From Sphingobacteriales bacterium (lineage in GTDB: Bacteria; Bacteroidota; Bacteroidia; Chitinophagales; CAIOSU01), in contig JAIXOI010000023.1 of assembly GCA_027486795.1 (NCBI GenBank), forward strand, positions 248,001 through 312,000: a stretch of DNA of 64,000 nucleotides. Direction: 5' to 3'. Below the pieces are notes generated by a model, which was not told the DNA's origin, did no database searches, and saw nothing but the letters and a program-made list of their open reading frames with translations. Positions within the stretch are counted from its first letter, which is position 1. Every line of letters starts with the position of its first letter. Below are positions 1 to 64,000 of the stretch, piece after piece. Position numbers and translations under genes: made by a program.

Positions 1-503
1 CCCAAAAGTGCAAAGCCTTGCGTAATCATGGCCAAAGTGGTTATCAAGTGCACCAATACTGCGGTACTACTGGCCGAATGGACGACTTGCTAGCCGTAGT
101 GCTGAAACTCAAACTCGCCCATTTTGATAGATTCTTGCAAGAGCGCAGGCACTTAGCTGCATTGTACACCCAAAAGCTAAAAGATACCCCACTGCAATTG
201 CCCGTTATTGAATCAGGCCTGGAGCCAGCCACCAACTTGTTTGTAGTGCGCACCGCAAATAGAGACGCCCTTAAACAACACCTTACAGAAAGCCAAATAG
301 GCTGCGGTATACATTACCCAACCCCAATACACCAAATGCCTGCATATACTTCGCTACCATGGGCACAAAAAAGCTTACCCGAGGCAGAATTGCTGGCCCA
401 AGAAACTCTTTCGTTGCCGATTTGGGTGGGCATGACTGAAGAGCAAATAAGCACGGTTTGCAACGAGGTTTATCGTTTTTTCGATGCCACTGAGCGCTTG
501 TGA
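1..503 (+). CDS. DegT/DnrJ/EryC1/StrS-family sugar aminotransferase, 3' part only
   Basis: This is the C-terminal ~167 residues of a PLP-dependent sugar aminotransferase; the reading frame (codons from position 3) is open to the left edge, so the start and the PLP lysine lie outside the window. The family transfers an amino group to a nucleotide-linked keto-sugar. The fragment has the NHGQ segment, the RMDDLLAVVL dimer-interface region and the GIHYP motif, all matched in order by the complete paralog at 23350-24492 (NHGQ, KLDGIQAAIL, GIHYP). The TTG at 18 is not the real start. It lies 72 bp before an epimerase gene on the same strand, fitting a sugar-nucleotide pathway. Confidence 0.9.
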   Translation, partial: QKCKALRNHGQSGYQVHQYCGTTGRMDDLLAVVLKLKLAHFDRFLQERRHLAALYTQKLKDTPLQLPVIESGLEPATNLFVVRTANRDALKQHLTESQIGCGIHYPTPIHQMPAYTSLPWAQKSLPEAELLAQETLSLPIWVGMTEEQISTVCNEVYRFFDATERL

Positions 504-514
504 TATGTCGTTCA

Positions 515-545
515 TTGAGATTTAATTGATTTTTTGTCTAATTTG
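515..545 (+). promoter_or_regulatory. weak Bacteroidota-type promoter for the epimerase gene
   Basis: TTG at 515-517, a 21-nt spacer, then TAATTTG at 539-545, one base short of the TAnnTTTG consensus. The start codon follows 30 nt later. Alternatively the gene is cotranscribed with the upstream aminotransferase. Confidence 0.3.
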
Positions 546-575
546 CAACTGCACGAGGCGCACACTTCCTGATAT

Positions 576-1550
576 ATGAACGGCGAAAAAGTACTGGTAA
601 CTGGTTGTAATGGTTTCATTGGTAGTCACCTCACTTTGCAGTTGCTTCATGCAGGTTACCAAGTAGTAGGCCTTGATATTTTACCCCTAACCGAAGCGCT
701 CAACATTCAATCACTTAGCAATAACCCCAACTTCAAATACCTTTCTGGCGATGTAACCGATAAAGCGCTAATTGATAGTGTTATTGATGCTTCTTTCTCC
801 AAAGTTTTTCACCTTGCAGCCCGCGTTGGTATTGAGCGCTACATGGAAAACCCAATTGATGTAGTGCGCACCAATGTAGTGGGTACGCTGAACGTACTAG
901 AAGCCGCAATAAGACATAAATGCTACCTTTTTTTTAGCAGTACCAGCGAAGTATATGGCAAAAACCCAAACGTGCCCTGGGCCGAAGATGACGACCGTGT
1001 GCTGGGCTCCACCAGTTTTGAGCGCTGGAGTTATAGCAGCTCAAAAAGCGCTGCTGAGCACGCCGTGCGCGGTGCCTTTAAGCAACAAAACCTAAAAGGC
1101 TGCATTGTAAGGTTCTTCAACATATACGGGCCTGGCCAATCAGAAGCTTTTGTAGTATCGAGAAACATACTATTGGCCGCAAAAGGTCATCCCCTTGTAA
1201 TGCACAACACCGGATCGCAAACACGCTGTTTCACTTTCATTGACGATGCTGTGGCCGCTTGCATAAAATTGGTACAAGATGCTAATACCAACGGCGAGGT
1301 TTACAATGTAGGCAACAATACCGAGCATACCGTGTTGCAAGTACTGAATACCATTATTGAAATATCGGGCAAGCCACTGACCATTGAAACAATCCAAACA
1401 AGCGATAATTTTGGCGATGCTTTTGAAGATATTATGCGCCGGGTGCCACTAACATCCAAAATATACAAAGCCATCGGTTGGGAGGCTACCACAAGCTTAC
1501 GTGAGGGGTTAAGCAAGACCTACCAATGGGCAATTGATAACAATGGTTAG
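576..1550 (+). CDS. NAD-dependent sugar-nucleotide epimerase/dehydratase
   Basis: A 324-residue extended short-chain dehydrogenase. The Rossmann GxxGxxG motif is at residues 10-16 (TGCNGFIGSHL), the catalytic Ser/Thr cluster at 121-123 (SST), and the YxxxK pair at Y153/K157. The segment RFFNIYGPGQ near 179-188 resembles UDP-glucuronate decarboxylase and UDP-glucose epimerase relatives. It likely acts in the cytoplasm on a nucleotide sugar; the exact substrate cannot be read from sequence. Its position just behind a sugar aminotransferase suggests both act on the same glycan precursor. Length is typical for the family and the ATG start gives a normal N-terminal Rossmann strand. Confidence 0.88.
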   Translation: MNGEKVLVTGCNGFIGSHLTLQLLHAGYQVVGLDILPLTEALNIQSLSNNPNFKYLSGDVTDKALIDSVIDASFSKVFHLAARVGIERYMENPIDVVRTNVVGTLNVLEAAIRHKCYLFFSSTSEVYGKNPNVPWAEDDDRVLGSTSFERWSYSSSKSAAEHAVRGAFKQQNLKGCIVRFFNIYGPGQSEAFVVSRNILLAAKGHPLVMHNTGSQTRCFTFIDDAVAACIKLVQDANTNGEVYNVGNNTEHTVLQVLNTIIEISGKPLTIETIQTSDNFGDAFEDIMRRVPLTSKIYKAIGWEATTSLREGLSKTYQWAIDNNG

Positions 1551-1602
1551 TACCATTATCGGGCTAAAATATACCTTTTAAGAAAATCCAGCATTGTATT
1601 GG

Positions 1603-1633
1603 TTGACCAATCGGCCAATAAACTATAAATTTG
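1603..1633 (+). promoter_or_regulatory. Bacteroidota sigma-A promoter for the haloperoxidase gene
   Basis: TTG at 1603-1605, exactly 20 nt, then a perfect TAnnTTTG element (TAAATTTG) at 1626-1633, with the ATG at 1655. This is the best consensus match in the window. Confidence 0.6.
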
Positions 1634-1654
1634 GTAATCACTAATATCTAAGTA

Positions 1655-3025
1655 ATGAAGGTGTTCAATGTTTTTAGAGTGTCGCTGCTATGCATCGCTG
1701 CGATAGGTATACTAAGTACATACTATGCCTGCACCAACAGCCATGCATCAGAAAAGAATATCTCTTACACTGAAAATGCAGATGTGATAAAAAGGCTCAA
1801 CTGGGCGCTCACAGAAACCCTAATGAAGGATGGGTTTGCACCCCCCGTTGCTAGTAGGGCTTTTGCTTACAGCAACATTGCCGCCTATGAGGCACTTTTG
1901 CCAGCCGATACCGCACGTATATCGTTGGGCGGCCAGCTAAACGAATTGGATACTCTGCCAACGCCCGACCCTAATGTGAAAATTGATGCCACCATATCAA
2001 TGGTGGTAGCTTATAGGGATGCTGCCAAAAGCATTGTTTATCGCGACCACATTATTGATGCTATTGCCGATACCTTGATAACAGAACTGAGCGCTGCGAA
2101 AGATAAAGCAGTGGTTGATAGCTCAATAAGCTGGGGCACTAAAGTTGGGGCATTTATTATTGCTTGGGCCAAAAAGGACCACTTTAAGGAAACCCGAAAC
2201 ATGCCTCGATATGAAGTGAAGTATGACGACCCCAGTGCTTGGATACCCACCCCGCCAAAGTTCATTGCCGCGCTAGAGCCCCATTGGAACAAAGTAAGAC
2301 CCTTTAGCATGAGCAGTGCATCGGAGTTTTCGCCTGGCCTGAAGGTACCTTTTAGTGCGGAGAAAGGTTCTGACTTTTATAATCTTGCTTTGGAAGTTTA
2401 CGAAACGGTAAACAACACCCAACCAGACCATTTGCCTATTGCATTGTTTTGGGACTGTAACCCGCTTGTATCAGAAAACTCTGGCCACTATATGGCTTTG
2501 CGCAGGCAATTTTCGCCTGGGGCACATTGGATAAATATAACCCGCAAGGCCTGCGACTTAAGTAAAGCCGATTTGCCCAAAAGTATGGAAGCATACGTAT
2601 TGGTATCAATAGCTATAGCCGATGGCTTTATAAGCGCTTGGGACGAGAAATACACCACCAATCTCATCCGCCCCGAAACGTACATCAACAGATACATTGA
2701 CTCAACTTGGAGACCGCTGATAGAAACCCCAATGTTCCCAGAGAATACTAGCGCACATAGTGTAATTTCTATGTCGGCTGCTACCATACTTACTATGGAG
2801 TTTGGGGAGCCTTTTTCATACGTCGACTCAACCAACGTACCTTACAACCGCCCACCACGTAGCTTTAGCTCTTTTAAAGAAGCAGCTTCAGAGGCTGGTA
2901 GAAGCCGCCTTTATGCTGGCATACATTATCGCCCAGCATTTGAAATGGGCTTGGAGCAGGGTGGTAAAGTGGCACAAAACCTCCTGTTGAAGATAAAAAT
3001 CAGGAAAGAAGAGTTAGTTCAATAA
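1655..3025 (+). CDS. vanadium-dependent haloperoxidase/PAP2-like lipoprotein
   Basis: A 456-residue exported protein with an N-terminal hydrophobic signal ending YYAC (Cys26), probably a lipoprotein although the lipobox is poor. The three vanadate/phosphate-binding motifs of the PAP2/haloperoxidase fold are visible: KxxxxxxRP with K332 and R339, a SAHS motif with H368 (in place of the usual SGHA), and SRLYAGIHY with R418 and H424. Family members oxidise halides with hydrogen peroxide or hydrolyse phosphate esters; the vanadium-peroxidase-like architecture favours the former but this is inferred. The last 12 bases overlap convergently with the giant FG-GAP lipoprotein gene. Confidence 0.82.
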   Translation: MKVFNVFRVSLLCIAAIGILSTYYACTNSHASEKNISYTENADVIKRLNWALTETLMKDGFAPPVASRAFAYSNIAAYEALLPADTARISLGGQLNELDTLPTPDPNVKIDATISMVVAYRDAAKSIVYRDHIIDAIADTLITELSAAKDKAVVDSSISWGTKVGAFIIAWAKKDHFKETRNMPRYEVKYDDPSAWIPTPPKFIAALEPHWNKVRPFSMSSASEFSPGLKVPFSAEKGSDFYNLALEVYETVNNTQPDHLPIALFWDCNPLVSENSGHYMALRRQFSPGAHWINITRKACDLSKADLPKSMEAYVLVSIAIADGFISAWDEKYTTNLIRPETYINRYIDSTWRPLIETPMFPENTSAHSVISMSAATILTMEFGEPFSYVDSTNVPYNRPPRSFSSFKEAASEAGRSRLYAGIHYRPAFEMGLEQGGKVAQNLLLKIKIRKEELVQ

Positions 3026-6000
3026 TACCGGCTCGAACCTAAACACTTGGGCAGTATCGTTATTGTTGGGCACAATGTAATAGGTCTCGCCACTTATTTT
3101 GGCCTTGACTATACCTCTGCCTTTTTTTATGGCTTCAAATCCGGTTTGGCTATGTTGCATATAGGTAAAACTACCCTTCCCGTCGTTTAGCAACAACAGG
3201 CCGCTTGAGGCAGCGGCATTGCCATACAGGTAATGATCGGTATTGGAGTTGCCTGCCACTAAAACATCCATAAACCCATCATTATTGGCATCAAGCAATT
3301 GTATGCCATATATGGGCCCCAGTTGCGCTAAGTTTTCAAATGGTTTAAAGTGAAACTTTCCGGCACCCAGGTTTTCAAAGTAACCACTTCTTAACTGCGA
3401 TAATACAAGTTTTTGGGCGCTCGCCAGCAAATCGGCGGTAAACATGCTGTCGAAAGGGGTAGTAGCATACTTAGTATTGGTCAAGAACTTGTTGTTATAC
3501 TCTGGCATTTGCTCACAAAATATATCCCTGCTCAAAAACGGGGCTCGCACACCGTTAATGTCGCAGGTAAGTACAGGGTCAATTGAGCCATTTTTGTCGA
3601 AATCGTTTACGTACAGTACAGTGGGGGCCTCTTTGCTGCAATCGAAAATAACGTTGAGGCCATGGTTTCCGGCTATTAAATCCAAATCGCCATCACAATC
3701 AAAATCATGAGCAGCTAAGCTATGCCACCAACCATTTTCACCTTCCAATCCATTATCCGCTGCCGTAAATGGAGAAAGTTTGCCCTTTTTATTGGTAAAA
3801 ATGCTAATCGGCATATATTCGCCACCCAAAACCAAATCAGGTACCTTATCGCCATCCATATCGGCCCAAATGGCCGAGGTTATCAAACCAGGGTTTACCA
3901 GATCGGGTGCTAGGGCCTTAGTAGCATCGGTAAACCTACCGTTTTCATTTACCAACAAATAGCTACGAGGCGATATACCATATGACCGAGGTACTATCAA
4001 ACCTCCCACAAAAAGGTCCATGTCGCCATCATTGTCAATATCATTTACGGCAATGGCTTTTGTGCTGGTATGCATTTGCGGCAATGCTTCTTGGTCATAT
4101 GTAAAACCTCCATTACCAGTATTAATAAACAACCTGTCTTGCTGGCAGGCATCATTAGCATTAAACTCATTACTACCTGAGGCTAAATACAAATCCAACA
4201 ATCCATCGCCATTGGCATCAAAAAAAAGGGCATTTATCACTTCATAGCTCAGGTCGTTGTTCCAAGGCTGGCTCTTGGCCAAAACATAGCCCTTAGGGCT
4301 AGAAACCCAAAGAGACGATTTGTTACCTTTGCTTCCCGAAATAAAGATGTCGTCATCGCCATCCTTATTTATATCTGCGGCAACCAAGGCAGGGCCTTCG
4401 GCCGAGTACATTCTGGGTATCAACCTATCTACATCAAAATCGGTAAACTTGTTTTCCTTGTGCCCTAAGTACTCAAAACTGCCTGACACTTGGGTAAATG
4501 CCTTAATAGCGTCTTTGGTTAAAGGTGCGGTATACGCCAAACTGTTTTTCTGGGCAACCTCTACGGTGCTATTTACCTTCACTGGTTTAACTATCGAATA
4601 GCTTTTGTGGCCTGGCCAAAGCACTACAATACTGTCTACTGATGCAATTGCGCCCAGCCCGAAATGCAAAACAGACTCCGAAGATGATTGGTAGCCGCGC
4701 GTTGATTGCAATTCGAGATATTGGGTTTTGCCACCAGCATACAAAGTGGCACTAGCACCTATGGCAAATGCGTTTTTGCCTACACCTTCCAATTTTAACC
4801 GTACAAAATTATTTTTACTATCATCATTGCTGCGGTTACGATATACACTGGCAATGGTATCGGTATTGCTAATAACTATATCCAAATCGCCATCGTTGTC
4901 CAAGTCGCCCATGGCCATACCTTGGCTGCACAAAGGCTGTGTAAAGCCCCACTTACCTGATACATTCTCGAATGTTAAATCTTGATTATTTCTGAACGCA
5001 AAATTTGGCATCCATTCAACAGGCATACCTTCTACAACCCCTAGCTTTTGGGTCATATAAGGCGATACACCGGCCATATCAAATTCTCCAAATTTTTTCT
5101 GGGTATAGTCTAAGTCATGCACTTCCCTTCTAATTCCGTTAGTTACAAGTATATCTTTCCAACCATCATTATCAATGTCGGCTCCTAATACCGCCCAGCT
5201 CCAATCAGTGGCTTCAATGCCACTAAGCATAGCCGCTTCTGCAAAACGCTTACCACCATCGTTGTAAAACAACATATTCCGGCTAAACTGAGGATGCCTG
5301 CCCACACTACTAAGCATCCTAAAAGTTTCCATAGTAAACTGGTTGTAGGTACTTTTTTGCCTACGATTGTCGTTGGGCATCATATCCACTGAAACTAAAT
5401 CAGGCCAACCATCATTATTGAAATCGGCTGCATCTGAGCCCATTGAGAACAGGCTGTTATGGGCAAGCAATTGGTTGTTCAAATTAGTAAACGTGCCATC
5501 TTGGTTGTTTAGGTATAGCCTTTCTGATCCCCAAAAGTCGTTGCAAACAAACAAGTCAGGCCAGCCATCTTTGTTGTAGTCTAACACCGTGGCACTGAGT
5601 GTAAAACTAGGAGTGGTAAGTAAGCCCGATACATCTGACACTTCTTTGAATGTGCCATCAGCTTGCTGCTGATATAAATTATTATCACCATACCTTGGCA
5701 TAATACTATCTTTAGAGTAGAAGAGAGCACTCGTAAGATGAAAATCGGTAGTATGGTTTACTACAAAAATATCTAAGTCGCCATCTAAGTCATAGTCGAA
5801 AAAATTAGCGCTGATAGACGACAGCGTATCCACCAAACCAAGCTCTTTTGATCGCTCAGAATAAGTTAAATCCCTGTTATTAATATACACCAAATTCCTC
5901 CTTAAATCGCCATCCTTGGGCAACCCGGCGCGGCAAATATAAAGGTCGAGCCAACCATCGCCATTCAAATCAGTAAATGCCACTCCTGTTTTCCATCCAT

Positions 6001-6352
6001 CAGCAGTATTAATACCCGATTTTTGGGTAATATCTTCAAACTCTAAATTGCCTTTGTTTAGATAAAGTGCCCCCGGACCTTGGTTGGCAGATAGATATAT
6101 ATCCTGCAACCCATCGTTATTCACATCGCCTATAGCTACTCCACCTCCGTTATAAAAATAGGTGTAATCCAGATAGTTCCATCCCTCATACTCATGTAGC
6201 ATGTTTCGATGGGTAATGCCAGAGCTAAAGGGCGCAACGGTTTCGAGCAAAGGCAAACTACTTGGTTCGGTTGTGCTGATGGTTTGCTTAAGCTGGCAAG
6301 AATGCAGCAAGTTTATGCAAATCAACACTATGAGTATAATGTAATTTTTCAT
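3014..6352 (-). CDS. giant FG-GAP/VCBS-repeat lipoprotein with UnbV (ASPIC) domain
   Basis: A 1112-residue surface or periplasmic lipoprotein: signal peptide ending LLHSC (Cys19), then about 14 Ca-binding loops of the type DxNxDGxxD (for example DVNNDGLQD, DLNGDGWLD, DFNNDGWPD) that predict beta-propeller blades. In the middle (about residues 520-610) is a UnbV/ASPIC domain, recognisable from NFVRLKLEGVGKN, RGYQSSSE and VLHFGLG. This architecture is the CRTAC1-like family common in Bacteroidota; molecular function is unknown. It is transcribed toward the haloperoxidase gene and overlaps it by 12 bp at the 3' ends. A second, shorter relative lies at 8548-10791. Confidence 0.87.
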   Translation of the reverse strand: MKNYIILIVLICINLLHSCQLKQTISTTEPSSLPLLETVAPFSSGITHRNMLHEYEGWNYLDYTYFYNGGGVAIGDVNNDGLQDIYLSANQGPGALYLNKGNLEFEDITQKSGINTADGWKTGVAFTDLNGDGWLDLYICRAGLPKDGDLRRNLVYINNRDLTYSERSKELGLVDTLSSISANFFDYDLDGDLDIFVVNHTTDFHLTSALFYSKDSIMPRYGDNNLYQQQADGTFKEVSDVSGLLTTPSFTLSATVLDYNKDGWPDLFVCNDFWGSERLYLNNQDGTFTNLNNQLLAHNSLFSMGSDAADFNNDGWPDLVSVDMMPNDNRRQKSTYNQFTMETFRMLSSVGRHPQFSRNMLFYNDGGKRFAEAAMLSGIEATDWSWAVLGADIDNDGWKDILVTNGIRREVHDLDYTQKKFGEFDMAGVSPYMTQKLGVVEGMPVEWMPNFAFRNNQDLTFENVSGKWGFTQPLCSQGMAMGDLDNDGDLDIVISNTDTIASVYRNRSNDDSKNNFVRLKLEGVGKNAFAIGASATLYAGGKTQYLELQSTRGYQSSSESVLHFGLGAIASVDSIVVLWPGHKSYSIVKPVKVNSTVEVAQKNSLAYTAPLTKDAIKAFTQVSGSFEYLGHKENKFTDFDVDRLIPRMYSAEGPALVAADINKDGDDDIFISGSKGNKSSLWVSSPKGYVLAKSQPWNNDLSYEVINALFFDANGDGLLDLYLASGSNEFNANDACQQDRLFINTGNGGFTYDQEALPQMHTSTKAIAVNDIDNDGDMDLFVGGLIVPRSYGISPRSYLLVNENGRFTDATKALAPDLVNPGLITSAIWADMDGDKVPDLVLGGEYMPISIFTNKKGKLSPFTAADNGLEGENGWWHSLAAHDFDCDGDLDLIAGNHGLNVIFDCSKEAPTVLYVNDFDKNGSIDPVLTCDINGVRAPFLSRDIFCEQMPEYNNKFLTNTKYATTPFDSMFTADLLASAQKLVLSQLRSGYFENLGAGKFHFKPFENLAQLGPIYGIQLLDANNDGFMDVLVAGNSNTDHYLYGNAAASSGLLLLNDGKGSFTYMQHSQTGFEAIKKGRGIVKAKISGETYYIVPNNNDTAQVFRFEPVLLN

Positions 6353-6484
6353 ATAAAGTGGGTTTGGTCATCCCTATACTAGCCAAGTTAAATAAAAAAT
6401 ACAACAGCGAGCCTAACACCCCAAACCTATACTTACAACTATCCAATCATCCTATACTATAGGTGGAAGATGGTAAGGCAAAAT

Positions 6485-7495
6485 CTACACTAGGTAATTC
6501 AAATACACCACACCAATACTTGAACCTTGCTTTGTTGCCCTGATTAAAATCGTTTTATGGTCAGTATCATTTATCGGTACCGAAACCCACAATTTGGTGG
6601 CGGTATTAAGCGTCTCACCATTTATTGATGCGTTTATGCTTTTCAAGGTAAATGCTGCACCAACCCAGTGGTGTTCGTGAGCAACTATCCATTGTAACAG
6701 GTTTTGGGGTTTTTCGGTTACCTCAAACTCCAGCACCGGCAACTTTGTAGCGCTCAGCAGGCTGCTGATGGTAACATTCAAAAAAGTCTCAATCGGAACT
6801 ATCGATTCGGTAACAATGCTCTTAAGGCTTGGCATGTTTTGAAAGACCACATCATTGAAAAATGTTGAAATGCCCTGCTCAAGGCACCATTTTTTCAAGA
6901 ACATCATAATGTCTTCGGCATAATTATACCCTCTATACTCAGGCAAAATACTGTACATAATGCCTTCAAAACCTTCGTCGCTTACCTTACCTAGCACAAA
7001 CCCGATAGGTTTACCTGCTAACTTCACTATCCAATTAGGCATAGTAGAGTTTACGCTATAATTAAACTCGCAAGCATAAGCCGCTGAGCCTTCCATTTCT
7101 TGCTCATAGCTTACCCAATGCCTAAAATTTGAGTTATGGTAATTTACCGCAGTTCGCTCGCCCCAGGATTCTTTAACCAATTGCTTCATTTCAGCTTCAC
7201 GGCTCCCATCAAATAGCTCAAAGGTTACCCTTAAATCTCTGTCCAAAACACTGTGCGTTGCAGTTATCTTAGCACTATTACGCACCAATATACTGTGCAA
7301 GCAATAGTGCATACCCAGCGCATCGAGCTTTGCAAACACCTGCTCATCGTTAGAGGGCAACTTCAATCGCAAAAAATCATACTCCCCTGCCAAAGCAGCT
7401 TGCTGCAACTGGCTAGGCTGCCAACTCTGGTTCAATACCCCTCGTGCAATCCGCACACCCAATACTCCACTCTCTTTTGCCGAAAAAGTTATCAT
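6485..7495 (-). CDS. WecD-like GNAT N-acyltransferase
   Basis: A 336-residue protein whose middle has the GNAT acetyl-CoA-binding strand-loop-helix (PEYRGYNYAEDIMMFLKKW, about residues 180-200). The N-terminal ~80 residues resemble the segment that dTDP-fucosamine acetyltransferases (WecD) carry before the GNAT core. The C-terminal ~100 residues are not recognised. The probable role is N-acylation of an amino sugar produced by a DegT aminotransferase. It starts 10 bp behind a GT2 gene on the same strand and is very likely cotranscribed with it. Acyl donor and sugar are unknown. Confidence 0.6.
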   Translation of the reverse strand: MITFSAKESGVLGVRIARGVLNQSWQPSQLQQAALAGEYDFLRLKLPSNDEQVFAKLDALGMHYCLHSILVRNSAKITATHSVLDRDLRVTFELFDGSREAEMKQLVKESWGERTAVNYHNSNFRHWVSYEQEMEGSAAYACEFNYSVNSTMPNWIVKLAGKPIGFVLGKVSDEGFEGIMYSILPEYRGYNYAEDIMMFLKKWCLEQGISTFFNDVVFQNMPSLKSIVTESIVPIETFLNVTISSLLSATKLPVLEFEVTEKPQNLLQWIVAHEHHWVGAAFTLKSINASINGETLNTATKLWVSVPINDTDHKTILIRATKQGSSIGVVYLNYLV

Positions 7496-7505
7496 CTGCT
7501 TTGCT

Positions 7506-8387
7506 TTATCCTTCGGTTATGGTGCCTTTTAAATCCTCAAGTCTTCTCAAGTGGGCAAATACAGCTTGCTTAGCTACAAACACTAAAACAGCCAGTGCCA
7601 GTATCCAATTTCCGTTGCTCAGGTTCAAGTTCTCACCTTGAAATTGGTAGCCATAATTGGCCAATGCCCCAAGCAAGAGCAACACCTGCAATACTGCTGC
7701 CATACGAAATGTAAAGTACCAAAGAAATGGCGAAAAGTGCCTTACTAATCTCCAAGCTGTATGGTTAGATTTGCCCTGCTTTCTGGGCTCATGCTTGGTT
7801 GGTGTATGCATTGCCCTACTAGGGCTTAGTTGCCAAATAAAAAACAAATGACTCCATGTACCACCATTAGAGCTTAGCAAGCCTGCTTTAAATATACGGA
7901 ACGTGGTAAAGAAATTTATCTTTCGATAGCGCCGCATAAACACCCAATGAAACATAAATCCGCCTATTGCAACCAGCACGGGGTGCTGCTTATTAGGATG
8001 ATGGCGTTGCTTGGGGTCGCCAAAAACAACGTCTACATCATTCGCATTTATGGCGGCTATTAGCTCAGGTATTTCTTCTGGCGGGTGCTGCAAGTCATCG
8101 TCAAGGGTAATGATAAATTGACCTTTTGCTTGTTGTGCACCTGCCATAGTGGTGGGCGTTTGCCCAATATTTTGGCTCAGCCTAACAATGCGAATTTGCT
8201 TGTGTTGGGCTTTAATATTTTTCAGCACCTCCCAAGTACCGTCAGTACTGTGATCATCGGCAAGTATAATTTCGTATGGAGCGCCAATGGAATCCATTAC
8301 CTCGATAATACGCTGCACCGATAACTGAATATAGCGCTGAGCCTGAAAAACAGGCAATACAACCGAATATTTTAACTGTATATCCAT
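7506..8387 (-). CDS. GT2 glycosyltransferase with two C-terminal membrane helices
   Basis: A 293-residue family-2 glycosyltransferase of the DPM1/undecaprenyl-phosphate type. Visible are the nucleotide-binding segment (ILADDHSTDG, residues 41-50) and the metal-binding DDDLQ (96-100), followed by two hydrophobic helices at about 225-250 and 262-282. Such enzymes load a sugar onto a polyprenyl phosphate at the inner membrane for use by GT-C enzymes, which are abundant in this cluster. It is the first gene of a two-gene operon with the WecD-like acyltransferase. Confidence 0.85.
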   Translation of the reverse strand: MDIQLKYSVVLPVFQAQRYIQLSVQRIIEVMDSIGAPYEIILADDHSTDGTWEVLKNIKAQHKQIRIVRLSQNIGQTPTTMAGAQQAKGQFIITLDDDLQHPPEEIPELIAAINANDVDVVFGDPKQRHHPNKQHPVLVAIGGFMFHWVFMRRYRKINFFTTFRIFKAGLLSSNGGTWSHLFFIWQLSPSRAMHTPTKHEPRKQGKSNHTAWRLVRHFSPFLWYFTFRMAAVLQVLLLLGALANYGYQFQGENLNLSNGNWILALAVLVFVAKQAVFAHLRRLEDLKGTITEG

Positions 8388-8547
8388 TATTTATAAAAAG
8401 TCAATACTGCACGCCTAATAACTACCAAGTATCAACTAAAGATGCTGCAAAATAAACCATTTTGAAGAAACTAGTTTTTTGCAGTTAAAGATTTCACTGA
8501 AAGTGTTAATTTTAGATTTAACCTATACTCTAATTCAAGTTATTGCC

Positions 8548-10791
8548 ATGGCATATAAGTATTTACTTTTTGTATTCACCATCTTTGTCTGGTTCTCTTG
8601 TAGCAATGCGCCCCGTCAAACTCAAACCACGCAGACGGACATGAAGGAATTGTTGCATGAAATGTTCCTTGGTGAAGACCCTGACCTAAACTATACCCGG
8701 AACGACCTATATGTGATTCAGCTAGAAGATAAAATAGCGAAGGGCGACACAAATGCTAAATTCGAGTTGGGCATACAATTGATTTTGGCAGGCCGTGAAA
8801 AAGAAGGATTAGAAACACTCTACAACTTTGTAATAAATAATATGGGCAATGATACTATTATTAATGCCCCTGAGTCTGCAAGCATTATCCATTGGCTTGC
8901 ATTGGCACATTTTAGGTTCGGAGAAGTTACCAATTGCCAAGAAAACCACAACCAAAGCTCATGCATAATGCCTATTAATAAGCAAGCTCAGCACATTAAA
9001 CCACTAGGCTCAGTAGGTGCAATGAGGCTATATGCCAAACTCTTGGAATTTAACCCAAATGATCCTATGGCTAGGTGGATGTATAACCTTGCGGCGATGA
9101 CGCTTGGGCGCTACCCAAATGATGTACCCGCACCATGGCTGGTTGATTTTGAAAAATTCAAGGATACTGTTGCCACTTTCCCAATTTTTAAGGATGTTGC
9201 CCAAGGTTTGGGAATTGATAAACCCAGCCATTATGGCGGTGCTATTATAGAGGACTTTAATAACGATGGGCTTCTCGATTTGTTTGATACCAATAGCCCC
9301 TTGAACGAAGACGTAGGACTGCACATTAGACAACCTAATGGAACCTTTAAAAATACCAGCGAAACGGCAGGCTTGAAAGGAATAACAGGCGGAGCAAATG
9401 CCATGCAAACCGATTTTAACAATGATGGCTGGGCCGATGTTTTTATAGTGCGCGGCGGCTGGCTAACCGCTGGCGGCAACCAACCAACATCGCTGTTGCG
9501 CAACAATGGCGATGGTACGTTTACCGATATTACCATTAAAGCCGGACTATTGAGGTTTAGCCCAAGCCACTCGGCAGTATGGTCCGATTTAGATAATGAT
9601 GGCTGGCTAGATTTGATAGTTGGGCACGAAACCGGTTCGTTAGACCAATTTGATTTACCCAACTGGGATGGCAAAATACCCAAGCATCCAACACAAGTGT
9701 ACCGAAATAATGGCAACGAAACCTTTACTGATGTAACAAAAAGTTCGGGCCTTGATGTCGTGGAATGGGTAAAAGGGGTAATTGCCTTGGATTCTGATAA
9801 AGATGGCAAGCAAGATATTTTCCTCTCAATATTCAATGGTAACAATCGCTTATTTTTAAATACCAGCACCGCAGGCAAAATTCATTTCGAAGATGTATCG
9901 GCCACTGCAGGTATTCAAGAGCCTAAATTCAGCTTCCCAGCTGTTTCGGCTGATTTTAATAACGATGGTTGGCCCGATATTTTTGTTGCCGGATACCATG
10001 TAAACCAAGCCGAGATACCTAAAGAGTATTTTAACAAAATAGATCCTATTTATCCATCATATACTTACATCAACCAAAAAGACGGCACCTTTAAAGCTGA
10101 GCCAAGCTTTGTGCTACCCCAAAGTATAATGGCTATGAGTTTGAATGCGGGAGACTTAGACAACGATGGATTTGTTGATATATATCTTGGTACTGGTGCC
10201 GGTATGCTTACCTCGTTGTTTCCAAATATTATGCTCAAAAACGTGGAAGGTAAGCGATGGGCCGATGTAACAACTACTTCGCGCACAGGTCATTTGCAAA
10301 AGTGCCACGGCATTGCAATGGCCGATTTAGATAGAGATGGCGACTTAGATATGTATGTTGAACTTGGAGCCCTTTTTTGGGGGGACTTTTTTTGGAATGC
10401 CCTGTTTGAAAACAACCTTACCAATAAGGCTAACTGGCTAAGCCTAAAGCTTACAGGAGACAAGAGCAACCGGCCAGCCGTAGGCGCCACTATAGCCATT
10501 ACTTATACCGAACAAGGTATAGTGAAAACCATAACCCGAACCGTGAGCTCGGGCGGAAGCTATGGTGCATCGCCTTTTGAACAACACATTGGTTTGGGAA
10601 ATGCCCAAAGAATAATGAGCGTGAGCATAACTTGGCCCTCGGGTAAACAAAGTGAAGCCAAGAATTTGGACCTGAACAAATATTACACTTGGAGCGAAAA
10701 AGATGAATCGCCAAAAACCCGAAATGTAACTGCAATATCGTTACAACCTCTTGAAAACGCCAACGACGAAGAACATCATCATCACCATTAA
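8548..10791 (+). CDS. FG-GAP/VCBS-repeat lipoprotein with C-terminal UnbV domain
   Basis: The ATG at 8548 is chosen because it directly precedes a lipoprotein signal ending WFSC (Cys18); an upstream TTG at 8479 would add 23 residues before it. Residues ~30-190 are helical and repeat-like (possibly TPR). They are followed by seven Ca-binding loops (DFNNDGLLD, DFNNDGWAD, DLDNDGWLD, DSDKDGKQD, DFNNDGWPD, DLDNDGFVD, DLDRDGDLD) and a UnbV/ASPIC domain (NWLSLKLTGDK, SSGGSYGAS, HIGLGNA). The protein ends in five consecutive histidines. It is a CRTAC1-like relative of the 1112-residue protein at 3014-6352; function unknown, location probably outer membrane or surface. Confidence 0.87.
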   Translation: MAYKYLLFVFTIFVWFSCSNAPRQTQTTQTDMKELLHEMFLGEDPDLNYTRNDLYVIQLEDKIAKGDTNAKFELGIQLILAGREKEGLETLYNFVINNMGNDTIINAPESASIIHWLALAHFRFGEVTNCQENHNQSSCIMPINKQAQHIKPLGSVGAMRLYAKLLEFNPNDPMARWMYNLAAMTLGRYPNDVPAPWLVDFEKFKDTVATFPIFKDVAQGLGIDKPSHYGGAIIEDFNNDGLLDLFDTNSPLNEDVGLHIRQPNGTFKNTSETAGLKGITGGANAMQTDFNNDGWADVFIVRGGWLTAGGNQPTSLLRNNGDGTFTDITIKAGLLRFSPSHSAVWSDLDNDGWLDLIVGHETGSLDQFDLPNWDGKIPKHPTQVYRNNGNETFTDVTKSSGLDVVEWVKGVIALDSDKDGKQDIFLSIFNGNNRLFLNTSTAGKIHFEDVSATAGIQEPKFSFPAVSADFNNDGWPDIFVAGYHVNQAEIPKEYFNKIDPIYPSYTYINQKDGTFKAEPSFVLPQSIMAMSLNAGDLDNDGFVDIYLGTGAGMLTSLFPNIMLKNVEGKRWADVTTTSRTGHLQKCHGIAMADLDRDGDLDMYVELGALFWGDFFWNALFENNLTNKANWLSLKLTGDKSNRPAVGATIAITYTEQGIVKTITRTVSSGGSYGASPFEQHIGLGNAQRIMSVSITWPSGKQSEAKNLDLNKYYTWSEKDESPKTRNVTAISLQPLENANDEEHHHHH

Positions 10792-10798
10792 CAAGGTC

Positions 10799-12592
10799 CT
10801 ATTCAAACACGAAGTAAGAGAAGGCCAAATGATCCGCATACTCTGGCAACATAACACCACCAGCTGGACGATTAAATATTGATTCGAGATAGATTGGTTT
10901 GGTTTTGAAAGGAATAGCATAAACGGTTTCTATATAGCGCTCCATCAAATCCATTCGCGCGCTGTCCGATACAAATACTACTTGCTCCTTATGGGCTACC
11001 AGATAATTGGCAATATCGGCAACGCCATACCCGCCACAATACGTTGTCATAGCTTGTTTAAACTGCGGGTACATATACATTTCGCCATTGTCAATTGCTA
11101 AAAAATTTTCTTCGCGAGCAAACTCATTGCTATCAAACAAGTCGGCATAAAGCAATTGAAAAGCAAAACTATGGAATACCATAATCCGACCCTCAAATTG
11201 CGGCTGCTTTAGTTCCGCTTTAAAGGCCAGCATATTCTCCTTCCCTAATTGGTAGTTGGCAGCCGATTGGCGCAACTCTTGCGTTTTAAGCACAGCCGGC
11301 ACTAATAGACACATCCCCGAAAGTAACATAAATGACCTGTTGAACCTCCTACCCATCCATCCTTCTGGCATTAAAAGTATAGGAAACAGAGTGAGCGAAA
11401 CCAGACCCAACGTAAGAAGTGGTGCCATTACACGCAGTTCCATTTTCATAAACACCGTTACGCCAAACAGTATAGCCCAAAACCACAACTGCATGGCTAG
11501 TATGAGCAATAGTTTTTTGTTTTGATGGTTTAACCCCAAAAGCACCAAAGCAAAAAATAAAGCCAAAGTGTAAGCTATAAAAAATAGGGGCTGCTTAAGG
11601 GCAAGGCTATGCCAAACATTAATTGCCTTAGCAACCCGCAAGTTGAACCCCACAAAATAATCACCCAAGGAGCCCAAAGATTTTTCGAGCGGCAGCACCC
11701 CGATACTTTCATAAAACTCAGGGCTAAGTGCCTGCTCATCTGATATAAAATAAGTCTGCGCCGCTTCTAGCTTTATACTATCTACTGCCGTTTTTAGCTG
11801 AAACAAATGCTCATCTTGACCAAAATCCCAAAGTGTGTGCGTGTATACCCGCGTATCGCGAAACATTTTCTCTGCCGGACCTGTGGCACCTAAGTATAGC
11901 ATATATGCCCCAGCAAACACAGGCAGCACCACCAACGATACTTTGAACAAGCCCACTCTGGCCTTGCCTTGCCTTGCCACCCAAAGGCCATAGGGCAAAA
12001 AGATGACCGTGCACATCAGTGTTGGTTCCAGCCTTATAAAAACGGCTAATAACAGCAGTACCGTAAAAAATACTCTAACCTGCAGTAGCTTCGGTATACG
12101 TTGCATCACAATTGGCAGATAGGAAACTACCAGCCCTAGGATACCAATGCCGCATGCCAGAAAAGCCAGTTCGGTGGTACGGTACATAACTATATGGTAA
12201 GTCCAAAACGGAAGCAATAGTAAAATTAAACCTGCAGCTATTATGCGCATATGGGCAATAGTGTGCCAATAGGCATAAGCTATCCAAAGAAATCCAGCTG
12301 TTGCAAAAAGCATAAAAGTTTCGCCAAAAACACCATACCAATTTAACTGGGGCAGCATATTATAGCCTACCGCCATAAGGTGCGACAATGCTGTATAAAA
12401 ACCGTAATTGTAGAAAATAGGCTTAGCAATGCCCCCACTAAAACTACCGTCAACGTAGGCAGTAAAAAACCTATCAGAAAACTCACTGTAGTAAATACCC
12501 CAAATACCATAGCACAATAAATGCAACAGCATAGCGCTTACAAAACTCTTGGCTAACGGACTTAATCTGCTGAAAATTTGCGTCACTGACAA
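10799..12592 (-). CDS. polytopic membrane protein, GT-C-like, paralog of the next gene
   Basis: About 597 residues with about 11 hydrophobic helices in the first ~430 residues and a soluble C-terminal domain of ~160. It has no recognisable catalytic motif, but overall shape matches GT-C glycosyltransferases. It is clearly related to the divergently transcribed neighbour: same length, VDSIKL in the first large loop, a K-M-x-x-x-x-A-P-L membrane segment, and a VVFVSDSARMDLMERY C-terminal segment that matches KVVLVMSKHRIDLIKSY there. The start is uncertain: no ATG fits, and TTG at 12592 or GTG at 12586 are both possible. Probable role in surface glycan or lipid assembly, by context only. Confidence 0.7.
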   Translation of the reverse strand: MSVTQIFSRLSPLAKSFVSAMLLHLLCYGIWGIYYSEFSDRFFTAYVDGSFSGGIAKPIFYNYGFYTALSHLMAVGYNMLPQLNWYGVFGETFMLFATAGFLWIAYAYWHTIAHMRIIAAGLILLLLPFWTYHIVMYRTTELAFLACGIGILGLVVSYLPIVMQRIPKLLQVRVFFTVLLLLAVFIRLEPTLMCTVIFLPYGLWVARQGKARVGLFKVSLVVLPVFAGAYMLYLGATGPAEKMFRDTRVYTHTLWDFGQDEHLFQLKTAVDSIKLEAAQTYFISDEQALSPEFYESIGVLPLEKSLGSLGDYFVGFNLRVAKAINVWHSLALKQPLFFIAYTLALFFALVLLGLNHQNKKLLLILAMQLWFWAILFGVTVFMKMELRVMAPLLTLGLVSLTLFPILLMPEGWMGRRFNRSFMLLSGMCLLVPAVLKTQELRQSAANYQLGKENMLAFKAELKQPQFEGRIMVFHSFAFQLLYADLFDSNEFAREENFLAIDNGEMYMYPQFKQAMTTYCGGYGVADIANYLVAHKEQVVFVSDSARMDLMERYIETVYAIPFKTKPIYLESIFNRPAGGVMLPEYADHLAFSYFVFE

Positions 12593-12735
12593 CGGTGCTT
12601 TATCTGTGGCCGTAAAAATACCATTATTTTACGGCAACAGCTGATATACCCCAAGGCGTCTATTGTGCTGCTACCTATAAAATTAACTAACTTGCAATGG
12701 CTTGAAATTAAGCCCTGATAACCCTAGGCGCCTTC

Positions 12736-14526
12736 ATGAATCTAGTTAAAACCAAAAAAAATGCTGCTTTTGTTGCTGTGGTAGCTATACCGTTAGCGCT
12801 CATTTGTTTTGTTGGGGTGTACGTTACTATTGGCGATGGCATATTTGCTGGGCTGATGTTGCAGGGGTTATTTTTTCCACCAATCGAGAAATTTTATCTT
12901 GTTACCAATGGCAGCAATCGCTTTTTGCTGGCACCAATGGTGCAGCTTTACAAGTACTTTCCCAAAATAAATTGGTTCGATGTATCGCAATTAGTACCCG
13001 GTATTATTACGCTATTGCTGCTGCTTTACATTTTGTTTACTACTATTCTGCAATCTCTTACCAATAAATGGGCAATCCTTTTGGCAACGGTATTTAGCAC
13101 CTTGGTTGGTGTCATTTTTGCAGAAAGCACCATTCTTTACGACCCCCTTTCATCGTCTTTGATGCTACCATTACTGGTTTTGTTGCTGCCACAATATTTT
13201 AGTCACAAATGGACCAAGGCGAGCTCATATTTATTGCTTACACTGTTATTGTTATTCTGCTGGCAAATACGATACCAAGGCATATTTGTAGGCCTCGTGC
13301 CAGCAGTAGCATTGTTGGTGCTGCTTGACTTATCGCCATTGAAATTCTTGAACAAATACAAATATGCCTTGCTGCTTATTGTAGCTACTTTTGGCATTTT
13401 TACAGGGGGCAGTTATCTGCAAGACAAAAATGTTACCCCCGAGGAGCAGAAGATTGCGGAGCTGGATAGCTACATATATACCTTCAGCGACGGCATGGTA
13501 GTAAAACCAGGTACGTACGACATTACCAACCCCGTTGATTCTATTAAGCTTATAGCCTATTATACTTTTTACTTTGCCGAGCCTACCGATACAGCACTGG
13601 CATATATGAAGCATATCACTTACTCGTCGGTTTTTGAGGGCGATGTATTGGCTGGCTTACCCAACAAATGGGGCTTATTTTGGGAGCGGGCTGCAGTTGA
13701 TGGCCCCATGGCTTACCAAGGTTACGACCGATTTATGTGGTATATGTTGGTAGCCAACTTAGTATTCTTATTATGGGCTTTTCTATTGGCCCCCAACAAA
13801 ACATGGATATGGAAAGCGCTGCTCTGGACGCTATTTGTTTGGTGCTACTTTGTATCGCTAGGTGTTGCCGTTAAAATGATACCCAAACTAGCAGCACCTT
13901 TAACCTTTTTCTTCCTCTTTAGCTTTGTGTACCTCGCTTTACAGCTATGGCGCGATAGAAACAATGCACCCACTGATAGAGCCACTTTTGCCGTTGCAGC
14001 TAGTTTCGTTGTGCTGATTAGTATTGTAGGGTTTCAGTTAAAAACTTACGCTAGCATTAAAGCTGACCGCCAAGAAGGACTTGCCCTGAAGCAGGAAATT
14101 GTAACGGAAATGAACCAATTGTTCCCGGATAAACTATTAGTGTTCGACTTTTTCTCGGAAGTAGTATTGGAAGACGAAATTGGCGTTGATAATAGCACCC
14201 GAGATTTGTTGCCAGAGGCCACCATGTTCGGCGACTTTTACATGAGCCTTTTTCCAACCAATAAGCAACATTTAGAAGCCCTTACTGGTACAAGCGACTT
14301 TGTGTCGTTTTTTGAATATTGCGCCAGCAACCCTAATAAAGTAGTTTTGGTAATGTCGAAGCATCGTATTGACCTAATTAAATCCTATCTTAAACTGGTT
14401 AAAGGGGTAGAGCTTAACTTTGTACCCCTAGAAGGTGACTACAATATTGAGAAACTAGAACACAGCTTTTACGAAGTTCCCCTGCTATTAAACTACTACC
14501 AAGTTACCTTTGGCGAACCCAAATAA
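12736..14526 (+). CDS. polytopic membrane protein, GT-C-like, paralog of the previous gene
   Basis: A 596-residue protein with about 11 predicted membrane helices followed by a soluble domain of ~165 residues. Related over its length to the protein encoded head-to-head at 10799-12592, with NPVDSIKL in the loop, VKMIPKLAAPL in a late helix, and the MSKHRIDLIKSY segment near the end. The divergent pair shares a 143-bp intergenic region that must hold both promoters. The downstream arylsulfotransferase-like gene starts 22 bp after the stop and is probably cotranscribed. Enzymatic activity is unproven. Confidence 0.7.
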   Translation: MNLVKTKKNAAFVAVVAIPLALICFVGVYVTIGDGIFAGLMLQGLFFPPIEKFYLVTNGSNRFLLAPMVQLYKYFPKINWFDVSQLVPGIITLLLLLYILFTTILQSLTNKWAILLATVFSTLVGVIFAESTILYDPLSSSLMLPLLVLLLPQYFSHKWTKASSYLLLTLLLLFCWQIRYQGIFVGLVPAVALLVLLDLSPLKFLNKYKYALLLIVATFGIFTGGSYLQDKNVTPEEQKIAELDSYIYTFSDGMVVKPGTYDITNPVDSIKLIAYYTFYFAEPTDTALAYMKHITYSSVFEGDVLAGLPNKWGLFWERAAVDGPMAYQGYDRFMWYMLVANLVFLLWAFLLAPNKTWIWKALLWTLFVWCYFVSLGVAVKMIPKLAAPLTFFFLFSFVYLALQLWRDRNNAPTDRATFAVAASFVVLISIVGFQLKTYASIKADRQEGLALKQEIVTEMNQLFPDKLLVFDFFSEVVLEDEIGVDNSTRDLLPEATMFGDFYMSLFPTNKQHLEALTGTSDFVSFFEYCASNPNKVVLVMSKHRIDLIKSYLKLVKGVELNFVPLEGDYNIEKLEHSFYEVPLLLNYYQVTFGEPK

Positions 14527-14548
14527 AAGGATTGATTAATTTTATACC

Positions 14549-16210
14549 ATGAAGACGCAAATACTGGGTATACTGTTTTTAACTTTGAGCATGAGCCTCG
14601 CTGCGCAAACGGATACCATATACCCGATTGACGCTAAGCAAATATTAACAGTAAGCCCAAACCATATCTCCGGTTGCGAGTATTATATGATTGCCCCGCA
14701 TGATGGGTTTAATTTGGTTGACCCGCTGTTTCGTTCAGCATTGATGATTTTTGATAAAAACGGTGAATCGCTGTTTTTTAAAGGCCTGGCCGGAAACTCC
14801 AATCAATTTTTCAATTTCGTGTTCGACTTTAAGTTGCAGCCCAATGGCCAACTGAGCTTCCATAACCAAGCATCACCAAATACCAAGCACTATGTTTTAG
14901 ACAGCACCTTACGGATTGTTGATTCCGTTGAGGTTCAGTTTCCTTACTTCTCAGATGCGCACGAACTGCTGCTGCTACCCGACGGCTCGAAAATTGTAAT
15001 GGGCTACGAATACCAAACCATGAACCTCGACACCTTGTTTACGGTCGATGGTTTCCAGATGAGCTCGCAAACTACCGTTGAAGGGGGCGTGATATTCATT
15101 TATGACAGCAATAACAACATCGTTTTTCAATGGAGTGGTTTTGACTACTTCGACATATCAGATATGGACTATACCAACTTAACCACTATCGATTTTGTTG
15201 ACTTTATGCACACCAACTCCATCGTTTTGGATAACGACGGAAACCTAATAGTATCGCTGCGCAACTTTAACGAAGTAGTAAAAATTGGCCGTCAAGACAG
15301 CAGCATTATTTGGCGCTTGGGTGGCAAGCACAGCGATTTTGCTTTTGTTGATGACACTTTGTTCGGGTTTAAACTACAGCACCACGCACAACTTATGCCC
15401 AACGGCAACATCACTATCCTAGATAATGGCACCTACCACAACCCGCCTGTAGCACGCGCCCTTGAGTATGAGCTAGACGAAACAAATGGCACTGCAACCT
15501 TGGTTTGGGAAAACAAAAACAATATTGAAAGCATATCCATTGGCAGCCAACAAGTGCTGCCCAATGGTAACAGGTTGATTAATTGGGGGGCCGATATTGA
15601 TGCCTTTTTCAGCCCGATAGTTGAAGTAACAGATAACTTCGAAGAGGTACTTAGTATTAACTTGCCTCCGGGATACTTTAGCTACCGTGCTTTCTGTTTT
15701 GATTTGCCTTGGCAGGTTACCCGGCCCGAGATAAGCTGTAGTTTCAGTAATGGCAATGCCACCTTATCCGTTGACAGCGGGTTTGCGCAATACTTTTGGC
15801 TGCACAATGCAAATAGCAGTAGCACTGTAACTATAACCGATACTGGAAGCTACCAAGTATTTGGGCACAATGGCTATGGCTGGATAGGCTCGAAAACGAT
15901 ACATGTAAACGATTTGACCAACCCATGCGATACGGCAGTGGGTATAAATGAAACGTTGGCAAGCTCAGTAAAAATATACCCCAACCCAACTAATGGTCTG
16001 CTAAACATTACGTTGCCATCTGGTATAAATTTAACTCAAGCCAATATTACCATAACCAATGCCTTGGGGCAAATGGTAAACGAATGGAAAGGATTAAACG
16101 ATAACGCGTTAACCTTTAATACCAATTACCTACCAGCAGGCACCTATTTGGTGCAAATCAATAATAACGAAATACATTGGCAAGGTAAGTTTATGGTGCT
16201 AGGGCAATAG
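14549..16210 (+). CDS. arylsulfotransferase (ASST)-like T9SS-secreted protein
   Basis: A 553-residue secreted protein: signal peptide (cleaved near SLAAQ, residue ~20), a beta-propeller-like body with the ASST-type segment IIWRLGGKHSDF followed by QHHAQLMPNG (residues ~250-290), and a C-terminal T9SS type A sorting domain starting at IYPNPTNG (~residue 475) and ending in a KFMVLG strand. ASST-like proteins use aryl sulfate donors, but many Bacteroidota members are uncharacterised, so the activity is a family label only. It follows the GT-C-like gene by 22 bp and converges with a GT2 gene 4 bp away. Confidence 0.75.
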   Translation: MKTQILGILFLTLSMSLAAQTDTIYPIDAKQILTVSPNHISGCEYYMIAPHDGFNLVDPLFRSALMIFDKNGESLFFKGLAGNSNQFFNFVFDFKLQPNGQLSFHNQASPNTKHYVLDSTLRIVDSVEVQFPYFSDAHELLLLPDGSKIVMGYEYQTMNLDTLFTVDGFQMSSQTTVEGGVIFIYDSNNNIVFQWSGFDYFDISDMDYTNLTTIDFVDFMHTNSIVLDNDGNLIVSLRNFNEVVKIGRQDSSIIWRLGGKHSDFAFVDDTLFGFKLQHHAQLMPNGNITILDNGTYHNPPVARALEYELDETNGTATLVWENKNNIESISIGSQQVLPNGNRLINWGADIDAFFSPIVEVTDNFEEVLSINLPPGYFSYRAFCFDLPWQVTRPEISCSFSNGNATLSVDSGFAQYFWLHNANSSSTVTITDTGSYQVFGHNGYGWIGSKTIHVNDLTNPCDTAVGINETLASSVKIYPNPTNGLLNITLPSGINLTQANITITNALGQMVNEWKGLNDNALTFNTNYLPAGTYLVQINNNEIHWQGKFMVLGQ

Positions 16211-16214
16211 AGGA

Positions 16215-16913
16215 CTAGGCCTTTTTGCGTTTCAGATAAGCATACATTTCCTCCAGCACAAAAAGTATGGTGGATAGTTTGGCGGAAGTGGCTATGCCTG
16301 TCATGCGTTGCTTTTGGTCAACTGGTATTTCAGCAATGCGGTAGCCATGCTTATTAGCCTCAACCAACACTTCGGCCATCATAAATATGCCCCGCGATTG
16401 GTAATGTACTTTATCAAAAATAACCCTTCGGTAAAGGTGTATCCAGTTATAGTCTTTTAACTTGAGGCCAAACACCCATCCAATAAGCTTGTGGTATGCC
16501 CATGAGTTGAAACGCATCCGATTGGTATAACCAACACGCTTTACCCGATAACTGGATATTACATCGGTAATAGGGGCAGTGGCGACAAAAGGGGCTAAGG
16601 TTTCGGCATCCATTGGACTATCTACAGGCACACACAGCACATATTCTTTGGTTGCTGCCTGTAAGCCTGTCCACACTGCTGCGCCAAAGCCGCCATTCTG
16701 GGCATTGCACACCAAACGGGTGCTGGGCCATTTATTTATGTTAGCTTCAATTAGCGCTTTGGTGCTATCTTGGCTGCAATCGTCAACAATAATAATCTCA
16801 AAATCGGCCACGGCAGCCTGCACGGCATCTAGGGTTTGCTGCACCGATGATACAATAATTTCCTCCTCATTGTAAGCCGGTATAATAATAGACAAGGAGA
16901 TTGACCCACTCAT
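16215..16913 (-). CDS. GT2 glycosyltransferase, DPM1-like, soluble
   Basis: A 232-residue GT-A enzyme. The N-terminal LSIIIPAYNEEE strand, the nucleotide-binding VDD at 43-45 and the PVDSPMD metal/acceptor motif at 96-102 are all present. No membrane helix is visible, unlike the GT2 at 7506-8387. It probably transfers a sugar to a polyprenyl phosphate. The start ATG overlaps the stop of the preceding Gfo/Idh gene by 4 bases (ATGA), a strong sign of translational coupling. The same gene pair in the same order with the same 4-base overlap recurs at 24558-26275. Confidence 0.88.
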   Translation of the reverse strand: MSGSISLSIIIPAYNEEEIIVSSVQQTLDAVQAAVADFEIIIVDDCSQDSTKALIEANINKWPSTRLVCNAQNGGFGAAVWTGLQAATKEYVLCVPVDSPMDAETLAPFVATAPITDVISSYRVKRVGYTNRMRFNSWAYHKLIGWVFGLKLKDYNWIHLYRRVIFDKVHYQSRGIFMMAEVLVEANKHGYRIAEIPVDQKQRMTGIATSAKLSTILFVLEEMYAYLKRKKA

Positions 16914-17977
16914 TTCACCACTTTAATTGATTGCCCATGCTGGGCAATGCTTTCCTCAATAGCCTCCAACACACGCACTACATTGGCCGCATTTTGCCAG
17001 CCGGTGCGCGGTTGCTGCTGACCATTAATACAAGACATAAAATGCTCTAACTCCTCTCTTAATGGCTCTTTGTAATTAATATTAGGTATGCTCACATCGT
17101 TGTTTAATACCGATAATTGAAAATCGCCGAAATCGCCGCGGGTTTGGGTGGTTGGGGCAATAGTATGATATAACCTTATCTTTTCAGAAGGTACCACATC
17201 GTTGAACAACAACATACCTTTTGAGCCAATAACCTTCATTTCGCGCTGCTTTACCAGTTCCATCCACGATACGAAAATGTTTACTGATAAACCAGTCGGG
17301 TATATTAAATCGATATTAGCCAAGTCATTTTGGTTGGAGCCAAGCAATTTGTAACCCGTGGCATTTACCGCATCGGGCACGCTGTTCAATAGCAAATTGG
17401 CTATAGATATATCGTGGGTGGCAAGGTCATATACCACATCAGCGTCATCGCGAATGGGCCCATTGCCACAACGCCTAAACGATAGGTATTTCAAATCGCC
17501 TAGAGCTTCCCTGTCAATTTCGTGTTTGGCATGCAACACGGCACTGTTGTATTCAAAAGTATGCCCAACCAATAAGGTCAGGCCTTTGGCATCGGCCATT
17601 TGGCCAAGTGCTTCGCTTTCCTTAGCGGTTAGGGTCAGCGGCTTTTCGCAAAGCAAGTGTTTACCCGCTTGCAACAAACGCTGGCAAATGGCAAAATGTG
17701 AACTTAAGCCTGTGGCTACAATTACTGCAGCCACTTCTGGGTCAGTAGCAATACTTTCAAGACTTGCATAAAAATGCAGATCGGGGTAAAGTTGCTGTAA
17801 TTCACTTATCCGGCTCTCCGAAGAATCGAGTATACCCGACAACCTGATTTGTGGATGCTGCATACATAGGCGCAGGAAGTGTTTCCCCCAATAACCACAA
17901 CCAACCAATGCAATGTTTAATTTCTTAGCCCCCAACTTCGCCGCCTTGTATTTAGAATTGTAATAATCTATACTCAA
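16910..17977 (-). CDS. Gfo/Idh/MocA-family sugar dehydrogenase
   Basis: About 340-355 residues. An N-terminal Rossmann fold begins NIALVGCGYWGKH (GxGxxG), followed by the CEKPLT motif that carries the catalytic/cofactor lysine, and by LATHDISI in the C-terminal domain. Related WbpB-type enzymes oxidise UDP-sugars at C3 before transamination by DegT enzymes, a fitting role here. The start is unclear: the frame has no ATG. The TTG at 17977 lies inside a TACCTTTG promoter-like element on the minus strand (17982-17975), so TTG at 17935, 6 codons before the Rossmann strand, may be the real start. Cotranscribed with the GT2 gene downstream. Confidence 0.85.
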   Translation of the reverse strand: MSIDYYNSKYKAAKLGAKKLNIALVGCGYWGKHFLRLCMQHPQIRLSGILDSSESRISELQQLYPDLHFYASLESIATDPEVAAVIVATGLSSHFAICQRLLQAGKHLLCEKPLTLTAKESEALGQMADAKGLTLLVGHTFEYNSAVLHAKHEIDREALGDLKYLSFRRCGNGPIRDDADVVYDLATHDISIANLLLNSVPDAVNATGYKLLGSNQNDLANIDLIYPTGLSVNIFVSWMELVKQREMKVIGSKGMLLFNDVVPSEKIRLYHTIAPTTQTRGDFGDFQLSVLNNDVSIPNINYKEPLREELEHFMSCINGQQQPRTGWQNAANVVRVLEAIEESIAQHGQSIKVVK

Positions 17978-18089
17978 AGGTAAAATATTTTCAAAAGCAA
18001 AAGGTAAATACCGTTGGCTTTTTGCATAAACTACAACACCTCAAACAGAATCATTTACTTTTATCTCCTTTTACCGTAAATTGCAAGTT

Positions 18090-19574
18090 ATGTTTCAGCC
18101 TGACATAGCGGATATACTGACCCAAACTAACCCAACTACGACCAAAACCGTGGAGGGCAAAGGCTTGCGCACGCTGCTATTGAACCTGCCTTATCCTACC
18201 CGCATTATTAGGCGCTACATGTGCTCTTATAATGCCCCAAACTTTCTATTTCCGCCGTTGGAGCTTATTTCACTCGGGGCCATATTGAAGGAATGGGAGA
18301 AAGATGAAGTGCTACTTTATGATGCCATAGCCAAGGGCGCCGATTTAAAAGAGACCAACGAATTTATTGCCCAATATCAGCCCGATATTATAATTGCCAT
18401 TACAGGCTTTGAGGTATTTGACCATGATATGGACATGGTGCGCGGCATAAAAGAGCACAATTCCAAGGCTAAAATGATTTTGTTTGGCCACTATGCTACC
18501 CAGTTTACCCAAGAGGTAATGGAACGTGTGCCGGTGGACATAATAATACAAGGCGAGCCTGACCTGATTTTTGCTGAGGCTTATAAAAAGATAAAAGCTG
18601 GCGAATCCTTAGAGGATGTAAAAGGCATTGCCTACCGCACTAAAGATGGTAAAATTGTGCTTCAGCAAGGTAACTTGCGCCTGCCCGACCCATCGGTGCT
18701 ACCCATGCCCGCATATGATATGTTGGAGAAAGACGCTTATTTCGAGCCCTTCTTGCCAAAGCCGTTTGGTATGATTCAGACCGCACGAGGTTGCCCATAC
18801 CAATGCAATTATTGCGTAAAATCGTTCGGCACCAAGCTAACTACCCGCACCCCCGAGCAGATTGTTGATGAGATAAAAGAGCTAAAACGCTTATTCGGCA
18901 TTAAATCGTTGCGATTTATTGACGATACTTTTACCGTTATCCCATCGAGGGTAATTGCCATTTGCAAATTAATGATTGAGGAAAAGGTAGATGTGCAGTG
19001 GTCGTGCCTAAGCCGTGCCGATACCTTGAACGAAGAGATGCTGATATGGATGAAAAAAGCCGGTTGCAAGCGCGTGTACATAGGTGTTGAATCGGGCAGT
19101 CAGCGCATTTTAGATTTCTATAAAAAGAAAGTAAACGTTGAAGAAGCCTTGGCCAACATTAAGCTCTGTAAAAAGATTGGAGTAGAAACTATGGGCTTTT
19201 TTATAGTGGGTATGCCAGAAGAAACCCGTGAGGACTTTGACCTTACTTTGAAGTTTGCTAAAAAATCAGACTTAACATTTGCCATCGTGTTTGAGTTAGT
19301 GCCTTATCCGGGAACACCACTCTTTCCGTTAATGAAAGACAAAATCAACTTTTCGTTGATGCCTTACAAAAACGAATACAAAGACCCAGAATTGCGCGAG
19401 CGTTTCCATAAATGGGAGAAGGAATTTTATTTCAAATTCTACTTTAGGCCCAAGTACATTGCGCAAAGCATAGCCAGAGCTATTTCGAAGCCTCTGGAAA
19501 CCCTAGCAAGCGTTGGAAAGCTAGCTAGTTTCATCGTTTTGCCTCAAAAATCGAATCGTAAAGATTTTATCTAA
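18090..19574 (+). CDS. B12-binding radical SAM protein (1 of 3)
   Basis: A 494-residue enzyme, start at ATG 18090 (a TTG 9 nt upstream is in frame). Residues ~30-190 form the cobalamin-binding Rossmann-like domain (PPLELISLGAIL, GEPD). The radical SAM barrel carries the [4Fe-4S] cluster motif CxxxCxxC at C235, C239 and C242, preceded by TARG. The C-terminus has the PYPGTPL motif often seen in this class. Such proteins perform difficult methylations or rearrangements on unactivated carbons. The substrate is unknown; gene context points to a glycan or its lipid carrier. The next gene begins 2 bp after the stop. Confidence 0.9.
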   Translation: MFQPDIADILTQTNPTTTKTVEGKGLRTLLLNLPYPTRIIRRYMCSYNAPNFLFPPLELISLGAILKEWEKDEVLLYDAIAKGADLKETNEFIAQYQPDIIIAITGFEVFDHDMDMVRGIKEHNSKAKMILFGHYATQFTQEVMERVPVDIIIQGEPDLIFAEAYKKIKAGESLEDVKGIAYRTKDGKIVLQQGNLRLPDPSVLPMPAYDMLEKDAYFEPFLPKPFGMIQTARGCPYQCNYCVKSFGTKLTTRTPEQIVDEIKELKRLFGIKSLRFIDDTFTVIPSRVIAICKLMIEEKVDVQWSCLSRADTLNEEMLIWMKKAGCKRVYIGVESGSQRILDFYKKKVNVEEALANIKLCKKIGVETMGFFIVGMPEETREDFDLTLKFAKKSDLTFAIVFELVPYPGTPLFPLMKDKINFSLMPYKNEYKDPELRERFHKWEKEFYFKFYFRPKYIAQSIARAISKPLETLASVGKLASFIVLPQKSNRKDFI

Positions 19575-19576
19575 AC

Positions 19577-21358
19577 TTGGGCCAAAGCAACACCATAGCT
19601 ACACCTTCACCACTTTGGCGTACCATAACTTACGCTGCCCTTTTTATTATAGCTGTTATTAAGCTAGGCTTTATGTTATGGTCAACTAACAAAGGTTTCG
19701 ACCTTGGCGACGAAGGCCTGTACATGCTGAGCCTAAGCAACCCCGAACACTACAAAGTGCTGGCTCATGGCTATTTCTTTAACAAAATTTTACCTTTAGG
19801 CGAGTTTACCATACCGGTTTCACGCACCATCAGCATTTGTTTGGAGCTATTTGGTGGCTTAGTTTTTAGCTGGGGTGTTTACCGTTGGCTTGCCAGTCGC
19901 TTATCTGGCGTCAGTTTTTGGGCTATTTGGGCATTGGTGCTCATTGGTTCTTTTCAGAGCATATTGGCGCGCTGCGTGTCCTACAACGATTTAATCAACT
20001 TCTTCGGACTTACCTTCGCTGGCGTACTGCTATCTTCACTTTCATACGAAAGTGGTAAAAAACAAGCCCTACTTTGGATGCTCAGCGCCTTTTTTGTCAC
20101 GTTCTGCACCCTGTTTAAAGCACCCGTTACCATTAGCTTAAGCCTACTATATTTTACAGTGACTACCTTTTATGGACCTGGCAAAAAACTACCAAACCTT
20201 GCCAAAGCAGCTGCTGCTTGGGTTGTGGGAGCCGCACTAACAGTAGTAGCCTACACCATACTTTACAATGGCTTAGGGTGGACAGATGTAATTAGCCATG
20301 TAAAAGCAACTGCCGACTTGCTCAACTATCGCCCAATTGATTTGGTACTGATGTATGTAATATATGACGGAACACCTAACCTGGTTTTTATCGGTTTGGG
20401 CATTGGGATATACTGGCTGTGCTATACCATGATAAAATCAATAGCGCCCAATCGAACTCTATTGGCTTTTCTATTTTCCAGCGCTATTAGCACTGCAATA
20501 TGCTATGGAGCCATTATCGGCCTGAAACAACTGCTCATAACCGAAGAACAACCCGTTTACTTTTACTTATGGGTGGTAATAAATGTGCTGATAGTATTGG
20601 TGCATAATACATACAAACGATTGGGCCACCAATTCCGCAAAGAGGTTTTTATACTCATGCTATTCCTCATAGCCCTGCCCATAGCCATGATTGGCGGCAC
20701 CAATGGCTTCATTACCGAAACCCTTTTTGCTTTTTGGATACCTTGGTTTGGCTTAGCAACTATTTGCTTGCACTGGTTGGCATCTGTTGGTTGGTCGGCA
20801 GTAAAGTATTATGTTTTGCTAGGCGCAATGGTTTTGGCTACCAGCATACAATTCCATTACTCGAAAGTGCTGCACCCTTTTGGCGTACCCAACAACCAAA
20901 GCATTTGGGACCAAAAAATACCCTTGGCTGGCAAAGATAAATTAATGCTCAGCCCCGATGTAGTTCAATTTTTCCAATCATTTCAGGCTATACTCGATGC
21001 AAAAAACGTGAAACCCAACACCCCGATAGTTGCATTTAATTACATGCCTGGTTTGGTTTACCTAGCTCAAGGTTATTCTCCGGGGGCACCATTTTATCTG
21101 TATGGAAACGATTTTGTGCGCTACAATTGCCATTTTTTAATGACTGCTGGCGAAACCATACAGCAGCCACCCATAATACTTTACCGCACCTCTACCTTTG
21201 CTTTCCCCAGGCACTTTACCTGCATAAAACAAGGTATCTGGAATGACATAAAAGGGTACCAAGAACAAATCATTTTTGACCCATACGATGCCGTGTACGA
21301 GCACGAAGACTACAACAATGACTCGCTATACATTTGGGTACCCAACAAGGTTAATTAA
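19577..21358 (+). CDS. GT-C (GT39/ArnT-like) membrane glycosyltransferase
   Basis: A 593-residue protein with about 12 hydrophobic helices and a C-terminal soluble region. The first external loop carries GFDLGDEGLYML; an acidic pair here is the hallmark of GT39/GT83 enzymes that take sugars from polyprenyl phosphates. TTG 19577 is the probable start: an in-frame stop sits at 19559 and the next ATG would remove the first helix. It lies 2 bp after the radical SAM gene, so both are cotranscribed. It ends tail-to-tail with its paralog at 21351-23342 with an 8-bp overlap. Confidence 0.8.
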   Translation: MGQSNTIATPSPLWRTITYAALFIIAVIKLGFMLWSTNKGFDLGDEGLYMLSLSNPEHYKVLAHGYFFNKILPLGEFTIPVSRTISICLELFGGLVFSWGVYRWLASRLSGVSFWAIWALVLIGSFQSILARCVSYNDLINFFGLTFAGVLLSSLSYESGKKQALLWMLSAFFVTFCTLFKAPVTISLSLLYFTVTTFYGPGKKLPNLAKAAAAWVVGAALTVVAYTILYNGLGWTDVISHVKATADLLNYRPIDLVLMYVIYDGTPNLVFIGLGIGIYWLCYTMIKSIAPNRTLLAFLFSSAISTAICYGAIIGLKQLLITEEQPVYFYLWVVINVLIVLVHNTYKRLGHQFRKEVFILMLFLIALPIAMIGGTNGFITETLFAFWIPWFGLATICLHWLASVGWSAVKYYVLLGAMVLATSIQFHYSKVLHPFGVPNNQSIWDQKIPLAGKDKLMLSPDVVQFFQSFQAILDAKNVKPNTPIVAFNYMPGLVYLAQGYSPGAPFYLYGNDFVRYNCHFLMTAGETIQQPPIILYRTSTFAFPRHFTCIKQGIWNDIKGYQEQIIFDPYDAVYEHEDYNNDSLYIWVPNKVN

Positions 21359-23342
21359 TGCTAGATTGAGTGTATGTTCCCTTGGGAATAAAAATCAACA
21401 ACGAATCGGAGAGGTTTCTATCAAATACTTGATTCTCAATTTGCCAATACGGATTGAGCAAAAGTGCCGGAGGCTCATAAGAGTCCTCTAAATCAAAACC
21501 ATGCTCAAGCAGACAAGGTGTTACCTCATCAAGCAAGTAGGCATTAACCATGAACACCGGCGGCCGGCTCTCGAACTGTTTGATGCGACCAATATTGAGG
21601 CAATTGGCATTATATAGCTTCTGGTTATACTCGGGGTCGTTTAGCCACGCTACATCAAAGTACCAAGGTGTTGCAGGCGAGTATCCACCAACCAAATACA
21701 CCAACCCTGGCAAGTTGTGCAGGGCTACTATTGGATAGCCATCAGGTATGCCCTTTTGTTGTAAAGCCGATTTGGTATTAGCTACAAAGGTGGCCAAATT
21801 GCTGTCCACCAAAATCTCTTCATTCGGTCCTGATAAAGGCACTTGCTGTTGACTGATAGTGGCATTTAGCCTAAACGGTTGGGTAAAATGGAAATAAGTA
21901 AAGACACTAATAATCATTAGCCCAAGTAGCACAATTATTGGGCCTAGGCTGCGGGTAAAGTGTTTAAGCAATAACAACCCAAGTATTCCAAACCATGGCA
22001 CTAAATAAGCCGATGCCGACACCGCCAAAGAGGTACCCGTGCCCACCATCGAAACCAATGGCATCAATAACAAGAACAACATTACAAGCCTCTCTTGCTT
22101 AGTATAACCCTTAATCCCATCGACCATAAAAAAAAGGTAAAGGCCAAATGATACCGCTGGCACGTACCAATAGTTTAGCAACATGCTCTGGTACTGGTAG
22201 TGTGCATCGGAATAAGGTTGGGGCAGTAATAGGTAATACAGCCCATAAAAAACACAAACCAAAGCAGTAATTATCAAGTGTGGCGCGCCCCAAATGCCTA
22301 CTTTTTTGCCAATAAAACGCAACAGTGCGAAAGTACCTAAAGGCGACAATGCCAAAAGGAGCAACACCAATCCATCGACTGCATAAAAAATAAGTAAGTG
22401 CAATGGATTGTAACCTAGCGGCTCAATAACATACTTATACCCATCTTGATACTCTTGATACCAAGCTGTAGGGGAATAGCCCGTAATAGCAAAAAACAGT
22501 GCTACACCTGCAGAAATACCGCCCAGCAAAACCAGCACACCCCATAACTTGCGGGTAAGGTAAATGGATAAGGCCCCCACTACTGCCATCGAAGCCAAAC
22601 TGGCCGAAAACTTATTAAAGAACTGCAAGCCAATAAAAATGCCCGACACCAACAAAGCTACCAATAACTGTTTCCGCTTTTCGGGCGGGAGATATATCAG
22701 CGGCATACCCAGTGCCATAACGGCAAACAGGTAACTCATGTCGCCCTCATAAAAAATGCGGGAATAGATAATAGAGTAAAACCCCAGTCCCGAAGCGCCA
22801 AGCAAAAATGCAGCAGCGGCCAATCCTTTGTGGTTGCTAGGTAAATTGCGATATAATACTGCCGACACCAACCCTACGACAGCTAAGTCGGATACGATTT
22901 TCAATATCCGAAGACTAAGGATGTTCCAATTGATAAACGGGAAAAAGCCCAAAACGATTTTATGGAAATAATAAAATGGGTTGGGGTCTTTATCGGGGTA
23001 GGTATACCAAAGCATATAGCAACCCTCATCGGTAAGATCGAAGCCCTGGTTAGATATAACAATGGCCATAGCTACCTTATAAACCAATACGAACAACAAA
23101 AAGCCAACTAAAAGCCACGGCAGTTTTGCCGGGTTTGTTGAGGCATTATTGCCAGCATTTACGGGTAGTATATTTGGTCTAATATCCAATGGAATAGAAG
23201 CGAAGTATACTGCAAAGTAGCGCAAAATAGCAGCAAGTTGGTATTGTGCATATCCTTTTGTGTTAATAAATTGCCCCAGAACATTTACCTTTGGGCTATT
23301 ACCGATGCTTTCCCCTAGGCATTGCTTTTTTAAAGAAAACAT
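21351..23342 (-). CDS. GT-C (GT39/ArnT-like) membrane glycosyltransferase, paralog
   Basis: A paralog of the 19577-21358 protein: it shares the first-loop motif GFDLTDEGCYML, the NLPGLVYLVGGYSP segment (MPGLVYLAQGYSP in the paralog) and the same helix pattern. The frame is open upstream to 23468, inside the divergent aminotransferase gene. The ATG at 23342 is the last ATG that avoids that overlap, but gives ~75 extra residues before the first helix. TTG codons at 23225 or 23189 would match the paralog's short N-terminus better, so the start is uncertain. Function as for the paralog, likely a sugar transferase facing the periplasm. Confidence 0.78.
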   Translation of the reverse strand: MFSLKKQCLGESIGNSPKVNVLGQFINTKGYAQYQLAAILRYFAVYFASIPLDIRPNILPVNAGNNASTNPAKLPWLLVGFLLFVLVYKVAMAIVISNQGFDLTDEGCYMLWYTYPDKDPNPFYYFHKIVLGFFPFINWNILSLRILKIVSDLAVVGLVSAVLYRNLPSNHKGLAAAAFLLGASGLGFYSIIYSRIFYEGDMSYLFAVMALGMPLIYLPPEKRKQLLVALLVSGIFIGLQFFNKFSASLASMAVVGALSIYLTRKLWGVLVLLGGISAGVALFFAITGYSPTAWYQEYQDGYKYVIEPLGYNPLHLLIFYAVDGLVLLLLALSPLGTFALLRFIGKKVGIWGAPHLIITALVCVFYGLYYLLLPQPYSDAHYQYQSMLLNYWYVPAVSFGLYLFFMVDGIKGYTKQERLVMLFLLLMPLVSMVGTGTSLAVSASAYLVPWFGILGLLLLKHFTRSLGPIIVLLGLMIISVFTYFHFTQPFRLNATISQQQVPLSGPNEEILVDSNLATFVANTKSALQQKGIPDGYPIVALHNLPGLVYLVGGYSPATPWYFDVAWLNDPEYNQKLYNANCLNIGRIKQFESRPPVFMVNAYLLDEVTPCLLEHGFDLEDSYEPPALLLNPYWQIENQVFDRNLSDSLLIFIPKGTYTQSSIN

Positions 23343-23349
23343 ACCAACC

Positions 23350-24492
23350 ATGTCGAACCGCATACCTTTGGTAGACCTCAAGAAGCAATACCTGCAAATA
23401 AGAGAAGAAATAAATGCTGCTATAATGCAGGTAATTGACGAGACCGCCTTCATTGGCGACCCAGGCAATCGTTTTGTAGGGCAGTTTGAGTCAGACTTTG
23501 CAAATTATATTGGTATCAAACACTGTATTGGATGTGCCAACGGAACCGACTCGATGGAAATATTGCTTCGAGCCTACGGCATTGGCCTTGGCGACGAAGT
23601 ACTAGTACCTGCCATGACTTGGATTTCGACCGCATCGGCAGTAAATGCAATAGGGGCAAAAGCAGTGTTCGTAGATATTGACCCAACCTACTATACCATT
23701 GACGAAAACCTTATTGAGCAGCACATTACACCCAAAACCAAAGCCGTAATACCTGTGCATTTTTATGGCAATATGGCCAATATGTCTGCTATAATGGAAA
23801 CAGCCACCAAGCACAATATTGTAGTAATTGAAGATTGTGCTCAAGCCCATGGTGCCGAGTTAAACGGTAAAAAAGCCGGAACTTGGGGCCATTCGGCCAG
23901 CTTTAGTTTTTACCCAGGCAAAAACCTTGGCGCTTACGGCGATGCTGGCGGAATAACTACCAATGATGACAACATTGCGTCCCGATGCCGCATGATAGCC
24001 AACCACGGCCAAGCGGGCAAGCACAACCACCAGCTCATTGGCCGCAATAGCAAGCTGGATGGCATACAAGCCGCCATACTATCGGTAAAGCTGAAATACT
24101 TGGACCAATGGACTGACGCACGTATAAACAACGCCGCTACCTACGACCAATATCTCAACTTTCCGGGTTTGCCATCGGCAAGGCCCAATAGCAAGCACGT
24201 ATTCCACTTATATGTAGTGCAGGTGCCCGAGAGGGATAAATTACTTGAAGAGCTAAAGGCCCACAATATATTTGCGGGTATACATTATCCAGTATCGTTG
24301 CCGTTTTTGCCTGCTTATGCTAGTTGGGGGCATGTTGCTTCCCATTTTCCTGTGGCACATTCTTTCCATTCCAAAATTATATCGCTGCCCATGTATGCAG
24401 AGCTAACTGAGGAGGAGATAAAACAGGTGGCCGAGGTAGTAAATGCCGCCGTAAACCAAGAAGCTACTAGCGTTGCTAACACCAAATATTAA
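23350..24492 (+). CDS. DegT/DnrJ/EryC1/StrS-family sugar aminotransferase
   Basis: A 380-residue PLP enzyme. The start ATG at 23350 (MSNRIPLVDLKKQY) matches the family N-terminus; in-frame codons from 23260 are extra. The PLP-phosphate contact GTDS (65-68), the EDCAQAHG motif with D162, and the internal-aldimine lysine K191 in SFYPGKNLGAYGDAG are visible. It converts a 3- or 4-keto nucleotide sugar to the amino sugar. The Gfo/Idh gene starts 65 bp downstream, the same pair of activities used by WbpB/WbpE-type 3-amino-sugar pathways. A TACCTTTG element at 23286-23293 could be its -7 box, without a well-placed TTG. Confidence 0.93.
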   Translation: MSNRIPLVDLKKQYLQIREEINAAIMQVIDETAFIGDPGNRFVGQFESDFANYIGIKHCIGCANGTDSMEILLRAYGIGLGDEVLVPAMTWISTASAVNAIGAKAVFVDIDPTYYTIDENLIEQHITPKTKAVIPVHFYGNMANMSAIMETATKHNIVVIEDCAQAHGAELNGKKAGTWGHSASFSFYPGKNLGAYGDAGGITTNDDNIASRCRMIANHGQAGKHNHQLIGRNSKLDGIQAAILSVKLKYLDQWTDARINNAATYDQYLNFPGLPSARPNSKHVFHLYVVQVPERDKLLEELKAHNIFAGIHYPVSLPFLPAYASWGHVASHFPVAHSFHSKIISLPMYAELTEEEIKQVAEVVNAAVNQEATSVANTKY

Positions 24493-24557
24493 GCTGTGCA
24501 TTTGACAATGATATGTAACCAGTCTATATTTATACGCACATTGAGGAACAAACAAGT

Positions 24558-25559
24558 ATGAACGTAGGCGTATTGGGATATGGGTATTGGGGGCCGAACT
24601 TGGTGCGCAACTTCATGCAGAAGGAGGGTATTACTGTTTTCGGGCTTGCCGATTTACGAGAAGACCGTTTGAAAATAGCGAACAAGAGTTTCAGGGGTAT
24701 ACTGCTTACTCGCGAGGCCAACGATTTGCTCACTCACCCCGAAATTGATGCAATAGTAATAGCCACGCCCGCAAGCACGCACTATGCTTTTGCCAAAAAA
24801 GCCATTGAAAATGGTAAGCACGTTTTGGTGGAGAAACCCTTGGCCACCAAAAACGAAGAAGTTGCCGACCTTTTTGCCCTAGCCGAAAAGCATGGGGTTA
24901 AGTTGATGGTAGATTATACATTCCTTTATACCGGCTCGGTACAGAAGATTAAGAAAACCCTGCAGAACCAGGATTTTGGGCAGATACATTACATTGACTC
25001 CACTAGGATAAACCTTGGGGTGTTTCAGTATGATACCAACGTACTATGGGACCTTGCCACACACGACCTTTCAATCATCTACCACTTAATTGATGAACGC
25101 CCCTACCAAGTGCAGGCCATTGGAGCCGCACATATGGGCAACGGCGTTGAGAACATAGCCTACGTTACACTGCGCTACCGTTCAGGGCTTATTGTGCACC
25201 TCAATTGCTCATGGGCATCGCCAGTTAAAATAAGGAAGATGATTATTGGTGGTGACAAAAAGATGATTATCTATGATGACATTGAGCCTACCGATAAGCT
25301 TAAAATATACGACTATGGCTATTCAATGATAACCGATGAATATCGTCGAAATGCCCTAGTCGATTACCGCCTAGGAGATGTGAGCATCCCTAAATTTTCG
25401 TTGCAAGAAGCGCTTGCTGGTTTGGTTGATGATTTCTATAACGTAGTAGTCAACAATGGCACACCACTTTATAGTCCGCAATTAAGCATTGATGTAACTC
25501 GGACACTTATAGCTGCCGAACAATCGTTGAAACAGGACGGTCAAATGGTAGCACTATGA
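24558..25559 (+). CDS. Gfo/Idh/MocA-family sugar dehydrogenase
   Basis: A 333-residue oxidoreductase. GxGxxG is at G7/G9/G12 in GVLGYGYWG, VEKPLAT at 91-97 carries the conserved E92-K93-P94, and DLATHDLSI marks the C-terminal domain. It is homologous to the protein at 16910-17977 (same motifs, similar length). By analogy with WbpB it could oxidise the nucleotide sugar that the upstream aminotransferase then aminates. Its stop overlaps the following GT2 start by 4 bases. Confidence 0.9.
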   Translation: MNVGVLGYGYWGPNLVRNFMQKEGITVFGLADLREDRLKIANKSFRGILLTREANDLLTHPEIDAIVIATPASTHYAFAKKAIENGKHVLVEKPLATKNEEVADLFALAEKHGVKLMVDYTFLYTGSVQKIKKTLQNQDFGQIHYIDSTRINLGVFQYDTNVLWDLATHDLSIIYHLIDERPYQVQAIGAAHMGNGVENIAYVTLRYRSGLIVHLNCSWASPVKIRKMIIGGDKKMIIYDDIEPTDKLKIYDYGYSMITDEYRRNALVDYRLGDVSIPKFSLQEALAGLVDDFYNVVVNNGTPLYSPQLSIDVTRTLIAAEQSLKQDGQMVAL

Positions 25560-26275
25560 ACTTGGCGGGGCAGAGCTGGTCGTTAGTGATATTTTGCTAC
25601 AACGAAGCGGGTACCATAGCCCGCGTGATAACTGATGCCCTTGCCGCCGGCCAGCATTTGGCTCAACAACAACCCTATGAGGTTCTAGTGGTTGACGATG
25701 GCAGTCAAGACGGCAGTGGCCCTATAATGGATGCCCTGGCACAACAAAATTCGTTGATACGCATTGTGCGCCACCCCAAAAATCGGGGTATAGGCCCCGC
25801 TCTTATATCGGGCTACCAAAATGCCCGATACGAAAACGTGTGTGCTATACCTGCTGATGGGCAATTCGAGATAAAAGAACTTTATCCTTTTGCTACCTTC
25901 GGCAGCAACGAGGTTATAGCCTTTTACCGACCCGAGAAAACCGGATATGAGCTATACCGCCAATTGCTCACATGGCTCAACTCTTTCTTGAACAAAATGT
26001 TGCTTGGTTTGGTAATGAAAGATGTAAATTGGGTAAAGGCTTATAAGCGAGAGCAGGTGCAAAGCCTACCATTGAGCCTTAAAAGTTCGTTGCTGGAAAG
26101 CGAGATTTGCGCCAAACTGAAACATCAAAAAAGGGTTTTTAAAGAATATCCGTCGGAATATTTACGCAGGGAGTCGGGCGAGCCTAAAGGTGGTTCATTA
26201 AAAACCTTGGCAGCAGCAGCCAAAGAATTTTTGAAACTGGTGCACAGCGTAAACAAATACCGATTGAACCATTAA
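25556..26275 (+). CDS. GT2 glycosyltransferase, DPM1-like
   Basis: A 239-residue GT-A enzyme with WSLVIFCYNEAGT at the N-terminus, VVDDGSQDG at 45-53 and PADGQFE at 99-105 in the position of the metal-binding motif. No membrane helix. It overlaps the upstream Gfo/Idh gene by 4 bases and repeats the arrangement of 16215-17977. The substitution of the usual DxD by DGQ is shared with other DPM-like relatives and need not mean inactivity. It ends 1 base before the convergent radical SAM gene. Confidence 0.86.
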   Translation: MNLAGQSWSLVIFCYNEAGTIARVITDALAAGQHLAQQQPYEVLVVDDGSQDGSGPIMDALAQQNSLIRIVRHPKNRGIGPALISGYQNARYENVCAIPADGQFEIKELYPFATFGSNEVIAFYRPEKTGYELYRQLLTWLNSFLNKMLLGLVMKDVNWVKAYKREQVQSLPLSLKSSLLESEICAKLKHQKRVFKEYPSEYLRRESGEPKGGSLKTLAAAAKEFLKLVHSVNKYRLNH

Positions 26276-26276
26276 A

Positions 26277-27860
26277 CTAGGCCTCCTCAATTTCAACGGT
26301 AGCCTTGCTCCGCAACGACACCATACTATCCTTTTGGTACTTGTTCCAAGCCTTGTACGATTCAATCATATCGCCTTCGTTAACCAATGTCGAAGTTGTA
26401 AGGGTATCGTAATCCTTTGGTTTGTTTACCCCATGCATCATTTTCTGCTTGCCGCCAATCACTTTCTTTATAAACTTATAGATACCTACCCGGTAGGTAA
26501 GTATAAAGGAAAATAGCGCCCTGAGCCTAAAATTTTTGATATAAACCATTAAGTAGGCATAGCTCTGGTAAAATTCCAATTGCCTGCGGCTAATGTTTTT
26601 AAACGCCAACGCACCACCAATCTGCTTGTTGTATTCGTCCCAGTCGGTGCTTAGCAACTTGTAACCACCTTCTGCCTTGGCAGCCATGTCGGCAATAGCT
26701 GTGCCGGGGTATGGGGTCATGAGGCCAAACATTGGCAACTCCGGGTTAATTTTTACGGCAAGCTTTATGGTGTTCTTTATGCTTTCGGACGATTCGTTTG
26801 GTTGGCCAAGAATAAAGAACGTGCCTATTTTTACCTTCTCGGCACGGGCAGCTTTATAAGCATCCTCAATCATTTTAAGGTTGGTACCTTTACCCATTTT
26901 TTTCAATGACGCCTCATCGCCCGTTTCAATGCCCATCTCTACCCTATCCACATTCGCCAGCCTAAACTTTTTGAACATTGCTGCATCTACATAGCGCACA
27001 TGGGTTTGTACATCCCATTTCACTTTTTGCCCAATGCCTTTCTCTATCATAGCATCTAGCAAGGCATGGGTGCGAGGCATATCAACGGAAAACAGCTCAT
27101 CGCCAAACGAAATGCGCTCAGGGTGGAAGGTATTGATAATGTACTCCAGCTCTTCAATAATCAAACGTACTGAACGCTTGCGAGCAATGCGCCCGTTGGG
27201 GTTCATACAGAACAAGCAATTAAACGGGCAGCCGCGAAGCGTTTGCACATAGTAGGTTCCGGCAGGCTTCATTAAATCCCAAGCGGGTATGGGCAGGCTA
27301 TCTTGGTCCATAATGCGCTCGCGCACCGGGCCTTGTTGCAAGCCACCATCAGTAGTGCGGTAAATAGTGCCCGCAATATCAATCAAAGGCAGCTTTGCCT
27401 CATATGCTCGTACTATTTCCAAGAGGGTTTCTTCGCCCTCACCAATTACCCCAATATCGAACATGGCAAACTCCTGCATGGTTTTGGCAGGAATTGAGGT
27501 AAGATGCACCCCACCAATAATATTGAGTATATGGGGCTTAACCTGTTTTAGTTTAGCAGCCACATATGCTGCTGGCTTTATCTCGTTGGTAAATGCCGTG
27601 TAACCCACTACATCGGGCCCGAAGGCTAAAATTTCGGCTAGGCATTTATCAAAACCCATCCGCTCAAATTTGGCATCTACTATTTTAATGTTGCTATATC
27701 CGTGCTGGCGTAGGTATGCTGCCAAGCAAGCAAGGGCTATTCGGCCAAAATCGGGGGTATCGTACCACGGCTCAAACACCGCCAACACTGGCGGATTCAC
27801 CAACACTATCCTTAAGTCCTGGTTAGCTTGGGCAATGGCACTGTTGGTTGCGCTGGTCAT
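26277..27860 (-). CDS. B12-binding radical SAM protein (2 of 3)
   Basis: A 527-residue enzyme. The cobalamin-binding domain spans ~17-150 (IVLVNPP, IIGGVHLTSIP, GEGEETL), and the radical SAM cluster motif is C211-x3-C215-x2-C218 in LRGCPFNCLFC. The C-terminal region after ~440 contains hydrophobic and basic stretches, suggesting membrane association. It lies 27 bp downstream of the third B12-radical SAM gene and is surely cotranscribed with it. Reaction unknown; candidates are C-methylation or skeletal rearrangement of a lipid or sugar. Confidence 0.9.
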   Translation of the reverse strand: MTSATNSAIAQANQDLRIVLVNPPVLAVFEPWYDTPDFGRIALACLAAYLRQHGYSNIKIVDAKFERMGFDKCLAEILAFGPDVVGYTAFTNEIKPAAYVAAKLKQVKPHILNIIGGVHLTSIPAKTMQEFAMFDIGVIGEGEETLLEIVRAYEAKLPLIDIAGTIYRTTDGGLQQGPVRERIMDQDSLPIPAWDLMKPAGTYYVQTLRGCPFNCLFCMNPNGRIARKRSVRLIIEELEYIINTFHPERISFGDELFSVDMPRTHALLDAMIEKGIGQKVKWDVQTHVRYVDAAMFKKFRLANVDRVEMGIETGDEASLKKMGKGTNLKMIEDAYKAARAEKVKIGTFFILGQPNESSESIKNTIKLAVKINPELPMFGLMTPYPGTAIADMAAKAEGGYKLLSTDWDEYNKQIGGALAFKNISRRQLEFYQSYAYLMVYIKNFRLRALFSFILTYRVGIYKFIKKVIGGKQKMMHGVNKPKDYDTLTTSTLVNEGDMIESYKAWNKYQKDSMVSLRSKATVEIEEA

Positions 27861-27887
27861 TTAGTGTGGCAGTATATTGCAGCGAAG

Positions 27888-29504
27888 TTAAGAAGCTTCG
27901 GCCAACCTTTCATGCTGGTTGTATTCGGCTACTTTTTGCGTTGGCGGAGTAGGCACATATCCCTTGCGAATTTTAGTAGCGCGAGGCTTAAGACCTACTT
28001 TGCGAGCAAAGAATGCATACAGATGGTAAATGTAATGCATGGCATAAGCTGCAAACTCTGGGTTATTGTGCGTAAAGCCTGTCATTACATCAAACACCGA
28101 GGCAACAATACGACTAGGCGTTTTAGGAAGCCATCTTACATGACGCGGTTCCATTTTCTCTCTCCAGCTCTTCGGCATAATCGGGAATAGCCTGAACATC
28201 AGTTCATATGCCCGATACTTGGCCACCATTTCGGGGTCCTTTATATTCTCCTCGTTTCGGAAGAAGTAAAAATCTAGTCCCTCATTAAGGCGCTCCTCTT
28301 GCTCCGGCGAAATTTCGCCTGCAGCTATGGCATCCTTCATCATTTCGGTACCAGGCAAATAGCAAGTCCAAAATGTTTGGATACGTTTAGGGCAGGCATC
28401 GCTAGCATATAGCTTCTTGGCCGTATCCTGAGCCGAGATAGGTTCGTTGGGCAACCCAAACATGTGGTCTACTTTTGGTAGCAACCCAGCTTTGTTCATT
28501 GCGGTTAGAGCCTTCTGTATGTGGTCAGAGCTTTCGTAGCGTTTAAGCGAGCCACGTTTCAAGTCTTCATCCATGGTCTGCACACCCATCTGTATCCAGC
28601 GACAACCGGCATCATAAAGCCACTTGGCTACCTCATCGTCAATATAGCGCGGGTGTGTAAGGCACTGGAACGGGAGGTTGATTTCGTTTTTGTATCGGGT
28701 AAGGAACTCCTTCAACCAAGGCTTGTTTACCGTGAATACGTCATCTTGAAAGTCGACCATTTTAATCTTGTACTTGCGCTTGGCCTCTAGTAGTTCATTC
28801 ATCATATGCTCTACACTGCGCTGGCGCACATACTTGCCTTTTTCCTTTTTGTTCTCAGGTAATTCTGCAAAAAAGTTGTTGAAACAAAAGGTGCACCGAT
28901 AAGGGCAACCACGCGATGCCATAGTAAGCCACAAGTCGCCTATGCGCACGTGCTCTTCCCAAAGCGATTTATCGAAAGCTGGTAACGACTCCAAGTCTTG
29001 AATAAAACCCGACTGCACCCCGCGGATAATGCGGCCATCTTTGGCGCGGAAACGGGTATTTACAATAGGTTCTTCTGTGTAGCCGGTTTCAATGCGTTTC
29101 AATATTTCGGGCAACGCAATTTCGCCCTCGCCTACAACCACATAATCTACTTCAGGCTTGGCCAATACTCGCTCAGGCACTGCAGACACATGCACCCCGC
29201 CCCAAACGGTAGTTATTTCCGGGTATAGCACTTTTGCTTCGCGGGCAATGCCCAACATCCATTGGTAGGTGGAGGTAAGTGGCGAAAACGCCAATACATC
29301 GGGCTTTTGCTTCACTATGGCTTTAATAACCTCATTGCGGTCATCAAAAAACTTACCAAGTGACTCTATCTCTAAATTGAAACGATCATTGAATAACGAC
29401 GCACTGAATGCAAGCCCTACTTCGTGCCCATCACGCTTTAGTATAGCCGAGAGCAAGCTGATTGGCAGCTGCTCGGTACCCATTGCAACGAAAGTAACTT
29501 TCAT
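27888..29504 (-). CDS. B12-binding radical SAM protein (3 of 3)
   Basis: A 538-residue enzyme with the same layout: cobalamin-binding domain at ~1-140 (VWGGVHVSAVP, VVGEGEIALP), cluster motif C200-x3-C204-x2-C207 in SRGCPYRCTFC, a conserved MVDFQDDVF segment in the barrel, and a C-terminal domain with a predicted hydrophobic helix. It is the first gene of a two-gene operon. Upstream lies a 360-bp intergenic region. Distinct from the other two radical SAM proteins in sequence, so the three probably act on different positions or substrates. Confidence 0.9.
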   Translation of the reverse strand: MKVTFVAMGTEQLPISLLSAILKRDGHEVGLAFSASLFNDRFNLEIESLGKFFDDRNEVIKAIVKQKPDVLAFSPLTSTYQWMLGIAREAKVLYPEITTVWGGVHVSAVPERVLAKPEVDYVVVGEGEIALPEILKRIETGYTEEPIVNTRFRAKDGRIIRGVQSGFIQDLESLPAFDKSLWEEHVRIGDLWLTMASRGCPYRCTFCFNNFFAELPENKKEKGKYVRQRSVEHMMNELLEAKRKYKIKMVDFQDDVFTVNKPWLKEFLTRYKNEINLPFQCLTHPRYIDDEVAKWLYDAGCRWIQMGVQTMDEDLKRGSLKRYESSDHIQKALTAMNKAGLLPKVDHMFGLPNEPISAQDTAKKLYASDACPKRIQTFWTCYLPGTEMMKDAIAAGEISPEQEERLNEGLDFYFFRNEENIKDPEMVAKYRAYELMFRLFPIMPKSWREKMEPRHVRWLPKTPSRIVASVFDVMTGFTHNNPEFAAYAMHYIYHLYAFFARKVGLKPRATKIRKGYVPTPPTQKVAEYNQHERLAEAS

Positions 29505-29864
29505 AATGCTAATTTAATTTATATCCTCGTAAATGACTTAACCATAAGCCACTAACTAGATTCATTCCAGATAAATATACGCACAAAAGGCTGACTAAAG
29601 CAATCTTTTTGCTATTTCTCACTTGAAGCTAATAAAACAAACAGCACTGCTGTTAAGAGCTCAAGGGCATTCCAGCCAATTGGTAATTCCTATTTTCAAA
29701 ATAAAAAAGCAATATGCAACTAAAGCATTGTTAAAAATCACTCCTTCTTGAAAGATGAAATTCCAGTAATGGAAAGAAATCAACAATAGGCTATTAACAA
29801 ATTCAACCTAAGGTTAGTTGAAGCCCAAGGAAGAAACTACTATTTTGCAACAAGCAACTAGCTT
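29505..29864. other. intergenic region, AT-rich, promoter at right end
   Basis: A 360-bp stretch without a gene between divergent units. The only element recognised is the promoter at 29818-29847 for the aminotransferase gene. No hairpin, repeat or small ORF of note was seen. It separates the glycan cluster from the metabolic genes. Confidence 0.6.
29818..29847 (+). promoter_or_regulatory. Bacteroidota-type promoter for the aminotransferase/omega-amidase operon
   Basis: TTG at 29818-29820, exactly 20 nt, then TATTTTG at 29841-29847 (one base short of TAnnTTTG). The ATG follows at 29865. Confidence 0.45.
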
Positions 29865-31007
29865 ATGATAACCTCCAAACTACCGGCCACCGGCACCACC
29901 ATATTTACTGTAATGAGCGCCTTGGCTAAAGAGCATGGCGCCATTAACCTGTCGCAGGGCTTTCCCGATTTTCCCTGCCCACCTGCCTTACAAGCTGCCT
30001 TGGAGCGGTACATTGAGGAAGGCTTCAATCAATATGCGCACATGGCCGGGGCCATATCGCTAAGGCAGGCCATAGCCAATAAAGTTGCGCTTATCTACGC
30101 GGCCACCATCAACCCCGAAACCGATGTAACCGTTACCGCAGGAGGCACCCAAGCAATATTTACTACCATAGCCTGTGCTATACATGCTGGCGATGAGGTG
30201 ATATACTTTACCCCTGCCTACGATAGCTACGCCCCAGCAATATTGCTGCAAGGCGCTAAGCCCGTAGCCATAGAGCTACAACACCCGAGTTACCAAATTC
30301 CTTGGCAGCAAGTAAAAGATGCCATTACGCCTCGCACCCGCATGATTATCATCAATACCCCGCACAACCCATCGGGAACGGTAATGACGGCCGCGGACAT
30401 GAGAACCTTGCAAGATCTGGTGAGAGATACCAATATTTTGATACTCAGCGACGAGGTATATGAGCACATTGTGTTTGATGGCGCTCGCCACGAAAGTGTG
30501 CTACGCTACCCCGAGCTAGCCGCTCGGAGTTTTGTGGTGTACTCTTTTGGCAAAACCTACCACGTTACTGGCTGGAAAATGGGTTATTGCATTGCCCCCG
30601 AAGCCTTGATGCGCGAGTTCCGCAAGGTGCACCAGTATTTGGTTTTTAGTGTAAACCACCCTGCTCAGTTGGCCTTTGGCGAGATAATGGAAACGCAGCC
30701 GAGGTTGTGGCAAGAGCTGCCACAGTTTTACCAGCGCAAACGCGACTTGTTTATTAAGCATTTGCAGGGCTCGCGGTTTACCATACGCCCCAGCCAAGGA
30801 ACCTATTTCCAGCTTTTGGGGTATGAAAATATTACGGACGAGCCCGATACGGCCTTGGCCGAGCGGTGGACCAAAGAAATAGGTGTGGCATCTATTCCGG
30901 TTTCCGTATTTTACGACCCAGCAGTGCAAAGCAAAGTGCTGCGGTTTTGTTTCGCTAAATCAGATGACGTGTTGGAGGCTGCAGCAGAGAAGCTATGCAA
31001 GATTTAA
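29865..31007 (+). CDS. methionine/glutamine-type class I aminotransferase (YbdL-like)
   Basis: A 380-residue fold-type I PLP aminotransferase. NLSQGFPDFPCP (28-39) is typical of the YbdL/kynurenine aminotransferase group; NTPHNPSG (164-171), D196 in LSDEVYEH, and the Schiff-base lysine K230 in SFGKTYHVTGW are present. The family transaminates methionine keto acid or kynurenine, often with glutamine. The following gene, an omega-amidase, overlaps it by 13 bases; together they form the glutamine transaminase/omega-amidase pathway that salvages methionine and recycles alpha-ketoglutaramate. Confidence 0.88.
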   Translation: MITSKLPATGTTIFTVMSALAKEHGAINLSQGFPDFPCPPALQAALERYIEEGFNQYAHMAGAISLRQAIANKVALIYAATINPETDVTVTAGGTQAIFTTIACAIHAGDEVIYFTPAYDSYAPAILLQGAKPVAIELQHPSYQIPWQQVKDAITPRTRMIIINTPHNPSGTVMTAADMRTLQDLVRDTNILILSDEVYEHIVFDGARHESVLRYPELAARSFVVYSFGKTYHVTGWKMGYCIAPEALMREFRKVHQYLVFSVNHPAQLAFGEIMETQPRLWQELPQFYQRKRDLFIKHLQGSRFTIRPSQGTYFQLLGYENITDEPDTALAERWTKEIGVASIPVSVFYDPAVQSKVLRFCFAKSDDVLEAAAEKLCKI

Positions 31008-31777
31008 GGATAACATTGATACAAACTACCCTGCACTGGGAAAGTGTTTCCGAAAACCGGAAGCACTTTGACATGGTGTTGTCGGAAGTTAAGCCCAGCA
31101 GCACCGATTTGATTGTGCTGCCCGAAATGTTCACTACGGGCTTTAGCATGCAGCCCTGCGTATTGGCAGAAACCATGGAAGGCCCCACCGTGCTTTGGAT
31201 GCTGCAAAAGGCTGCTGCGTTAAATGCCGTTATTACAGGGAGCATTATTATACACGAGCATGGACACTACTACAATCGCCTAGTGTGGATGCGCCCCGAT
31301 GGCACGCATGCTACATACGACAAGCGACACCTATTCTCGCTGGCTAGCGAGGAAAAGCACTACACCGCTGGCAAAGAGCGCTTAATTGTAGAATTGAAAG
31401 GCTGGCGTGTATGCCCATTAGTATGCTATGACCTGCGTTTCCCCGTATGGAGCCGCAACCGAAAAGACTATGACTTGCTGTTATATGCAGCCAACTGGCC
31501 CGAGCGCCGTAGTTATGCCTGGAAACAATTGCTCATTGCTCGCGCCATCGATAACCAAAGCTATGTGGCTGCCGTAAACCGCATTGGCACCGATGGCAAC
31601 CAAACAGCCCACAGCGGCGACAGCGCGCTCATCGACCCACTGGGTGAAGTGCTCTTTACCAAAGCGCACGAGCCTTTTGCCGAAACCTTCACCCTCAGCC
31701 ACGCGCACCTTACCGAGATAAGGGATAAGTTTAGGTTTTTGGATGATGGGGATGCGTTTGAGGTCCATGGTCGATAG
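30995..31777 (+). CDS. omega-amidase (YafV/Nit2-like), nitrilase superfamily
   Basis: A 260-residue carbon-nitrogen hydrolase with the full Glu-Lys-Cys triad: E44 in LPEMF, K110 in YDKRHLF, C144 in VCYDLRFP. The sequence matches the YafV/Nit2 branch that hydrolyses alpha-ketoglutaramate to alpha-ketoglutarate and ammonia. Its start overlaps the aminotransferase by 13 bases, so translation is probably coupled. The last few codons and the TAG stop fall inside a dispersed intergenic repeat (31764-31784), so the natural C-terminus may once have been different. Confidence 0.9.
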   Translation: MQDLRITLIQTTLHWESVSENRKHFDMVLSEVKPSSTDLIVLPEMFTTGFSMQPCVLAETMEGPTVLWMLQKAAALNAVITGSIIIHEHGHYYNRLVWMRPDGTHATYDKRHLFSLASEEKHYTAGKERLIVELKGWRVCPLVCYDLRFPVWSRNRKDYDLLLYAANWPERRSYAWKQLLIARAIDNQSYVAAVNRIGTDGNQTAHSGDSALIDPLGEVLFTKAHEPFAETFTLSHAHLTEIRDKFRFLDDGDAFEVHGR

Positions 31778-31784
31778 ATGATGG
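31764..31784 (+). repeat. dispersed degenerate repeat, copy 1
   Basis: A 21-mer (TCCATGGTCGATAGATGATGG) matching the reverse complement of 33142-33162 at 18 of 21 positions. A second GGTCCATAG-like half follows immediately, then a GTGCTGAT duplication. Copies sit in intergenic or 3'-end DNA. Confidence 0.5.
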
Positions 31785-31876
31785 TCCATAGACAAATGTG
31801 CTGATGTGCTGATGTGCCAATGAAGTCATTTTGTTGTCCACGAATGTATATTTGGCAATAGTTTGGCAACCCCAGC

Positions 31877-32470
31877 TCAATAAGTAAAGAAATCCCTTTT
31901 TACCTCGCACTCAACATCAATTGGCAACAGCTTGCTAAGTGCCTTAAACAAGGCTATAAATTCCTCCCTATCTCCATTTGGGCATTGACTTTGGTTCAGC
32001 TCTGCATTATATACTTGCCGATAGGCACGTTTCATTTGCTTGGGATAAAGCATAACAATCGTGCTGGTGGGGCCATCTGACATTCGTAAAAAAGCTTTAG
32101 GTCCCTTACATACATCAATTTCAATAGAATCTTGGCTCCAAGAGGAAAAACCATTGTTTTCGATTAGTGTAGGCAGAGCATAGTTAATTAGCTCCTCTCT
32201 AAAGTAGGGGTACTTGTTGTTTTTGACAGTTAATGGAAACGAGAACTCAATACAAATAAGATATCTCTTAACCCCAAAATAGGCTATTCCCTTCAACCTA
32301 GTATTAGGATTCCAAAAGCCTGATTCGCTGTAAAAGATCAAACTATCGTATTGAGGTAGTTTCTGGCAAACAATGTTGAGTATTGCATCATTGGTAATAA
32401 ACTGACTAAAGGATTGCCCGCTGGAAAGCAACGGCAATAGAAAAAGGATAAATAGGGTAAGGGTTTTCAT
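31877..32470 (-). CDS. secreted protein of unknown function
   Basis: A 197-residue protein with a clear signal peptide (hydrophobic residues 4-17, cleavage near SSGQS). The remainder is mixed alpha/beta with no motif recognised; FYSESGFW and YFGVKRYLICIEF are its more distinctive stretches. It stands alone on the minus strand and shares no operon. Probably periplasmic or exported. No function can be assigned. Confidence 0.7.
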   Translation of the reverse strand: MKTLTLFILFLLPLLSSGQSFSQFITNDAILNIVCQKLPQYDSLIFYSESGFWNPNTRLKGIAYFGVKRYLICIEFSFPLTVKNNKYPYFREELINYALPTLIENNGFSSWSQDSIEIDVCKGPKAFLRMSDGPTSTIVMLYPKQMKRAYRQVYNAELNQSQCPNGDREEFIALFKALSKLLPIDVECEVKRDFFTY

Positions 32471-32518
32471 CTTCTGTAGTTACCCTTGATAACAGAATTG
32501 GGTAACAATTCTGCAATT

Positions 32519-32893
32519 CTAAGGCTCATAAATTATTAAACCTAGCGTTTCTTCAAGTCGCTGCAATCCTTTGTCAGCAGTAATAAAAGGTATATCCAAA
32601 AACAAAGCGGAAGCTACAATAATGCTATCAGGCAACCTAAGTTTATAATTCTTCCTGGTTGAAATAGCCAATTCCTTTATCCCAAGTTCCAGGTCTACTA
32701 TCACACATTGGGATAATAATATTCTTATTTGGAGTTCCTCTTCTGCTGAGATATTCGCAAACCCCAATAGCTCCATCTCAGTAATGAAGGAGATGTAGAT
32801 GTGCTTGTCCTGTAAAAATGTTTCTAAGGTACTATCACCTTTAAGCAGATAAATAAGAATGTTGGTATCAACAAAAAGCCTACTCCCACTCAT
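32519..32893 (-). CDS. PIN-domain toxin, VapC-like
   Basis: A 124-residue PIN-domain ribonuclease. The acidic metal-binding residues are in place: D9 in FVDTNILIY, E39/E41 in TEMELLGF, D89 in LPDSIIVASA and D107 in FITADKGL. VapC toxins cleave tRNA or rRNA. The 59-residue protein encoded immediately upstream overlaps the start by 14 bases and is its likely antitoxin. Length and motif spacing are normal, so the toxin appears intact. Confidence 0.88.
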   Translation of the reverse strand: MSGSRLFVDTNILIYLLKGDSTLETFLQDKHIYISFITEMELLGFANISAEEELQIRILLSQCVIVDLELGIKELAISTRKNYKLRLPDSIIVASALFLDIPFITADKGLQRLEETLGLIIYEP

Positions 32894-33059
32894 CCCTTAG
32901 TTTTTTCTGAATCTCTAAAGGGTCACCTTCAAACTTAACGGTACCGCTGAATTTAGCAGCCTCAAATTTTTTGGCCGGAACAACTGGCTTGTTGGCTACT
33001 TTTTTAAGCAGCTCGTCCATCCGTTCTTTACTATCTCCTTTTTTAATTACAACTGTCAT
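32880..33059 (-). CDS. small putative antitoxin (VapB-like role)
   Basis: A 59-residue protein with ATG at 33057-33059 and TAG at 32880-32882. It begins MTVVIKKGDSKERMDELLKK, has a basic and helical N-terminal half and an acidic C-terminus ending RDEWE. It overlaps the PIN toxin start by 14 bases. The order antitoxin-toxin and the overlap are typical of type II modules; the DNA-binding fold is not recognised from sequence, so the role is inferred from context. Confidence 0.7.
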   Translation of the reverse strand: MTVVIKKGDSKERMDELLKKVANKPVVPAKKFEAAKFSGTVKFEGDPLEIQKKLRDEWE

Positions 33060-33141
33060 GTTTGAGCTTTCTCGTAAAACGAAAGATAACCAAATTTTAG
33101 TTCATATGCCATGTTCAGGTGGTCTTGTTTTTTGCAGCAAT

Positions 33142-33162
33142 CCATCGACTATCGACCGTGGA
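33142..33162 (-). repeat. dispersed degenerate repeat, copy 2 (inverted)
   Basis: Reverse-complement counterpart of 31764-31784 (18 of 21 matches), followed by a GTGGACTGTGGACTA tandem. It lies in the intergenic stretch upstream of the 115-residue hypothetical gene. Confidence 0.5.
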
Positions 33163-33272
33163 CTGTGGACTATACCCGAAAACCAACTACCTTTGCCCGA
33201 ACCAATTACCCTAGTAATTTGTATTTAGCCATAATTAGTTGCTGCTAAGGCTCCAAAAGCACCGAACCCAAA

Positions 33273-33620
33273 ATGACCATATCCATAGATAGAGAGGCCA
33301 TTGATGCCGACTTCATCAAAATAAAACAGCGGGTTTACCGCCAATTCAAAAAAAATCCGGACTTAGATGCGATATTATTTCTCATTGGCATCCGCGAGGC
33401 GGGTTTGTTGCCCGGCAAGTTCAAAAAAGAAGAAAAACAAGACTTGATGCACATTGCAGTGTGCCGCCTGCTAAGCGAAGAAGGCTTTTATGAGCTGGAA
33501 GGGCTTGATAAAGATGGCTGGCCGCACTGGGTTGCCGTAAAATCGATACCCAAACTCGCCGCCGAAGACCAGGAATATTTGTTGAAAAAACAGATTATTC
33601 GTTATTTTGAGCAGCTTTAA
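33273..33620 (+). CDS. conserved hypothetical protein
   Basis: A 115-residue soluble protein, largely helical, with the compositionally clear segments FLIGIREAG, LMHIAVCRLLSEEGFY and DKDGWPHW. No domain is recognised. The absence of signal peptide or membrane helix suggests a cytoplasmic protein. It precedes the PPIase gene by 16 bp, and may be cotranscribed with it. A TACCTTTG element at 33188-33195 could be part of its promoter, though no TTG stands at the right distance. Confidence 0.7.
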   Translation: MTISIDREAIDADFIKIKQRVYRQFKKNPDLDAILFLIGIREAGLLPGKFKKEEKQDLMHIAVCRLLSEEGFYELEGLDKDGWPHWVAVKSIPKLAAEDQEYLLKKQIIRYFEQL

Positions 33621-33636
33621 AACCACCCCCACAGAT

Positions 33637-34674
33637 ATGAAACATTCTATCCCCTTTATTTTACTAACCGCCCTTGTACTGGCCTTTACTGGTTGCAAGG
33701 AGAAAAACGACCCAGCTGCTGTGGTAAAAGAACAACCTGATGGCTTATATGCCGTTATCAACACCTCAAAAGGCGACATTGCCTTGAAATTGGAATTTGA
33801 GAAAGTACCCGTTACGGTTGCCAACTTTGTAGGCCTTGCAGAAGGTACTATCAAAAACGACATCCGCCCATTGGGTCAGCCTTTTTATGATAGCCTTACC
33901 TTTCACCGTGTAGTGGCCAACTTTATGATTCAAGGTGGCGACCCACTCGGAAACGGAACCGGCGGCCCAGGCTACCAATTCGATGACGAGTTTAATGCCG
34001 ATTTGACCCACAGCGGCCCCGGCATTTTGTCTATGGCCAATGCAGGCCCTGGCACCAACGGTAGCCAGTTCTTTATTACACACACTGCTACCCCGCACTT
34101 GAACAACCGCCACTCGGTTTTCGGAAACGTGGTAATTGGCCAAAACGTGGTTGACTCTATTCAACAAGGCGACTTGATGAGCAAAGTAACTATTGTGCGC
34201 AAAGGTGCTGCTGCCGAAGCTTTTGATGCCCCTAAGGTGTTTAACGACTACTTGGCCGAGAAAATCCGCAAGGAACAAGAGCGTGCTGCTTTGGAAGCCG
34301 CTAAGTTGGAAGAATTTAAAGCTGCTGCTCAAAGCACTGCATCGGGCCTAATGTACATTAGCGACAACCTAGGCACTGGCACAGCCCCTGTTGCTGGCGA
34401 TACCGTTTTGGTGCACTACGATGGCTTTTTGTTGGATGGTAGCCCTTTTGATAGCTCACGCGACCGTGGTCAACCACTACCGTTTGTATTGGGTACTGGC
34501 CAAGTTATCCGTGGCTGGGACGAAGGCATCAGCCTACTAAAGGTTGGTGGCAAAGCCAAATTGATTATCCCTTACGCTTTGGCGTATGGCGAGCAAGGAT
34601 ATCCGCCAGTAATTCCACCAAAATCTACTTTGGTATTTGATGTGGAGTTGGTTGATGTGAAAAAAGCAAAATAA
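33637..34674 (+). CDS. dual-domain peptidyl-prolyl isomerase lipoprotein (cyclophilin-FKBP fusion)
   Basis: A 345-residue protein; ATG 33637 is chosen because it begins a lipoprotein signal ending FTGC (Cys18). A cyclophilin domain spans ~37-195 (FHRVVANFMIQGGDP, GSQFFITH), a charged helical linker ~205-235 (EKIRKEQERAALEAAK) and an FKBP domain ~238-342 (VLVHYDGFLLDG, GWDEGISLLKVGGKAKLIIP). Both catalyse proline cis/trans isomerisation. The order cyclophilin-FKBP is a known rare fusion in Bacteroidota. Location is predicted to be periplasm-facing membrane. A strong terminator follows at 34697-34730. Confidence 0.92.
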   Translation: MKHSIPFILLTALVLAFTGCKEKNDPAAVVKEQPDGLYAVINTSKGDIALKLEFEKVPVTVANFVGLAEGTIKNDIRPLGQPFYDSLTFHRVVANFMIQGGDPLGNGTGGPGYQFDDEFNADLTHSGPGILSMANAGPGTNGSQFFITHTATPHLNNRHSVFGNVVIGQNVVDSIQQGDLMSKVTIVRKGAAAEAFDAPKVFNDYLAEKIRKEQERAALEAAKLEEFKAAAQSTASGLMYISDNLGTGTAPVAGDTVLVHYDGFLLDGSPFDSSRDRGQPLPFVLGTGQVIRGWDEGISLLKVGGKAKLIIPYALAYGEQGYPPVIPPKSTLVFDVELVDVKKAK

Positions 34675-34696
34675 CCCTTCACCCCCGTTGATATCG

Positions 34697-34730
34697 AAAG
34701 CCCTTTCTGCCCTGCAGGAAGGGCTTTTTT
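34697..34730 (+). terminator. intrinsic terminator after the PPIase gene
   Basis: AAAGCCCTT at 34697-34705 pairs with AAGGGCTTT at 34719-34727, with an inner CTGC/GCAG stem, and the run continues as six T's. It lies 22 bp after the stop codon. Confidence 0.85.
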
Positions 34731-34768
34731 ATTGGGTTTTTGATGGATAAAGTACTGTGGATGTTAAA

Positions 34769-34916
34769 GTCACATAGTGACGATATGTTGGTAGATAGTA
34801 ATTAGCTTAGCAACATAGTCCCATAGGGACGATACCGACATAGCGCAAGTATCATCCCTACGGGATTTTCTATCTATCTGCATTTTGGGCTACCAATTTA
34901 ACATCCCTAAAGGGAT
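34769..34916. repeat. cluster of four short palindromes in an intergenic region
   Basis: Within the gene-free stretch 34675-35057 are GTCAC-ATA-GTGAC (34769-34781), GTCCC-ATA-GGGAC (34818-34830), ATCCC-TAC-GGGAT (34854-34866) and ATCCCT-AA-AGGGAT (34903-34916). They share a CCC/GGG core and a TA-rich loop, and read as a decayed repetitive element. The rest of the region shows only the PPIase terminator and a TAAGTTTG promoter-like element at 34985-34992. Confidence 0.7.
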
Positions 34917-35057
34917 TTAGTTATGTAGTCATTTCCTTTATTGAGCATTAAAAACAAGTTTTTAGATACCGTTCATCTTTAGACTAAGTTTGTAAATTAG
35001 GAATCACACTTCCGATTTATAAACTTAATACCTAAAAAATCAGGCCAAACATACATC

Positions 35058-35870
35058 ATGATTTTAAAAATAGCCTTAATAGCATTGATCGTGGCGGTAG
35101 CGCTGTTTTTCGTTTTCCGGAAACGGCTGTTGCCAGTACCTGACGCTTTTCCAACCAAATGGCGTAAGTATTTGCTTCAGGAGGTTAAGTTTTATCAAGC
35201 CTTGGATGCTGAAGCGCGCAAGCAATATGAAGCGGATATTCTTTACTTTCTAAGCCACCACAAAATAACGGGCATTGATACCGAAGTAACCGACGAAGAC
35301 CGCCTATTGGTGGCCAGTAGCGGCGTTATACCCATCTTCGGTTTCCCGGAATGGCACTATAGCAACTTGGATGAGGTGATACTATACCCCCAGAGCTTTA
35401 ACCACCAGCACGAAACCGAAGGCACCACCAACGAGCGCAACATACTGGGCATGGTGGGCTCGGGCTACATGAGTGGCAAAATGGTGCTCTCCAGACCATC
35501 GCTCAGACAGGGGTTTGAGAACGAAAGCACGAAAAGCAATGTGGGCATACACGAGTTTGTGCACTTGCTAGACTATGCCGATGGCGCTACCGATGGCATA
35601 CCCGAAGCCCTATTGGGGCGCCAGTATACCATCCCTTGGATTGCCATGATTAAGGCCAAAATAGAAGCGATACAAGAAGGCAAGTCGGACATAAACCCAT
35701 ACGGTGGCGTAAGCGAAACGGAGTTTTTACCCGTAGTAAGCGAATACTTCTTTAACCGCCCGCGCTTGCTACGCGACAAGCACCCACACATGTACGACCT
35801 ACTACAAAAAGTTTTTCAGCAAGACCCCGCTAGCGATAAGGACGAAGCTATTGCAGCGGCTAAAGCTTAG
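35058..35870 (+). CDS. mtfA: MtfA-type zinc peptidase (M90)
   Basis: A 270-residue protein with an N-terminal membrane helix (residues 3-20), which is a difference from cytoplasmic E. coli MtfA. The zinc motif HEFVH is at 165-169 followed by LLDYADGATDG, the family signature, and a downstream SEYFF glutamate is the likely third ligand. In enterobacteria MtfA binds the glucose regulator Mlc; Bacteroidota lack that system, so the role here is unknown. The gene is monocistronic, preceded by the palindromic repeats. Confidence 0.87.
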   Translation: MILKIALIALIVAVALFFVFRKRLLPVPDAFPTKWRKYLLQEVKFYQALDAEARKQYEADILYFLSHHKITGIDTEVTDEDRLLVASSGVIPIFGFPEWHYSNLDEVILYPQSFNHQHETEGTTNERNILGMVGSGYMSGKMVLSRPSLRQGFENESTKSNVGIHEFVHLLDYADGATDGIPEALLGRQYTIPWIAMIKAKIEAIQEGKSDINPYGGVSETEFLPVVSEYFFNRPRLLRDKHPHMYDLLQKVFQQDPASDKDEAIAAAKA

Positions 35871-35928
35871 AGATTGGAGCAACTCTAGTTACACCACCAA
35901 CACCTTATCCGCTTGCGCCAAGAATAAA

Positions 35929-36279
35929 CTATTTGTCGCCCAAAGATCTTAAGATAGCCTCAATTTGCAACTTCAAGTTAGGAAGATGATTGGCAACTAT
36001 CTCCCAAACAATCCCAATATCCACACCAAAGTATTCATGCACAATTCTATTGCGCATTCCTTTTATCCTTTTCCAATCAACTTCAGGGTACTGTAGCTTT
36101 AGGTCTTCGGGTAGTTTAGTGGTTGCTTCACCAATAATTTCGATATTTCGAGCAACAGCGTCAATTGTTTTCTCGTCACTGACAAATTGCTTCAAATCAT
36201 AGCCTTGGGTGTACCTAAGTGATTTGTCGATGGCTAAAACAATGTCCTCTAATAAAATGTCTGCATCCCTTTTAGACAT
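35929..36279 (-). CDS. hepT: HepT-family ribonuclease toxin
   Basis: A 116-residue HEPN protein with the RxxxxHxY motif R76-H81-Y83 (RNRIVHEY) that forms the RNase site. In characterised MntA-HepT pairs the tyrosine is AMPylated by the partner, silencing the toxin. The gene lies 3' of the nucleotidyltransferase gene and overlaps it by 8 bases. All key residues are present, so the toxin looks functional. Confidence 0.9.
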   Translation of the reverse strand: MSKRDADILLEDIVLAIDKSLRYTQGYDLKQFVSDEKTIDAVARNIEIIGEATTKLPEDLKLQYPEVDWKRIKGMRNRIVHEYFGVDIGIVWEIVANHLPNLKLQIEAILRSLGDK

Positions 36280-36562
36280 ATACCAGCTCGGTTTTTATAC
36301 GCTCCAATAACTTAGGCCGAATGGCTTTTTTAGATACTAAATCGACTTTATGGTGTAGTAAACTTTCCAGTTCATCGGCTAAATCGACGAACTCCAGCCC
36401 CATGCTGCCTTCATAGTCAATCACAATGTCTATATCGCTATCGGCATTATGGTCTCCACGAGCAATAGAGCCAAACACGCCCAACTCGGTAAGATGATAC
36501 TTACGGAAAAGCGCAACCCGATGAGTTGCTAAAGTGGTTGTTATATCTTGCAGGCGCAACAT
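36272..36562 (-). CDS. mntA: MntA-family minimal nucleotidyltransferase antitoxin
   Basis: A 96-residue minimal nucleotidyltransferase with GSx10DxD: G31-S32 and D43-I-D45. It is the AMPylating antitoxin of a type VII system and sits upstream of hepT with 8 bases of overlap. A TATCTT box lies exactly 12 nt before the ATG, implying that the message starts at or near the start codon. Confidence 0.9.
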   Translation of the reverse strand: MLRLQDITTTLATHRVALFRKYHLTELGVFGSIARGDHNADSDIDIVIDYEGSMGLEFVDLADELESLLHHKVDLVSKKAIRPKLLERIKTELVYV

Positions 36563-36568
36563 AGTACT

Positions 36569-36599
36569 AAGATAACGAATTTCGCTAGAGAAGATTCAA
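36569..36599 (-). promoter_or_regulatory. promoter of mntA-hepT
   Basis: On the minus strand, TTG (36599-36597), 22 nt, TATCTT (36574-36569). TATCTT begins 12 nt upstream of the ATG, as in several other genes of this window, so the transcript would be leaderless. Confidence 0.5.
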
Positions 36600-36604
36600 C
36601 ATTT

Positions 36605-36797
36605 TTATTCCACCAACACCTTCTCCGTTTGCACCTGCCCGTTGGTGGCAGTTATGCGGTAAAGGTATAGGCCCGGCGAGAGGTTGATGTTTCAGGTGGT
36701 TCGTACATCCGTTAGTGGGGCCCGAACATCCTACCTTGCCTTATCTTGGCCTAAGTGGTTATGGTATAATGGGGCGTCCGGAGCCGTAGGGCAAGTT
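36605..36797 (-). pseudogene. decayed C-terminal T9SS sorting domain
   Basis: The minus strand still encodes a recognisable sorting-domain tail: NLPYGSGRP, then after a frame change LYHNHLGQDKAR, DVRAPLTDVRTT and NINLSPGLYLYRI, and finally NGQVQTEKVLVE with a stop at 36605. In-frame stops follow DKAR (TAG) and VRTT (TGA). The pattern aligns with the intact tail of the protein at 37960-39465 (LPNGQGG, LYNLLGQ, NLPPGLYLYRI, KVLVE). The rest of the gene is gone. Confidence 0.75.
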
Positions 36798-36831
36798 TCA
36801 ACCTCATCAAAAGCAGATGAGCATAAATGGG

Positions 36832-36863
36832 GCAATCCATGATACGGCTATATCATGGATTGC
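36832..36863. repeat. perfect 13-bp inverted repeat
   Basis: GCAATCCATGATA (36832-36844) and TATCATGGATTGC (36851-36863) around a 6-base loop. It lies 26 bp beyond the tonB stop codon in the gene-free stretch 36563-36889, whose remaining content is the T9SS remnant. It could terminate tonB transcription, but lacks a T tract, or be a mobile-element scar. Confidence 0.6.
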
Positions 36864-36889
36864 GTGAAAAAATCGCCCTATTATGATGC

Positions 36890-37696
36890 TTATGCCCTTA
36901 ACACAAACTTGATGGGTACGGTAAACTGTACCGATACAGGCTGCCCGTTTTGTTTGCCGGGTTTCCAATCGGGCATGGACTTGATTACGCGCAAGGCCTC
37001 TTTATCCAAATGATAATCAACACTGCGGGCTATTTTAACGTCTTTTATCTTGCCGGTTTTATCTATTACAAAGGATACGTACACTACCCCTTCCAAACCA
37101 TACTCCACGGCAATCTCAGGATAACGAGTCTCACTGCCCAAGTAGTTTAGCAAGTCGGCATCTCCACCTCGAAACTTGGGCATCTGCTCTACTGTAATAA
37201 AGGGTTTATCTACTACATCTGTGCCCAACACATCCGATCCGTCAAACACCGGCTTATCTATTGCTGGCGGTCCTTCCGGGCCTTCTATATTAACGCTGCC
37301 TGTATTAAGGCCCTTGAGTTCGTCTTGCGTTTTGGTGTCATCTACTAAGTCATCCTTTACTATTACTGGCACGTGTGCAATAGTTTTAGTAAGCACCTCT
37401 TGCTTGGTTTGTGCAGGCTTTTCTATTTTAGGAATTATTACTTCGTCTTTGATAGGAGGAGGAAAGATATTAATGCCACCCACCTCGGGTATTTCTACCT
37501 CGGCCATCTCAGCGCTGCTTACCCGGTAGAGTGCATAGCCGCTAAGGCTAGAAAAAAGCATGATGGTAAATAGAAAGGCAATGAGCAGGGTTTTTTCCTG
37601 CGATTGGCGTAGCTGGAATGCACCATAAGCTTGGTTGCGTCCGGAGAATACAATCCCTGTCCAGCTGGAGCCGAAAATGTCATTTGAAGGTAACAT
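36890..37696 (-). CDS. tonB: TonB-family energy transducer
   Basis: A 268-residue inner-membrane protein: a cytoplasmic N-terminus with the Bacteroidota-type segment NQAYGAFQLRQ, one membrane helix (~33-55), a periplasmic linker rich in Pro/Lys/Glu/Val, and a TonB C-terminal domain (~185-268) with YPEIAVEYGLEGVVYVSF, DKTGKIKDV and W-KPGKQNGQPV. It couples the proton gradient to outer-membrane TonB-dependent transporters. No ExbB/ExbD genes are adjacent. Monocistronic. Confidence 0.92.
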   Translation of the reverse strand: MLPSNDIFGSSWTGIVFSGRNQAYGAFQLRQSQEKTLLIAFLFTIMLFSSLSGYALYRVSSAEMAEVEIPEVGGINIFPPPIKDEVIIPKIEKPAQTKQEVLTKTIAHVPVIVKDDLVDDTKTQDELKGLNTGSVNIEGPEGPPAIDKPVFDGSDVLGTDVVDKPFITVEQMPKFRGGDADLLNYLGSETRYPEIAVEYGLEGVVYVSFVIDKTGKIKDVKIARSVDYHLDKEALRVIKSMPDWKPGKQNGQPVSVQFTVPIKFVLRA

Positions 37697-37865
37697 GGCG
37701 TTGGGTTTTATATGATTATCAGAAATGCATCATTAACCATATAAACACGGGCAGGTAACAGGCAAGGCAACCTTTAGCAAGCCATGAGCCAACAGCACCC
37801 CATTACCACTGACTAAAACTAGTCTGAAAGGGGAACTTATCGCCCAAGGTGCTCAGCAACACAAG

Positions 37866-37955
37866 CTTTTTCCAATCGTACCTCGAAAATCTAAAATCGT
37901 AAATAATACTTACCCCTTTTTCCAATCGTACCTCGTAAATCTAAAATCGTAAATA
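37866..37955. repeat. tandem duplication, 50-bp period
   Basis: Two 40-bp copies (37866-37905 and 37916-37955) differing at one base, 50 bp apart start to start, each containing CCAATCGTACCTCG and CTAAAATCGTAAATA. They lie just beyond the 3' end of the T9SS protein gene. Confidence 0.85.
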
Positions 37956-37959
37956 GCAT

Positions 37960-39465
37960 TTACTCCACCAACACCTTGCCATTAACGGCCTTGCCGCCGC
38001 TGCCAATGCGGTAGAGGTATAGGCCAGGGGGTAGGTTTAGGGCTAGGGTGGTTTGCCCGCCCGAAAGGGTGGTTTGGTATACACTTTGCCCTAAGAGGTT
38101 ATACAGCGCCATGCTGCCGCCTTGCCCATTGGGCAGCTCTATGGTAAGCGTGCCCGTGGTGGGGTTGGGGTAGAGTTTGGCTTGTAGGGTGGTGGTTTCG
38201 GTGATGCCTATCGTATCGCATGGTGGCGGGCAGGTGGTATCGTGCGGGGCATACCAGTTGCCCAGGCTGTCTAACTTGAGCAGCCAGATATCTTGGTTAT
38301 TGTTAAAATTTGGCCCGGGGTCGATATCGTTAAAGCCATCTCCTGTAACAATCAATCCATTATCAAGGGTTTCATTAAAGTCATAAACAATATTGGACCC
38401 AAGTTTTATAGTGGAATCTTGTGTAAATGCATGTATTTTATCCCAAATAGTATTTCCACTATTGTCCATCTTTAGTAACCATCCCCCAATGTTTAGTAAT
38501 GGGTTCTCATCATCACGTTCACCACCTACAATAATACTACCATCACTCATTTCCTTTACCTGATATACCGCTATTAGCTTATTATTGAGGCCTCGATAAT
38601 GATTGGTCCAAACCCTGTTTCCCATACTATCTAACTTGGCGACGGTGGCCGTCAGGTAAAAGTCGGTAGGGTCAATTACCGTATCATTGCAGCCCCATAT
38701 ATAATATCCGCCGTCGGATGAAAGGCCAGCGGCCCAATAACAACCATACCTGTTACCTGTAAAATAGTTCTTTACCCATTCCACATTGCCCATGCTATCC
38801 GTCTTTACTATTCTTGCAGTGGATAGGTTGTTGCCTCCGGCTCCGCCTAGTATGTATCCTCCATCTGGGGTGACTTCTATAGTACTCGCATAACCGGAAC
38901 CCGACATTACAGTATCCAATATAACTACTCCCAGACTATCCGTTTTGACAAGCCAGTAGCGGTATATTCCTAGCACATTTTGCACCCCAATAGCAACAAA
39001 ACTACCATCTGAAGTTTGCCTTCCACTGTTAAAAAATGAATATTCTGGTTTTGCGAACCTTTTAGTCCACAGTGTATCTCCATTTTTGTCAAAACGATAG
39101 AGAATACCTATTGAATATGTATTCCCGGAGTCTATTACGGCAGCCGCAAGAAAATATCCATCGCCTATCTCCGCGAGCGCACCGTACCAACCACTTGAGT
39201 AGCCTTTTTTTTCCTCTCCGTATACTTTCCTCCATTCTTCATTCCCGTAAAGATCGGTCTTTATAAGTTTTAAACCCCTCCAACCATCTAATTCAGTTGA
39301 TGCACCTGTACCACAAATTAAATAACCATCATCTAAGGAAATTACTGAAGTACCAGTTTCAAAACCTAAGTTGAAGTCATATGTCCTATTAAAGGTTACC
39401 GAATCTTGCGCCATTGCACCAAATGCGACATTTAATAAAAGTAACAGTGCAATTATGCCTTTCAT
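37960..39465 (-). CDS. T9SS-secreted protein with repeated DGGY/DSMGN beta-propeller-like units
   Basis: A 501-residue secreted protein: signal peptide (residues 1-19, FGAMAQ), then a body of repeats built on DGGYILGG... and VKTDSMGNVEW...-like units, which predict a beta-propeller of the delta-60 type, and a C-terminal T9SS type A domain starting LYPNPTTG. Such proteins are exported across the outer membrane and attached to the surface. Binding partner or enzyme activity unknown. A TATCTT box starts 12 nt before the ATG (39477-39472). Confidence 0.85.
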   Translation of the reverse strand: MKGIIALLLLLNVAFGAMAQDSVTFNRTYDFNLGFETGTSVISLDDGYLICGTGASTELDGWRGLKLIKTDLYGNEEWRKVYGEEKKGYSSGWYGALAEIGDGYFLAAAVIDSGNTYSIGILYRFDKNGDTLWTKRFAKPEYSFFNSGRQTSDGSFVAIGVQNVLGIYRYWLVKTDSLGVVILDTVMSGSGYASTIEVTPDGGYILGGAGGNNLSTARIVKTDSMGNVEWVKNYFTGNRYGCYWAAGLSSDGGYYIWGCNDTVIDPTDFYLTATVAKLDSMGNRVWTNHYRGLNNKLIAVYQVKEMSDGSIIVGGERDDENPLLNIGGWLLKMDNSGNTIWDKIHAFTQDSTIKLGSNIVYDFNETLDNGLIVTGDGFNDIDPGPNFNNNQDIWLLKLDSLGNWYAPHDTTCPPPCDTIGITETTTLQAKLYPNPTTGTLTIELPNGQGGSMALYNLLGQSVYQTTLSGGQTTLALNLPPGLYLYRIGSGGKAVNGKVLVE

Positions 39466-39471
39466 TACCCC

Positions 39472-39477
39472 AAGATA
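39472..39477 (-). promoter_or_regulatory. TATCTT -7 element, leaderless-type position
   Basis: TATCTT on the minus strand begins exactly 12 nt upstream of the ATG at 39465. No TTG is found at the usual -33 distance, so this is a partial match. Confidence 0.3.
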
Positions 39478-39534
39478 ATAATTTTGCCGCTTTGGTTGGA
39501 TGGGGTATTGGCTTCTTGAAAAACGGAAACAACC

Positions 39535-41658
39535 TCACGGCCTATATACCGCCAACGTATACCCATTTTGCTGAACCGTCTCAACGGGCTGGTTATTCAC
39601 GTTCAAGCCCTTAAAACCGGGCGGCAACAAAATGTAAAGCGTTTCTTTTTGATTGGCGCCTGTGTGGTAGAAGATGTTGGCATTTTTCTCGCTCGTGAGC
39701 AGAAAATCCTTCACCTCACTGCCCGGGAAAAGGTGGCCCTTACCGCCCAACAATTGGAAACCCTTGCCCTCTAATTTATAATAGCAAATGCTGGTGTAAG
39801 GGGCTGCCGTTACTTCGCTGCCCGATAGTATCTGCCCTGTATTCGGGTCGAAGTATTCGCCAGCGGGCAAGGTCCAAGTTTGCTTTTTGCCACTGAGGTT
39901 AATGTAAGCCAAGTAATGCCGTTTGCCTATGGCAAAAGTAACCTCATAGGCATCGCCGCGCTTGGTTACGGCCATTTCGCGCTTCGGCAGCAACGGAAAA
40001 CCCGACAAATATTGGTTCATGGTTTCCGCATCGTAGTTATTAATGTTATCGGAGGTAAATACCAACTGTCCAAACAGGTTGTTTACAAAAAACATGGAAT
40101 GCTTTTGCGCCGCCGTAAGTTTGTTGTTTTCATCGCGCAGCACATACACATCTGGGTCGTTGTAAATAAAACGGCCACCCAAGTGCCTGCGGGCAATGTT
40201 GGTGGTTAGGGTGTTCCATACACTCAGGCGTTCGCGGGCGTGCAGGGCCTTCAGTATTTTCATCTCCCATTTCATGTGCACATCGCTGCTCACGCGGCAA
40301 TAGTCCACCACATTCATGCTTGGGCCCAACGGCACGCCACAACCCAATATCCATTTATCGCCCACCCAATTGCGCAGCATTATCATGCCATCGGTCATCA
40401 TTTCGCCACGGCTTTTGCGGTATTGTGGCTTAATGCTGGCGGCAAACAGAAAATCGAGCTTTACCATATCATAGCCCCATACGTTCAGCACGGTATCAAA
40501 CACACCACGCAGGTAGTTTTGCACCTCTGTATGGTAAATATCCAAGGCATAATACTTGCCGCTCCAGCCGGGGTTTACGCCAGCGGTTATGGGTTTGCCC
40601 TTATCGTCCTTCACTATCCAATCGAAGTGGTTGCGGTATATATCGGAGTTCTTTTCGCAAATAAAGGGCGCCAACCACAAACCAGCCTTATAACCAGCCG
40701 CGTGTATGCTATCGGCAATGTGCTTCATGCCGTTCGGAAATTTGGCGTTGGTGGTAGTCCATTCGCCCACCGATTTCTGGTAGCCATCGTCAATCTGGAA
40801 CATACCAATAGGAATATTCCGCGACGAAAACGCCCGAAGGTTTTCCAGTATAATCCCTTCGTCAATTTTGGTGTAGTAGTTGTACCAGCTCGTCCAGCCC
40901 GTTTGCGCCGTGGCGGTGCTGCTGGGCTCTCGGTTTATGCTGCGGCGCATGGTTTCGGTGGTTGCCTCCAATTGCAACTTGGCATAAGCGTCAAACACGG
41001 CATCGTCATTACCTTGCAACTCTAACAATGATATGTACTCGTAGTTCTTGTTTTCCAGTAGCAGCTTGCCATCTAGTTGTTTGGTCATGGTAAGTTTGCC
41101 CAGCTTGCTATCAAACCGCCACTGGGTGTAGCCCTCACTCTCATCCAACGAAGCGTAAAGGTGCATTTGCCCATTAGGTAGGCGCGTGTAGGCATACGTC
41201 CAGCCGTGTTGTATGCCCTTGGCAGGCTTGTAGCCCACAAAATTATAGTCGCCATAGTGCTGCGCAAAGCCGCGGCCCAGCCAGCTCAATGAGGTTATTT
41301 TATCGCCCTTCTCAAACTCTTGGCTATTGGTCCAGCATTGGTAACCGCTTACAAACACGCGCTCCACGCTATCGGGCTGCCAATCGAAGGTGATGCTCAC
41401 ATCGAGCACCTCAATATTGAAATAGGGCCTAACCGATATGATTAGTTTCTGCCCGCCAGGCGTGGGTATGGTGCCAATGTTCAACGATATTTCGTTGTTC
41501 TCGGTATAGTTTTGGTTCTTGCTGCGCAGGGTTACCTCCTGCTCGCCCTTTAGGTAGCGCACCGCCACCGTAAAGGGTTGTTGCGTGAGGAGGTTTTGGG
41601 CAATAATCGCCGGCATAAACAATAACAATACGAGGGTGAAAAGCAAGAGGGTGCGCAT
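39535..41658 (-). CDS. GH36 alpha-galactosidase, exported
   Basis: A 707-residue glycoside hydrolase with a signal peptide (1-20). The N-terminal beta domain is followed by a TIM barrel with TGWTSWYNYY, QIDDGYQ (288-294), the nucleophile D402 in MVKLDFLFAA and the acid/base D459 in CRVSSDV, and a C-terminal all-beta domain. It most likely cleaves alpha-galactosides (melibiose or raffinose type) in the periplasm. No SusC/SusD pair is nearby, so it is not in an obvious polysaccharide utilisation locus. Confidence 0.9.
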   Translation of the reverse strand: MRTLLLFTLVLLLFMPAIIAQNLLTQQPFTVAVRYLKGEQEVTLRSKNQNYTENNEISLNIGTIPTPGGQKLIISVRPYFNIEVLDVSITFDWQPDSVERVFVSGYQCWTNSQEFEKGDKITSLSWLGRGFAQHYGDYNFVGYKPAKGIQHGWTYAYTRLPNGQMHLYASLDESEGYTQWRFDSKLGKLTMTKQLDGKLLLENKNYEYISLLELQGNDDAVFDAYAKLQLEATTETMRRSINREPSSTATAQTGWTSWYNYYTKIDEGIILENLRAFSSRNIPIGMFQIDDGYQKSVGEWTTTNAKFPNGMKHIADSIHAAGYKAGLWLAPFICEKNSDIYRNHFDWIVKDDKGKPITAGVNPGWSGKYYALDIYHTEVQNYLRGVFDTVLNVWGYDMVKLDFLFAASIKPQYRKSRGEMMTDGMIMLRNWVGDKWILGCGVPLGPSMNVVDYCRVSSDVHMKWEMKILKALHARERLSVWNTLTTNIARRHLGGRFIYNDPDVYVLRDENNKLTAAQKHSMFFVNNLFGQLVFTSDNINNYDAETMNQYLSGFPLLPKREMAVTKRGDAYEVTFAIGKRHYLAYINLSGKKQTWTLPAGEYFDPNTGQILSGSEVTAAPYTSICYYKLEGKGFQLLGGKGHLFPGSEVKDFLLTSEKNANIFYHTGANQKETLYILLPPGFKGLNVNNQPVETVQQNGYTLAVYRP

Positions 41659-42002
41659 AGCCGTAAAAATACGGCTTATTCAGCAGCTACAATAAAGGGT
41701 AGGTTTGATTGCGAAAACTAACTACGGTAAACCATTGAAACGGTTGTTTTGGGCCATTTAAACACTCCCACGTTTAAAAACGTGGGCTAATTCAATACTT
41801 TAAATTTGTTAAAAATTAGCCCATGGTTTCAACCGTGGGTATAAGGCGATATAGCACCAACAACCGTTTTAACGGTTTTATCTATTTACATTCTTCATTT
41901 ATACCCGACAACCCAGCTTAACCTTTATTTTAGTAAATAGAACGAAAAGGAAACTATTATTTTTGGTAATTTTCGATTAATTTAGCTAACAATTTCAGCA
42001 AA
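41659..42002. repeat. intergenic region with three hairpin palindromes
   Basis: A 344-bp gene-free stretch. It contains CCCACGTTT-AA-AAACGTGGG (41767-41786, perfect), CCCATGGTT-TC-AACCGTGGG (41820-41839, one mismatch) and AACCGTT-TT-AACGGTT (41862-41877, perfect). GGGCTAA after the first and TTAGCCC before the second also form an outer pair. A TATTTTTG element at 41958-41965 could be the -7 box of rmuC. Confidence 0.75.
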
Positions 42003-43367
42003 ATGGACTTTTTATTTCTTGCAATAGGCCTTGTATTGGGCGCCGTGGTTATATTCTTTTACACCAAAACCCAACAGAATGGGCCAGTAGATACTACTGA
42101 GCTGGACAACCTACGCCAGCAAAACCAAAACCTGCAAAACAACTTGAGCCGCAGCGAAGAACGCGCCAGCCAATTGGCTATTCAGCAAGAGGAATATAAG
42201 CACGAGCTAAACGGCAAGCGCCAGCAAGTACTAGAGCTAAGCACCCAACTGACGGCACGCGAAACGGACCTTACCAACCTTCGCCAACGCTTGGACGAAC
42301 AAAAGGCCGAAGTAGAGCAACTACAACAGAAATTTGCCATCGAGTTTAAGAACATCGCCAACGAGATATTGGAAGATAAGAGCCGCCGCTTTACAGAAAC
42401 CAACAAAACCAACATTGGCGAGATATTGCAACCCTTGCAGGAGAAAATAAAGGAGTTTGAACGGAAGGTGGAAGACAACCATAAGGTTAATCTAGTTACC
42501 ACCGCTGGCCTGCACAAAGAACTGGAAATGCTATTCAAACTTAACAATGACATGACCCAGGAGGCTAAAAACCTGACCAAAGCCCTCAAAGGCGATAACA
42601 AGGCGCAAGGCAATTGGGGTGAAATGATTTTGGAGAAGGTGCTAGAGCGCTCGGGCTTGGTAAAAGACCGCGAATATTTTATACAAACCTCTTACACTAC
42701 TGAAGATGGCAAACGCTACCAGCCCGATGTGATAGTGAAGCTGCCCGAAGGCCGCAATGTGGTGTTGGATAGCAAAGTATCGCTCATAGACTATGAGCGC
42801 TGCGGTGCCGCCGAAAACGACGATGACCGCATTATCTACCTCAAAGCGCACATCAACTCGTTACGCAGCCACATCAAGGGCCTTAGCGAAAAGCAGTACC
42901 AAAATATTTATGAACTGAGCGGGCTAGATTTTGTACTCCTGTTTATACCCATTGAGCCTGCCTTTAGTATTGCGGTGCAGCAAGATAGCGAGCTTTATAC
43001 CTATGCCTTGGATAGGAATATTGTACTGGTAACGCCATCAACGCTATTGGCTACGCTTAAAACCATTGCCAACATTTGGAGGCATGATAACCAAAACAAA
43101 AACGCTCTAGAGATTGCCCAACAAAGCGGTGCGCTGTACGATAAATTTGTTGGCCTTGCCGACAACCTGATTAAAGTGGGCAAGAAAATTGACGAGAGCA
43201 AAAGCGAATATGTGGATGCCATGGGCAAACTTACTGAAGGCAAAGGCAACCTCATTGGCCGCGTTGAACGCCTTAAAGAAATGGGTGCCAAAACCACCAA
43301 ATCATTGCCACAAGGACTGCTTGATAGGGCTGGGGTTGAAAAGGAATTGACGGCTAGTGAGGAGTGA
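42003..43367 (+). CDS. rmuC: DNA recombination protein RmuC
   Basis: A 454-residue protein: one N-terminal membrane helix (2-19), a long coiled coil (~30-125, rich in Gln/Glu/Leu), and the RmuC nuclease-like domain (~150-430) with NWGEMILEKVLERSGL, YQPDVIVKLPEGRNVVLDSKV and the FIPIEPAF segment. RmuC limits genome rearrangement at inverted repeats in E. coli. Length and domain order are typical. It precedes a repeat-framed GIY-YIG gene. Confidence 0.94.
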   Translation: MDFLFLAIGLVLGAVVIFFYTKTQQNGPVDTTELDNLRQQNQNLQNNLSRSEERASQLAIQQEEYKHELNGKRQQVLELSTQLTARETDLTNLRQRLDEQKAEVEQLQQKFAIEFKNIANEILEDKSRRFTETNKTNIGEILQPLQEKIKEFERKVEDNHKVNLVTTAGLHKELEMLFKLNNDMTQEAKNLTKALKGDNKAQGNWGEMILEKVLERSGLVKDREYFIQTSYTTEDGKRYQPDVIVKLPEGRNVVLDSKVSLIDYERCGAAENDDDRIIYLKAHINSLRSHIKGLSEKQYQNIYELSGLDFVLLFIPIEPAFSIAVQQDSELYTYALDRNIVLVTPSTLLATLKTIANIWRHDNQNKNALEIAQQSGALYDKFVGLADNLIKVGKKIDESKSEYVDAMGKLTEGKGNLIGRVERLKEMGAKTTKSLPQGLLDRAGVEKELTASEE

Positions 43368-43417
43368 GGGTAGAACAAGAAAACAAAGTTAGTCATTCAT
43401 TGTTAAGGTGACCTCCT

Positions 43418-43452
43418 CCGTGTCATGGTGAGCGGAGCCGAACCATGGCGGC
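43418..43452 (+). repeat. left arm of inverted repeat flanking the GIY-YIG gene
   Basis: CCGTGTCATGGTGAGCGGA (43418-43436) followed by CGAACCATGGCGGC (43439-43452). Both blocks recur inverted beyond the nuclease gene at 43878-43896 and 43839-43852. Confidence 0.85.
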
Positions 43453-43495
43453 TAGGTGCTCCCCTCCCAAACATAAACAAAGCCCCCAGACTCAA

Positions 43496-43828
43496 ATGAA
43501 ATTATACTACGTCTATATCCTCCAATGCTCTGAAAACTCCTACTACATAGGCATAACCAACAACGTAGATCAAAGAGTAGCGCAACATAACGAGGGATAT
43601 GACCACCAATCTTACACCTACACGAGAAGGCCTGTTGAATTGGTTTACAGCGAAATGTTTACCGAAGTATTGCAAGCAATCGCTCGTGAAAAACAAATCA
43701 AAAAATGGAGTAGGATAAAAAAGGAGGCTTTGATTAAAGAGCGTTGGGAGCAGTTAAATGGATTGGCTGCTTGTAACAATGAAAGCACCCATCAGAATTA
43801 CAACCCACCCGATGAAAAAGCGCGCTAG
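43496..43828 (+). CDS. single-domain GIY-YIG endonuclease
   Basis: A 110-residue protein; ATG 43496 gives the usual family start MKLYYVYILQC. The GIY-YIG core is visible as YVYIL (5-9) and YYIGI (16-20), with R27 after VDQ, and the metal-binding glutamate E65 in AIAREKQIKKW. The family is the small UPF0213/URI type. The gene is framed by long inverted repeats and looks like a self-contained cassette. Confidence 0.88.
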   Translation: MKLYYVYILQCSENSYYIGITNNVDQRVAQHNEGYDHQSYTYTRRPVELVYSEMFTEVLQAIAREKQIKKWSRIKKEALIKERWEQLNGLAACNNESTHQNYNPPDEKAR

Positions 43829-43838
43829 TGAGCTTTCT

Positions 43839-43896
43839 GCCGCCATGGTTCGTAGTTCGACTACGCTCACTATGACATCCGCTCACCATGACACGG
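43839..43896 (-). repeat. right arm of inverted repeat flanking the GIY-YIG gene
   Basis: GCCGCCATGGTTCG (43839-43852), an inserted 25-base segment with its own CGTAG/CTACG palindrome and a TATGACA duplication, then TCCGCTCACCATGACACGG (43878-43896). The outer 19-mer is a perfect reverse complement of 43418-43436. Confidence 0.85.
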
Positions 43897-43949
43897 CGGC
43901 TATCACTCTAACCAAGATAATTATTCCACAACTCTTTCATTAAACCACA

Positions 43950-43982
43950 ACGGCCCCGAGCGTATTGCTCGGGGCCGTTTTG
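43950..43982 (+). terminator. strong GC-rich intrinsic terminator
   Basis: ACGGCCCCGAGC (43950-43961) pairs perfectly with GCTCGGGGCCGT (43967-43978) around GTATT, followed by TTTTGT. It lies between convergent genes and best serves the GIY-YIG side; the minus-strand tail is poor in T. Confidence 0.85.
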
Positions 43983-44005
43983 TATCTATCAATCTCCTAA
44001 ATCAA

Positions 44006-47000
44006 TTATTCTTTCACAAACTTCACCAACTTGCTTTCGGTACCCAATTGTATGCGAAGCAGGTATATGCCGCTGGCAAGGTCTTGCACATTCAAAGTGT
44101 GCGCTGCATTTATGGCGTCGGTCTCAATGGTTTGCATACGCATGCCTAAGGTGTTCCAAACCTCAATAGTTGCGGTGCCTTGGGTAGCGCCCCAACGCAC
44201 TTGCAGTTGGCTATTGGTTGGGTTAGGGTATACCTCAAGGGCATTTACACCCGCCAATTCAGTAACACCTATGGTTAACACGGTTACGGTATCGGTAAAG
44301 GTATCGCTGCCGCAATTGTTGGTGGCGGTAAGGGTTACCACATAGCTACCATCGGCAGTATACGTTACCGATGGGTTTTGGTCGGTTGAGCTAGTGCCAT
44401 CGCCAAAATCCCAAGCATAGCTGCTGGCACCCGTGCTGGTTGAAGTAAAATCAACATCCAATTGATTGGCCACGAAAGTAAAGCCCGCCGTTGGGTTGTT
44501 GCTCAATAAGGTAACCACCACCGAACCTACACCTTGGCAACCATTGCCATCGGTTACGGTAAGGCTGTAAGTAGCGGCAGCAGTAAACGAAGCCGTTTGG
44601 GTAGTCTGTCCGTCGCTCCACAAATAGCTCGCAAAGCCAGCCGCAGCCGATACGCTTACGGTATTACAATCGCTTGCCGAAGCTGGCAAACCTGTAACTG
44701 GTTCAGCAAAAATAGTAACCGTTACATCATCGCTAGCGCTGCAACCGTTGGCATCGGTGGCAGTAAGGGTGTAAGTGCCGTTTTGAGTAAAGCTGCCCAA
44801 AGCTGTGTTCTGTCCGTTGCTCCAAGCATAGGTAGCGAAGTTGCCTGGGGCAGTAACCACTGCAGTATCGCAATCGCTAGCGGTAGCCGGCAAGGTCAAT
44901 GTTGGTATTGTATTAATCGTAACATTCACAGCATCGCTGGCAGTGCAACCTAGGTTATCGGTCACAGTTACTCCGTAGTTGCCCGATTGGGTAACGGTAA
45001 TTTGGCTAGTATTGGCGCCCGTGCTCCAAGTAGTGCTGGTAAAGCCTGAAGTGCTTAAACCATATTGGCCACATACGGCAGTATCGTTGCCCAAGCTAAC
45101 GGTTGGGTTGCCAACGTTTACAGCAAAAGTACCAGCACCGTTAGTGCCACATTGGTTGGTAGCAGTTACGCTTATCGTGTGACTTCCTGCCGTTGCCCAA
45201 ATAACGGTTGCGCTATTAGTGTTCGGGGTTAGCGTGCCGCCTGTACTTAAAGTCCAGTTATACGTTACACCGTTTACCGCTGGCACCGTGTAGGTTTCGG
45301 TTGCAGGTAGGCAAGCCACCGCATCGCCAGAAACTACAGGAACAGTTGGGGTAGCACTTACCGTAACTTGCAAAGTTTGTACCGGGGCATTGCCACAAGC
45401 AACGCTGCTAGCCGTAACCGATACGGTATAGGTACCGGCGGCTGTCCAGTTAATGTTGGCTTGGTTGGCGCTAGGGGTAATAGTACCACCGCCCGAAACA
45501 GCCCAAGTAAACACTACTCCCGATTGGGTTGGTACCGAATATGTTTCGGAACCCAAACACACTGAGGCACTGCCGGTAATGCTAGCAGGTTGTTGTGCTA
45601 CTACTGGTGCCGTAAGGGTAACACTACTAGTAGCCGTACAGCCATTATCATCGGTAGCAGTGACGGTGTAAGCGCCTGCGGCCAAGCCGGTAATGGTATC
45701 GCCGGCACCGTTGGGGGTGCCACCGCTCCATGCAAAAGTATATGGTGGGGTGCCTCCAGTTAGTGCTGCAAAAGCTTTGCCGCTATTGTTTACGCCACAA
45801 CTAAGGTCTTGGTCTGTAACGTTTAATACCAAAGCTGTTGGTTGAGTTACTGTAGCTGTAGTGGTATCTGCACAGCCAAAATCATCGGTTACAATGTAGG
45901 TGTAGGTAGTGGCTGCAAGGTTGCTAGTTGGGGTGCTATTGAAAGTATAAACCCCAGTGCCTCCTATCGCATTTAGCGCAACCGAACCAGTGGCGCCTCC
46001 GTTACAAAGTGCATTGGTAGGGGTAGCTGTTAGTTGCAGGGTAGTGCAAAAAGTTGGGCTACAAACGCTGGTATGGGTACCTAAAGAGTCAAAGAAATCA
46101 GATGCATATAGTATCCACTCCAATTGCGGATCGAAGGTTGTAGGGCTGGTAGTAACCCCTTGTGTAACTGTAGGCCTGCGCACCAAAGTATGGTTAGCCG
46201 TGTAGTTGGTGCCACTGCTGCTCCAACCTGTACCCGGGTCTTGGCCTATTTTACCAAAAATATCAACTACTGTACCATTCAAGCGTTGTAAAACGATGGC
46301 ATCATCACCGTTAAAGTACAACACCTCTGCAGTGTTAGTAGGGTTCATAAAGGTATCCGCTTTGGCTGCTAGAGCCGCATCGGTCGGTGGGCTGCCGGTG
46401 CGCTTGTCCAATACCAGCACTCGGGTGTCATATGGCTGGATAATACCTGAAAGCGTAGAAAAAACACCAGGAGTTGCCGAACCATTGTTATACTGCGCCA
46501 AACGATAGCCGCTCAAATCAATTGGGTTTGCGGTTGGGTTGTAAAGCTCTAAGGCTTTATTGAATCCGCTACCCTCTACGTACTCCGAAATGAAAATTTC
46601 ATTGCAACCCGTTACTGGTTGCTGTACACGCTCATGCAGCTTGAAACTATTGCTGTGTATCACATCGCCTTGAGTATTACCATTGGCGTTTGATGCATTG
46701 CCAGCTACATAAAATACGACAGTATCGGTACCAGCAGCAGGCGCTTGCCATTTAAAAGTCCAAGCAGCAGTGCTATTCGCGTTCAAATGACTAACGTACT
46801 GCCTACCGCCATTGCTGTTCAATGTTGTTGTGGTAGTGCTTGGCGTTAAAGATAAAGTACCTGCTGCATTATCGTTTAAATTATCTAGTACCGTCAACTC
46901 AAATCCGTAACGCGGGGTGCTTGAACTAAGGTTGATAATCATGTCATACGTTTGCCCTGGGGTATATCCATCAGTAAACAAAGTGCTTGTTGCAGAAGTA

Positions 47001-47182
47001 ACAGCCAAGAAACTTGAGTTGGTAACCACCGCGCTACCCGTGTGGCAACCTGCGGTGTTACAAGTGTTTTCGCTTGGGGCGCCAGTATGGCCCGTCGGCG
47101 GCACTGACCTGTTGGTATATGCCGACTGAACCGACAGCAGCAAGACAATAAATACAATGGAGAGTAAAAAATTTTGTTTCAT
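44006..47182 (-). CDS. large T9SS-secreted adhesin-like protein (choice-of-anchor V, LTD, SprB, PKD)
   Basis: A 1058-residue surface protein. Order: signal peptide (1-22); choice-of-anchor-like/Reeler-type domain (~25-190) with an unusual GAPSENTCNTAGCHTG motif (C41-x4-C46-H47); a lamin-tail domain (~195-370; EIFISEYVEGSG, ALELYNPT); SprB repeats (~375-525); several Ig/PKD-like repeats (~530-950), including the canonical WDFGDGTSS; and a T9SS type A tail beginning VYPNPTNS. SprB repeats occur in gliding adhesins, so surface adhesion is plausible. Rich in Thr/Ser/Asn. Confidence 0.88.
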   Translation of the reverse strand: MKQNFLLSIVFIVLLLSVQSAYTNRSVPPTGHTGAPSENTCNTAGCHTGSAVVTNSSFLAVTSATSTLFTDGYTPGQTYDMIINLSSSTPRYGFELTVLDNLNDNAAGTLSLTPSTTTTTLNSNGGRQYVSHLNANSTAAWTFKWQAPAAGTDTVVFYVAGNASNANGNTQGDVIHSNSFKLHERVQQPVTGCNEIFISEYVEGSGFNKALELYNPTANPIDLSGYRLAQYNNGSATPGVFSTLSGIIQPYDTRVLVLDKRTGSPPTDAALAAKADTFMNPTNTAEVLYFNGDDAIVLQRLNGTVVDIFGKIGQDPGTGWSSSGTNYTANHTLVRRPTVTQGVTTSPTTFDPQLEWILYASDFFDSLGTHTSVCSPTFCTTLQLTATPTNALCNGGATGSVALNAIGGTGVYTFNSTPTSNLAATTYTYIVTDDFGCADTTTATVTQPTALVLNVTDQDLSCGVNNSGKAFAALTGGTPPYTFAWSGGTPNGAGDTITGLAAGAYTVTATDDNGCTATSSVTLTAPVVAQQPASITGSASVCLGSETYSVPTQSGVVFTWAVSGGGTITPSANQANINWTAAGTYTVSVTASSVACGNAPVQTLQVTVSATPTVPVVSGDAVACLPATETYTVPAVNGVTYNWTLSTGGTLTPNTNSATVIWATAGSHTISVTATNQCGTNGAGTFAVNVGNPTVSLGNDTAVCGQYGLSTSGFTSTTWSTGANTSQITVTQSGNYGVTVTDNLGCTASDAVNVTINTIPTLTLPATASDCDTAVVTAPGNFATYAWSNGQNTALGSFTQNGTYTLTATDANGCSASDDVTVTIFAEPVTGLPASASDCNTVSVSAAAGFASYLWSDGQTTQTASFTAAATYSLTVTDGNGCQGVGSVVVTLLSNNPTAGFTFVANQLDVDFTSTSTGASSYAWDFGDGTSSTDQNPSVTYTADGSYVVTLTATNNCGSDTFTDTVTVLTIGVTELAGVNALEVYPNPTNSQLQVRWGATQGTATIEVWNTLGMRMQTIETDAINAAHTLNVQDLASGIYLLRIQLGTESKLVKFVKE

Positions 47183-47289
47183 AAAAGGTCAGTTGGTTGT
47201 TTCATTGTTGCCGTTACTGGCTATTAGTTCAAATGTTTATTTTTATAATGTGTAGCTGGCTTTTTGCCAATCTATTTATAATTAAGTCA

Positions 47290-47318
47290 CAAAAATAAAC
47301 TTAATAGTATTAAGCCAA
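47290..47318 (-). promoter_or_regulatory. possible promoter of the adhesin-like gene
   Basis: On the minus strand, TTG (47318-47316), 18 nt, TATTTTTG (47297-47290), a full TAnnTTTG match. The leader would be about 100 nt; the rest of the 246-bp gap holds nothing recognisable. Confidence 0.35.
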
Positions 47319-47428
47319 AATGAAGAAATGGGTAAATGAGATAATAATTTACACACGCACGGAACCCGTGTGCCACAAGCTAGCAATGCGCTTTTGGTAT
47401 TGGCCTAGGCAACTTGCGCCTGTTGCCG

Positions 47429-48082
47429 CTATTTAATGCGCACTAAGGTAATTTTGGCCAAGGGAGCCACCACCCCATTATTGGCTAGCGGAACAGTAGT
47501 AATAACCGACACAGGCTGGGCCGGGTTGGCAGGTATAGCATCGCCGGTAAAAGTTTGCGACAAGTCAATGCCCGCATCGTAGGCATCGGGGTATATTACC
47601 ACGCTGTCCATCCACTCGCCATTGGGTTTTAGGTTTACTTTGTAAGCGCTTATAAACCAATCGGGGCTAGGGCTAATGTGTGCAATAAGGGTTAGGTAGG
47701 TGTTTACATCGTTGAAACCGAGAAAAACAGTACTCGTTTCAAAAAAAGTCAATCTATCGCCTAACGACCGGTCAAGCGCTAAGTCGCCCCCACGCTGCTC
47801 GTCCACTTCTTGTTCCAATTTTACCATTACCCCTGATTCGGCCATCTGTCTGATGCCATCGGTGGCCGGAAACAAGAGATTGAACAAGTTGGTCGTTTCG
47901 CGATGGCTTACGGCCAAAAATGGATCGAGCCTCGCATATGCAGGGTAATCAGTCGGGTGCGAATCGACCCCCCAAATATTCTGCACGCTGACATAATACT
48001 GCACCGGGTACTCTGGCTGCTGCTTGGTGCAGGCACTGCCCATAAGGGCTATGCAAAGTGCTATATATGTGAGCTGCTTCAT
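47429..48082 (-). CDS. lipoprotein of unknown function
   Basis: A 217-residue lipoprotein, start ATG at 48082 (an in-frame GTG-like extension to 48100 is unneeded). The signal ends GSAC (Cys18). The body is beta-rich with no recognised domain; YPVQYYVSVQNIWG and AISP-like loops are its features. The frame's upstream codons overlap the hipT stop region by a few bases; the two genes are in the same direction and could be cotranscribed. Probable membrane-anchored periplasmic protein. Confidence 0.75.
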   Translation of the reverse strand: MKQLTYIALCIALMGSACTKQQPEYPVQYYVSVQNIWGVDSHPTDYPAYARLDPFLAVSHRETTNLFNLLFPATDGIRQMAESGVMVKLEQEVDEQRGGDLALDRSLGDRLTFFETSTVFLGFNDVNTYLTLIAHISPSPDWFISAYKVNLKPNGEWMDSVVIYPDAYDAGIDLSQTFTGDAIPANPAQPVSVITTVPLANNGVVAPLAKITLVRIK

Positions 48083-48089
48083 GGTACAA

Positions 48090-49034
48090 TTATAACTCAA
48101 TTTGCCGAGCCTTATTTTGTACGAGGTCCCAAAATTGCTCTTTCATCTCTAATGGAAGAAAGCTTTTGGCTATAAATGGTTGCCACAAAGGTATAGATGT
48201 TGCAAACTTGCTGAAGATATTCTCTATTGCTTTGGCTGGTATCCCTGCCCGCTGCATAGCCACAAGAAAATCACCCCGTTTTATTTTCCTTTTCTTACCA
48301 TTCAAATTCAACGCCAACTCCTCTTTATCATTGGGCACTACCAAAGCCGTTGCAACCATATCGTATGCAGGGCATAGCAAATAGCTGTTAGACGCTTTCT
48401 TCAACAACGAAAAATTCTTGAGATGCATATCGGCATTGCCCGTTAAAAAAGAGAATAAAACTTGTTCATAAAATTCAATTACGTCCAAGCCTGGGTTATC
48501 AGCATAACTATTTATTGCTTTTGCTATTTGTTCATACGAGCCCCTGTATTTATCCTCAGTCAGCTTATCGGTTATTTGGCACATGTCCTCCATGTGTAGT
48601 TTTTTGCCGTTTACCCTATCCACCCGTTTAGTTATGTAAGCCAAACTTTGGCCTAACCGTATCAAACCATGAGGCACTGTTTTTATATCGCTCAATTCGG
48701 CCAAATGCATGGTAAGGTCTTCCAATTCGGGTAACGAAGGGTAATGGTCAGATGGGGGCTTAAGAATAAACTGACCCCATAAACCGACAATTGTAAATCG
48801 CTTAGGCGCTTGTTTGTTTTCACCTGAAACTATATCCAAAGAGAGTTTTGCTTGAACACCCGTTAGTGCAAACTGGCTGCGCACCACTTCAACCGCAAGT
48901 TCTTGTATTTGCGCTTCGCTGTATGGCAAAACCGGCGGCACGGCTACACCAAATAGTTTCTTGCTGCAAGCAGGGTGATAATCTAGCGCTGCACCATCGA
49001 GCAATTGATAACAATAAAAACATTGATTACTCAT
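48090..49034 (-). CDS. hipT: HipT kinase of a HipBST toxin-antitoxin system
   Basis: A 314-residue HipA-like kinase without the HipA N-terminal subdomain; ATG 49034 is preferred over 49070 because it starts MSNQCFYCYQLL. It begins with a Cys/His cluster (CxxC, HPAC), probably zinc-binding. The Gly-rich ATP loop is LTGVQAKLSL; the catalytic aspartate is in NADMHLKNFSL, and the metal-binding aspartate in CPAYDMVAT. HipT kinases phosphorylate tRNA synthetases in studied cases. It overlaps hipS by 8 bases at its start. Confidence 0.9.
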   Translation of the reverse strand: MSNQCFYCYQLLDGAALDYHPACSKKLFGVAVPPVLPYSEAQIQELAVEVVRSQFALTGVQAKLSLDIVSGENKQAPKRFTIVGLWGQFILKPPSDHYPSLPELEDLTMHLAELSDIKTVPHGLIRLGQSLAYITKRVDRVNGKKLHMEDMCQITDKLTEDKYRGSYEQIAKAINSYADNPGLDVIEFYEQVLFSFLTGNADMHLKNFSLLKKASNSYLLCPAYDMVATALVVPNDKEELALNLNGKKRKIKRGDFLVAMQRAGIPAKAIENIFSKFATSIPLWQPFIAKSFLPLEMKEQFWDLVQNKARQIEL

Positions 49035-49359
49035 CTTCGGCCGCCTCCTCGGCAAAAACACTAACGGCACCTATACAATCGTGGCAGCACTGCAGTAGCA
49101 GGCCCATCCGGTCTCGTGGGTTAATCTTCCAATTTCTGGTTACAATATCCAATAACCATCCTTCGGGTATCAATCCATCAAAAAATGGAAATAGGTACCG
49201 ATTGGTATAGGGCTTTTCCTGCAATGGTAAAGTAAGGCTAACTGGCTCAGCATGCTTAAGCAATAGGTATTTTGCCAAGTACTGAAACTCATACCCATCT
49301 TCTGTTTCCAGCAGCCTGCCAGCTTCAACATCGTGCATGTAAACTTTAGCTGCTCTCAT
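49027..49359 (-). CDS. hipS: HipS, free-standing HipA N-terminal subdomain (antitoxin)
   Basis: A 110-residue protein equal to the N-terminal subdomain 1 of HipA (Couple_hipA), with LLEDGYEF-like strands, the SLTLPLQEK segment, FFDGLIPEGWL and a GLLLQCCHDCIGAVSV end. In E. coli HipBST this separate subdomain neutralises HipT. The gene overlaps hipB by 4 bases upstream and hipT by 8 bases downstream, so all three are translated from one message. Confidence 0.88.
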   Translation of the reverse strand: MRAAKVYMHDVEAGRLLETEDGYEFQYLAKYLLLKHAEPVSLTLPLQEKPYTNRYLFPFFDGLIPEGWLLDIVTRNWKINPRDRMGLLLQCCHDCIGAVSVFAEEAAEDE

Positions 49360-49568
49360 TCTGGTACGTTTCTATTGATGGGTACTGGTCCCAACTCTTG
49401 GCCAAACAACTGCAATACTTGATTCACTTTATCCATTCGCAAAGTGCTTTTACCCTGCTCTAGTTCCCGCAAAAAGCGCAAACCAACACCCGCTTTCAAA
49501 GCAAGTTTCTCTTGGGTTAAATTTAGCTCCGCCCTTTTTATCTTAATATAGTTTCCTATTCCATCCAT
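49356..49568 (-). CDS. hipB: HipB, XRE-family repressor/antitoxin
   Basis: A 70-residue helix-turn-helix protein of the Cro/C1 family, with RAELNLTQEKLALKAGVG and ELEQGKSTLRMDKVNQVLQ forming the typical five helices (~6-60). It is the first gene of the operon and by analogy represses its own promoter. Its C-terminus lacks any extra tail. The four GGGTATA operators upstream are its most likely binding sites. Confidence 0.92.
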   Translation of the reverse strand: MDGIGNYIKIKRAELNLTQEKLALKAGVGLRFLRELEQGKSTLRMDKVNQVLQLFGQELGPVPINRNVPE

Positions 49569-49571
49569 ACC

Positions 49572-49589
49572 TATACCCGTTTGGGTATA
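49572..49589 (-). promoter_or_regulatory. HipB operator candidate O1
   Basis: TATACCC-GTTT-GGGTATA, a perfect 18-bp palindrome ending 4 bp before the hipB start codon. Repression of hipBST is the expected role. Confidence 0.7.
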
Positions 49590-49611
49590 AAAATAACAAT
49601 TTAATCAACAA

Positions 49612-49629
49612 TAATCCCTATCGGGTATA
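49612..49629 (-). promoter_or_regulatory. HipB operator candidate O2
   Basis: TAATCCC-TATC-GGGTATA, exactly 40 bp from O1. The right half is identical to O1, the left half has two changes. Confidence 0.65.
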
Positions 49630-49651
49630 AATTATATTCAATAACGTAAAA

Positions 49652-49669
49652 TAGTCCCTTTAGGGTATA
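49652..49669 (-). promoter_or_regulatory. HipB operator candidate O3
   Basis: TAGTCCC-TTTA-GGGTATA, exactly 40 bp from O2, with the same CCC-N4-GGGTATA core. Confidence 0.65.
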
Positions 49670-49691
49670 AAGTAAGTGCAAAAAAACAAAA

Positions 49692-49709
49692 TAGCCCCGA
49701 TAGGGTATA
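49692..49709 (-). promoter_or_regulatory. HipB operator candidate O4
   Basis: TAGCCCC-GATA-GGGTATA, exactly 40 bp from O3. The array then ends. O4 lies 83 bp from the divergent NlpC/P60 gene, which might share the control. Confidence 0.6.
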
Positions 49710-49780
49710 GACGGCTCTCAATTTAAGAATCTTTAACCTTTGCCTGAACCTCCCAAATTTCCTACTCTCGTTCACATTCT

Positions 49781-49788
49781 TATCTTTG
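49781..49788 (+). promoter_or_regulatory. TATCTTTG -7 element of the NlpC/P60 gene
   Basis: A perfect TAnnTTTG element whose first base is 12 nt before the GTG start, predicting a leaderless transcript. No TTG is found 19-21 nt upstream. Confidence 0.4.
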
Positions 49789-49792
49789 CCCT

Positions 49793-50734
49793 GTGAATTG
49801 CCTGAAGCAAATATGGATTTTGGTGCTGTTATGCGTATCGCTAACAGCCTTTGCCCAGCAGAAAGAAGCTGAGCAATTGAACGATTTGTACATAGATGGC
49901 AGCTACGAAAAGTGCATTAAAAAGGCCCAGAAATACACCGAAACTTACCCCAAAAAGTACCAGTTCCCGTTGTATGTTGCTGCCTGTTATTGGCAACTAT
50001 ACAAAACCGACAAAGCAACTAGCAATTTAATGAATGCACTTGCGCAGCTTAAAGCGGCACATGACCTTTATGGTAAAAAAATAGGCAAGTTTGCAGCCGA
50101 ACAGAAACAAATACACGTTGCTGCCATACAAATTGGCCCCGGGTTGTTGAGGGCAGGGGATAATGATGGCGCCAAAGCACTTTACGGCTACTTGGCTGCC
50201 GTATACAAAGATACTACCGAAGAGTATACTTGGCTTTACCCTTCCTCTAAAAACACGACCAAAATTACCATTGCCGGTGCCAACGTGCTGGTAAATGAAG
50301 CCCCTACCCTCGACCCCGACCGTAGTGCCAACTCATCGTTGGTTGATAAGCTAATACTCTACAGCACCAATTTTCTAGGCTTACCTTATCGGTACGCGGG
50401 CTGCGAGCCTTCTACTGGGTTCGACTGCTCAGGATTTGTGAGCTATTTGTATAAAATGCTGAATATTAAATTACCACATAGCTCGCAAGAGCTTTCATAT
50501 GTAGGTTCGCCAGTGCCATTGGCTATGGTTAAGCCCGGCGATTTATTGTTTTATGGCACCCGTAAAGGTAGCTCCTACCGCACACAGCATGTGGCTATGG
50601 TATATAGCAACACCAACGGAAAGCTGGCATTTATACACTCCTCTACGTCGCAAGGGGTGGTTATTGACGATCCAGAATCGGCAAGCTGGGATTATTGGGA
50701 AAAGCGCTTTCTTTTTGCCAAACGCGTGCTTTAA
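49793..50734 (+). CDS. NlpC/P60 (C40) cell-wall peptidase, exported
   Basis: A 313-residue protein with GTG start; the GTG directly precedes a signal peptide (ending AFAQQ), and no in-frame ATG exists before residue ~80. Residues ~25-130 are TPR-like helices. The C-terminal NlpC/P60 domain (~190-313) has catalytic C in FDCSGF, H in TQHVAMV and a polar H in FIHSS. It likely cleaves D-Glu-diamino acid bonds in peptidoglycan peptides. It is divergent from the hipBST operon and converges with ridA (adjacent stops). Confidence 0.88.
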   Translation: MNCLKQIWILVLLCVSLTAFAQQKEAEQLNDLYIDGSYEKCIKKAQKYTETYPKKYQFPLYVAACYWQLYKTDKATSNLMNALAQLKAAHDLYGKKIGKFAAEQKQIHVAAIQIGPGLLRAGDNDGAKALYGYLAAVYKDTTEEYTWLYPSSKNTTKITIAGANVLVNEAPTLDPDRSANSSLVDKLILYSTNFLGLPYRYAGCEPSTGFDCSGFVSYLYKMLNIKLPHSSQELSYVGSPVPLAMVKPGDLLFYGTRKGSSYRTQHVAMVYSNTNGKLAFIHSSTSQGVVIDDPESASWDYWEKRFLFAKRVL

Positions 50735-51124
50735 TTAGCCTACCCAAGCCGTAAATTCTATTTCTACCAACAGCTTAGGGTCAATTAAAGCCTTTACTTC
50801 TACCATAGTAGCGGCTGGTTTAATCTCTTTGAAAAACTCGCCATGCGCTTTGCCTATCTGCTCCCATTGAGCAATATCGGTAACAAACATGCGTGTGCGC
50901 ACCACACTATGCAGGCCAGTGCCTAATTGCGCCAATGCCTCCGCCGCTTTCTGAATAATAAACTGGGTCTGGGCATACGCATCCCCCTCGCCAACTACAT
51001 TGCCTTCGGCATCAATGGCCGTGGTACCGCTAATTTCAATCAAAGGCCCGGTTTTTACGGCTCGCGAGTAGCCAACTATGTTTTCCCATGGGGCACCGCT
51101 GCCAATATTGGTTCTATCAGTCAT
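50735..51124 (-). CDS. RidA-family enamine/imine deaminase
   Basis: A 129-residue YjgF/RidA/UK114 protein. ISGTTAID and AYAQTQFIIQKAAEALAQLG are typical. The conserved RTRMFVTD carries the active-site arginine, and the C-terminal EIEFTAWV replaces the usual EIEAIA. The protein is a trimeric cytoplasmic enzyme that removes reactive imines made by PLP enzymes. Its stop codon directly abuts the NlpC/P60 stop. Confidence 0.88.
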   Translation of the reverse strand: MTDRTNIGSGAPWENIVGYSRAVKTGPLIEISGTTAIDAEGNVVGEGDAYAQTQFIIQKAAEALAQLGTGLHSVVRTRMFVTDIAQWEQIGKAHGEFFKEIKPAATMVEVKALIDPKLLVEIEFTAWVG

Positions 51125-51229
51125 TGCAAAAAGAAGTTTACTTGTTTAACGCGAATGTTGGTAATTTAGCCCCCAAAGGTTGCCGATGATAAAGTAACCG
51201 CTAATTGATGAAAACCGCAAAGTGAGCAT

Positions 51230-52228
51230 ATGAAAAGAGCACGCATAACCGGTGTAGGGCACTATTTGCCAGAGCAAATTGTTACCAACGAGGAACTTAC
51301 CACCTATATGGATACCTCTTCGGAGTGGATTGTGGAGCGCACGGGCATCAAAGAAAGGCGCTTTTTTAAGGAAGGAGACGACACGGTATCGAAAATGGGT
51401 ACACGAGCTGCCGAAATTGCCTTGAAAAATGCTGGCATCACCGCCCAAGATATCGACCTGATTATATTTGCCACCCTTAGCCCCGATTACAACTTCCCGG
51501 GTTGTGGCGTGCTCATGCAGCGCCAATTGGGTATCAAAAACATACCTGCTATTGATATTAGGCAGCAGTGCTCGGGCTTTATCTATGGCCTATCGGTAGC
51601 TGATGCTTATATACGCTCGGGTATGTACAAAAATGTGTTATTAGCCTGCGGCGAAATACAGAGCAATGTGATGGAGCTGAGCGACCGTGGTCGCAATATG
51701 GCCGTAATATTTGGCGACGGCGCTGCGGCAGTAGTAATACAAGCAACCAACGATGCCAGCAAGGGCATTCTTTCTACACACATACACAGCGATGGGGAAT
51801 TTGCCGAAGAATTGATGCTGCAACACCCAGGCAGCAACCGAAAAGAGCGCATAACTACCGAAATGCTGACGAATGGCGACTTACTGCCACACATGAACGG
51901 TAAACTAGTATTTAAGCACGCCATTGTGCGCTTTCCGGAAGTGATACACGAGGCTCTAAACCACAACGGCCTTACCCTTGCCGACTTAGACTTACTGATA
52001 CCGCACCAAGCCAACCTGCGCATAGCCGAATACGTGCAAAACGACCTTGGCCTTACCAACGACCAAGTGTTTAACAACATACACAAATACGGCAACACCA
52101 CCGCCGCCAGCATACCGTTAGCCTTTAGCGAAGCGCTACAAGCAGGCCGCATTAAAGATGGCGACCTAGTTTGCGTTGCTGCCTTCGGTAGCGGCTTTAC
52201 CTGGGGTTCGGCTTTGATTAGGTGGTAA
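51230..52228 (+). CDS. fabH: 3-oxoacyl-ACP synthase III (FabH-like)
   Basis: A 332-residue thiolase-fold enzyme with the Cys-His-Asn triad C114 (QQCSGFIYG), H259 (PHQANLRI) and N289 (KYGNTTAASIP). It condenses an acyl-CoA with malonyl-ACP to start fatty acid synthesis. Because no plsX/fabD genes are adjacent it may be a second FabH paralog rather than the housekeeping one. It converges with the deiodinase-like gene, 4 bp apart. Confidence 0.88.
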   Translation: MKRARITGVGHYLPEQIVTNEELTTYMDTSSEWIVERTGIKERRFFKEGDDTVSKMGTRAAEIALKNAGITAQDIDLIIFATLSPDYNFPGCGVLMQRQLGIKNIPAIDIRQQCSGFIYGLSVADAYIRSGMYKNVLLACGEIQSNVMELSDRGRNMAVIFGDGAAAVVIQATNDASKGILSTHIHSDGEFAEELMLQHPGSNRKERITTEMLTNGDLLPHMNGKLVFKHAIVRFPEVIHEALNHNGLTLADLDLLIPHQANLRIAEYVQNDLGLTNDQVFNNIHKYGNTTAASIPLAFSEALQAGRIKDGDLVCVAAFGSGFTWGSALIRW

Positions 52229-52232
52229 CTAC

Positions 52233-52895
52233 TCAATAAAACACCGCCACCTCATCCAAACCTTTGCGCTTAATGTCGGGTACTTGGGCGTTGGGGGCGG
52301 GGTAGCCAACGGGTATTAAAAGAAACGGCTTTTCGTTGGCGGGGCGTTGCAAAATGTCGCATAAAAAATTCATGGGGCTGGGCGTATGCGTAAGCGCCAC
52401 CAAACCCACTTGATGTATAGCGGTAAGCAAAAAGCCACAGGCTATGCCCACCGATTCTTGCACATAGTAGTTGTTGCGTTTGCCCTCTTCGTTAAGGTCA
52501 TAGCTTTTGCGGAAGACTATAATGAGCCACGGGACAACCTCTAAGAAAGGCTTATTGGCATCGGTACCAAATTGTGCCAAATCCTGCAGCCATTCGTCGC
52601 TCATGCGGCCAGCATAGTTGCGGCGCTCCTCCTCTTCGGCAGCTTCGCGTATTTTACGTTTCATCTCCGCATCGCCCACTACACAAAACGTCCACGGCTG
52701 CTTATGCGCCCCAGATGGTGCCGATGAAGCGGCTAAAATCAGTTGCTCTATCACTGCTTTAGCCACGGGTGTATCGGCAAACTCGCGCACAGTGCGCCGG
52801 GTATCCAATTGCTGATAGTATTGTTGCGCCCGCTCCAGCATTTCGGCAGGGGCATAAGTGGAGCGAACGTAGGGTATGTGGTTGGCTAATGACAT
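52233..52895 (-). CDS. nitroreductase-family flavoprotein, iodotyrosine-deiodinase-like (IYD)
   Basis: A 220-residue FMN enzyme; ATG 52895 is preferred to the TTG 12 nt upstream. RRTVREF (33-39) binds FMN phosphate, and SSAPSGAHKQPW is the shared core. The lid carries E90, Y94 and K115, with spacing E-x3-Y-x20-K identical to the human IYD halotyrosine ligands (E157, Y161, K182 from memory). ACGFLLTAIHQVGLV and LLIPVGYP further match that branch. Other possible reactions are general nitro or quinone reduction. Confidence 0.85.
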   Translation of the reverse strand: MSLANHIPYVRSTYAPAEMLERAQQYYQQLDTRRTVREFADTPVAKAVIEQLILAASSAPSGAHKQPWTFCVVGDAEMKRKIREAAEEEERRNYAGRMSDEWLQDLAQFGTDANKPFLEVVPWLIIVFRKSYDLNEEGKRNNYYVQESVGIACGFLLTAIHQVGLVALTHTPSPMNFLCDILQRPANEKPFLLIPVGYPAPNAQVPDIKRKGLDEVAVFY

Positions 52896-53045
52896 GGCAA
52901 CTGGCAATATTGGTATGTTATGAAATTAGCGAAAAACGGCAAATGTAGGTCAATAATAGGCAATTGTAACTGTTAAATAACACGATAAATAGCAGTTAAG
53001 AAACCTCCAGAGAAAACTACCTTTAGCTTTATTACGTTTTATCCC

Positions 53046-53075
53046 TTGACAGAAATAGCAAAAACGAAGTATCTT
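53046..53075 (+). promoter_or_regulatory. promoter of the small 77-residue gene
   Basis: TTG (53046-53048, within TTGACAG), 21 nt, TATCTT (53070-53075), which starts exactly 12 nt before the ATG at 53082. Confidence 0.5.
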
Positions 53076-53081
53076 CAAGTT

Positions 53082-53315
53082 ATGACGATTAAAGACTTTA
53101 AAAAACAAATTGCCCCATACAGCGTAGATGAACTGCATCTATTTGAACTAGCCATATACCAAGAGCTAGAAAGGCGCGGAGTGGTTCCCGTATTCAAAGA
53201 GGATCCAAAGCTTATAGAAGCCATGAAAACGCTTGATGAAGGTATTGATTTGGGTACTACCCAAACGTTGACATTGAGCGAGTTTAAGAATAGAATGGCA
53301 AACCATCGCTTGTAA
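53082..53315 (+). CDS. small hypothetical protein, possibly antitoxin-like
   Basis: A 77-residue soluble protein, ATG 53082 (an in-frame TTG at 53046 belongs to the promoter). It is acidic to neutral and helical, with DEGIDLGTTQTLTLSEFKNRM near the end, a pattern seen in short TA antitoxins. No toxin gene lies nearby, so if it is an antitoxin it is an orphan. The start is supported by a correctly placed promoter. Confidence 0.55.
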   Translation: MTIKDFKKQIAPYSVDELHLFELAIYQELERRGVVPVFKEDPKLIEAMKTLDEGIDLGTTQTLTLSEFKNRMANHRL

Positions 53316-53320
53316 GAACC

Positions 53321-54745
53321 TCACTTCCCTTTACCCTGCACCAATATCAGCACCGTGTAAATCAGTATTTTGAAATCGAGGGCGAGTGACATGTTTTCTA
53401 CATACAGTATGTCGTATTTCATGCGCTCTACCATTTGGTCCACGTTCTCGGCGTAGCCAAATTTTACCATGCCCCAAGAGGTAATGCCAGGTTTGGCTTT
53501 TTGTAGGTGCTTGTAGGCTGGAGCAATGGGCAATATCTGATCGATGAAGAACTGGCGCTCGGGGCGCGGGCCAACTAGCGACATATCGCCTTTCAATACG
53601 TTCCAAAACTGCGGCAACTCGTCTAATCGGTATTTCCGCATTACTTTGCCCCAACGGGTTATGCGTGGGTCGTCGTCCGACGAAAGCGCGGGCCCCTGCT
53701 GTTCAGCATCGATAAACATGGAGCGGAACTTGAAAATATAGAATGGGCGCCCGTACAGCCCTACGCGCTCTTGATTATAAAATACCGGCCCATGCGAGCT
53801 ACGTTTTACCATAACAGCCACCAACGCTAGCAAGGGCCATATAGCCAACAGCACCAAACCCGATACTAATATATCCATGCCCCGCTTTAGTACTCGCTGC
53901 CACACTGGCATCAGTTGCGGATTGATTTCGATGAGGATGGCACCAATTACGTGGCTCATGCGCACCGAACCAGAGAGAATCTCCGTCATACCCGGGGTTA
54001 TTTTTATCACCACCTGGTGGTTTACCAAGGCATCCAGTATCTTGTTCACCTTCTTGCGGTCTTCCGATTCAATGGCGATAATTACCTCATCCACTTGCCT
54101 GCCTGCCATTATGGTTTGCAGTTGCTGCCAGCTACCCAATTGGGGCAAGGTTTGGGCGAGTTCGGTGGGGTGGTTGCCGTTGGTTTCTACATAGCCCAAT
54201 AGGTTGTAGCCCAATGGCTTTTTGCTCTTGTTTATTTCTTGGTACAGCTGCCAAGCGCGCTCGCCACTGCCAATCAATATGGTATTGTAAGCCACACGGC
54301 CAGTGTTTATCATGGTTTTGGCATACGCTAAAATAACCTGCCGCCCCACCACCGTAAAGGTAAAGTGCAGCAACAGCAACATGCCCAAGGTGCGGTAGTA
54401 GTTTTTAAAGTCGTTGGAGATATTGTCGTCGAGCAACAACACAAAAAACAGCACCACGGTGCCAACCAAGCTCACCAGCGTAGTATCGTATATATCGCTC
54501 AATCGGCTTTTGCGGTAAATATCGGTATAGGCACCGGCCATAAAGTGCAGCGCCATCCAAAACGCGGTAACGCCTATTACCCCTGGCAAAAAATTATCAT
54601 CAAATAGTTCATCAATGCTCACCTCCCACGTGTAGCCATCAAAGGCAAGCTTGCGGTACATAAACAAGCCCGCCCAAGAGGTAGCTGCGGCAATCAAATC
54701 GGCCAGAGCATATAAGAGAATACCTATACGGGTACGCGCCCTCAT
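53321..54745 (-). CDS. polyprenyl glycosylphosphotransferase (WbaP/WcaJ-like)
   Basis: A 474-residue initiating transferase: four N-terminal membrane helices, a central Rossmann-like CoA-binding-type domain (~140-270), a fifth hydrophobic hairpin and the catalytic sugar-transferase domain (~285-474) with KFRSMFIDAE, LDELPQFWNVLKGDMSLVGPRPE. It transfers hexose-1-phosphate to undecaprenyl phosphate and begins exopolysaccharide or capsule synthesis. Its start overlaps the upstream lipoprotein gene by 4 bases. Confidence 0.92.
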   Translation of the reverse strand: MRARTRIGILLYALADLIAAATSWAGLFMYRKLAFDGYTWEVSIDELFDDNFLPGVIGVTAFWMALHFMAGAYTDIYRKSRLSDIYDTTLVSLVGTVVLFFVLLLDDNISNDFKNYYRTLGMLLLLHFTFTVVGRQVILAYAKTMINTGRVAYNTILIGSGERAWQLYQEINKSKKPLGYNLLGYVETNGNHPTELAQTLPQLGSWQQLQTIMAGRQVDEVIIAIESEDRKKVNKILDALVNHQVVIKITPGMTEILSGSVRMSHVIGAILIEINPQLMPVWQRVLKRGMDILVSGLVLLAIWPLLALVAVMVKRSSHGPVFYNQERVGLYGRPFYIFKFRSMFIDAEQQGPALSSDDDPRITRWGKVMRKYRLDELPQFWNVLKGDMSLVGPRPERQFFIDQILPIAPAYKHLQKAKPGITSWGMVKFGYAENVDQMVERMKYDILYVENMSLALDFKILIYTVLILVQGKGK

Positions 54746-55578
54746 TCGTCGAGCAGAATTTTTACGTTATCAATATAATTATTGATGTCGTCGGTGGTGC
54801 TTTGATCATTTACTTCCAGAAAAAATTGGAACTCGTAGGCCAGTGTATTATTAATTTCGGGCGTGAAGTTGAGGTATATTTTGTTCCAATCGTCTTGCGG
54901 CGCGATAAACACCTTACTTATCACAAAGGTACCCTGCGTATTGCTACTGCCTATGATACCCGCCTTCATCACGTGCGTAGATTTGTAATCGAGCTCAACG
55001 AAAACGATAACCCCATCGTCTTGGTTTACCTGAAACTTGGTATTGGTTACCATCCTTACATATCGCGTGGTGTCTACCAATATACGCCCACTGTTATTGC
55101 CTTCAAAAACACTACCAGCATCGGTTACCCGCTCTACGTTGCTAAACTCATTGCCGTTCTCAAAATCCTCGCTCAACAAAAACTGAGTGGCTGCGCGGTA
55201 GGTCACGTATGGGGTTATGGTATCCGTTTGGCCAGCCACCAAATCAACAAACATGATAGTATCGGTGTAAAACGGGTACTGCACGCGCGTAGTGCTGATA
55301 CCATTGGCCAATATACCCGGCGAAAATGTTAGCTTGGTAGTGCCCGTTTTTAGCACCGGAACGGTAACAGGCAGCGGGTACACCCCTAGTATCTCATCGT
55401 CGGCATACAGCCACACATCGGTAATTTTTTGCGAAGTGGTGCCTTGCAGCGGGTCGGTTACCAGCACCGACATGGCCGGTATATGCACGTAACTTGGCAC
55501 TTCTTCGGTGCCGGGCTTGCACGAAGCCACCAACAAAAGCAAGAACAAATATGGCAGGTATGATTTCAAACTAAACAC
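54742..55578 (-). CDS. lipoprotein of unknown function in glycan operon
   Basis: A 278-residue lipoprotein with GTG start and signal ending VASC (Cys20). The body has beta-sandwich character: an N-terminal ~130-residue part and a C-terminal ~140-residue part resembling jelly-roll domains (LLSEDFENGNEF, VIVFVELDYKS). No motif is firmly recognised. It lies in an operon between a sugar dehydrogenase gene and the glycosylphosphotransferase, with a 4-base overlap to the latter, so a role in capsule export or attachment is inferred. Confidence 0.75.
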   Translation of the reverse strand: MFSLKSYLPYLFLLLLVASCKPGTEEVPSYVHIPAMSVLVTDPLQGTTSQKITDVWLYADDEILGVYPLPVTVPVLKTGTTKLTFSPGILANGISTTRVQYPFYTDTIMFVDLVAGQTDTITPYVTYRAATQFLLSEDFENGNEFSNVERVTDAGSVFEGNNSGRILVDTTRYVRMVTNTKFQVNQDDGVIVFVELDYKSTHVMKAGIIGSSNTQGTFVISKVFIAPQDDWNKIYLNFTPEINNTLAYEFQFFLEVNDQSTTDDINNYIDNVKILLDE

Positions 55579-55598
55579 TTAATGCTTTACCAATCAAT

Positions 55599-56588
55599 TT
55601 ATTGTACTATGCCCAAAGAATTTTTCTCAATCTTGCGCATCACTTGCAGGGCCACATCCAGCGCGTTATAGCCATCGGTAAGGGTTACAGGTGGCTCGGT
55701 ATCGTTCACTATGGCATCCCTAAACAGTTCCAGCTCCATTTTTATGGCGTTCACCTCTCCTACGGCCGGTTCTTCATAGCGAATATACTTGGTTTCGCCC
55801 GCATTTCCCGTTTCCAATTCCAACGCTGGGCTTTCATCGGTAGGGGGTTCGTCGCTTAGCGAGAATATCTCCGTTTTCTTCTCTAGTAAATCAATGCTCA
55901 AATAATTATTCGGCTGAAAGAGTCTGATTTTGCGCATCTGTTTCATACTGATGCGGCTGGCGGTAATGTTGGCCACACATCCGTTGTCAAACTCAATGCG
56001 AGCATTGGCAATATCGGGGTTGCGGCTAAGCACTGCTACGCCACTGGCACTAATACGTTTCACATTGGCTTTTACCATGCTCAGTATAATGTCAATGTCG
56101 TGAATCATCAGGTCTAGAATAACAGACACATCGGTACCCCGTGGGTTAAACTGCGCCAAACGGTGGGCCTCAATAAACATCGGGTTCACGGTTCGGTCCT
56201 TTACGGCAAGGTAAGCTGGGTTAAAGCGCTCTACATGGCCCACCATCACTTTTACATCAGCTTCGTTGGCTAGGTTTATCAAGTTGCGCGCCTCTTCGGC
56301 AGTGGCGGTTACAGGCTTTTCGATAAACACGTGCTTACTGCGTTTGATGGCTTTAACAGCGCTCTCAAAATGTGCCAGGGTCGGGGTTACTACATCAACC
56401 ACATCCACTGCATCTATTAAGTCTTCGGCGGTGGCAAAGCGGGTTACGCCAAGCTCGGTAATGGCCTTGTTGGCATTGGTATCGTCGGGGTCGTAAAACC
56501 CAACCAGCTCGTACCCTTCAATACCCTTCAATAGTTTCAGGTGAATGCGGCCCAAATGCCCTGCCCCTAAAACGCCTATTTTCAACAT
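55599..56588 (-). CDS. Gfo/Idh/MocA-family sugar dehydrogenase (third copy)
   Basis: A 329-residue protein; ATG 56588 starts MLKIGVLGAGHLGRIH with GxGxxG, while in-frame codons up to 56630 lack a start. FIEKPVTAT carries the EKP motif. Substrate is unknown. It heads an operon with the lipoprotein and the glycosylphosphotransferase genes (20-bp and 4-base junctions). It is related to, but clearly distinct from, the two Gfo/Idh proteins at 16.9 and 24.6 kb. Confidence 0.88.
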   Translation of the reverse strand: MLKIGVLGAGHLGRIHLKLLKGIEGYELVGFYDPDDTNANKAITELGVTRFATAEDLIDAVDVVDVVTPTLAHFESAVKAIKRSKHVFIEKPVTATAEEARNLINLANEADVKVMVGHVERFNPAYLAVKDRTVNPMFIEAHRLAQFNPRGTDVSVILDLMIHDIDIILSMVKANVKRISASGVAVLSRNPDIANARIEFDNGCVANITASRISMKQMRKIRLFQPNNYLSIDLLEKKTEIFSLSDEPPTDESPALELETGNAGETKYIRYEEPAVGEVNAIKMELELFRDAIVNDTEPPVTLTDGYNALDVALQVMRKIEKNSLGIVQ

Positions 56589-56693
56589 AATCTGTTTGGT
56601 TCTATTCCTTTCGAAATTACATATACCCAAGGGTTATTGCACGGTTTGCGGGTATTGTCTTATAGACGTAAGAATGTTGAAAAAGGTGGTCAT

Positions 56694-56823
56694 TGGTTGA
56701 TTGGTTAATCGGATATTGGTTAATAGGTTGATTAGCGATGGAACTTTGATTTTAATTGGTACCTGTGCCAAAATATAGAAGTTAGTTTTTTCACAAAAAC
56801 CAATTAATCAATCAACTAATCAA
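56694..56823. repeat. AT-rich inverted tracts upstream of the 161-residue gene
   Basis: GGTTGATTGGTTAAT-type units (56694-56735) are partly mirrored as AACCAATTAATCAATCAACTAATCAAC farther on (56797-56823). They lie in the 255-bp gap between divergent genes. They are simple-sequence repeats whose hairpin potential is modest. Confidence 0.45.
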
Positions 56824-56831
56824 CAATCCAC

Positions 56832-56839
56832 TATCTTTG
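56832..56839 (+). promoter_or_regulatory. TATCTTTG -7 element of the 161-residue gene
   Basis: Perfect TAnnTTTG match beginning exactly 12 nt before the ATG at 56844; no TTG at the normal distance. Confidence 0.4.
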
Positions 56840-56843
56840 CAGT

Positions 56844-57329
56844 ATGTCTACTAACAATGAAGCAGAGGACTTTGATATAGCCGAAGCCCACCAGCATTTT
56901 GCTATGGAATTGTACAACTTGGTGTGGGATATGCTGGACCGCCCCGAACGTGACCGCTTGCAAGACGAATTGATGATACATGCCGCCCACGCTGCAGCTT
57001 TCCACTGGTCGCAGGTAGGCGAACCAGAGCAATTGCAGCGCAGCGAATGGCAGCTGAGCCGGGTGTACACCAATGTTGGCGATAAGGCACAAGCCTTGCA
57101 CTATGCCCGCCGCTGCTTTGAGGTAACCCAAGAGCAGCGCCTTGGCGACTTTGACCTGGCTTTTGCACTGGAGGCCATGGCGCGTGCCAATGCCATGAAC
57201 GGTAACAAGATTGATTTTGAACAGTACTATGTGCTGGCCCTTAAAGCTGCAGACCAAATTAGTGAAACCAACGATAAGGATCTTTTTTTAGCGGAACTGA
57301 ACAGCGACCCTTGGTTTGGCATGAAATAG
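56844..57329 (+). CDS. conserved hypothetical TPR-like protein
   Basis: A 161-residue soluble, helical protein. The pattern WQLSRVYTNVGDKAQALHYARRC followed by DFDLAFALEAMARANAMNGN resembles two TPR hairpins. No catalytic motif. The next gene (membrane protein, GTG start) begins 44 bp downstream, so they may be cotranscribed. Function unknown. Confidence 0.7.
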   Translation: MSTNNEAEDFDIAEAHQHFAMELYNLVWDMLDRPERDRLQDELMIHAAHAAAFHWSQVGEPEQLQRSEWQLSRVYTNVGDKAQALHYARRCFEVTQEQRLGDFDLAFALEAMARANAMNGNKIDFEQYYVLALKAADQISETNDKDLFLAELNSDPWFGMK

Positions 57330-57373
57330 TTTCCGTAACCAACTTAACCGAACCTTAGCCCAGCACGCCCGAA

Positions 57374-57706
57374 GTGAAGATTATCCTGTTCAATTTGGTT
57401 ATTATCATAGTGCTGGAGTATCTGGTACTATTGCTTTTTTTTAGGAAGGAGTATTGGCCAAGTCTGCAATTTTCGGCACTGATGAACGCCATTACCTTAT
57501 CATTGGGCCTGTTGTTGTTTAACAAGGTTGGTATGAACGGTTGGGCAGTTTTTGGCCTTACCATTGCTATCGAGGCGGTGGGTATTTACTTTTTCTGGAT
57601 CATAAAACCCGCCAAAGCGCTGGCTATTAGTGCCATTGCCAATGCCGTATCCAGTGCCTTTTTCCCGATCATGATTTGGCTGGGGGTTAATTTGTACCCG
57701 TTTTAA
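57374..57706 (+). CDS. small membrane protein of unknown function
   Basis: A 110-residue protein with GTG start and about four hydrophobic segments (3-20, 30-50, 54-76, 82-105). It is very rich in Leu, Ile and Phe. No conserved polar motif except KPAKA between helices. It overlaps the GH31 stop by 4 bases on the opposite strand. Function unknown. Confidence 0.65.
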   Translation: MKIILFNLVIIIVLEYLVLLLFFRKEYWPSLQFSALMNAITLSLGLLLFNKVGMNGWAVFGLTIAIEAVGIYFFWIIKPAKALAISAIANAVSSAFFPIMIWLGVNLYPF

Positions 57707-59802
57707 AACTTCCCATTAAACTCTTTGGCCCACTTACTATCCACCCGCACAAATGCCGCTGGTTGTCCGTAAGGCACTGCCACTTCGTGCCACTGGCCGC
57801 CGGTATGTTTGGTTTTAAAGAAAAAATGCTCCCATTCGCCAGCGGGTAGGTAAACTTTTACTTTAAACTCCTTTTTGGCTGTTATGGGCGCTACCAAAAT
57901 ATCCTCACCAAGCATAAATTGGTATGGAGCGTTCCATATCTCGGGGTCGTTGGGGTAATGTAGGTATAAATGCCGCACTACAGGGTATCCCTTTTCGGTA
58001 GCCTCATTGTTCAGGAATTGGAAATAGGGCTTCAGCGATTGGTGTATGCGGCCATATTGCGCAAACATACGCTGCGTGGTAGTATCATCATAAAACTGCA
58101 CATTCTCTTTGGGGCGCAACCCTTCATGAGTGCGAAACACAGGCGTAAAAATGGCCCACTCGTTCCAGCGGCAAAACAAATCCCAATCGCGGCGCGATTT
58201 ATAGAACGGTGTATTTACGGTAGTATACCCACCCGCATCACTATGGTTAAGGCTAATACCGCTTAACCCTGACGATAGCAAAGCCGTAATAGCCGAGCGC
58301 ATACCATCATTGGGGCCATAAGTATGCAATTGGTCGCCTGCCCAAAACATAGTGCTGTACTTAGCCGAGCCCGTAAAGCCTGCACGATTAAAAAACACCA
58401 CTTCTCCTTCTTTGCCGGCTTCCTTAATGGCTTCGCGATTCAACCTTGCCCACTCCACCGGGTAGCGGTTATGGAAAGCAGGGGCAGCCTCACCACTGTA
58501 TATTTTGGCATCCCACGGCAGCCATTCGCAGAAATCGGCCATCCAGCCGCTAAAGCCATTGCCAATCAGGTTGGTTTTGATGATGCCTTTTAACCATTCA
58601 AAAGCAGCAGGGTTACTCAAATCCACCAAATAAGCATCGAAACCACCAGCGGGCATGAGGTATGGTTCGCCTTCTTGGGTTTTTACTAAATAACCTTTGG
58701 CAATAGCGGTATCCGTCATGGCGGTGCCCGGCACCATAAACGAGTTGATGTAGCCCAGCGTTTTGATGTTCATGCCCGCCAAATCGCCAGTAAACTCCTT
58801 CATATTGCCGTAGCGCACGGTGTCAGGTATCCAGTTCCACCAAAGGCGGTCGCCGTATTTAGTCGGTCGGCGCCCTACCCAGTCTTGTATCCACACCGCC
58901 GTTACAGGGTTACCCGCTTTAATGGCTCCACGCGTGGCTTCCATTACCTTTTCATCGCCACCTTGCAAGCCGAGGATAGTGCCCAGCGCCCAATCGGGTA
59001 GTTTGGGCATGCGGCCAGTGTGGGCGGTATATTTTTCAAGCAAATCCAGTGGCTTAGGCTCTTGCCAAATGAGCAGGCTTAGCGTGTCGCTCCAAACCTC
59101 CAAGGTTATCTTATCGGCTGTTCTAAAATCGAACTCTTGAAACTCGGTGTTCTGGCAAAGAATGCCCCGCCCATCGTTAGTCATTAGCCAAGGTATGGGG
59201 GCATAGGTGGTATAGTGGTTGCCTTTTACACCAGCCAAACCCGTAAAGAAACTGATGCCCTTATCGCCACGACCAAGGCCTTGCTCTTCCACCCAAACGG
59301 GCACTTTATGACCCTTCAAATCCACATACGAAAACTGCTCGCCCATACCCAATATGCGCTCTTGGGTGTGGGATTGGAAGGTAAGGGTGATGAGGGTGTT
59401 GCTAACATTATAACGAGTATTCAGCCGAATGGCAATGGCTTTGTCGGGACCAGCATAAACACTCATTTCCCAGAAAATCGGCGCTATATGATCAACTTTA
59501 GGGTTGAAATTAGTTAAAAATAGGGTGTCTTTTTGATATGCAACAAAAGGCATCTCACTGGTCTTATCAACCATTATTGATTTACCCTTAAACTTAAAAC
59601 TCCCCATCTTAAACTCCACCTTTTCTTTACCACTGCCAATGGTGAGAAAGGTTTCACCCAACGGGAAACTAATAGCAGGCTTGGTGCTGTCTTGGTAGTA
59701 TATGTGCAGCGCCGTTTCCGTTTGCTGGTAGCGGATGGCTTGAGCGTGGGAGAGGCTACCAAAAATGGTGGAGATAAGAATTATTAGAGTTAGCCTTATC
59801 AT
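57703..59802 (-). CDS. GH31 glycosidase, sulfoquinovosidase-like (YihQ-type)
   Basis: A 699-residue exported GH31 enzyme (signal peptide 1-20, HAQA). Nucleophile D423 (GWMADFCEWLP) and acid/base D490 (FWAGDQ) are 67 residues apart, as in E. coli YihQ. The residues matching YihQ's sulfonate ligands R301, W304 and Y508 are R319 and W322 (DRLWWNW) and Y526 (HSDAGGYTT), all at the same offset of 18. It likely releases sulfoquinovose from sulfolipid or related glycosides. It overlaps the zeta-toxin gene by 4 bases at its start. Confidence 0.85.
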   Translation of the reverse strand: MIRLTLIILISTIFGSLSHAQAIRYQQTETALHIYYQDSTKPAISFPLGETFLTIGSGKEKVEFKMGSFKFKGKSIMVDKTSEMPFVAYQKDTLFLTNFNPKVDHIAPIFWEMSVYAGPDKAIAIRLNTRYNVSNTLITLTFQSHTQERILGMGEQFSYVDLKGHKVPVWVEEQGLGRGDKGISFFTGLAGVKGNHYTTYAPIPWLMTNDGRGILCQNTEFQEFDFRTADKITLEVWSDTLSLLIWQEPKPLDLLEKYTAHTGRMPKLPDWALGTILGLQGGDEKVMEATRGAIKAGNPVTAVWIQDWVGRRPTKYGDRLWWNWIPDTVRYGNMKEFTGDLAGMNIKTLGYINSFMVPGTAMTDTAIAKGYLVKTQEGEPYLMPAGGFDAYLVDLSNPAAFEWLKGIIKTNLIGNGFSGWMADFCEWLPWDAKIYSGEAAPAFHNRYPVEWARLNREAIKEAGKEGEVVFFNRAGFTGSAKYSTMFWAGDQLHTYGPNDGMRSAITALLSSGLSGISLNHSDAGGYTTVNTPFYKSRRDWDLFCRWNEWAIFTPVFRTHEGLRPKENVQFYDDTTTQRMFAQYGRIHQSLKPYFQFLNNEATEKGYPVVRHLYLHYPNDPEIWNAPYQFMLGEDILVAPITAKKEFKVKVYLPAGEWEHFFFKTKHTGGQWHEVAVPYGQPAAFVRVDSKWAKEFNGKF

Positions 59803-60566
59803 TTGTTTACCTTTTCGGTATAGTATTTTTGAAACCAGTATGGAACAATTTTGGGATTAAATTCATCCCAACGTTTCTCTCCATCAACTTGCTTGAAATG
59901 GGCAAACATAAGAGGATGCTCTCCCGAATTATCAAAAATGTAAGCTTGGTATGCCAATTGCGCGGCATCATAAAGCTGATCAAGCGATCTATAATAACGG
60001 CTTTCTATTTTATCTTCTGGTACATCATGCCCGTTTTTCAATACCCTAAACTTCACTCGTTGCTTATTTAGCTCTGGAGTTCTAGTAGAAACGAAATACA
60101 GGTAAACCTTATACCCAGCTTTATTTGCCTCCCGTATAATATCCAGTTTGCTGGAATGCGAAAAGACCGTTTCAAATGAGAACTTCTTTTTCTCTTGCAA
60201 TAACTTTTTCCTTACGTAATGGGCAATTACCTTTGCCAATCGCTCGTCGGCACCCTTTTCTACCAATACAAGCCGCTGGCCTTCTATGTTAAAATCTTGA
60301 TTGAAAACCTCCTTGGGGTAATTCTCGTTTATGAGTCCGGAGTCAAAAGCGATTTCTTTAAACTCAATTTCAGTGGCAAGGATTTTATATTGAGCAAAGC
60401 TAAACTTGCCTTTTCGCAAATCCGAAGCAATATCATCCGCATTAATATAAATGCCGAAGTCTAACTTTTTCTCTCCAAACGAATATTCACGAACTGACTT
60501 TATAATGGTGCTTTTCCCAGAACCATTTGGTCCTGCAAATACGCGCATCCTCAGTTCCTCAGACAT
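59799..60566 (-). CDS. zeta-toxin-family P-loop kinase
   Basis: A 255-residue protein with the Walker A motif FAGPNGSGKST at 10-20, a FSFETVFSHSSK segment and an ISNADDIA-like region typical of zeta toxins (YINADDIASDL). The zeta/PezT family phosphorylates UDP-N-acetylglucosamine, blocking wall synthesis. The small gene upstream overlaps it as TAATG, and the GH31 gene overlaps its end. Homologous free-standing P-loop kinases without toxicity are also known. Confidence 0.8.
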   Translation of the reverse strand: MSEELRMRVFAGPNGSGKSTIIKSVREYSFGEKKLDFGIYINADDIASDLRKGKFSFAQYKILATEIEFKEIAFDSGLINENYPKEVFNQDFNIEGQRLVLVEKGADERLAKVIAHYVRKKLLQEKKKFSFETVFSHSSKLDIIREANKAGYKVYLYFVSTRTPELNKQRVKFRVLKNGHDVPEDKIESRYYRSLDQLYDAAQLAYQAYIFDNSGEHPLMFAHFKQVDGEKRWDEFNPKIVPYWFQKYYTEKVNK

Positions 60567-60811
60567 TAGTCTACAACGATTTGATCAAGAGAAGGGCCTT
60601 CATCTACCTTTGATATTTGGGTTTTGTTACCTTCTTTATCAATTTGCACAACCCATCCATCCTCAACGCGAGTAATGTAGCCCATCAACTCCATTTCTTG
60701 CTCAGCCAATCCTTTGGTACCTTTTTTCACAGCCCTCACCAATACCCTTTTGGTTAAGTATGCCGTTTCAGGTTTCTTCCTTTCTGTCTTTTTTTTAATC
60801 TTCTCTGCCAT
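60566..60811 (-). CDS. small putative antitoxin of the zeta-toxin pair
   Basis: An 81-residue, strongly basic protein, ATG 60811 (codons up to 60874 belong to the promoter region). It begins with a lysine-rich helix and ends in an acidic tail with QISKVDEGPSLDQIVVD. Its stop TAA overlaps the toxin's ATG (TAATG). No epsilon-antitoxin similarity is evident, so the assignment rests on order and overlap. Confidence 0.65.
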   Translation of the reverse strand: MAEKIKKKTERKKPETAYLTKRVLVRAVKKGTKGLAEQEMELMGYITRVEDGWVVQIDKEGNKTQISKVDEGPSLDQIVVD

Positions 60812-60818
60812 AAGGTTA

Positions 60819-60847
60819 AAGATAAATAATCGTTCGCAATAGCGCAA
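60819..60847 (-). promoter_or_regulatory. promoter of the zeta-toxin operon
   Basis: On the minus strand, TTG (60847-60845), 20 nt, TATCTT (60824-60819), starting 13 nt before the ATG at 60811. Confidence 0.45.
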
Positions 60848-60908
60848 TCTTATCACGCTGTGAGAGTTTGGCAAGTTTCACATCTCTCATTTCATATCTC
60901 ATATCTGA

Positions 60909-62642
60909 TTACAACACTTTCGTCTTGCCCATACCAAACCGCAATAAACCCAGCGCCACCACTGCCGTTACTAGCCAGATGGCGGCTAAAGAGTATTCGC
61001 CGAAGATACACTTACCCACCCCAAATAGCATGGCATACGTAAACGTAATGCCCGAAAACCAACACAATGCCAAATAACCGGGCTTAAAACCTTCAGGCTG
61101 CGTAGCGCTAATGGGCGCCCACCAACCACCGGGCTGTACTTTGTTGTAGAACGAAGTAAGCGTTTGTTTTTCGGTTGGCTTGGTGATAAACGTAACCAAT
61201 AACCACGATACTGTTGTAAAGCCTACGGTAAGGAAAAAGCTATTCGGAAACTCCCAGCCGAGGTAAAATTTGCTGATGGCATAGCCAATAAACGGCGCTA
61301 CGGTAGCCGCTATCTCGCTCCAAGCATTGATGCGCCACCAGTACCAACGCAGTATCAATACTAAACCAAGGCCTGCACCGCACTCCATGATAAACTTCCA
61401 AGTATCTTCAATGCTGGTTATCATGGGGGTAACGGCAATGCCTAACAAACACAAGAAAACTGTAGCCAAGCGCGAAGCGGTAATCAATTCTTTATCGGTG
61501 CTGTTTTTGGCGCTAAAGCGTTTGTAAACATCATTTACCAAATAACCAGCACCCCAATTAAGTTGCGTGGATATCGTACTAAGGTAAGCCGCCAAAAACG
61601 CCACCACCAAAAGGCCCTTCAAACCCGCGGGCAGAAAGTCGTTCATGGCATATATATAGCCCATACCAGGGTTTTCTAAGCCCGGGTACAATACTATCGT
61701 GCATAGCGCTACCAATATCCAAGGCCACGGGCGCAAGGCATAGTGACATACTTGAAACAACAAGGTGGCATACACAGCCTGATTTTCGTCTTTAGCACTC
61801 ATCATGCGCTGGGCCACGTAGCCGCCGCCGCCCGGCTCGGCACCGGGGTACCAGCTGCTCCACCACTGCACACCGATAAAGGCCAAAAATGCCCCGACCG
61901 TTATAGTAAGCGTGCTGCCCACATCGGCAGCACTGTTGCCAATAGAAGGGAAAAACTCAAATGCCCACGGCTTATCGGCTAGTTTTTCTTGCAAACCACT
62001 AATACCGCCAATTACTTCGGAAGTTACCACAACATAAGCTAGCACCGTTGTGCCTATCATAGCAATGGTAAACTGCACCACATCTGTTACTGCTACACCC
62101 CATAGGCCCGAAATAGTGGTATAAATAACCGCCACAGCCATAGCAAACGCCACATACCAAATAACCTGCTCTTGAGGAATACCGAACATACCTACTAAAA
62201 TGCTCGCTAAAGCTACGTTTACCCAACCGATTACGAGCACATTCATAAACAAACCGAGATATATGGCACGTAGTCCGCGCAAAAAAGCCGCTTCAGTACC
62301 GCTATAACGTAGCTCAATGAGTTCTACTTCCGTAATTACACCCGAGCGACGCCAAAGCCTAGCAAAAAAGAAGGTAGTGAGCATGCCGCCTGCCAACATG
62401 TTCCACCAAAGCCAGTTGCCACTGATGCCATTTTTGACTACTAAACCCGTAACAGCCAATGGTGTGTCGGCAGCAAAGGTGGTAGCCACCATACTAATGC
62501 CAGCAATGTGCCAAGGCAAATTGCGCCCTCCGAGGAAGAAATCGGATAGATTGCCCGAGGCGCGCTTGCGATAATACAAGCCAATAGCCATTGATAGGGC
62601 CAGAAAAGCGATGATGATAATCCAATCGAGGGTAGCGAGCAT
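60909..62642 (-). CDS. sodium:solute symporter (SSS/SLC5 family)
   Basis: A 577-residue inner-membrane transporter with about 13-14 helices. The sequence begins LDWIIIIAFLALSMAIGLYY and carries GGRNLPWH and FAADTPLAV in the first two helices, where the SLC5 sodium-site residues lie. Family members carry sugars, sialic acid or carboxylates together with sodium ions. Located one operon away from the sulfoquinovosidase-like gene, it might import the released sugar, but this is inference only. Confidence 0.85.
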   Translation of the reverse strand: MLATLDWIIIIAFLALSMAIGLYYRKRASGNLSDFFLGGRNLPWHIAGISMVATTFAADTPLAVTGLVVKNGISGNWLWWNMLAGGMLTTFFFARLWRRSGVITEVELIELRYSGTEAAFLRGLRAIYLGLFMNVLVIGWVNVALASILVGMFGIPQEQVIWYVAFAMAVAVIYTTISGLWGVAVTDVVQFTIAMIGTTVLAYVVVTSEVIGGISGLQEKLADKPWAFEFFPSIGNSAADVGSTLTITVGAFLAFIGVQWWSSWYPGAEPGGGGYVAQRMMSAKDENQAVYATLLFQVCHYALRPWPWILVALCTIVLYPGLENPGMGYIYAMNDFLPAGLKGLLVVAFLAAYLSTISTQLNWGAGYLVNDVYKRFSAKNSTDKELITASRLATVFLCLLGIAVTPMITSIEDTWKFIMECGAGLGLVLILRWYWWRINAWSEIAATVAPFIGYAISKFYLGWEFPNSFFLTVGFTTVSWLLVTFITKPTEKQTLTSFYNKVQPGGWWAPISATQPEGFKPGYLALCWFSGITFTYAMLFGVGKCIFGEYSLAAIWLVTAVVALGLLRFGMGKTKVL

Positions 62643-62734
62643 AGTGGGAGTTGTTTGGCTAATGGCCTAAAAATAACGCATTAATTTTATCATCTTTAAG
62701 CAGATATTAACAAGCCCATTAGGAATTGACAACT

Positions 62735-63388
62735 ATGAGCACCACTGCCACCACCGATTACCCTCGGCTTGCCGCCAAACTGGCCATTGTAGCTGCCTTT
62801 TTGGGTACCGTGGCCGATTTGCTTTTGCTATACAGCCCAACGGGCGGCTACGAAGTAGGCGACTACCAATTTTTGCAAGGCATTAGCGCCAACCGCATAA
62901 TGATTGGCCACTACCTTGGTATCTTTTTTATTCCTTTGGAGATGTTAGGGCTGTTTCAGGTGTACCGTTGCCTGAAACCCGCCGGTGGCTGGATGCCTTG
63001 GGCTGTGGTCATCGGGGCGCTGTTTATTGGCTATCCGGGTATTGCTTATCATGGTATGGTGGCCTTTATCCATCAAATGATACAGCAAGGTACAATGGAT
63101 GCCGCGGCACTAGAGCGCGTGCGACTTCTTTCAGAGCCAGTTGGTGCTGCCTTGGCCGTGGGTGGTGGCATAGTTGCTGGCATCATGGTATACCTCATCC
63201 TCAAAAAAGAAACCTTATACCCAAAATGGATGGTGTGGTGTAACCCAGGTGCGTTTTATGTACTGTTTGCGGTTTGCTATTTGGTAATTCCTGTAGTAGG
63301 CAATGTGCTGATACCAGCAGGATTTAACTTGGCTTTTTTATTGTTTTTTTGTTGTTCGTTGGTGGCGGAGAAGAAGGCTACGGCCTAG
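62735..63388 (+). CDS. six-helix membrane protein, DUF6796-like
   Basis: A 217-residue protein, ATG 62735 preferred to the TTG at 62726. About six hydrophobic helices; conserved-looking SPTGGYEVGDYQFLQGIS loop after helix 1 and GHYLGIF in helix 2 resemble DUF6796 members. No catalytic motif. Function unknown. A hairpin-rich repeat follows directly. Confidence 0.65.
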   Translation: MSTTATTDYPRLAAKLAIVAAFLGTVADLLLLYSPTGGYEVGDYQFLQGISANRIMIGHYLGIFFIPLEMLGLFQVYRCLKPAGGWMPWAVVIGALFIGYPGIAYHGMVAFIHQMIQQGTMDAAALERVRLLSEPVGAALAVGGGIVAGIMVYLILKKETLYPKWMVWCNPGAFYVLFAVCYLVIPVVGNVLIPAGFNLAFLLFFCCSLVAEKKATA

Positions 63389-63401
63389 ATTGCTTGTATC
63401 G

Positions 63402-63518
63402 TCCTCGCTTCCAGCGAGGATGCTCTAACGTTGAGCTTTCAGCTCATTTTCGTATTGCGTATGTGTTATGTAGCGAGCAGAATGCTCGCGGTTAGTTAAT
63501 CCTCGTTGGAAACGAGGA
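63402..63518. repeat. cluster of four hairpin palindromes
   Basis: TCCTCGC-TTCCA-GCGAGGA (63402-63420), TGAGCT-TTC-AGCTCA (63432-63446), GCGAGCA-GAA-TGCTCGC (63473-63489) and TCCTCGTT-GGA-AACGAGGA (63500-63518). The outer two share TCCTCG/CGAGGA ends. They fill the gap between convergent genes and may also terminate transcription. Confidence 0.75.
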
Positions 63519-63538
63519 CTGGTTCAACTAACAAAAAA

Positions 63539-64000
63539 CTATAATTTCCCCACCGCCATCTCAGCCAACGTTAAGCCAATAGACAACGACGACGTAGCAG
63601 CTGGCGAAGGGGCATTGAGCAGGTGGATAGCATTTTCTTGCTCTACGATATAGAAATCATCCAACAATTTTCCATCTCTGCTGCACGCTTGGGCGCGCAC
63701 GCCGGCACCACCTGGCAACAGGTCATCGGCTTGTATTTCGGGTACGAGTTTTTGAAGGGCTTTAGTAAATGCAGCCTTATTCCACGAACGGTACATTTCG
63801 CCCATGCCCGTGCGCCAATAGCGCTTCACAATGCTATGCATCCCCGGCCAGCGAAGGGTTTCTATAAACTCATTGGTTTGAAAGGAAGTGCGAGTATAAC
63901 CTTCGCGCTTAAATGCCAATACGGCATTCGGACCAGCCTCTAGCCCTCCGCCCGCCATGCGCGTAAAATGCACCCCAAGGAAAGGAAAAGCAGGGTCGGG
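63539..64000 (-). CDS. lhgO: L-2-hydroxyglutarate oxidase LhgO, C-terminal part
   Basis: The frame is open to the right edge, which adds PDPAFPFLG upstream of the VHFTRMAGGGLEAGPNAVLAF segment, a match to the FAD-dependent oxidoreductase family (PDPRFPFLGVHLTR in relatives). The segment ARAQAC and the C-terminal LLNAPSPAATSSLSIG is the FAD-interacting end. About 154 residues of the C-terminal end are present; the N-terminal Rossmann fold is outside. LhgO oxidises L-2-hydroxyglutarate at the membrane. Confidence 0.9.
   Translation of the reverse strand, partial: PDPAFPFLGVHFTRMAGGGLEAGPNAVLAFKREGYTRTSFQTNEFIETLRWPGMHSIVKRYWRTGMGEMYRSWNKAAFTKALQKLVPEIQADDLLPGGAGVRAQACSRDGKLLDDFYIVEQENAIHLLNAPSPAATSSLSIGLTLAEMAVGKL

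Follow-up and report, generated by a model that had tools for sequence, protein, structure and literature searches.

The locus described here raises the question of what three radical SAM genes might be doing in the midst of a glycan cluster. The window (the whole stretch of DNA that was analysed, 64,000 nucleotides, G000:C28:248001-312000) contains three complete radical SAM open reading frames, P0001, P0002 and P0003 (enzymes 1, 2 and 3 in what follows), and between 18,090 and 29,504 these are interspersed with GT2, DegT, Gfo/Idh and polytopic membrane (GT-C-like) genes (Table 1). The cluster as a whole starts about 22 kb upstream of the window and ends at 29.5 kb within it; among its genes are two Gfo/Idh and GT2 pairs, as well as DegT genes and the genes of eight polytopic proteins, and its CDP-glucose 4,6-dehydratase and glucose-1-phosphate cytidylyltransferase both pass their own model cut-offs. 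The answer favoured here, with moderate confidence, is that all three would serve to tailor sugar in a surface glycan that is exported, the sugar concerned being an amino or amidino sugar that is passed via polyprenyl phosphate to membrane glycosyltransferases. The argument starts from what can be observed directly, namely gene content, family assignments, co-occurrence and synteny; the context gives good support to such a role, the individual reactions are suggested by family likeness, and the substrates, the order of the steps and the use of B12 are likewise putative.

Table 1 Features of the cluster that lie within the window.
Feature	Position	Strand	Remarks
NAD-dependent epimerase/dehydratase, same cluster	576..1550	+	
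GNAT acetyltransferase; possible N-acetylation step	6485..7495	-	homologues in G003, G013 and G037 regions
GT2, same cluster	7506..8387	-	
GT-C-like membrane protein, same cluster	10799..12592	-	from topology
GT-C-like membrane protein, same cluster	12736..14526	+	from topology
Second GT2	16215..16913	-	ArnC model 58 bits, under cut-off; 4-bp overlap with Gfo47
Second Gfo/Idh dehydrogenase (Gfo47), partner GT2	16910..17977	-	
Radical SAM enzyme 1 (P0001), HpnJ/AprD4-like, B12 domain weak by sequence	18090..19574	+	
Polytopic GT-C-like membrane protein, GFDLGDEG motif	19577..21358	+	without Pfam or PDB sequence match
Second polytopic GT-C-like membrane protein, GFDLTDEG motif	21351..23225	-	start codon uncertain; open frame to 23468
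DegT-type sugar aminotransferase	23350..24492	+	PDB sequence matches
Gfo/Idh sugar dehydrogenase (Gfo52)	24558..25559	+	homologues beside amidotransferase module in relatives and Planctomycetaceae
GT2, polyprenyl-phosphate glycosyltransferase type	25556..26275	+	best PDB sequence matches ArnC and dolichol-phosphate mannose synthase
B12-binding radical SAM enzyme 2 (P0002)	26277..27860	-	
B12-binding radical SAM enzyme 3 (P0003), signature CPYRCTFCFNNFFA	27888..29504	-	

The initial annotation had described three complete B12-binding radical SAM genes with CxxxCxxC motifs at 18.8, 27.2 and 28.9 kb. Genes and motifs alike are borne out by the reading frames, the motifs themselves and the Pfam Radical_SAM matches: the motif reads CPYQCNYC in enzyme 1 (~18.79 kb), CPFNCLFC in enzyme 2 (~27.23 kb) and CPYRCTFC in enzyme 3 (~28.91 kb), the Radical_SAM scores are 101, 76 and 74 bits respectively (cut-off 29.5), and in all three the motif lies inside that domain, one of the marks of B12-dependent (class B) radical SAM enzymes. 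As to B12 binding, the description holds for enzymes 2 and 3, whose N-terminal B12-binding domains (PF02310) score 68.4 and 74.1 bits against a cut-off of 32.1, but enzyme 1 falls below that cut-off (18.4 bits, E 0.002), though along most of its sequence it is related to B12-radical-SAM proteins by its HpnJ profile match and AprD4-like fold. Enzymes 2 and 3 lie on one strand with a gap of 27 bp and are probably co-transcribed. The frame of enzyme 1 opens at 18081/18090 (ATG at 18090) and is followed, after the gap of 2 bp that had been pointed out originally, by the GT-C-like gene at 19577, so that these two genes too are presumably co-transcribed.

The named neighbours (GT2, DegT, Gfo/Idh and membrane genes) are likewise present as first described, except that “GT-C” is a label given from topology, the polytopic GT-C-like proteins having 8-14 hydrophobic segments each; none of the four in the window has a glycosyltransferase Pfam match, and for the group carrying a DEG motif a profile search against PDB sequences gave no match at E 1. 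For the DegT protein the PDB sequence ranking is headed by 7b0d (named as a glutamine--scyllo-inositol transaminase), followed by QdtB and 2oga, with WbpE lower. The pair of genes at 29865-31777 (a class I aminotransferase and a CN-hydrolase) was excluded from the system; it is housekeeping-looking, and in the regions mapped its homologues are grouped only with those of the congeners G002 and G003.

When the three enzymes are compared with curated NCBIfam models, none of the models listed (the best 25 of 36, 25 of 32 and 22 of 22 families for enzymes 1, 2 and 3) is passed, and that no listed model of known reaction is passed counts against the reading favoured here. The best scores over the three proteins, relative to cut-offs, are 207/578 bits for HpnJ, 166/481 for BchE, 80/650 for HpnR, 104/360 for TIGR04072 and 75/400 for TIGR04295 (B12_rSAM_oligo). 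This is the point at which to consider tailoring of a membrane lipid (hopanoid, tetraether, ladderane-like or a polyprenol carrier), to which we give very little credence. Enzymes 1 and 2 do have HpnJ and BchE as their respective top NCBIfam models (207 and 146 bits), but these scores fall far below the cut-offs, scores against the HpnR and ladderane models are lower yet, and no hopanoid gene was recognised by eye among the mapped neighbours. Hopanoid, ladderane and BchE-type tailoring were rejected on these wide margins, in line with the initial annotation, in which no matching described pathway had been recognised; for the lipid carrier or surface lipid that it had offered as possible products, no positive evidence was found.

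The AlphaFold2 model of enzyme 1 (mean pLDDT 83.4, pTM 0.84) has the sugar dehydratase AprD4 (6fd2) as its closest fold, with Z 33.5 and rmsd 3.1 Å over 412 aligned residues (residues 26-464), followed by MgmA (Z 29.2), and it aligns with OxsB and MgmA across most of its length, which suggests a full B12-radical-SAM-type fold despite the sub-threshold Pfam B12 score. The HpnJ match covers residues 79-470, and against the AprD4 model NF033070 enzyme 1 gives the best score of the three (106.5 bits), well short of the cut-off of 500. In family alignments enzyme 1 has FGHY.T where enzymes 2 and 3 read GG.H (“GGVH”); this is not proof that B12 has been lost, because OxsB, solved with cobalamin, has VGNV at the aligned place and also lacks GG there. 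According to the portions of PMC5461906 and PMC12583986 that concern them, HpnJ converts BHT glucosamine to BHT cyclitol ether and AprD4 acts on paromamine, so that an amino sugar is suggested as substrate for enzyme 1. It must of course be remembered that a modelled likeness of fold to AprD4 would in itself demonstrate no function. The AlphaFold2 model of enzyme 2 (mean pLDDT 79.9, pTM 0.83) matches AprD4 (25.2) and CysS (24.5), which are tied, and MgmA (23.7); Foldseek ranks TsrM first.

How unusual is the grouping? There are 18 radical SAM matches genome-wide, and when these were placed uniformly at random 20,000 times, three fell inside 10.2 kb in 320 of the trials, so that density by itself is just mildly unlikely; the better argument comes from conservation. 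In a set of 99 genomes of relatives (own genome included; E limit 1e-60), enzymes 1, 2 and 3 are found in 12, 9 and 13 genomes respectively, at least one of them in 17 and all three in 5, and the weakest accepted best matches (9e-127, 9e-171 and 2e-179) leave a wide gap to the limit. As one conserved set the three genes hold up only in part: among these 99 genomes they lie together in the window's genus (4 genomes) and nowhere else. The three enzymes are not an obligate trio. Enzyme 1 adjoins enzyme 2 in G005, G013 and G032 and in the named loci L090 and L091, it lies 8-24 kb from enzyme 3 in G006, G049, G066 and G090, and enzyme 3 occurs without the other two in G037, G056, G076 and G084. The weakest co-occurrence is that of enzymes 2 and 3 (both in 5 of the 9 enzyme-2 genomes; Fisher p 0.0017, uncorrected for shared ancestry). 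The relatives' clusters variously contain PhyH, AspH, carbamoyltransferase, WbpG-like, nitrilase and Wzm/Wzt-like genes.

The most telling association is with an N-acetyl-sugar amidotransferase. Using as query the WbpG/WbuX-like protein of the congener G004 (which at 201.7 bits falls slightly short of the TIGR03573, WbuX, cut-off of 203.2) with an E limit of 1e-100, the amidotransferase was found in 18 of the 99 genomes: all 17 radical SAM carriers have it, as against 1 of the 82 others (G071). Since Fisher values ignore relatedness, genus counts are stated alongside; they are 9/9 carrier genera versus 1/52. By comparison, the control gene, the CDP-glucose 4,6-dehydratase of the same cluster (E limit 1e-80), is present in 8/17 carriers and 5/82 others, and Gfo52 (E limit 1e-70) in 14/17 and 6/82; it should be noted that the limits differ, and that the weakest accepted match lies a wide gap from the limit for the amidotransferase (9e-153) but with little or no gap for the control (9e-81) and Gfo52 (5e-80). 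The amidotransferase lies on the same contig as a radical SAM enzyme, within 50 kb, in 12 of the 17 carriers, and on a separate contig in the remaining 5. Carbamoyltransferase, nitrilase and Wzm/Wzt-like exporter genes adjoin it.

The own genome is among those where the two are apart: the amidotransferase, carbamoyltransferase and nitrilase are found on contig C5, where Wzm-, PhyH- and Wzt-like genes precede them, and in the congeners G002 and G003 the amidotransferase is likewise on a separate contig. The Wzm-like (ABC2_membrane) and Wzt-like (ABC ATPase) assignments on C5 rest on Pfam scores of 61.6 and 68.5 bits; no Pfam hit to the Wzt C-terminal glycan-binding domain was obtained at E 0.5 in the ATPase. 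In G004 the order is Wzt-CarbT-amidotransferase-nitrilase-enzyme 3-enzyme 2-GT2-Gfo-DegT-membrane proteins-enzyme 1, and in G001 the genes of the amidotransferase half abut P0003. Because the halves are contiguous in the one and abut P0003 in the other, they probably belong together, and those on different contigs of the own genome would then probably serve one glycan.

More distant loci help to judge how far this extends. A scan of named genomes with the enzyme-2 alignment gave 26 loci, of which 10 have at least one other module gene, or a gene of enzyme 1 or enzyme 3 type, scoring >70 bits in the DNA examined, 5 of these 10 appearing to overlap relatives already used (G002, G003, G004, G031 and G032). 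The other 16 have no module gene in the DNA examined, setting aside 26-28% matches to radical SAM paralogues; all are at ≤50% identity, and some of the contigs are short. The initial annotation had asked whether the genes sit in unrelated neighbourhoods elsewhere: in the relatives the surroundings are mostly of the same kind, but these 16 enzyme-2 loci are without such neighbours and the enzyme-2 copy of G006 sits away from the module. In a tree of the enzyme-2 family the module-linked rows group together (3 label changes, shuffled mean 11.6), with the G006 row mislabelled, being away from the module, and with outgroups that are too distant (branches of 10). The Planctomycetaceae loci L095 and L097 (the latter by tblastn) read enzyme 2-CarbT-HisF-amidotransferase-Gfo-DegT-GT2-enzyme 3-like (41% identity), and L093 has the same set minus enzyme 3. 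All three contigs have HisF in place of the nitrilase, that of L095 passing the AglZ/HisF2 acetamidino model NF038364 (313.7, cut-off 310); no enzyme 1 was found in the locus DNA examined. A search of 296 Bacteroidota genomes (own included), which leans to complete genomes and indicates rarity only, gave no further carrier of enzymes 1-3, which leaves the Planctomycetaceae, L090 and L091 loci as the independent replication; it did give a second genome with the amidotransferase alone (G253, in addition to G071). Among plasmids, no match to enzyme 2 or enzyme 3 was obtained at E 1e-40.

It could be argued from this pattern that the radical SAM genes are interchangeable accessories of variable glycan islands, each serving a separate sugar branch with no shared module. 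The three families do assort partly independently and are together in one genus only, and the relatives' islands contain additional B12-radical-SAM paralogues (as many as 7 members of the family in the region of G066), up to 13 PhyH genes (G049), and AspH, JmjC and SPASM-like genes (several of these names being given by eye). The link to the amidotransferase is nevertheless far tighter than that of the control gene, and a large part of the set is found again in Planctomycetaceae; accessory status is accordingly regarded as rather unlikely. Sugar tailoring for a surface glycan remains the preferred reading, and the original proposal of an unusual sugar in a surface glycan gains support from families that recur in glycan clusters and track with the amidotransferase, carbamoyltransferase and Gfo/Idh genes; the enzymes and the amidotransferase probably build such a sugar jointly.

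A possible route may be sketched as follows. The Gfo/Idh enzyme would oxidise a nucleotide sugar at C-3 and the DegT protein would aminate the product; the WbuX/WbpG-like amidotransferase could then turn an N-acyl group into an amidine, with ammonia supplied by the nitrilase-type amidase, and the carbamoyltransferase might O-carbamoylate the sugar. ArnC/DPMS-like GT2 enzymes would place sugars onto polyprenyl phosphate for use at the membrane by the polytopic GT-C-like enzymes, and the Wzm/Wzt-like ABC transporter would export the glycan. Methylation is the usual outcome for B12-radical-SAM enzymes, and for enzymes 2 and 3, with their typical B12 domains, C-methylation of an unactivated sugar carbon seems most likely. 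C-methylation by the cluster enzymes is possible; the nearest solved relative of enzyme 1, AprD4, is a dehydratase and not a methyltransferase, and for enzyme 1, whose closest matches HpnJ and AprD4 both have glucosamine-type rings as substrates, dehydration or rearrangement of an amino sugar may be more likely, B12 being perhaps unneeded. In its boldest form, which is doubtful, the proposal would be of a surface-sugar pathway shared by Bacteroidota and Planctomycetota in which one amidino, carbamoylated amino sugar is the substrate of two B12-radical-SAM C-methyltransferases, joined in Bacteroidota by an AprD4/HpnJ-like radical enzyme; the product would be an undescribed kind of surface sugar whose carbon skeleton is made by radical chemistry.

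Amino sugar, carbamoyl, amidine and radical C-methyl groups might bring to mind a soluble, aminoglycoside-like natural product. Aminoglycoside pathways also have radical SAM and aminotransferase genes, and the relevant part of PMC5461906 describes GenK and GenD1 as class B radical SAM enzymes that C-methylate sugars. The eight GT-C-like proteins, ArnC-like GT2, Wzm/Wzt-like and CDP-sugar genes, however, suit a membrane-assembled exported glycan, and a soluble product is considered distinctly improbable. B12-radical-SAM C-methylation of sugars is already known from antibiotics; should a surface glycan be the substrate of the present enzymes, environmental bacteria would have in radical chemistry on unactivated carbons a means of diversifying their cell surfaces. 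The linked amidotransferase offers a marker for finding carriers, and for three enzyme families so far uncharacterised there is now a class of substrates that can be tested.

Among the matches listed in the PMC open-access literature there was no paper on this gene combination; several known systems share parts of it. GenK and GenD1, likened here by description rather than sequence, share the enzyme class (by described cofactor use) and a sugar carbon as target, but their aminoglycoside products are soluble. AprD4 (a radical SAM diol dehydratase) and HpnJ (BHT cyclitol ether formation) are nearest to enzyme 1 by fold and profile respectively, yet enzyme 1 is far under the curated cut-offs of both (106/500 and 207/578). 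The ArnB-ArnC-ArnT route to undecaprenyl-phosphate aminoarabinose has the same logic of aminotransferase, ArnC-like GT2 and polytopic transferase; the cluster proteins, at 44 and 58 of 529 bits for ArnC and 196 of 631 for ArnB, are not members of these families. The acetamidino-sugar O-antigen pathways (WbpB/WbpE/WbpG with HisF2/HisH2; WbuX/WbuZ; archaeal AglZ) share the Gfo/Idh, DegT and N-acetyl-sugar amidotransferase genes and, with the Planctomycetaceae loci, also the HisF2-type partner. In the Bacteroidota loci where a partner is seen, a nitrilase-type hydrolase takes the place of HisF/HisH, and it is the carbamoyltransferase and radical SAM genes that the present loci have in addition.

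The glycan cluster that surrounds the three radical SAM genes also carries two FG-GAP/ASPIC-UnbV repeat proteins, an arylsulfotransferase-like protein bearing a type IX secretion tail and a PAP2-superfamily protein, and a further radical SAM gene, putatively of the SPASM type, lies upstream (see the table). A homologue of the arylsulfotransferase-like protein is also found upstream, at window position -13376.

Further genes of the glycan cluster and its upstream end
Feature	Position	Strand	Remark
PAP2-superfamily protein	window 1655-3025	+	member of cluster
FG-GAP/ASPIC-UnbV repeat protein	window 3014-6352	-	within glycan cluster
Second FG-GAP/ASPIC-UnbV repeat protein	window 8479-10791	+	within glycan cluster
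Arylsulfotransferase-like protein	window 14549-16210	+	
Additional radical SAM gene, putative SPASM-type (L007)	G000:C28:225983-227548		upstream end, ~22 kb upstream of window

In the clusters of related genomes, homologues of this upstream radical SAM gene occur in multiple copies, up to seven of them (in G037). A single 60 kb region of another relative (G049:C11:308001-368000, loci L072-L074) contains 13 genes of the PhyH family alongside the radical SAM genes, together with a putative AspH and other putative 2OG-oxygenase-like genes.

As regards the records themselves, locus L092, titled Verrucomicrobia, matches contig G031:C55, whose genome belongs to the same order as the window, in gene set, gene positions and length (both 4,019); the title is probably wrong. 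A homologue of the cluster's CDP-glucose dehydratase at G006:C2:433456-434520 has two internal TGA stops in its reading.

Finally, three gene families (21-23, putatively resembling UbiA, a methyltransferase and GT32) are repeated across the mapped regions of five relatives, at loci L055-L058, L072-L076 and L079-L082.
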